From positions 1 through 28,556 of the IMG/VR virus record IMGVR_UViG_3300020445_000049: a stretch of 28,556 nucleotides of DNA. One strand, given 5' to 3'. Made by a program: the position numbers and the translations under genes. Below the pieces are notes generated by a model. It searched no databases, was not told where the DNA came from, and worked only from the letters and a program-made list of their open reading frames with translations. Below are positions 1 through 28,556 of this stretch, in pieces. The DNA is from a virus. Numbering within the stretch: the stretch's first letter is position 1; every line of letters starts with the position of its first letter.

Positions 1-135
1 GTCTTTGAAAGTGGCGAAGTACAGGATATGTGTGGCGAGGACGTTTCGTTCTGCCTAGATGCGAAGGAGGCAGGTTTCGAGATCTGGTGTGATCCTCGTG
101 TTCGTGTAGGTCATGAGAAGACTAGGGTAATCTAA
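1..135 (+). CDS. C-terminal fragment, probable family 2 glycosyltransferase
   Basis: The first reading frame is open from the left edge to a TAA at 133-135, giving the last 44 residues of a protein that begins outside the window. The tail contains GEDVSFCLDA, then AGFEIWCDP and VGHEK. This spacing is typical of the end of GT-A family 2 glycosyltransferases, where the GED acidic motif contributes to the active site and is followed by a helix, a short strand with DP and a GH(x)K-like segment. Such an enzyme would transfer a sugar from a nucleotide sugar; the substrate cannot be told from this piece. Its stop overlaps the next gene's ATG by one base (TAATG), so the two are probably translated in sequence. 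G+C looks higher here than in the structural genes downstream. The family call rests on a short motif only. Confidence 0.55.
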   Translation, partial: VFESGEVQDMCGEDVSFCLDAKEAGFEIWCDPRVRVGHEKTRVI

Positions 136-293
136 TGACACGTTATAATATTCTTATTGACGGTAAGGTTGTTTACGAGAATCTCTCTCAAGACGAGTAT
201 TTTAACACTATAGAGGATTTGGCACAGGACTATTATATTGATAGTTCTTCCCCGAATCCTTCTAATATCAAAACTGAATTTATTGAGGACTAA
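135..293 (+). CDS. Small conserved phage protein of unknown function (52 aa)
   Basis: ATG at 135-137 shares its A with the upstream stop (TAATG), and the frame ends at TAA 291-293. The product is 52 residues, starts MTRYNILIDGKVVYENLS and is acidic, rich in D, E and Y, with no signal peptide or membrane segment. The opening looks like a beta hairpin (NILIDGKVVYENL), followed by a helical acidic stretch (EYFNTIEDLAQDYY) and a tail ending TEFIED. I recall small proteins of this type in T4-like cyanophage genomes, but no function is known to me. No clear Shine-Dalgarno lies upstream, so expression probably depends on coupling to the preceding gene. The minus-strand frame over the same bases is much less phage-like and is ignored. 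Confidence 0.7.
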   Translation: MTRYNILIDGKVVYENLSQDEYFNTIEDLAQDYYIDSSSPNPSNIKTEFIED

Positions 294-296
294 TTT

Positions 297-443
297 ATGG
301 CAAAAATGAAGCAAAATCTTTTAGGTGGGTCTTATGTAGAGGCAACTCCGAAAAAGTCTCGACAGGGAAGAGGAAAGCACTCGAAGTATTCGGCAACCAG
401 CCGTAACTCGGCTCGTAAAAGATATAGAGGACAAGGACGTTGA
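297..443 (+). CDS. Very small, highly basic phage protein (48 aa)
   Basis: ATG at 297, three bases after the previous stop, with GAGG at 285-288 eight bases upstream as ribosome binding site; stop TGA at 441-443. The 48-residue product starts MAKMKQNLLGGSYVEATPKK and ends KRYRGQGR. By my count it has 7 Lys and 7 Arg against a single acidic residue (E15), so its net charge is about +13. It is rich in G, S, Q and N and is probably disordered unless bound. Such a composition suits binding to nucleic acid or to an acidic surface, but that is inference. I recall similar short proteins (LLGG, QGRG and YRGQG-like segments) near the baseplate genes of cyanophages. Its TGA overlaps the TTG start of the next gene (TTGA), which suggests coupled translation. 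Confidence 0.75.
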   Translation: MAKMKQNLLGGSYVEATPKKSRQGRGKHSKYSATSRNSARKRYRGQGR

Positions 444-1063
444 GTCAACCCGAATTAACTAGTTTTACTGATCACGGCAATTTTATCTCCGAATTTCAAT
501 CTAATCTTGATGGAGATAAATTTGTCGATTTTTATGAGCGTATGGCCGCTGCTGGTGCTGGATTAGTTACACCACGCAGCACAGGTGCTGTAAAGAACGA
601 ACAACTGTTCCTTACACAACTATTACAGCATGAAGAACAGAATGTTTATAACGCTACATTACCATTAGCAAGGGATTGGAATCATATTGTAATGAGTTGT
701 CTTCATCATTACACAGAACAGTACGAAATATTGAAAGATACACCATTTGAGTACAAATATTCTAAATTACAGAAGACTCGCCCTACACAGGGGTATCATT
801 CGTGGCATCATGATGCTTGTGCCCCTGATACTTATCGCAAAATGGTCGTTATTATCTACCTAAATGATGGTTATGGTGGTGGAGAAACAGAATTTTTATA
901 TCAAAGTCTTAGAATTGAACCTAAAATGGGTAAAGTTATCATATTTCCAGCAGGATGGACACATACACACCGTGGAAACCCTCCTTTACATGGTAATAAG
1001 TACATATTAAATGGTTGGATTGAAGAATTTCCGCAAAATTCTTATAATACGATGCCCAGATAA
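440..1063 (+). CDS. Fe(II)/2-oxoglutarate-dependent oxygenase (prolyl 4-hydroxylase-like)
   Basis: This 207-residue protein has the metal and cosubstrate residues of the 2OG-Fe(II) dioxygenase fold: H123-x-D125 (in SWHHDA), the distal H177 (in WTHTHRGNPP; H175 is an alternative) and K187 ten residues later, the usual position for binding 2-oxoglutarate. YLNDGYGGGETEF and KVIIFPAGW are the matching core strands of the prolyl-hydroxylase-like branch. Such enzymes hydroxylate a protein side chain or small molecule using O2 and 2-oxoglutarate; the target is unknown. The TTG start at 440 is chosen because it overlaps the upstream stop (TTGA), has GAGG at 427-430 nine bases away, and gives the full N-terminal region; the next in-frame ATG, about 34 codons later, would cut into it. 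No late promoter lies directly upstream, so it may be read with the small genes before it. Genes of this family are common in cyanophages beside structural genes. Confidence 0.87.
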   Translation: MSQPELTSFTDHGNFISEFQSNLDGDKFVDFYERMAAAGAGLVTPRSTGAVKNEQLFLTQLLQHEEQNVYNATLPLARDWNHIVMSCLHHYTEQYEILKDTPFEYKYSKLQKTRPTQGYHSWHHDACAPDTYRKMVVIIYLNDGYGGGETEFLYQSLRIEPKMGKVIIFPAGWTHTHRGNPPLHGNKYILNGWIEEFPQNSYNTMPR

Positions 1064-1081
1064 GAAAAATTTAAAAATAGG

Positions 1082-1089
1082 TATAAATA
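1082..1089 (+). promoter_or_regulatory. T4-type late promoter upstream of gene 25
   Basis: TATAAATA matches the T4 late promoter consensus exactly. In T4 this element is recognised by the gp55 sigma factor with the gp33 co-activator and the gp45 clamp, and needs no -35 element. It lies in the longest intergenic gap of the window, 31 bases before the gp25 start, where a promoter driving gp25, gp6 and gp7 is expected. Confidence 0.8.
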
Positions 1090-1091
1090 AA

Positions 1092-1098
1092 GGGAGGA
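1092..1098 (+). promoter_or_regulatory. Displaced Shine-Dalgarno of gene 25
   Basis: GGGAGGA is the strongest ribosome-binding sequence in this part of the window, but it sits 22 bases before the gp25 ATG, too far for ordinary use. The bases 1110-1116 (TTCTCCT) can pair with it: seven pairs, two of them G-U, around an 11-base loop. No other Shine-Dalgarno is present before the ATG. An in-frame ATT at 1109 would have normal spacing of 10 bases. T4 gene 25 is known for a split ribosome binding site with a distant Shine-Dalgarno, so this may be a related arrangement. Confidence 0.5.
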
Positions 1099-1120
1099 AA
1101 TACTACAAATTCTCCTGTCG

Positions 1121-1522
1121 ATGGCGATTAAGCGTAAATCTAGAGCATTTAAAGACATTAGTTTGTCTTTTAAACCACATCCTATAACTGGTGATATGCC
1201 AGTTTTGGTGAATGAACGTGCAATCGTTAGATCAGTCAGAAATTTAGTAGAAACTATCCCAACTGAAAGGTTTTTTGAACCATTAATTGGTACAGATATT
1301 CGTGGAATGTTGTTTGAAAACTATACTAAACTAACTTCCTATGTAATTGAAGACCAAATTAAGATTTCTATCAATAATTATGAACCAAGGGTTGCCAATG
1401 TCAAGACAGATGTCATAGGTAGACCAGATAGTAATGCTTTTGAGGTGACAGTTTTCTTTGATATTGTTGGTTTGGATAGACCAAGACAAAATTTCACCTT
1501 TTTATTAGAACCTACCAGATAA
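1121..1522 (+). CDS. gp25: Baseplate wedge protein gp25 (T4 gp25-like)
   Basis: The 133-residue product has the length of T4 gp25 (132) and its hallmark segments: RSVRNLVETIPTERFFEP, then GTDIRGMLFEN, then NNYEPRV, the EPR-loop motif conserved from T4 gp25 to type VI secretion TssE. In T4, gp25 is part of the inner wedge core with gp6 and gp53 and contacts the first sheath ring, so it helps start sheath polymerisation and contraction. ATG at 1121 is chosen because no ATG, GTG or TTG lies upstream in frame before the preceding gene; a rare ATT start at 1109 would add four residues. A late promoter lies 31 bases upstream. The stop is four bases before the gp6 start, so the two are very likely co-translated. 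Confidence 0.95.
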   Translation: MAIKRKSRAFKDISLSFKPHPITGDMPVLVNERAIVRSVRNLVETIPTERFFEPLIGTDIRGMLFENYTKLTSYVIEDQIKISINNYEPRVANVKTDVIGRPDSNAFEVTVFFDIVGLDRPRQNFTFLLEPTR

Positions 1523-1526
1523 AATA

Positions 1527-3506
1527 ATGCCAGTTACGCAGTTTAACACTCTAGATTTTGACCAAATTAAGTCACAATTGAAGGATTATCTTGCTTCAAA
1601 TTCAAATTTTACTGATTTTGACTTTGAAGGATCTAATTTTTCAGTTTTAATTGATTCTTTAGCATATAATACGTATATTAATGCCTTTAATGCGAATTTA
1701 GTAGCAAATGAATCGTTTTTAGATTCAGCAACTATAAGAGAGAATGTTATATCATTAGCACGTAACATAGGATATGTGCCAAGATCTAGAACGGCAGCAG
1801 AAGCACATATATCATTTGATGTAGAAATACAGGATAGTAATAATGATATTGCTCAAATTAGACTTAAACCTGGTCTTGTTTGTGTAGGAAATGCTAATAA
1901 TACAAATTTTAGATTTTCAACATCATCTCCAATAACTACTAATGTAGTAACTAATAATGTTGGTAAGAGAATCGCATCTTTTACTAATATTCCAGTTAAA
2001 CAAGGAACATTAGTACAAACAAGTTTTATAATTGATACTCAAGTTGATCAGAGATTTATCTTAGATAATGCTAATATTGATTCTTCAACCATTAGAGTTA
2101 GTGTTAGAAACGATGTTAATGATGTATCTGAGGGTAGAGAATATAAAAAGATAGATAATATTCTCAATTTAAACAAAGATTCTGAAATATTCTTAATACA
2201 AGAGGTTCAGGATGAAAAAATTGAAATTCTTTTTGGTGATGGATTCTTTGGTAAGAAATTAACAACAGGCAATATTGTTACTGCTAGGTACATTATAACT
2301 GATGGACCTGAAGGTAATGGTGCTGGTGGAGCAGCAGGTTCTGTTGGTACATTTGAATTTCAAGGAACATTTGATCGTAGATTAAGTAGTGCTTCACAAC
2401 AATACATTTCTACATTACCAAATGATAGTATAGTCGTAACTACTGTTAATCGTGCCTCAAATGGTGCTGAGAACGAAGAAATATCATCAATTAAGTATTT
2501 GGCTCCTAGACTCTATTCCGCACAGTATAGGGCAGTTACACCAAGGGATTATGAGGCAATAATACAGTCAATTTACCCTGCAACAGAATCTGTTGCTGTT
2601 GTTGGTGGTGAAGAGTTAGATCCACCACAATTTGGTAAAGTTCAGATTAGTATTAAACCAAAAAATGGTACTTATGTATCTGATTTTGATAAACAACAAA
2701 TCAAAAGTAAGTTAAAGAATTACGCTATTGCTGGTATAAATTCCGAAATTGTTGATCTTAAAGTTCTATATGTAGAAATTGACACAACAGTTTATTATAA
2801 TACCGCACAATTCTCGGACGGTGCTTTATTACGCACCAATATAGTTGATAATCTTACTACATATTCAAACAATGTGGAGATTAATAAGTTTGGTGGTAGA
2901 TTCAAGTTTAGTAAAATGAATCAACTTATTGATAGGGTTAATAATGCTATTACTTCTAATATCACAAAAGTGAAGATTAGAAGAGATATGAAGGTACTTA
3001 TCAATACATTTGCTCAATATGAATTGTGTTTTGGTAATAGATTTTACATTAGTCAAGCAGGCTATAACATCAAGTCTACAGGGTTTAAGATCTCTGGATA
3101 CCCTAACACGGTGTATTTCACAGATATTCCAAATAAGACTGTTACAGGCGATTTAGATGGCAGTAAGAAGGGTGTTATGTGTATTGTATCTAAGGATACA
3201 AAGAATGAAATGAAGATCGTAGCAAAGGATGTTGGTACGGTTGATTATAAGAAAGGTGAGATTATCATCAACACTGTTAATATAACACAAACTAATGCAG
3301 CAAACAACTTAATTGAGATACAAGCGTTCCCTGAATCTAATGATGTAATTGGATTAAAGGATCTCTACCTCAGTTTTGATGTTTCTAATAGTTCGATAAA
3401 TATGGTTAAAGACGTAATCGCATCAGGAGAGGATGTTTCAGGCGTGGTATTTTCAAGAGATTACTATACTTCAAGTTACTCCAATGGAGCAATCGAGAGG
3501 AAATAA
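1527..3506 (+). CDS. gp6: Baseplate wedge protein gp6 (Baseplate_J family)
   Basis: At 659 residues this is nearly the length of T4 gp6 (660). Family features are the N-terminal FDQIKSQLKDYLASN and DSLAYNTYINAFNANLVANESFLDSAT region, the segment IGYVPRSRTAA, and the mid-protein ILFGDGFFGKKL followed by RAVTPRDYEAIIQSIYP and GKVQISIKPKNG, which mark the Baseplate_J-like core. In T4, gp6 dimers form the continuous inner ring of the baseplate and convey the conformational change that releases the sheath. Its C-terminal part (about residues 500-659) is a beta-rich extension. No Shine-Dalgarno is visible before the ATG, so translation is probably coupled to gp25 four bases upstream. Its end holds GAGAGG (3495-3500), the ribosome binding site of the next gene. 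Confidence 0.95.
   Translation: MPVTQFNTLDFDQIKSQLKDYLASNSNFTDFDFEGSNFSVLIDSLAYNTYINAFNANLVANESFLDSATIRENVISLARNIGYVPRSRTAAEAHISFDVEIQDSNNDIAQIRLKPGLVCVGNANNTNFRFSTSSPITTNVVTNNVGKRIASFTNIPVKQGTLVQTSFIIDTQVDQRFILDNANIDSSTIRVSVRNDVNDVSEGREYKKIDNILNLNKDSEIFLIQEVQDEKIEILFGDGFFGKKLTTGNIVTARYIITDGPEGNGAGGAAGSVGTFEFQGTFDRRLSSASQQYISTLPNDSIVVTTVNRASNGAENEEISSIKYLAPRLYSAQYRAVTPRDYEAIIQSIYPATESVAVVGGEELDPPQFGKVQISIKPKNGTYVSDFDKQQIKSKLKNYAIAGINSEIVDLKVLYVEIDTTVYYNTAQFSDGALLRTNIVDNLTTYSNNVEINKFGGRFKFSKMNQLIDRVNNAITSNITKVKIRRDMKVLINTFAQYELCFGNRFYISQAGYNIKSTGFKISGYPNTVYFTDIPNKTVTGDLDGSKKGVMCIVSKDTKNEMKIVAKDVGTVDYKKGEIIINTVNITQTNAANNLIEIQAFPESNDVIGLKDLYLSFDVSNSSINMVKDVIASGEDVSGVVFSRDYYTSSYSNGAIERK
3395..3402 (+). 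promoter_or_regulatory. Possible late promoter inside the end of gp6, before gp7
   Basis: GATAAATA differs from the T4 consensus only in its first base and fits the looser NATAAATA form that I recall being reported for cyanophages. It lies about 110 bases before the gp7 start, inside the gp6 coding sequence. A chance match is possible in AT-rich DNA. Confidence 0.3.
3495..3500 (+). promoter_or_regulatory. Ribosome binding site of gp7
   Basis: GAGAGG sits nine bases before the ATG at 3510, inside the last codons of gp6. It is the best-placed Shine-Dalgarno among the baseplate genes here and fixes the start of the very large protein. Confidence 0.7.
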
Positions 3507-3509
3507 AGA

Positions 3510-6500
3510 ATGAGTATAGAATTTGATAAAAGAGTACAAGTCAATAAAATAGTCGAGAGTCAGTTACCCGAATTTGTGGTTGCTGATTTTCCATTAACGA
3601 CTGATTTTTTAAAGCAATATTACATATCACAAGAATTTCAAGGAGGTCCTACTGATCTTATTGATAATCTTGATAGGTATCTTAAGGTAGACAACCTAGT
3701 TCCTGAAGTTGTTACTGGAACTACTACATTATCTACAGACATTCTTTCTGATGATACAACTATTACTGTTGCTTCAACAAAGGGATTTCCTCAAGAATAT
3801 GGTCTTTTAAAGATTGATGATGAAATTATATCATATACAGGTAAGACAAGTACAACTTTTACAGGATGTATACGTGGATTTAGTGGAATAAGTGGATATA
3901 ATGTTGGCATTTCCTCATCATTGCTTGATGTTAATAAGCAAACTTTAAAATTTGATGATACTAATGCGTCTAATCATAATATTAATTCCGTAATTACTAA
4001 TCTTAGTGTACTATTTTTACAGGAATTTTATAAGAAGATAAAGAAAACTTTCTTACCAGGTTTAGAAGATGAGACATTCTATTCTGGTATTGATGTTGGT
4101 AATTTTGTAAAGAATGCTAGATCTTTTTACCAATCAAAGGGTATTGAAGAATCTATAAAAATATTATTTAAATTATTATATGGTGTTGAGGCTAAGGTAT
4201 TAGATCTTGAAGAACGTTTAGTTAAGCCATCAGCAGCTGAATTTATTCGTAGAGAAACTGTTATTGCTGAAGCAATAAGTGGTAATCCATATAATTTGGT
4301 TGGTCAAACTATATACAAATCAACTGATGATAGAACCACTGGATCAGTATCTGAAGTTGAGATTTTAACAAGAGCAGGTAAAACATACTATCAACTTTCT
4401 TTATTTGTTGGATTTAGTGATAGAGATCTAATCGAAGGTAGTTTTAATATACAGGCAAAAACAAAGGCATTAGAAACAATTTCAATTGGATCTTCTATTA
4501 TATCTGTAGATTCTACTATTGGATTTGATGAAAGTGGATCTATTTTAAGTGAAAATAGTGATGATATCATTGAATATACTTCAAAGAGTGTAAATCAGTT
4601 TTTTGGATGTTCTAATATTACTAGTGCGATAGAAACTGGTTCAAGCATAAGAACAACAGAAACTGTATTTGGATATGAAGGTGGTGATTTATCTCAAAGA
4701 TGTGATTTAAGAATTACTGGGGTTCTTTCTAAATTCGTACCAAGTGAAGATATTTCATTAGTTGGTGAACGAGAAGAGATTTCTGTAAAGAATGTTGGTG
4801 AGGTTATATTAAATAGAGGCGAATCCTATAAAGAATTATTTGCTAATAGTTGGATCTATAATACAAGTTCTCGTTATCAGATAGAAAATGTAGCATCAAA
4901 TGGTCAAACATCATTCACTTTATTAAGTACCATTGATAAATCCAGTTTAAAGATTGGTGATAGCATTACTTTCCTTAGAAGAACTGCTATGACACCAATG
5001 GGTGGTGCTATAGTTAAGAGTATTGATTATGTAACTAATAGTATTACCGTAGATAACTTATCTTGGTCTAGTGGAGAACCAAACCCACTTGCTGATTATG
5101 ACCTAAGAAGAAATTTAAATAAAGCAAAAACAACATCTGTTGGTATAGGTCTTTCTAATAGTAATGTTATCTCTGATGTACTTAATGTTTACGTTGATGG
5201 GAATAAGGATGGTTATGTTGCTTCTAACGCATTACCAAGTTATGAACTTAATCTACAGAGATTTACTTCTGTAATATCTGAAAATGTTGGTTTAGGTGTA
5301 ACTTTCCGTGATATACTTGATTATCCAACATTTCAAGATCCAATTTCTGGATTTGATTCTCAATATGCAAGAATAAATTTACCAGAACCAACAAAATTTA
5401 TTTCAGGTAATGCTGTTGTCTATCAAACAAGGGATAATTTAGATGATATAGGTATTCCTATTGATGGTTTATCTGATGGGGAAACTTATTATATTAGTGT
5501 TGCTGAAGGTTCAAATAAGAAGGGTATTGCTTTATATAATTCAATAAGTGCTATTGGTAGTGCTAGTAGTATAACTATGAATCCACCAGTAGGTGCTGGT
5601 CATACTCATACACATACTTTTATTCTTAAAGATCATTTCAATAAAATGCTCTATGAGGATAGAATTTTAAGAAAATATCCATTAGCACAGGATTTAAGTA
5701 TTACAACTAAAGGTCAGAAACCAATTAATAATATTGGTATGTTGATTAATGGTACTCAAATTAGATCATATGTAGCAAATGAGACCATGTCATTTGGTCC
5801 TTTAGAGAGTATTGAAGTATATAATTCAGGAAAAGATTATGATGTTGCTAATCCTCCAAAATTATCTATTGAAGCACCATTAGAATATGGTGGTGAAAGA
5901 GCATACGCAGAACCAATTATTAGAGGATCTGTTAAAGAAATACTTGTAGATGAACAAGATTTTGATATTGATAAGGTTTTATCAGTAAGCCTTGTTGGTG
6001 GTAATGGTAAAGGATGTTTATTAGAACCAGTTATTGGACCTAGATTTAGAGAAGTTGAGTTTGATAGTCGTGATATATTCTTCTCAGGTGGTTTGGATAT
6101 ACAAGAAGAAACTATAACTTTCAAAAAAGATCATAATCTTGTTGATGGTCAGTTAATTTATTATAACAGTAATGGACAAGATCCGATTGGAATAACCAAA
6201 TTTAAAGAAGCAAGTAATGTTGTTACTGAATGGTTGGTTAATGGAGCACCTTACTATGTTAGGGTTATTAATCCAAAGAGAATATATTTGTTTAAAACAC
6301 CAGATGATGCTATGTTTGGCATCACAGGTATTAATACTGTAGGATTCTCTACAGCAACAAATGCTGCTGGTATCCATAAGTTCAGATTAGATTCCAAAAA
6401 CACTTTAAGATCTGTTAGAGTTTTAAATTCTGGTTATGATTTCCAATATAGAAAATTACCTGTACATCCTTCAGGAATTTCAACTTCCTTTGATACTGTA

Positions 6501-9500
6501 AACTTTAAGAATCATGGATTTAGGGACGGTGATTTAGTAGAATATACCACAATGGTTGGTATAGGTACAACACAACCCAAAGCAATTCAAGGTTTAACTG
6601 TATCTACAGGTATAAGCACTACTGCTAATTTTTATCATGTATTGAAGATTGATAATGATTCATTTAGATTATCAGATGCTGGAATTGGTGGTACTTCAAA
6701 AGTTGATTATACAAGGAAGAAATATGTTGGTTTAGGATCAACAGGTACTGGATATCAGGTATTTAAGTATCCAGATATTGAAGTAAATGTTAATGTTTCT
6801 TTTGCTTCAAGTATTTCTGGTAAAATAAACTTTACTCCTATTGTTACGGGTGAAATAATAGGTTCTTATCTATATGATGGTGGTAGTAAGTATGGTAGTA
6901 AAGTTTCTGGGCATTATTTTACACCAAAAATAACTATAGAGAATGGAAGAACTGCTGAAGTAAGACCAATAATCGAAAGTGGTAAAATTATTGATGTTCA
7001 AGTTCTTAATAAAGGAAAAGAATATTGGTCTTTACCAGATCTTACTATAACTGATGGTGGAGCTACTGGTAGTGGATGTAAATTAAAACCTGTTATCAAT
7101 GAAGATGGACAGTTATCTGATATAGTTGTAATTAATACAGGTATTGGATATTCTACAAACGCAAATGTTTATGTAGATCCTAAAGGTAAGAATGCTTTAT
7201 TAAACGCTAGTATAAGAAAATTATCTATTGATAATTATCAGTGGCAGAATGAAAATCATCTTGAAAAACTTAATGATGACTTATTACAGTTTAGTGTTCA
7301 TGCATATACTAATACTATAGCAGAAGAATTAGGGGATATTGGTGGTGTGACTGGTGCTGGTATTGGTACACACTCATCATTGATTGGTTGGGCATATGAT
7401 GGTATTCCAATATATGGACCATATGGTTATACCGATCCTTCTGATATTAACTCAGGAATTAAGAGATTGCTTCCAAGTTATGTTCAGAAGTATGATTATA
7501 AAGATCGTCCAACACTTCATGAATATGAAGAAAAGTTCTTTGTAGAAGATAATATTTTTGATGGTTCTGGTGATCTAGACATTCATAATGGAAGATTCTG
7601 TAAGACTCCAGAATTTCCAAATGGAGTTTATGCTTATTTTGCTACTGTAGATCAGAATGGTGTTCCTCAATATCCATATTTTATAGGAGAATCCTATAGA
7701 TTACCTTATATTGAAGAAAATACAGTTTTAGATCAGTCATTTGATTTTGGTAGTAGTAATCTTTCTAGGAATACTTTCCCATATAAGGTTAATGATATTA
7801 ATGCTGATAATGATTTTATTATAGAATCAAATGAAGTAATTAAACAAAAATCTGTAGTTGAATCAGTAACTAGAGGTGTTGTTGATACATTCCAGATATT
7901 GGATGGTGGTGATGGTTATAAAGTTGGTGACTTTACTGTATTTGATGATGAAGGTACAAATGGTAATGGTGCTAGAGGGCAAGTTGATGAAATAGTTGGT
8001 ATTGGTGTTTCTAGTATTAATACTAAATTAACTACTTTTGAAGATGCTATTCTAGTATGGAATAGTAATAGTGAGGTGATGGTACATAGTTTACCATCCA
8101 TTGAACTTAATGATCAAGATACTGTTTTAATATCAGGTCTTTCTACATCAATATACAAATTAAATAATTCATTTAAAGTTGGTGTTAGTACCGATGTTAT
8201 TGGATTGGCAAAAACAATGTCAGTTCAAAATAATTCAAATGGTGCGGTTGAAGATATTTACGTTAATTATATTCCAAACACTGTTTCAATAGGTGGATCA
8301 CTTAGAGTAGGTGATGAATGTCTTAAGGTATTAAATTTATTTGATGTTGGATCCATTATAAGAGTTAATAGACCTACCAGTGGTATTGCTCATACTTATG
8401 GATCTAAGATAGATGTATTAAATAATCGTATCAGTATACCAGTTAAAACTAATAGATTTGAATCTGATGTAAATTTAATTGAATTTTTTAATGCTAATCT
8501 AGCGGTTGGTGTTGGTACTACTTGTGGAAGTGTTGTTAATTATGCGATTGGTGAAAGTACAAAGCAAGTTAATATTCCATCTCAAAACATTTATTTACCA
8601 GGACATCCATTTAAAGGTGGAGAAAAAATTATATTCAGTAAGAAACCAGGTGCTGGATCATTACTTGTAGGTAGAGAGATTGATGCTTCACAGCAATTCT
8701 ATCTTCCAGATCAAAATACATCTGTATCAGAGTTGTATGTAATTGATAAAGGTAGTGATTTTATAGGTCTTGCTACTAATGTAGGTGCTGCTAATACAGA
8801 AGGTGGAATATTCTTTTATAGTAATGGATCTAATGATTATGAGTACAAAATAGAAACAACTTTTGAACAAATAACATGTAATGTTGATAGAATTGTTAGT
8901 ACAGTAACTACAAAGATAGGTGCTGCTAATACTACAACTCATGGGTTGCAGAATGGGGATATAGTTAATGTCGATGTTATACCAAATACAACAGTTGGTT
9001 TAGGATCTACTGCTCCATTAGTTTTAGATTATAATGAACAATATCAGAAAATATTAATCAATCCTGTTGGATTTGATGGAGCAGATGTTGATACAATTAA
9101 AGATACTATATCAATTACTGATCATGGATATAAAAATGGTGATAAAGTTTTCTATAAATGTGATGGAGATGTTGTTTCTGGGTTAACAACAGGTTGTTAT
9201 TACATACATTTAGTAGATTCAAATAAATTCAATTTATCGGAAACTTATAATGATACCTTCTCATCACCACCTAGAATGGTTGATCTATCTTCTAGTGGAA
9301 ATGGGCATACTATTTCATTAGTTAATCCTGAAATATCTGTAGTTAAAAATTCACAATTAACTTTTGGTGTTGGTTCATTTAATTTAGCAAATTATAACCT
9401 TAAGTTTTTCTATGATAAGGAATTTAAGAATGAATTTCTTACTGCTACGGATCGCAATGCCTTCAATGTTGTTGGATTGGGTACAATAGGTATTGGTACA

Positions 9501-12500
9501 TTCTTATCCAGTCCTGTTGTTGGTGCTGCTGTATCAATAGGATTCTCAACAGCAATGCCAGCAATTTTATATTATTCTTTAGAAAAGGGTGGATATATTA
9601 GTACTGCTGATAAAGATGTTAATAATTATTCACGGATAGTATTTACTGACAGTAAGTATTCTGGTGATTATAAGATATTTGATGTTACTGATGAAACCTT
9701 TAAATTCTCACCTAGAGCAATTCCTGAAGTATTGAGATATGAAGAAGATCAATGTGATAAGATTGAATATTCTAGTAAGTCAGACTCTGTATCTGGACCT
9801 ATAAAGAGTATAAAATTAATTTCTGAGGGGTCTAGTTATAAGAAAGTACCTAAATTTACTAAAATTAATAGTTTAAATGGAACAAATGCTAATATTGTAG
9901 CATTATCAACATCTATTGGTAGAATTAATAATTTACGAATTGTTGATATTGGTTATGAATATTCTTCAGATTCTACATTGAGACCCGAAGCATTTATTTC
10001 ACCTGTTGTTAGAATTGATGATTTAGACTATATTGAGCAAATTTCTGTTGTAGATACTGGACGTGATTACTTAAGTCCTCCTGATTTGATTCTATACAAT
10101 CCAGAATCTAATGAGGTTGTTGATAGTACTTCATTAGAAGCTATTGCTCCAAATCAAGGTGTTTCTGACGTTGAAGTTATTGCTCCTATTAATGGACTAG
10201 ATTCTGTAACACATAGAGTTATTGCTGTTAACAATTCCAATGGAATTGGAATTAATTCCATGACTGTTGATGGAACTGAAGCTACTTGTGTTATGGAAAC
10301 TCCTATCAATGGATATACTGAAGCACCATTTGCTGTTAATGATGAAATTTTTGTTGAAGGTATACAGTTATTTGGAGAAACTGGTATTGGTACTCAAGCC
10401 TCATCATCTAGTGGTATATCAACCGATGGTGAAGGTTGGAATTCTTCAGATCATAATTATGAATATTTTAAAGTTACGAGTTATATTTCATCAAACCCAG
10501 ATGTTTTAAAATTTGATTTAGTTGGTTTAACGACTAATCCAGGTATTGCTAAAACTTATCAATCTGGTTATGCTAATATTGTAAACAGGAATAAGTTACC
10601 AGTATTCGCACCTATTCAAAAAAGATCTAAGTTCTTACAAGATGAACCAATATTGGTTAAAGAGAATCAAACAGGTACTTTCCAGAAGAAAGATCTTAAG
10701 GTAATAGAAATTAGAGAAGATTTTATTAAAACAACTGGATTATATAATCTTAGAGTTGGAGATAGAATTGCTGGACAATATAGTGGTGTTACTGCTAGTG
10801 TTACTGGAATTACAGCAAATACTGCTAAATTTGATGTTAGTTTCTCAAATAGAAAGGAAATAGGTTGGATTAATAATACTGGAATGTTAAATGAAGACTT
10901 CCAAGTAATACCAAATAATGATTATTATCAGAATCTATCATACTCTGTTAGAAGTTCTAAAACTTGGGAAACATTTGTTGATCCTCTTAATAGGGTTATA
11001 CACCCCTCTGGATTGAAGAATTTTGCCGATACGTTGTTAGAGACCAATGTTGATGTTCGGGTGGGTCTGGGATCCACAGAAGCATCAAAGGCGGTGATTA
11101 TACTTGATGTATTTGGTGAGAAGAGAGTAGATACTATTAATGACTTTGATCATGTTATAGATTATGATGCTAGAGATAATAAATCTAAGTTTATTGATTT
11201 CAAACATAAGAAGTTAACAGATTTTACTAAATGTAAAACAAATAGGGTTTTGATTCATGATGATATAAGTGGAAGGTTCTCAAGTAAAGGAGGACAGGAT
11301 CAATATACTGAAATAGAGGAAATTAATACAAACTTTACAAAGTATCATATACAAGTTGTTGATGCTGATACTTTTGATGTACAATTTACTGATTTAATCA
11401 CTCTTACTTCGACTAATAATGCTTATATTTTAGAAAGATCTACTGATTATTCAAATAATCAATTAGGTGAATTTAAGACTAATGTTGATTATTTTAATAG
11501 AAAAACATTAGAATTTACACCATCTGAAAAATTTGAAAAGGATTTTGATATTAAAGTTTTAAAAACATCATTTAATACTGATACTATATCTGATGGTTTA
11601 CAGGAAATTGGATCTATAGATCTAATTGGTAAAAATGTACAGGTTGCTGCTGCTCAAACAGCGATGAGTGGTAATACTGTCATTGTTACTGGTACAACTA
11701 CAACCAATATTTCACAATTCTCACCTACAGATTTCAACGCATTCTTTGCTAATGTTATGGTTAAAGATGATGCTTCTGGTGAGTTAGATTATAATGAAGT
11801 TATTGTTAATTTTGATGGTACAGACACATATATTACAGAATCATATACTGACGTTTTAGGTGTTACATATAGTTCTAGTGCTAATAGTAAAGTTGGTGTA
11901 TTAACTGCTAGATTTGATTCTGGTACAATTTACTTTGATTGTATTAATGATAGAACATCTAAATTACTTGTTAGTGCCAATATTGTTGGATTGGGTACTA
12001 CAACTGCTGGTATAGGAACATACAGGTATAAAGTTCCAGGACAACCAGACGGATCTGAAAGAACAGTAAGATATGAGTCAAACTATAATGCGGTAGATAA
12101 TGGAAATTCAATACCTGTTTTCACTCTTGACGGTACTGTTGATAGTTCAGCTAAGTGTTTACTAAAAGTTACTTCTGGGCAGAATAGTGCCATACATCAA
12201 GCAATCGTTATTCAAGATGTGAATAATGATGCTGTAACTGTTCAGTATCCTCATGTTGCAATCGGTGATCAAAGTGGTATAGGTACGTTTGGTACAGTTA
12301 CAGATACAATAAACAATACAGTTAGATTCGATTTCTATCCAGATGCAGCATATTCTTCTTCAACAGTTGAGGTTCAGGCTTATTCTGAGATATATCAAAC
12401 TGTTAATGATTTTGAGAATGAACCACCTCTTTTACAATTTGGTCCCGTAAGTACTGAATTGGTATTATCATCATATGATGGTCTTAATGGAACTAGAGGA

Positions 12501-15500
12501 AATAGAGTTAATTTTGATCTTAAGCATGAAGGTATTCCAATTTATTATAAGACATTTAATCCAGATAGCAGTCAACTTACTGTTTCTGCTGGTGCTGGAA
12601 CAACCTTCACTATACCAGATCATTTCTTCAATACAAATGAGAAATTAAATTATAATCCATATTCAACATTTATTGGTGTTGCTGCAGCACCTTGTGGTAT
12701 TGCTCAAACCACAAATAACCTTGGTCAATTGGTTACTGAAATGCCTTCAGAGGTATATGTTAAAGCATTAACACCAGATACTTTCCAATTATTCAGTAGA
12801 AAGGATTATATTGCTACTGGATTGCCAATAGAAGTAACAGATGTTGGTGGTGGTAATGCCCATAAACTTGAAATGGGTAAAAAGATAAGCAAGACTGTTA
12901 TTGGTCTTGATGGTATTATTCAACAACCAGTTACTTATACTTCAATTAGTCATACACTCCCAACTACTATCGGTATTGGATTATCTCAATTTGCTTTAAG
13001 TGGTATTAGTTCAGTACAACCAAGAGATGTATTGAAGATTGATGATGAATATATGAAAGTTGAAGAAGTTGGACTTGCTGAATCTGTAAGTGGTACAATT
13101 AATTCTTGGAATGGAACTATTCCAGTAGTTAAGGTTAAGAGAGGTTCTCTTGGAATCTTACCTACAACTCATAATTCTGGAGCTAATGTTCAGGTATACA
13201 GAGGATCTTACAATATAGTTGATAGTACAGCATGGTTCTTAGATCCACCTAAAGGTAATACTAGAACTAGAAGAAATTTAACTAATTTGCCTTATGTTAG
13301 AGCAGAATTTAGTGGAAGAACTTTCTTAAGAACAAATTATGATACCAATATGGTATTTGATGATATTTCTGATAACTTTACTGGAATTGGAAGAACTTAT
13401 AGTTTAACTGTTGGTGGTGCTAATACTTCTTCTGGTGTTGGTGTAGGAAATGGTATTCTGTTTATTAATGGAGTATTCCAGACACCATTAACACTTAATA
13501 ACTTAGGTAATAACTATGAAATTGAAGCAGATGTTATTTCTGGAATTTCTAGTGTAACATTTACTGGAATTAGTTCTGAAAATGGACAATTAATTCAATC
13601 TGAATTTGATATTAACCAGAATCAGGTTCCAAGAGGCGGTATAATCGTTTCTATGGGTTCTACTACTGGTGTTGGTTATGCTCCACTTGTAGGTGCTAGA
13701 GTATACCCCAAATTACAGAATGGATCTATAGTTAGTGTTACTGGTACTGGAACATCAATTGGACCAATAGGTGGTGGTATTCAAACTGCCCATTATGATA
13801 GTAATATTGGAATAATAACAGTTACTACTAATGAGGTTCATGGATTTGGTTTACAGAGTCCAGAGACTGTTAAGTTAGAGGGTCTACATTTTACTTGCCC
13901 AACATACACTATTGGTCAACCTATTACTGGTACAACATATGATCCAGCAACAGGTGATATGGTGATAAAGATTGTTGGTCATGGACTTTCAAATGGTGAT
14001 TCAGTTAAACTAAAAGAAGAATCAATTACATTTAGTTGTGGATTTGGTGGTGCTACTGGTTCTGCTGCTGAAAAGTCATACCCTAGAAAGACTGATCCTG
14101 CTTATGACAGATATATGTACATATCTGATGTTACTAATGATACTTTCAAGGTTAATGTATTATTTGGAATAACACCTACCAATACAGACGCACACACCTT
14201 TGTTGGAGCAACTCCTGATTGTGTTCAATCTCTAAACTATGTTGGAGTTACTACATCAATATTCCAAGATCATGAAAGATCACTTCCATTAGTTGGAGTT
14301 AGTTCTGCTAGAAGTTTCCAAGTTAATGTTGGTATTAATAGTATTCCACATATTTACTTGAAGGGTGGTGAAGTTTGGCGTTATGAGAATGAATTAACAT
14401 ATGGTTCTGGTTATCGTGAACCAGTTTCTATTGCTGTTACAGATATTGCTTATGATCATAAATTCGTAAAATCTGATGCTGATTCAATTACAGCATACAC
14501 TGGTGGATTCATGGGTCAATCATTGACACCAACAGCTATTGATTATACTTCACATAGTGGTGATTTATTAATGACCCTTGGTGAACATGGAATAGCAGGT
14601 CCAGTAGACATAACTGTTCAGGATGCTCAGTATGATGCTAGAGTTGGTATATTAACAGCTACTGCTGGTACACATTTTGATGTTAGTGGTGCTACATATG
14701 ATCCTACTACAGGTATTATGGTATTAACTATTGGTACTCATAGTTTAGATACCAATGATAAAGTTAAGATTAAGCCAAATTCATTAACATTTAGTTGTGG
14801 ATTTGGTGGTGCTACTGGCACGGCTGCTCAAAAGTCATATCCAAGAGCATCTGGTTCTGGTAATCCTAGTAGTGGACCTGACCCTGCTTATGATAATTTC
14901 TTAAATATAACTGCTGTAGATACTGTTGCTGGAACAATTTCTGTAAAAGTATTAGACACAACCCCATCATCAAACACAGATGTTCATACATTTGTAAGTG
15001 CTCTTCCTGAAGCAGTGTTTATTCCAAGAGTCTTTACTAATAATGAGCAAGTTAGATTTGCTGATAATTCTATAACATTTAAATGTGGTATGGATAATAA
15101 TGCCACTACCCATTCATATCCAAGATCAACAGATCCAGCAAGTGGTAAGTGGTTAATAGTATCTAATGTAACCCCAACACATTTTGAGGTTAATGTGGGT
15201 ACAAGTCCAATTGTAGGATATACACCAACAACAGGAACTACATATGATCCATTTACTGGATTAATGGTGTTGGAGATTGGTACTCATACCTTAAAACAGG
15301 GTCAAAGTGTTAGATTGGATCCAGAATCAATATCATTCAGTTGTAACTATGGTAGCGGTGGTACAAAGTCTTATCCTAGAGCTTCTAATGATCCATTCTA
15401 TAATACTGCTATTCCTATTCAGTCAGTAACTGATACTACTATTACACTACAAGTATTATCCACTGTACCTTCTACTAATACAGATGTTCATACATTTGAA

Positions 15501-18500
15501 GGTGCTACTCCGAATGCTGTTAAAGCTGGTGGATTCTATCCTCATACATTTGATTCTTCAACTGCTAAAGGTACTGAAGCAACAAAATCTCTTAAAATTG
15601 CTACAAATTCATTAACATTTACTTGTTCTAAAGATGATCATGATGGTGAGCATACTTATCCAAGAACAACTGATCCAGCATATGATGTTTTCTTACCAAT
15701 AACAGCAGCGACTCAAAATACACTTATGACCAATGTAGGTCCTGGTGGTGGTGCTGGTACTGGAGCAGTTATAACTGCTAAGATTGCTGATAATACTCAT
15801 AAATTTGTAAACGCTATTGGTACTCACATATACAAGAGTTCTATAAGTGATGCTGTTACTATTGGTAGCACTAAGAAGGATGTTACTAATGCTGCGTATA
15901 CTCCAAGTACTGGAGTATTGGTATTAACCATAGGAACCCATACTTTCAGTACTAGTGATACTGTAACTATCGCACATAAAGCACTTAAGTTTACTTGTGA
16001 TGCTGATAATCATGCTACAGAACATGCTTATCCAAGAACGACTGATCCAGCATATAATACAGCGTTAACAATTACTGCTGTAGATCAATCTGGTGGTACT
16101 ATTACATGTAATGTAGGTATTCCAAGTCAATATGAAGGTATAGAAAATTCTGGAGGTGCTTTAACTGCTGATACTGTTGATTACGATCCACAATGTGGAA
16201 TCATGACTGTTACAACATCTGCTGCTCATGGACTTACTGCTGCTATTATTAAGAATTCAACAAACGCAGTATATAATCCAAATGTTGGTATATTAACTGT
16301 TACTACTAATACGAATCATGGGTTTAGTAATGGTGATTATGTTAAGATTGCTGAAAATTCATTGATATTCAAGTGTGCTAAAGATGGATTCTTAAGTGAG
16401 CATAGTTATCCAAGAAAAGGAGATCCATTGTTTAATACATGGACACCAGTTTCAAATGTAACTCCTAAGAAGTTTGAGGTTCAATGTTTACCTTCCGTAC
16501 CTTCAACAAACACATCAGATCATAGTTATGAGAGATCTGAAGCTGGAAATATTATGGGAGCAAATAGTACAGTTAAATTTGTTGGCGGTTCCTTAACACT
16601 TACATGTAATAAGGATCGTCATGCTACAAATCATTCATATCCAAGACCAACTGATCCTGTTTGTGGTTATGAAACTATCTACGGTCCTACTTACAGTATT
16701 TCTCCAGTAAACAGGGTTAGATTACAGTCTGGTACATATACATTCACTTATAATACTACAGTTGTAGGAACGAGTGCTACCAGTTCACTTATAGTTGGTA
16801 ATACAAGATATAGTATTGGTGCATTAGCAGTTGATACTGGTTCTGCACAAGTATATGAGATAGAGGTGGGAGAACTTAGAACTGTAGGTGTTGAAGGTGT
16901 TGAAAGTACTACTAAGTTTAGTGTTAATGTTGGTAGATCTCCATATGGAACTGGTGGATCTTTAGAATTTACTGTTGTAAGTGGTGGAACTGGATATGTT
17001 AATCCTGAAATTATCACTCCACAACCAAATTATGAAAATATGCCAGTTAAAGGTGTATCTAGATTGGGTATTGGAAAAACAACAGATACTGGAGTTAATC
17101 TTCTACTTAACTTACAAGTAGGTGCTGCACAAACTTCTGTTGGAATATCTTCTACATTATTTGAAATATCTAATTTTGATATTGCTAGACCAGGACATTC
17201 GTTTAAAATTGGTGATAGATTTACTCCAATTGGAATGGTTACATCAGCAGAAGTTGAAGAACCATTAAAAGACTTTGAATTGGAAGTTGTTGAAATATTC
17301 AACGATTTCTTCTCCGCATGGCAATTTGGTGAAATTGATTTTATTGATGATATCAAATCAATGCAAAATGGAATTAGAAGAAGATTCCCATTATTCTTCA
17401 ATGGACAGTTATTGAGTTTTGAAAAGGATGAAGCAGATCCATTATCTTCAGATATTAATTTAAATGCGGTTCTCTTGATATTTGTGAATGGTGTACTACA
17501 AACACCAGGAACTGCTTATCAGTTTGAAGGTGGAACCACATTTACGTTTACTGAAGCACCAGATACTGGTGATAAGGTTGATATATTCTTCTATCTTGGA
17601 CAAAGAGGTATTGATGTTGAAATTATTGACATTCAAGAAACTATAAAACCAGGTGATGATGTAAGAATATATCGCCATCCATCATTACCAGATTCAATTA
17701 CACAAGACAGAGAAAGAGTTGTAAAAGAAATTCTAACTTCTGATTTGATTGAAACTGATGTATATTCTGGTTTAGGTATTAATGAAGATGATGATAAACC
17801 AGTTAGTTGGACTAAGCAAAAGGTTGATAAGGTTATTCAAGGATCTTTAGTTTCTAAAGCAAGAGAATCTATTGAACCTTGCGTATATCCAACTGCGAAG
17901 ATCATTTCAGATGTTAATGAAACTTCTGGTATTGGTCTAGGATTACAGGATGGAATATTTGTAGATGATGCTGAATTCTTCTTCTATGAGGAAGGACCGC
18001 TTCGTATTCCTAGTTCTGAAAGATATGGTATTACAGTTGATGCTATTGATACATTAATGATGCCAGTAGGTGGTGAGAAAAGAGCAGCAGCAGCAGAAGT
18101 TGTTATTGGTACTGCTACATCACAGGTTAGTTCAATAACTATCACTGATGGTGGATCAGGTTATACAGTTGCTCCTACTATTAAGATATCAGCTCCACCA
18201 ATGATTGGTGTTGGAATAGGAACTACTGCTACAGCAACAACAACAATTGTAAATGGTTCTGTTACATCAGCAACTGTTACTAATGTTGGATTCTATACAG
18301 GAAGAGTACCAAATGTTATTATTGAAAGTCCTACTTATGAGACAGAAAAAATTGAGTTATTTAAGTTTGCTCAAGGATTTACTGGAATAATCACAGGTAT
18401 TGGAACTGCTGTTGGAAGTGGTGGACATCCACTTGCTATTAAGTTCTTCTTTAAGACTATTGATGGAAATCAGGCAGGTGATTTAAGAATTGGATATCCA

Positions 18501-18923
18501 ATTTCTATTAAAGATACTAAGATTGGCGAAGGTGTTACCTCCGTTGATAGCCACGATACTTCAGTTGTTGGTATTGGTACAACATTCTTAGATAATATAT
18601 ACAAAGTTCACAGTATTACTACTGCTGATAAAACAGGTGAGATTACTTGTAACATATTAAGTACAACTAATCATGTTGGATTAGCTTCCACTGGACAGTA
18701 TAATCAAACAAATATTGGAATAACAACTTCTCTAGGAACAATTTCATGGGGAAGATTGTATGGACCAGATACAGTTAGATCAACAAATCCAATCTCAATT
18801 GGTGTTACTGGATTAACTATTGACTCTGGATTATCTACTTTCCCAGTTATTCAAAGGAGAAATTATTCTCTAGGATCCCTCAAAGGATTAAGGAATACAG
18901 GTGCTATTAGATTACAAGTATAA
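3510..18923 (+). CDS. gp7: Giant gp7-like baseplate wedge/fibre protein (5137 aa)
   Basis: A single uninterrupted 5137-residue frame, over 500 kDa. Residues about 10-300 resemble, from my memory of T4 gp7, the C-terminal third of that protein: SFYQSKGIEESIKILFKLLY (205-224) matches T4 FYSTKGIEASYKFLFKVLY, and LVGQTIY (263-269) is identical. T4 gp7 is the elongated wedge protein that starts wedge assembly with gp10 and gp8. The rest is mostly repeated beta modules: several 'GxxY' units (xVxxxGxGYxxxP) around 770-1230, 2100-2200, 4490 and 4875; 'HGxxxGDxV' units; a YHYH-like domain with YDGIPIYGPYGY (1296-1307) and a second half starting NGR (1360); a conserved block around VIHPSGLKNFADT (H2498); 'NGVxQTP' units at N3320 and N4660; eight SYPR repeats (3474-4390). 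The C-terminus ends in a GLRNTG segment typical of cyanophage fibre-like proteins. Position between gp6 and gp8 is that of gene 7 in T4. The wedge role is well supported; host contact by the repeats is inferred. Confidence 0.85.
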   Translation: MSIEFDKRVQVNKIVESQLPEFVVADFPLTTDFLKQYYISQEFQGGPTDLIDNLDRYLKVDNLVPEVVTGTTTLSTDILSDDTTITVASTKGFPQEYGLLKIDDEIISYTGKTSTTFTGCIRGFSGISGYNVGISSSLLDVNKQTLKFDDTNASNHNINSVITNLSVLFLQEFYKKIKKTFLPGLEDETFYSGIDVGNFVKNARSFYQSKGIEESIKILFKLLYGVEAKVLDLEERLVKPSAAEFIRRETVIAEAISGNPYNLVGQTIYKSTDDRTTGSVSEVEILTRAGKTYYQLSLFVGFSDRDLIEGSFNIQAKTKALETISIGSSIISVDSTIGFDESGSILSENSDDIIEYTSKSVNQFFGCSNITSAIETGSSIRTTETVFGYEGGDLSQRCDLRITGVLSKFVPSEDISLVGEREEISVKNVGEVILNRGESYKELFANSWIYNTSSRYQIENVASNGQTSFTLLSTIDKSSLKIGDSITFLRRTAMTPMGGAIVKSIDYVTNSITVDNLSWSSGEPNPLADYDLRRNLNKAKTTSVGIGLSNSNVISDVLNVYVDGNKDGYVASNALPSYELNLQRFTSVISENVGLGVTFRDILDYPTFQDPISGFDSQYARINLPEPTKFISGNAVVYQTRDNLDDIGIPIDGLSDGETYYISVAEGSNKKGIALYNSISAIGSASSITMNPPVGAGHTHTHTFILKDHFNKMLYEDRILRKYPLAQDLSITTKGQKPINNIGMLINGTQIRSYVANETMSFGPLESIEVYNSGKDYDVANPPKLSIEAPLEYGGERAYAEPIIRGSVKEILVDEQDFDIDKVLSVSLVGGNGKGCLLEPVIGPRFREVEFDSRDIFFSGGLDIQEETITFKKDHNLVDGQLIYYNSNGQDPIGITKFKEASNVVTEWLVNGAPYYVRVINPKRIYLFKTPDDAMFGITGINTVGFSTATNAAGIHKFRLDSKNTLRSVRVLNSGYDFQYRKLPVHPSGISTSFDTVNFKNHGFRDGDLVEYTTMVGIGTTQPKAIQGLTVSTGISTTANFYHVLKIDNDSFRLSDAGIGGTSKVDYTRKKYVGLGSTGTGYQVFKYPDIEVNVNVSFASSISGKINFTPIVTGEIIGSYLYDGGSKYGSKVSGHYFTPKITIENGRTAEVRPIIESGKIIDVQVLNKGKEYWSLPDLTITDGGATGSGCKLKPVINEDGQLSDIVVINTGIGYSTNANVYVDPKGKNALLNASIRKLSIDNYQWQNENHLEKLNDDLLQFSVHAYTNTIAEELGDIGGVTGAGIGTHSSLIGWAYDGIPIYGPYGYTDPSDINSGIKRLLPSYVQKYDYKDRPTLHEYEEKFFVEDNIFDGSGDLDIHNGRFCKTPEFPNGVYAYFATVDQNGVPQYPYFIGESYRLPYIEENTVLDQSFDFGSSNLSRNTFPYKVNDINADNDFIIESNEVIKQKSVVESVTRGVVDTFQILDGGDGYKVGDFTVFDDEGTNGNGARGQVDEIVGIGVSSINTKLTTFEDAILVWNSNSEVMVHSLPSIELNDQDTVLISGLSTSIYKLNNSFKVGVSTDVIGLAKTMSVQNNSNGAVEDIYVNYIPNTVSIGGSLRVGDECLKVLNLFDVGSIIRVNRPTSGIAHTYGSKIDVLNNRISIPVKTNRFESDVNLIEFFNANLAVGVGTTCGSVVNYAIGESTKQVNIPSQNIYLPGHPFKGGEKIIFSKKPGAGSLLVGREIDASQQFYLPDQNTSVSELYVIDKGSDFIGLATNVGAANTEGGIFFYSNGSNDYEYKIETTFEQITCNVDRIVSTVTTKIGAANTTTHGLQNGDIVNVDVIPNTTVGLGSTAPLVLDYNEQYQKILINPVGFDGADVDTIKDTISITDHGYKNGDKVFYKCDGDVVSGLTTGCYYIHLVDSNKFNLSETYNDTFSSPPRMVDLSSSGNGHTISLVNPEISVVKNSQLTFGVGSFNLANYNLKFFYDKEFKNEFLTATDRNAFNVVGLGTIGIGTFLSSPVVGAAVSIGFSTAMPAILYYSLEKGGYISTADKDVNNYSRIVFTDSKYSGDYKIFDVTDETFKFSPRAIPEVLRYEEDQCDKIEYSSKSDSVSGPIKSIKLISEGSSYKKVPKFTKINSLNGTNANIVALSTSIGRINNLRIVDIGYEYSSDSTLRPEAFISPVVRIDDLDYIEQISVVDTGRDYLSPPDLILYNPESNEVVDSTSLEAIAPNQGVSDVEVIAPINGLDSVTHRVIAVNNSNGIGINSMTVDGTEATCVMETPINGYTEAPFAVNDEIFVEGIQLFGETGIGTQASSSSGISTDGEGWNSSDHNYEYFKVTSYISSNPDVLKFDLVGLTTNPGIAKTYQSGYANIVNRNKLPVFAPIQKRSKFLQDEPILVKENQTGTFQKKDLKVIEIREDFIKTTGLYNLRVGDRIAGQYSGVTASVTGITANTAKFDVSFSNRKEIGWINNTGMLNEDFQVIPNNDYYQNLSYSVRSSKTWETFVDPLNRVIHPSGLKNFADTLLETNVDVRVGLGSTEASKAVIILDVFGEKRVDTINDFDHVIDYDARDNKSKFIDFKHKKLTDFTKCKTNRVLIHDDISGRFSSKGGQDQYTEIEEINTNFTKYHIQVVDADTFDVQFTDLITLTSTNNAYILERSTDYSNNQLGEFKTNVDYFNRKTLEFTPSEKFEKDFDIKVLKTSFNTDTISDGLQEIGSIDLIGKNVQVAAAQTAMSGNTVIVTGTTTTNISQFSPTDFNAFFANVMVKDDASGELDYNEVIVNFDGTDTYITESYTDVLGVTYSSSANSKVGVLTARFDSGTIYFDCINDRTSKLLVSANIVGLGTTTAGIGTYRYKVPGQPDGSERTVRYESNYNAVDNGNSIPVFTLDGTVDSSAKCLLKVTSGQNSAIHQAIVIQDVNNDAVTVQYPHVAIGDQSGIGTFGTVTDTINNTVRFDFYPDAAYSSSTVEVQAYSEIYQTVNDFENEPPLLQFGPVSTELVLSSYDGLNGTRGNRVNFDLKHEGIPIYYKTFNPDSSQLTVSAGAGTTFTIPDHFFNTNEKLNYNPYSTFIGVAAAPCGIAQTTNNLGQLVTEMPSEVYVKALTPDTFQLFSRKDYIATGLPIEVTDVGGGNAHKLEMGKKISKTVIGLDGIIQQPVTYTSISHTLPTTIGIGLSQFALSGISSVQPRDVLKIDDEYMKVEEVGLAESVSGTINSWNGTIPVVKVKRGSLGILPTTHNSGANVQVYRGSYNIVDSTAWFLDPPKGNTRTRRNLTNLPYVRAEFSGRTFLRTNYDTNMVFDDISDNFTGIGRTYSLTVGGANTSSGVGVGNGILFINGVFQTPLTLNNLGNNYEIEADVISGISSVTFTGISSENGQLIQSEFDINQNQVPRGGIIVSMGSTTGVGYAPLVGARVYPKLQNGSIVSVTGTGTSIGPIGGGIQTAHYDSNIGIITVTTNEVHGFGLQSPETVKLEGLHFTCPTYTIGQPITGTTYDPATGDMVIKIVGHGLSNGDSVKLKEESITFSCGFGGATGSAAEKSYPRKTDPAYDRYMYISDVTNDTFKVNVLFGITPTNTDAHTFVGATPDCVQSLNYVGVTTSIFQDHERSLPLVGVSSARSFQVNVGINSIPHIYLKGGEVWRYENELTYGSGYREPVSIAVTDIAYDHKFVKSDADSITAYTGGFMGQSLTPTAIDYTSHSGDLLMTLGEHGIAGPVDITVQDAQYDARVGILTATAGTHFDVSGATYDPTTGIMVLTIGTHSLDTNDKVKIKPNSLTFSCGFGGATGTAAQKSYPRASGSGNPSSGPDPAYDNFLNITAVDTVAGTISVKVLDTTPSSNTDVHTFVSALPEAVFIPRVFTNNEQVRFADNSITFKCGMDNNATTHSYPRSTDPASGKWLIVSNVTPTHFEVNVGTSPIVGYTPTTGTTYDPFTGLMVLEIGTHTLKQGQSVRLDPESISFSCNYGSGGTKSYPRASNDPFYNTAIPIQSVTDTTITLQVLSTVPSTNTDVHTFEGATPNAVKAGGFYPHTFDSSTAKGTEATKSLKIATNSLTFTCSKDDHDGEHTYPRTTDPAYDVFLPITAATQNTLMTNVGPGGGAGTGAVITAKIADNTHKFVNAIGTHIYKSSISDAVTIGSTKKDVTNAAYTPSTGVLVLTIGTHTFSTSDTVTIAHKALKFTCDADNHATEHAYPRTTDPAYNTALTITAVDQSGGTITCNVGIPSQYEGIENSGGALTADTVDYDPQCGIMTVTTSAAHGLTAAIIKNSTNAVYNPNVGILTVTTNTNHGFSNGDYVKIAENSLIFKCAKDGFLSEHSYPRKGDPLFNTWTPVSNVTPKKFEVQCLPSVPSTNTSDHSYERSEAGNIMGANSTVKFVGGSLTLTCNKDRHATNHSYPRPTDPVCGYETIYGPTYSISPVNRVRLQSGTYTFTYNTTVVGTSATSSLIVGNTRYSIGALAVDTGSAQVYEIEVGELRTVGVEGVESTTKFSVNVGRSPYGTGGSLEFTVVSGGTGYVNPEIITPQPNYENMPVKGVSRLGIGKTTDTGVNLLLNLQVGAAQTSVGISSTLFEISNFDIARPGHSFKIGDRFTPIGMVTSAEVEEPLKDFELEVVEIFNDFFSAWQFGEIDFIDDIKSMQNGIRRRFPLFFNGQLLSFEKDEADPLSSDINLNAVLLIFVNGVLQTPGTAYQFEGGTTFTFTEAPDTGDKVDIFFYLGQRGIDVEIIDIQETIKPGDDVRIYRHPSLPDSITQDRERVVKEILTSDLIETDVYSGLGINEDDDKPVSWTKQKVDKVIQGSLVSKARESIEPCVYPTAKIISDVNETSGIGLGLQDGIFVDDAEFFFYEEGPLRIPSSERYGITVDAIDTLMMPVGGEKRAAAAEVVIGTATSQVSSITITDGGSGYTVAPTIKISAPPMIGVGIGTTATATTTIVNGSVTSATVTNVGFYTGRVPNVIIESPTYETEKIELFKFAQGFTGIITGIGTAVGSGGHPLAIKFFFKTIDGNQAGDLRIGYPISIKDTKIGEGVTSVDSHDTSVVGIGTTFLDNIYKVHSITTADKTGEITCNILSTTNHVGLASTGQYNQTNIGITTSLGTISWGRLYGPDTVRSTNPISIGVTGLTIDSGLSTFPVIQRRNYSLGSLKGLRNTGAIRLQV
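13929..16671 (+). repeat. Eight imperfect 'SYPR' protein repeats within gp7
   Basis: Eight copies of a unit of the form xSLTFxCxxD...HSYPRxTDPAYxxxLxIxxVTxxTxxVxV lie in gp7. The [STA]YPR motif starts at nucleotides 14076, 14835, 15114, 15369, 15654, 16026, 16404 and 16635 (residues 3523, 3776, 3869, 3954, 4049, 4173, 4299, 4376), mostly 77-126 residues apart with one 253-residue interval. Each copy has one Cys upstream of YPR. Five (units 3, 5, 6, 7, 8) have C-x2-D-x5-H-x-YPR. Most are preceded by a YDPxTGxMVLxIGTHxL segment, and several are followed by NTDxHTF. Units 1 and 2 share 32 identical bases (14028-14059 and 14787-14818), which points to recent duplication or gene conversion. The units look like tandem beta domains of a fibre. 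Confidence 0.85.
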
Positions 18924-18930
18924 TTATGTC

Positions 18931-18938
18931 TATAAATA
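18931..18938 (+). promoter_or_regulatory. T4-type late promoter upstream of gp8
   Basis: A second exact TATAAATA, in the 38-base gap between gp7 and gp8 and 23 bases before the gp8 start. It would restart late transcription after the 15.4-kb gp7 gene. No terminator hairpin is seen in the same gap. Confidence 0.8.
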
Positions 18939-18961
18939 AAGAAAAAAAGTGTAGTTAAGAA

Positions 18962-20572
18962 ATGCCAGCAATTGTCACCGACCAATTTAGGATTCTTAAT
19001 GCTAGTAATTTCGTAGATTCTATTGATAGTAATAATTACTACGTTTTTATTGGTTTACCAAATCCAACAAAACTTACGGAAAGTACTGTTGTAGGGTACG
19101 GTAGGTCGGAAAATTGGAATACCAATCCACCACAACCTCTTGATAGTTTTTCAAATAATTCCCATATAGGGGATACAATGATGTTTGGTAAGAAGATAAC
19201 TTCTGCCAATATTCGTCGTGTTATAAAGAGAGTTGATTGGAAAGCGGGTACTAGATATGAGATCTATAGAGATGATTATAGTAGTTCTAATCCAAGTCCA
19301 TTAAAGAGTGCTAATAGGCTATATGATGCTGAGTACTATGTAATGAACTCAGATTATAAAGTTTATGTTTGTATTGATAATGGTTCTAATGGAGATAATG
19401 AAAAAGGTAATGTCTCACAGGATGAACCAACATTTACTGATTTAGAGCCATCAAAAGCTGGTGGATCTGGTGATGGTTATCTGTGGAAATATCTTTATAG
19501 TGTTTCTCCAGGTGATATTATAAAATTTGATTCTACAGAATATATTACTGTTCCCAATAATTGGTCAACAAGTACCGATCCTCAGATAAGGGCAGTAAGG
19601 GAGAATGGTGATTCTGAGGTTAATGATAATCAAATTAAGCATGTTTATATTAAAAATGGTGGATCCTCATATCAAACACTTTCAGGTCAAGAAGTTGATA
19701 TTGTTGGTGATGGATATGGTGCTAAAGCTAGGGTTGATGTTAATCAGGGTGTAATATCTGATGTAACAGTTAGTGCTGGTGGACAAGGATATACATATGG
19801 GTTGGTAGATTTAGGTCCAGTTAATAGCACTGCTTCTGGAAATTTAGCAGAATTGATTCCTATTGTTCCTCCAAGTAAGGGACATGGTTTTGATATTTAC
19901 ACTGAATTAGGAACTGATAAAGTTTTGATTTATGCTAGATTTGATGATTCAACTAAGGATTTCCCAACTGATACTAAATTTGCCCAAGTTGGTATTATTA
20001 AGAATCCAACAGTTGGTGGAACTGGCGGCACAGTTGCTACTGTGTTTGAAGGTCCTGAATTTTCATCATTAGATGCTATGATTTTTAATGATGAACCAAA
20101 TAGTAATGATGTTACTAAGAAGGTTGATGGTACTCCAGAAGTTGGTGAAGTTATAGAGCAGAAAATTGATGCTGCTGGAAACATAGCACGAGCATATGTT
20201 GCTTCCTTTGATAAGGAAACTAAAGTTTTGAAATTTTTTAGAGATAGATCTCTAAATTATAAAGGTTCTCAAAACCATACAGATTATGTTGGTATTTCAA
20301 CTCAAGGTAAGTTTTGGGACTTTAAATCTGATGGACCCGTAGTTGAGGGTAAATCTTCTGGATTTAAAGGTTATATCAATAATAGTTATACTGGAATAAC
20401 CACAAATCCATCTGGAACTAAGCAAATTAACTTAGGTTCTGCTTTTACAAGTGGGTTATCTAAATCTGAGATAAATAAAGGATCAGGGGAAATGGTTTAT
20501 GTTGACAATAGACCTCTGATTGCTCGAAATACTCGACAAAAAGAAGACGTTAAAATCATCCTGGAATTCTAA
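18962..20572 (+). CDS. gp8: Baseplate wedge protein gp8, with internal insert
   Basis: Both ends match T4 gp8 as I recall it: the N-terminal region has IVTDQF and a YGRSENW segment (T4 FGRSEPW), the middle has GDGYLWKYLYSVSP (T4 GDGYVWEYLFEIPP) and YITVPNNW, and the C-terminus GEMVYVDNRPLIARN with KIILEF corresponds to T4 GEMIYMENRPPI and INILFTF. In T4 a gp8 dimer sits in the upper outer part of each wedge and binds gp7, gp10 and gp6. At 536 residues it is about 200 longer than T4 gp8 (334). Part of the extra length is an insert at about residues 225-305 with two glycine-rich GxxY units (KNGGSSY and SAGGQGY) of the type found in gp7. No Shine-Dalgarno is visible; the ATG at 18962 fits the family N-terminus and follows a late promoter by 23 bases. 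Confidence 0.93.
   Translation: MPAIVTDQFRILNASNFVDSIDSNNYYVFIGLPNPTKLTESTVVGYGRSENWNTNPPQPLDSFSNNSHIGDTMMFGKKITSANIRRVIKRVDWKAGTRYEIYRDDYSSSNPSPLKSANRLYDAEYYVMNSDYKVYVCIDNGSNGDNEKGNVSQDEPTFTDLEPSKAGGSGDGYLWKYLYSVSPGDIIKFDSTEYITVPNNWSTSTDPQIRAVRENGDSEVNDNQIKHVYIKNGGSSYQTLSGQEVDIVGDGYGAKARVDVNQGVISDVTVSAGGQGYTYGLVDLGPVNSTASGNLAELIPIVPPSKGHGFDIYTELGTDKVLIYARFDDSTKDFPTDTKFAQVGIIKNPTVGGTGGTVATVFEGPEFSSLDAMIFNDEPNSNDVTKKVDGTPEVGEVIEQKIDAAGNIARAYVASFDKETKVLKFFRDRSLNYKGSQNHTDYVGISTQGKFWDFKSDGPVVEGKSSGFKGYINNSYTGITTNPSGTKQINLGSAFTSGLSKSEINKGSGEMVYVDNRPLIARNTRQKEDVKIILEF
20470..20477 (+). promoter_or_regulatory. Possible late promoter inside the end of gp8
   Basis: GATAAATA, one base off the T4 consensus, about 100 bases before the start of the 2514-residue gene. 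It is inside coding sequence and could be chance, but its placement is like that of the GATAAATA before gp7. Confidence 0.3.
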
Positions 20573-20578
20573 AGTAAA

Positions 20579-23500
20579 ATGCCACAAAAGACTAATTTAA
20601 ATATAAGTCCTTATTACGATGATTTTGATAAGGCGAAGAATTATTACAAGGTTTTGTTTAAACCTGGGTATCCAGTTCAAGCAAGAGAATTAACAGGTCT
20701 TCAATCAATATTACAGAATCAAGTTGAATCTTTTGGTAATCATGTATTCAAAGAAGGATCTATGGTTATACCTGGATCTGTTACGTATGATAGTACATAT
20801 TTTTCATGTAAGGTAAATGGTGATCATCTAGGAATTGATGTTAGCATATATCTCGATGCTTTAGTTGCTGGTGAAGGTACACGAGTAAGAGGACAAAATT
20901 CTCAAATTGTAGGTAAAATTGTAAATTACATTTTACCACCAGAAGAAAATGTTGATGATATTACAATTTTTGTAAAATATACTGAATCTGATAGTACTGG
21001 AGAAAGTACACATTTCCCTAATGGAGAAATATTAGTACTTGATCAAAATGTTACTTATGGAAACACTACATTAGTTTCTGGAGATACTGTATTAACATTA
21101 AATAGTGAAAATGCTTCTGCAACTGGAACTTCTGTTGGGGTAGATTCTGGAGTATATTTCTTAAGAGGTGCATTCGTTGATACACCAAAATCTGTAGTTA
21201 TACTTGAGCCATATTCAACTAAACCATCATATAGAGTTGGATGGGAAATACTTGAAGAATTAGTTAATTCAAATGATGATCCTACTTTAAATGATAATGC
21301 AAAAGGTTTTACTAATTTTGCTGCTCCAGGTGCTGATAGATTTAAAATTGGTGTAAAATTATCTAAAAAAGCACTTGATGATTTTGATGATACTAATTTT
21401 GTAGAAGTATTACGTGTAAAGAATGGTGAAGTAAAGAAGATACAGAATAAATCTCAGTATAATGTTATTAGAGATTGGATTGCTGGAAGAACATATGATG
21501 AGTCTGGTAATTATGCCGTAAATCCCTTTAATGTTAGTGTTCAAAACTCATTAAATGATGAGATAGGATCTAATGGTAAGTATGTTGAGGGAGAAAAAAC
21601 TGATGAACTCAATACACCTAGTGATGATTTAGCATGTATAGAATTATCACCAGGTACAGCATATGTTAAAGGATATCAAGTTCCTTTAACTGGAACTACT
21701 GTATTGGATGTAGATAAACCAAGAGATACTAAAACTATACAAGCTGGATCTGTTCCTTTTAGGATGGGTAGTTTATTAAAAATTAATAACCCACATGGAA
21801 CTCCTTATATTAATCTTGGTGCTAATACAAGTAATGTTGCCAATACTGTAGAACTTTATAGTCAAAGAAAAGGAACTGGTGTTCCAACTGCTGGTAGTGG
21901 TACTAAAATTGGTGAAGCTCGTGTATATTCTTATGGATTATCTGATGCTAGTTATGAGGGAGATGATACAGAATGGGATCTATATTTGTATGATTTACAA
22001 ACATATACTCAATTAGAGATTGGAAATGGTGCTGGTGGATTAACATATCAGCAAAATACTCTAGCTCCACTTGGTTCTAAAGTTAGGGGAATGAGTAGTG
22101 GTGCTGAAGGATATGTTGCTGGTCATCCAAGTGCTGGTAATATAAACATCAGTGATACATCTGGTGCGTTTATTTCTGGTGAAAAGTTAGTATTTAATGA
22201 GAAAACAAGTAATGTTGGGGTAAATACATCTACAGCATCAGTTTCAAAGGTTACACAATATACTATTGATGATCTAAAGTCAGTTTTTCAGGCAAAAACT
22301 ATAGGTGGTTTTGGTAGTGGTGCTAAAGATTTTACTGCTGATGCAATTCTATATGATAGAATTTTACCTAATTTTTCTATAACAGATCAATTAAATATTA
22401 CTGGTTCTGCTAGTGATGCGTCAGCGACTTGTCCAAATAGAAGATTTTCTGGTGCTGTAGGGTTAAAAGTTGATTCTATAGTTGGATATAAAGTAGATTC
22501 TCAAGGTGATCCTGTTTATAATAGAGTTAGTGCTATTTCAGCAGATGGATCAACTTTAACACTTGATGATGTTGCTACAGTTGCTGGTGTTAATTATGGT
22601 GATATACCGTCAAATGGTACTACAGTTGCTTCTCTTTTTACTGTTAAATCTCCAAAAGTAATTAATTATAATCGTTCTGGATTATTTACTCAATTACCAA
22701 AAAGAAATGTATCTTCAGTAGATCTTTCTAATTCAAGTTTAGTAATATCTCGCCAAGTTTCAGATCAAACTGTAGCAGGTAATAGTCTACAACTTAAGAC
22801 TTCAATTGTTATGGAGAATTCTGGTGCTGGTGCTGCTTTAGGAATTACAACAGCATTCTTTGAACCATTTGATGCTGAAAGATATTCAATTCATTATTCA
22901 GATGGTACTACAGAACCTCTAACATCCGATCAGGTTAATATTACTGGTAATGGTAGTGTTATAACCTTTAGAAGTTTATCAAAGGCAACAGATAGTAATG
23001 TAGTTGTTAACACTACATTAAAGAAACTTGGACTTTCTAGTAAAGTTAAAAATTACATTAGAAGTTCTCAAGTTGAAGTAACAAAAACTATTAGTGTATC
23101 TAATGGATCTACAAATCTTGGAATTAGTAGTGCTTATGGACTAAGAGTTGAAGATAAGGAAATATCATTAAATGTTCCTGATGCTGTTAAGATTCATGCC
23201 GTATATGAATCTAAAGATACTAATAAACCAACTTTAGATGGTTTAGTTTTTGTTTCTGGATTAGGTCTTGATACGAATACATTTATTGGCGAAAAGATCG
23301 TTGGTTCTGAGAGTAGAGCGATAGCACAAGTTGTTAATAGAGTTTCTGATACAACAATTGAATATGTACCTTTAAATAGTAATAGTTTTATTAAAGGTGA
23401 AAGTGTTACTTTCAAAGAATCTCAAATTACTGCCAATCTACAAAGTTTGAATGATGGTAATTATGTTAATAGAACTAAGAATTATACCTTAGATAAAGGG

Positions 23501-26500
23501 CATAGAAAGCAATTTCTTGATTATTCTAGACTTGTAAGGACCGCAAATTCTGCTTCACCTTCTAAGAGATTACTTGTAATATTTGATTACTATGAGTCTG
23601 CTTTAAATACTGCTGGAGATTTCTATACTGTTAATTCATATACAAAAGATAGATATACCCATGATATTCCAATAGTATCTGGTAATAGATGTCAAGATAT
23701 TCTTGATTTTAGACCAAGAGTTAAAAAGTTTGAACCTACTGATGCAACTACTTCGTCACCATTCTCATATAATAGTAGAATACTCGAAACAACAACTAGG
23801 TATATTGTAACTCCAGATGAAAGTACCATTTTGGGTTATAGTTATTATCTACCTAGAGTTGATAAGCTTGTTATTAATAAGTTTGAAGAAGTTAAACTTA
23901 TTAAAGGTGTTTCTGATGACAAACCAGCACCACCAACAGAAGTTTCTGATTCAATGGAAGTTGCTCAGATAACATATCCACCATATCTTTATGATCCTAT
24001 CAAAGGACCTAAGATTAAGTTATATGATAATAGAAGATTTACTATGAGAGATATTGGAAAACTCGAAAAGAGGATTTCAAATCTTGAAGTAATGACATCA
24101 CTTACTGCATTAGAACTTGATACTAAATCACTTCAGGTTAAAGATGCAGATGGTATAGACAGATTTAAGAGTGGATTTGTTGTTAATGATTTTAAAAATA
24201 GAGATTTTATTGACTTTAGGATTGAAGATGGATCTAGATGTGATGTTGATGTAGTCAACAAAGAATTAATCAGTGCTGTTGATTTTTGGTCATTAAGAGC
24301 AGTATTAGCACTTAATCCAGGAATTGACGCAAATACTGCTGATATGACATCCAATTTGAGTCTTTTAGATCCAAATTGTAAAAAAACTGGAGATCTATTA
24401 ACATTAGATTATAATGAAGTTGATTGGATTGTACAACCACAAGCATCTGGTGTTGAGAATATCAACCCATTTAATGTTATAGTTTATGTTGGTGGTATTC
24501 AGTTAGATCCCCCTTCAGATAATTGGACTAGGACAATATATGTTGATAATCATAGAACAGAGTCTACTGGTAATACTTGGAATACAATATCTAATGTTGT
24601 TTCTGACACTACAGATGTTACTAGTTCAGTAGATGTAACAACAACTGAAGTTGAAGCAGATCAAAATACATTTAGTGGTAATCATACTGATACTACAACC
24701 ACAACCACAACTACTACAACACAAACAGTAGAAACAAGTTTTACTAACCAGATGACTGGTAATAATCAAGAATTTGATTATGTTGAAAGTGTTAAGATTA
24801 GTGGTGAAACAGATCCATTTATGAGATCTAGAAATGTTTATTTCGCTGCTAATGGTTTAAAACCATATACAAAACATATTCATAAACTTGATAGTGGAGT
24901 ACCTGATATATTCCCTAAAGTAGTTGAAATCTCAACCACTGCTGGATCTGGTAATGGATTTACAGTTGGTGAAGATGTAAAAGTTATGAATGGTACTGTT
25001 CAAATAGGTTTGGTTAAAGCACAAGCACCAAATCATAAGTTTGGAGATACATCTAGACCAGAATTTGCTGCGGGATTGGGTCATCCAGCAGTTACAGTTG
25101 AGACATATTCAGTTGATCCATTTGATAGAACAAGACCAGCACCTTCTAACGCTTATTCATCAACATCTGTATTATTTAATTGTGATATTAGTGAATTAGC
25201 GAATAATGAAAGTTATTGGGGATATGTTGTTAAGGGTGCAAAATTAATAGGAGAAACATCTGGTACTGAAGCAACAGTAACCAACATGGATCTCATGTCA
25301 GATAATTGGGGAGATGTTTTAGGAGCATTCTTCTTCAGAGATCCTAATCAAACACCTAAACCTTCAGTATTATTCTATACTGGAAAGAAAACATTTAGAC
25401 TTACTGCGAATACTACAGGAGCATTTGTTCCTCCAGGAAGTACTGCTCTTGCTAGTGATGCTAGTGGTACTTATAGTGGAACAGGTACTATTTTAACTCA
25501 AGTCACAGGTACTGTTGGAGTTAGAAATCCTCCCGAACCAGCACAGAAACCTAATGAAATTACTACTACTGTAAATGTAAATCAAACTTCAAGTACTGTA
25601 AGACAAGAAGCACCTTATAGAGATCCTCTAGCACAAACATTTACTGTAGATGAAACTGGAGCATTCTTAACATCATTTGATGTATATTTCTATAAGAAAG
25701 ATCCAAATGCTAAAGTATTTGTTGAACTTAGGGAAGTTGAATTAGGAACACCTACAAGTTTCCTTGTACAAGGATATGCTCAAGTAGCATTGAATCCTAA
25801 TGATATTACTACTTCAGATGATGCATCTGTACCAACTACAATTAATTTCCCATCACCTGTTTACTTAGAATCTGGTAAAGAATATGCTATTGTATTCTTA
25901 TCACCAGGATCTGATGAATATGAGATGTGGGTTGCTACTATGGGTCAAAAGAATGTTACTCCACCTGTAGGATTACCAGCAACAACTGATGATTCTCAGT
26001 TTGGTGTTGTAACTAAGCAGTACATTGGTGGTAGTTTATTCAAATCACAAAACGGTACAATTTGGACACCTAGTCAGTATCAAGATCTTAAATTTACTCT
26101 TAGAAAAGCAGCATTTGTTCCATCTGGAACTGTAACATTCTACAATAGTTCTATTCAATCTAATGGTGGTGGTACAGGTAGTAATGTAATGCCTTTGATG
26201 AGTAATCCCATCAGAACACTTCCCAGAAAACTTAAGTTTGGTTTAAGTAATAATGTTACATCTGTAGAACGTGCTTTATTACCTGTTGGTAGAAAAATAA
26301 GTACTGGTCTTGTTGCCGATACTGAAGATAATAGTATTACTGGTGTTATTGAAGATATAGCTGGACCTTTATTAGGAATTCAAGTTTCATCTAATGGTTC
26401 TGGTTACAATACTGGTGGTGCTTGGGGATCAGTTCCTGTTAAATCAGTTGATGGTAATGGAACTGGAGCAACTTTAAGTATAACCATTGCTAGTGGTGGT

Positions 26501-28123
26501 GCGATTACTATTAATAGTATAGGTGCTGCTGGTGGAGGTGGAAGTGGATATAGGGTTGGTGAAATATTAACAATTGATGTTGAAAATAGTAGTGATGTTA
26601 CTAATGGTGCTGGTGCTAGATTTACAGTAACTGATATTAAGGATGAAATTGATACACTTTATCTAACTGATGTTCAAGGAGAAAAGTTCGTTACTGGTGA
26701 TCAAATTATTCATTATGGAGCTGCTAATGATACAAGAACAACTCTTACAGGTATAACGGTTGCTTCTGATTCTGTAGTTACTAATGACATCTATTCAGGA
26801 AATGTTATTGAAGTAATTCAATATAATCATGGACATCATGGTGCTAATAATAGCATTAAAATTGAATCAATTGAACCAGATAGTATTAAAACTGCAACTA
26901 CAAACGATATTTCTGCTACTGATGTTGAGGTAAATGTTGCTTCAACAACACCATTTACATATATGGCTGGAATAACAACTGATAGAGGTGAAGCTTTATT
27001 AAATGGTGAGGTTGTATCATATGTTGTTGGTGTTAATAAGTTAGCATTAAGTGGAAGAGGACTTGAAGGTACGACTGCTATTTCGCATTCTTCTGGTTCC
27101 AGTATTCAACCATATGAAGTTAATGGTATGCCATTAACAAAGATTAATAAGACACATACTGTTTCAGTTAATCAAACTCTAAGAGATCTATCAAATATTG
27201 ATAATTATTACTTAGAACTTGATAGAGGAACTGGTAATAGAGCATCAGGTAAGAATCAATTAAACTTTATAAGTGAAAAAGCTGTGGGTGGAGATTGGGT
27301 TGGAATCTCTCAAAACCATCAATTTAGTAGTGCTTCTCCTCAGTTTAATGTAATTACTCCTGGTAAAGGAACTCGTGCTAGTGCTGCATTTAGAACCGTA
27401 AGTGGTACAAGTGCTAATGGAAACGAAGTATCATTCTTAGATCAGGGATTTGAACCAACTATTTTAAATGAAACCACATTCTTCCCAACACCTAGAATGG
27501 CAGCTTCTTTAGTTAATGAGGTAGAAAGATTAGATTCTCTTCCAAGAAATGCATCTCTTACTCTTAAAGTTGATATGACTTCTAATGATCCTAATTTATC
27601 ACCAGTATTAGATGCTCAAAATGCTACATTTATCTTAGGTAGAAATAAAATTAATTCTCCTATTGATGATTATGTAACTGATACTAGATCTACTCAATTA
27701 ATTGGTGATCCACATGGTTCAATATTTGTTACTAAAAAAGTTAATTTACAACAACCTGCAAGTTCAATAAGGGTTCTTGTTGCTGCTAATGTACAACCAC
27801 AAGCAGACTTTAGAGTTTATTATAGGTTGTATACTGCTGATTCTAGTGAAACATCTCAAGTTTATAGACCATTCCCTGGATATTCTAATTTAGTAGATAC
27901 CAATGGTGATGGTTATGGTGATAGGGTTATCGATCATGGAATGAATAATGGTAGTGCCGATGCTCAAGTTAAGAAGAGTGGGCAGAATGACTTTTCTGAA
28001 TACCAATTCACCGTTAATGATTTGGAACAATTTAGTGGATTTAAAATTAAAATTGTAATGTCATCCACTAATGAGTGTGTACCAGTTAGACTTAAAGACT
28101 TCAGAGCACTTGCTTTAGCATAA
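20579..28123 (+). CDS. Large DUF4815-type virion fibre/baseplate protein (2514 aa)
   Basis: The N-terminus (NISPYYDDFDKAKNYYKVLF, then PVQARELTGLQSILQNQVESFG) is that of DUF4815 phage structural proteins. Further landmarks: SGNRCQDILDFRPRV (about 1035-1049), a likely coiled coil starting MRDIGKLEKRISNLEVM (1156) followed by DGIDRFKSGFVVNDF, a Thr/Ser-rich linker with ten consecutive Thr (1372-1381), a conserved fibre domain from DPLAQTFTVDE (1682) to GGSLFKSQNGTIWTP (about 1820), Gly-rich GxxY units around 1940-1990, and a calcium-loop-like DTNGDGYGD (2440-2448). The last 200 residues end in KIKIVMSSTN and DFRALALA, a conserved finish in cyanophage relatives as I remember them. It lies directly after gp8, where T4 has gp9 and gp10, so it may be an outer baseplate or fibre component; the exact role is not known. 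No Shine-Dalgarno is visible; the start is seven bases after gp8 and matches the family N-terminus. Confidence 0.86.
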   Translation: MPQKTNLNISPYYDDFDKAKNYYKVLFKPGYPVQARELTGLQSILQNQVESFGNHVFKEGSMVIPGSVTYDSTYFSCKVNGDHLGIDVSIYLDALVAGEGTRVRGQNSQIVGKIVNYILPPEENVDDITIFVKYTESDSTGESTHFPNGEILVLDQNVTYGNTTLVSGDTVLTLNSENASATGTSVGVDSGVYFLRGAFVDTPKSVVILEPYSTKPSYRVGWEILEELVNSNDDPTLNDNAKGFTNFAAPGADRFKIGVKLSKKALDDFDDTNFVEVLRVKNGEVKKIQNKSQYNVIRDWIAGRTYDESGNYAVNPFNVSVQNSLNDEIGSNGKYVEGEKTDELNTPSDDLACIELSPGTAYVKGYQVPLTGTTVLDVDKPRDTKTIQAGSVPFRMGSLLKINNPHGTPYINLGANTSNVANTVELYSQRKGTGVPTAGSGTKIGEARVYSYGLSDASYEGDDTEWDLYLYDLQTYTQLEIGNGAGGLTYQQNTLAPLGSKVRGMSSGAEGYVAGHPSAGNINISDTSGAFISGEKLVFNEKTSNVGVNTSTASVSKVTQYTIDDLKSVFQAKTIGGFGSGAKDFTADAILYDRILPNFSITDQLNITGSASDASATCPNRRFSGAVGLKVDSIVGYKVDSQGDPVYNRVSAISADGSTLTLDDVATVAGVNYGDIPSNGTTVASLFTVKSPKVINYNRSGLFTQLPKRNVSSVDLSNSSLVISRQVSDQTVAGNSLQLKTSIVMENSGAGAALGITTAFFEPFDAERYSIHYSDGTTEPLTSDQVNITGNGSVITFRSLSKATDSNVVVNTTLKKLGLSSKVKNYIRSSQVEVTKTISVSNGSTNLGISSAYGLRVEDKEISLNVPDAVKIHAVYESKDTNKPTLDGLVFVSGLGLDTNTFIGEKIVGSESRAIAQVVNRVSDTTIEYVPLNSNSFIKGESVTFKESQITANLQSLNDGNYVNRTKNYTLDKGHRKQFLDYSRLVRTANSASPSKRLLVIFDYYESALNTAGDFYTVNSYTKDRYTHDIPIVSGNRCQDILDFRPRVKKFEPTDATTSSPFSYNSRILETTTRYIVTPDESTILGYSYYLPRVDKLVINKFEEVKLIKGVSDDKPAPPTEVSDSMEVAQITYPPYLYDPIKGPKIKLYDNRRFTMRDIGKLEKRISNLEVMTSLTALELDTKSLQVKDADGIDRFKSGFVVNDFKNRDFIDFRIEDGSRCDVDVVNKELISAVDFWSLRAVLALNPGIDANTADMTSNLSLLDPNCKKTGDLLTLDYNEVDWIVQPQASGVENINPFNVIVYVGGIQLDPPSDNWTRTIYVDNHRTESTGNTWNTISNVVSDTTDVTSSVDVTTTEVEADQNTFSGNHTDTTTTTTTTTTQTVETSFTNQMTGNNQEFDYVESVKISGETDPFMRSRNVYFAANGLKPYTKHIHKLDSGVPDIFPKVVEISTTAGSGNGFTVGEDVKVMNGTVQIGLVKAQAPNHKFGDTSRPEFAAGLGHPAVTVETYSVDPFDRTRPAPSNAYSSTSVLFNCDISELANNESYWGYVVKGAKLIGETSGTEATVTNMDLMSDNWGDVLGAFFFRDPNQTPKPSVLFYTGKKTFRLTANTTGAFVPPGSTALASDASGTYSGTGTILTQVTGTVGVRNPPEPAQKPNEITTTVNVNQTSSTVRQEAPYRDPLAQTFTVDETGAFLTSFDVYFYKKDPNAKVFVELREVELGTPTSFLVQGYAQVALNPNDITTSDDASVPTTINFPSPVYLESGKEYAIVFLSPGSDEYEMWVATMGQKNVTPPVGLPATTDDSQFGVVTKQYIGGSLFKSQNGTIWTPSQYQDLKFTLRKAAFVPSGTVTFYNSSIQSNGGGTGSNVMPLMSNPIRTLPRKLKFGLSNNVTSVERALLPVGRKISTGLVADTEDNSITGVIEDIAGPLLGIQVSSNGSGYNTGGAWGSVPVKSVDGNGTGATLSITIASGGAITINSIGAAGGGGSGYRVGEILTIDVENSSDVTNGAGARFTVTDIKDEIDTLYLTDVQGEKFVTGDQIIHYGAANDTRTTLTGITVASDSVVTNDIYSGNVIEVIQYNHGHHGANNSIKIESIEPDSIKTATTNDISATDVEVNVASTTPFTYMAGITTDRGEALLNGEVVSYVVGVNKLALSGRGLEGTTAISHSSGSSIQPYEVNGMPLTKINKTHTVSVNQTLRDLSNIDNYYLELDRGTGNRASGKNQLNFISEKAVGGDWVGISQNHQFSSASPQFNVITPGKGTRASAAFRTVSGTSANGNEVSFLDQGFEPTILNETTFFPTPRMAASLVNEVERLDSLPRNASLTLKVDMTSNDPNLSPVLDAQNATFILGRNKINSPIDDYVTDTRSTQLIGDPHGSIFVTKKVNLQQPASSIRVLVAANVQPQADFRVYYRLYTADSSETSQVYRPFPGYSNLVDTNGDGYGDRVIDHGMNNGSADAQVKKSGQNDFSEYQFTVNDLEQFSGFKIKIVMSSTNECVPVRLKDFRALALA
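24692..24721 (+). repeat. Run of ten Thr codons (ACN) in the DUF4815 protein
   Basis: Ten successive ACN codons, written with mixed ACT, ACA and ACC, encode T1372-T1381 within a longer Ser/Thr-rich stretch (about 1340-1390). The mixed codons argue against simple replication slippage and for selection on the protein. It separates the coiled-coil part from the downstream fibre domains, so it is probably a flexible linker. Confidence 0.8.
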
Positions 28124-28556
28124 TGATATCTTTTCAGGAATTTTTAGTTTTATGTGAGGGAGGTTTATCAAGATATCTTGGTAAGTCTGAGACTCATGAT
28201 ACAGGTCATTTATCACCTGATCGTGGTGATGATGAAAACGAAAATCGTAAAAAGAGAAGAAGTCTTGAAAAAGATTTGAAAAAGCACAGAATTGGTTATA
28301 GAAAAACAACTGGAAAATATAAGTATGAGGATGGAACTTCTGCTCGTGAAGTTTCTTATGCAACAACACGTCCTGCTGGAATGTCAAAAAGAGAATTTGG
28401 CAAAAGGATGAGACAACTTGGTGCTAAGTACGGTCAAGAGTCAGTTATTACAAAGAAAGCTGGTAAATCCGCTAGATTACATTATACTGATAAGAGTGGA
28501 AGAAGTCCTGATAATATAGGATCAGCAAAACCAGGTCCACATCCAGATGGTTATGG
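28123..28556 (+). CDS. Basic small phage protein with capsid-targeting-like N-terminus (partial)
   Basis: ATG at 28123 shares its A with the stop of the DUF4815 gene (TAATG), and the frame stays open for 144 codons to the right edge. The protein begins MISFQEFLVLCEGG and continues with a Lys/Arg-rich body: ENENRKKRRSLEKDLKKH, IGYRKTTGKYKYED, LGAKYGQESVITKKAGKSA. The pattern 'ExN...L..DL...G.GYrk..G.y ... lg.kygQeSV' is like small proteins I recall from cyanophage genomes, sometimes linked to DUF3293, whose function is unknown. The first 12 residues resemble the T4 internal-protein leader MKTYQEFIAE, and LCE/G fits the gp21 prohead protease consensus (L/I-x-E before a small residue). This suggests a protein packaged inside the capsid. 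There is no good Shine-Dalgarno, so translation is probably coupled. A minus-strand frame over the same bases is ignored. Confidence 0.75.
   Translation, partial: MISFQEFLVLCEGGLSRYLGKSETHDTGHLSPDRGDDENENRKKRRSLEKDLKKHRIGYRKTTGKYKYEDGTSAREVSYATTRPAGMSKREFGKRMRQLGAKYGQESVITKKAGKSARLHYTDKSGRSPDNIGSAKPGPHPDGY

Follow-up and report, generated by a model that had tools for sequence, protein, structure and literature searches.

A SAM lyase of a marine T4-like cyanophage bears a predicted capsid-targeting leader

The last gene of the window, by which we mean the whole 28,556-nucleotide stretch of viral DNA analysed here, encodes a phage S-adenosylmethionine (SAM) lyase, as judged by its family and active-site residues, with predicted enzymatic activity. 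The protein starts with a short segment resembling the leaders that direct the T4 internal proteins into the capsid. We propose, with a probability of roughly three in four, that this enzyme is made late in infection, packaged by means of its leader, cut after E12 and injected into the host, where it would destroy SAM. The ocean viruses carrying the gene probably inject a SAM lyase into their cyanobacterial hosts alongside their DNA, because the leader is of the T4-like head-loading type and a leader-bearing relative is present in purified virions. Phage SAM lyases, T4 capsid-targeting leaders and one virion SAM hydrolase, together with the idea of its injection, are already known. What our sequence comparisons add is the reading of a putative leader and protease site in a SAM lyase, the apparent use of the same leader by other virion enzymes and an internal, polyprotein-like arrangement of the module. 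The open-access literature that we searched contained no earlier statement linking capsid targeting with cyanophages.

The gene occupies positions 28123–28554 of the plus strand, where an open reading frame with an ATG start is truncated by the contig end before any stop codon. The 144 visible residues represent most of about 169 codons; a relative that is 99% identical (L001) has a full length of 169 amino acids. Residues 36–134 match the Pfam family S-AdoMet_lyase (PF23780) with 32 bits against a cut-off of 28, and a full-length relative scored 31.8 bits. The family, which the first-pass annotation had left as ‘hypothetical’, is thus identifiable as a SAM lyase, an identity that the annotation had not recognised. 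Membership of DUF3293 (PF11697) was rejected (22 bits against a cut-off of 25). A search of PDB sequences with the single protein returned chance matches only; a profile of 24 relatives gave Svi3-3 (6zm9) as its sole match, weak in score (E = 0.32) and with the active-site columns aligned. In this alignment G64 and Y66 (28312–28320, plus strand) correspond to G56 and Y58 of Svi3-3, E76 (28348–28350, plus strand) to E69, and Q105-E106-S107 (28435–28443, plus strand) to Q104-E105-S106. All the Svi3-3 active-site residues (G56, Y58, E69 and Q104) are therefore retained, and G64, E76 and Q105 are invariant in the 24 sequences, whose identity extends down to 29%. Structural and mutational work on Svi3-3 has linked its active-site residues to SAM binding, and the E69Q and E69A mutants are nearly inactive (PMC7877911).

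The structural comparison points tentatively in the same direction. In Foldseek searches with a low-confidence AlphaFold model (mean pLDDT 64), the best six matches were all SAM lyases (6zm9, 6znb and 7ock, with T3 SAMase), at probabilities of 0.96–1.00, a best E value of 1.8e-3 and TM scores of 0.30–0.59. The window protein resembles Svi3-3 and T3 SAMase in its retained G, Y, E and Q, and it may share their alpha-beta sandwich fold. According to the Pfam and PHROG profiles, the shared domain starts about 20–26 residues later here than in other SAM lyases, and the leader is therefore an addition. The part following the leader is strongly basic, as had been noted at first reading (residues 13–144: 31 K+R against 17 D+E, pI 10.0). 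The idea of a merely basic protein packed with DNA was dropped after the enzyme family and active site had been found.

The N-terminus of the window protein reads MISFQEFLVLCEGG. Residues 1–12 (MISFQEFLVLCE; 28123–28158, plus strand), which have pLDDT values below 50, constitute the predicted capsid-targeting leader, a reading that draws on its likeness to the T4 leaders and on its conservation. They fit the T4 pattern, with aromatic residues at positions 4 and 7 (F4 and F7), a hydrophobic residue at position 8 (L8), a variable spacer and a [LIVM]-x-E|G junction. T4 IPII and IPIII start with MKTYQEFIAE and IPI with MKTFKEF (NC_000866), while near relatives of the window gene begin with MKTFQEFL; across the window clade the start is M-x-[ST]-F-Q-[EQ]-F and the leader closes with E-G-G. 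In T4 IPIII, targeting depends on residues 4 and 7, and processing on residues 8 and 10 (PMC9026906). The predicted prohead-protease site, L10-C11-E12|G13, lies at 28150–28161 of the plus strand, with E12 as the acidic P1 residue in place of E10 of IPII and IPIII. The aromatic-x-x-F-hydrophobic core, the (L/I)-x-E type of site and the basic mature protein are all features shared with IPI, IPII and IPIII, which in T4 are cut by gp21 and injected. The cargo differs: the T4 internal proteins are small inhibitors, whereas the cargo here is an enzyme of the SAM lyase family.

We assessed the leader in 62 non-redundant environmental relatives, collected by a search whose anchor on a Glu-Gly/Glu-Ser-Ser junction leaves only the P3 result independent. 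P3 was L, I, V or M in all 62 (L 42, I 15, V 4 and M 1), and E12 and G13 were invariant in one alignment. The aromatic core was kept in 58 of the 62. Its distance to the Glu was 2, 4, 8 or 11 residues. Core and site are conserved and the spacer between them is elastic, as is also seen on comparing T4 IPI, with its longer leader and later site, with IPII/IPIII. The leader and the candidate cleavage site proposed in the first-pass annotation are both supported by these data. Among 27 members of the window clade, pN/pS was 0.08 for the leader core (residues 4–8, FQEFL; 28132–28146, plus strand) and 0 for E12-G13, compared with 0.58 for the spacer (residues 9–11), 0.58 for residues 14–24 and 0.34 for the enzyme core; F4, Q5, F7, L10, E12 and G13 were unchanged despite silent changes. 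Conservation by itself is not decisive, because 15.5% of the five-codon windows of the gene match that of the leader core. The comparison of leader with junction, suggested at first reading as a check, had a divided outcome: the leader elements are conserved as expected, but G14, L15 and R17, just past the junction, are equally invariant.

The last result bears on another explanation, in which the protein is a conventional SAM lyase, active only once it has been made in the infected cell, like the T3 enzyme, and its leader likeness is either coincidental or due to a structural helix. It would accommodate the conservation of the post-junction residues as well as the absence of the aromatic core from 4 of the 62 relatives, and T3 SAMase is in fact expressed ahead of all other proteins upon infection (PMC8406200). 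Against it, the leader is modelled apart from the fold, although with very low confidence, and the gene is placed in a structural operon. T3 SAMase is an early product, whereas the SAM lyase of the window sits among structural genes. The upstream gene (20579–28123, plus strand; given here for context) encodes a protein of 2514 amino acids (phrog_358), and its TAA stop codon shares one base with the ATG of the SAM lyase gene in a TAATG sequence (28121–28125, plus strand). An identical one-base overlap is found at the SAM lyase start in P-SSM2, whose gene is 62% identical, suggesting that translation of the SAM lyase may be coupled to that of the late structural gene.

The window represents part of the genome of a T4-like cyanophage near P-SSM2 (Kyanoviridae, Salacisavirus), and it also contains the baseplate genes gp25, gp6 and gp8. 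The upstream protein is homologous to ORF124 of the phage S-CREM2, which was represented by 450 peptides in the S-CREM2 virion (PMC10665884). With such a large virion gene directly in front of it and baseplate genes nearby in the window clade, the SAM lyase could instead be a virion protein bound to the tail or baseplate, outside the head, with the leader serving in tail docking. We consider this very improbable: the leader fits the T4 head-targeting residues, and the neighbours vary across phages, the gene lying between the terminase subunits in some and among replication and metabolic genes in others.

Packaging and cleavage of the T4 type would involve a gp21-type protease, and nearly all the phage records with the gene contain one, as the T4 comparison leads one to expect. 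We found a homologue in 17 of 18 phage records with the SAM lyase gene, the exception being a 66 kb fragment, so that this check raised at first reading came out in favour of the proposal. The window itself, a 28.6 kb fragment, is without a gp21-type protease; AG-345-F15, the closest single-virus relative (76% identity between the two SAM lyases), has a clear Peptidase_S77.

Evidence for a place in the virion comes from a published proteome. S-CREM2 ORF6, annotated as a SAM hydrolase, was detected in CsCl-purified virions through 19 unique peptides covering 26% of it, and the authors already proposed its entry into the host and a protective role against restriction (PMC10665884). Their paper nowhere mentions a capsid-targeting leader (PMC10665884). 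ORF6 clearly belongs to PF23780 (E = 2e-19), shares 37% identity with the window protein and has an N-terminal leader, MKDFDSFLEE; it differs in its length of 414 amino acids and in its C-terminal extension. Virion proteomics, one of the checks named in the first-pass annotation, thus speaks for a virion-associated protein at the level of this homologue. The presence of the S-CREM2 homologue in virions, together with the occurrence of the same motif on other virion cargo, argues further against an enzyme that acts only after synthesis in the cell, a reading that we regard as unlikely.

In seven phage genomes the strict leader pattern followed 21 of 1702 start methionines and 11 of 6691 internal ones (P = 3e-8). 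A motif defined by the T4 residues matched 4 of the 219 S-CREM2 proteins, namely ORF6, the kinase-like ORF14, ORF136 and the nucleotidyltransferase ORF154. Each of them belongs to the set of 28 non-structural proteins of the virion (P = 2.2e-4; P = 1.9e-3 without ORF6). A relaxed motif gave five virion and five non-virion matches (P = 0.004). A graded score matrix built from the T4 and family leaders ranked the S-CREM2 virion proteins poorly (rank P = 0.15–0.16, with 0.15 for N-terminal offsets; best Fisher P = 0.017), and the association between leader and virion thus rests on the T4-defined motif and its four matches only. The matrix gave too much weight to the family-specific Q5 and E6 and disregarded the cleavage Glu. 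The majority of the non-structural virion proteins of S-CREM2 and S-SCSM1 are without the motif. An alternative start of S-CREM2 ORF12 at an internal leader was also considered and found unsupported, the codon being CTG.

Taken together, these results favour the following course of events. In a marine cyanophage of the P-SSM2 kind, the SAM lyase would be synthesised at a late stage of infection from the baseplate/neck gene block, and its 12 N-terminal residues, acting as a T4-type capsid-targeting sequence, would bring the protein into the prohead core. Cleavage between E12 and G13 by the gp21-type prohead protease would then yield a basic, roughly 18 kDa enzyme (for the full-length protein) lying beside the DNA. 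On entering the host with the genome, the enzyme would convert SAM to methylthioadenosine and homoserine lactone ahead of all phage gene expression. With the lyase packaged, SAM breakdown could begin at DNA entry, sooner than the T3 enzyme allows. The benefit may lie in starving SAM-dependent defences, such as restriction-modification, BREX or SAM-AMP signalling, or in resetting host methylation. The default reading, by analogy with T3 and, by another route, T4 IPI, would be anti-restriction. Restriction systems are scarce in many Prochlorococcus genomes, and this makes a role in anti-restriction alone less convincing. A variant compatible with our proposal keeps the packaging and assigns the enzyme to the type III CRISPR messenger SAM-AMP or to a metabolic use. 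A C. botulinum relative of the phage SAM lyases prefers SAM-AMP over SAM (PMC10600005), but SAM itself is the substrate of the phage enzymes Svi3-3 and T3 SAMase, and we think this choice of target rather unlikely.

The putative leader is shared by enzymes unrelated to SAM lyase. A nucleotidyltransferase (T4-GC190/NMNAT), whose enzyme domain is of a different kind, has been detected in the virions of S-SM1 (PMC3037559), S-SCSM1 (PMC9602691) and S-CREM2 (PMC10665884). Its virion-detected forms start with MKSFLQFLKEA in S-SCSM1 and MKKFSAFLNEA in S-SM1. When seven orthologues, 38–78% identical to the first, were aligned, invariance within the first 100 columns was confined to M1, F4, F7 and E10. 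A SAM lyase homologue was undetectable in S-SM1 and S-SCSM1, and their proteomes thus bear only on this other cargo family. In a stretch of S-SCSM1 the leader was present in one of eight virion proteins and none of 49 others, a difference that is not significant alone (P = 0.14). A small further leader-bearing gene lies shortly downstream of the SAM lyase gene in L001 (MKTFKHFLEEA) and P-SSM2 (MKSFKQFLEEA). The comparison with further leader-bearing proteins of a genome, suggested at first reading, thus has a positive outcome: such proteins exist, and those covered by published proteomes are virion proteins. None of the refutation routes named at first reading that could be followed in silico spoke against the proposal. 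Kyanoviridae are widespread in the ocean, and their virions contain many ‘hypothetical’ proteins that still lack an explanation; with a readable tag, injected effectors would become predictable from sequence alone, and the recurrence of enzymes in cyanophage virion proteomes would be accounted for.

The SAM lyase module also occurs in another arrangement. In 29 of the 62 relatives it lies within a longer frame, in many cases as the last part of an open reading frame of several hundred residues, as in S-SZBM1_194 and P-TIM40_113, a difference from the T4 internal proteins. The [LIVM]xE|G junction is retained in these internal modules even after loss of the aromatic core. Upstream of them we counted 42 [LIVM]xE[GAS] sites, against 28.2 ± 4.9 in shuffles, in sequences that are related to one another; this excess is only suggestive of a polyprotein. 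We tentatively advance, at somewhat less than even odds, a general scheme in which marine T4-like cyanophages use capsid targeting and protease release for a variable repertoire of injected enzymes, among them SAM lyase, a nucleotidyltransferase and a kinase-like protein, often as a polyprotein that would be cut at [LIVM]-x-E|G in the head to give several effectors per gene. Should the polyprotein form prove real, it would represent a new means of loading several effectors together. A 69-amino-acid protein of S-SCSM1, annotated as a virion protein, resembles by eye the N-terminal module of S-SZBM1_194.

After the predicted capsid-targeting leader, four nucleotidyltransferases of the second cargo family (from loci L055, L046, L075 and L090) carry the module R-x-GL-x-GDGHG-x-W...AKT-x-KG-x-L-x-F, which was found again in ORF12 and the kinase-like ORF14 of cyanophage S-CREM2. 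This recurrence across nucleotidyltransferases, ORF12 and ORF14 suggests a putative second packaging or delivery module, common to several cargo proteins. The virion protein ORF12 (L034:7704-10313) is annotated as Cas9, a name that looks doubtful; it had no Pfam match and has a leader-like stretch at residues 17-26 (LRFASFMAEA), and one of its short modules also occurs in the kinase and nucleotidyltransferase cargo.

The SAM lyase also occurs in long multi-module ORFs (L015:2387-4510, L025:1195-3504 and L027:1903-3519, and in L163 and L180), in which short Glu-rich linkers separate basic modules. These ORFs resemble polyproteins, and their [LIVM]xE sites could be cut points. In P-SSM3, the unannotated SAM lyase frame (L031:3001-3380) appears to be broken past residue 63, whereas the copy in its close relative P-SSM4 is intact. 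Outside the cyanophages, a SAM lyase relative of Alishewanella phage Slicko01 (L017:4004-4609) has the leader-like N-terminus MNFEQLLESEINALSE-SSLSR, and the Slicko01 genome encodes a gp21-type protease.

Close 3′ of the SAM lyase lies a second, small leader-bearing gene, both in L001, source of the 99% identical relative (6641-6895; start MKTFKHFLEEA; without a match in Pfam or PHROG), and in P-SSM2 (100269-100529; start MKSFKQFLEEA), the products having 84-86 residues. Elsewhere in the window, a 2OG-Fe(II) oxygenase gene (440-1063) adjoins baseplate genes, and a single ORF of 5137 aa between gp6 and gp8 (3510-18923) contains repeated stretches.
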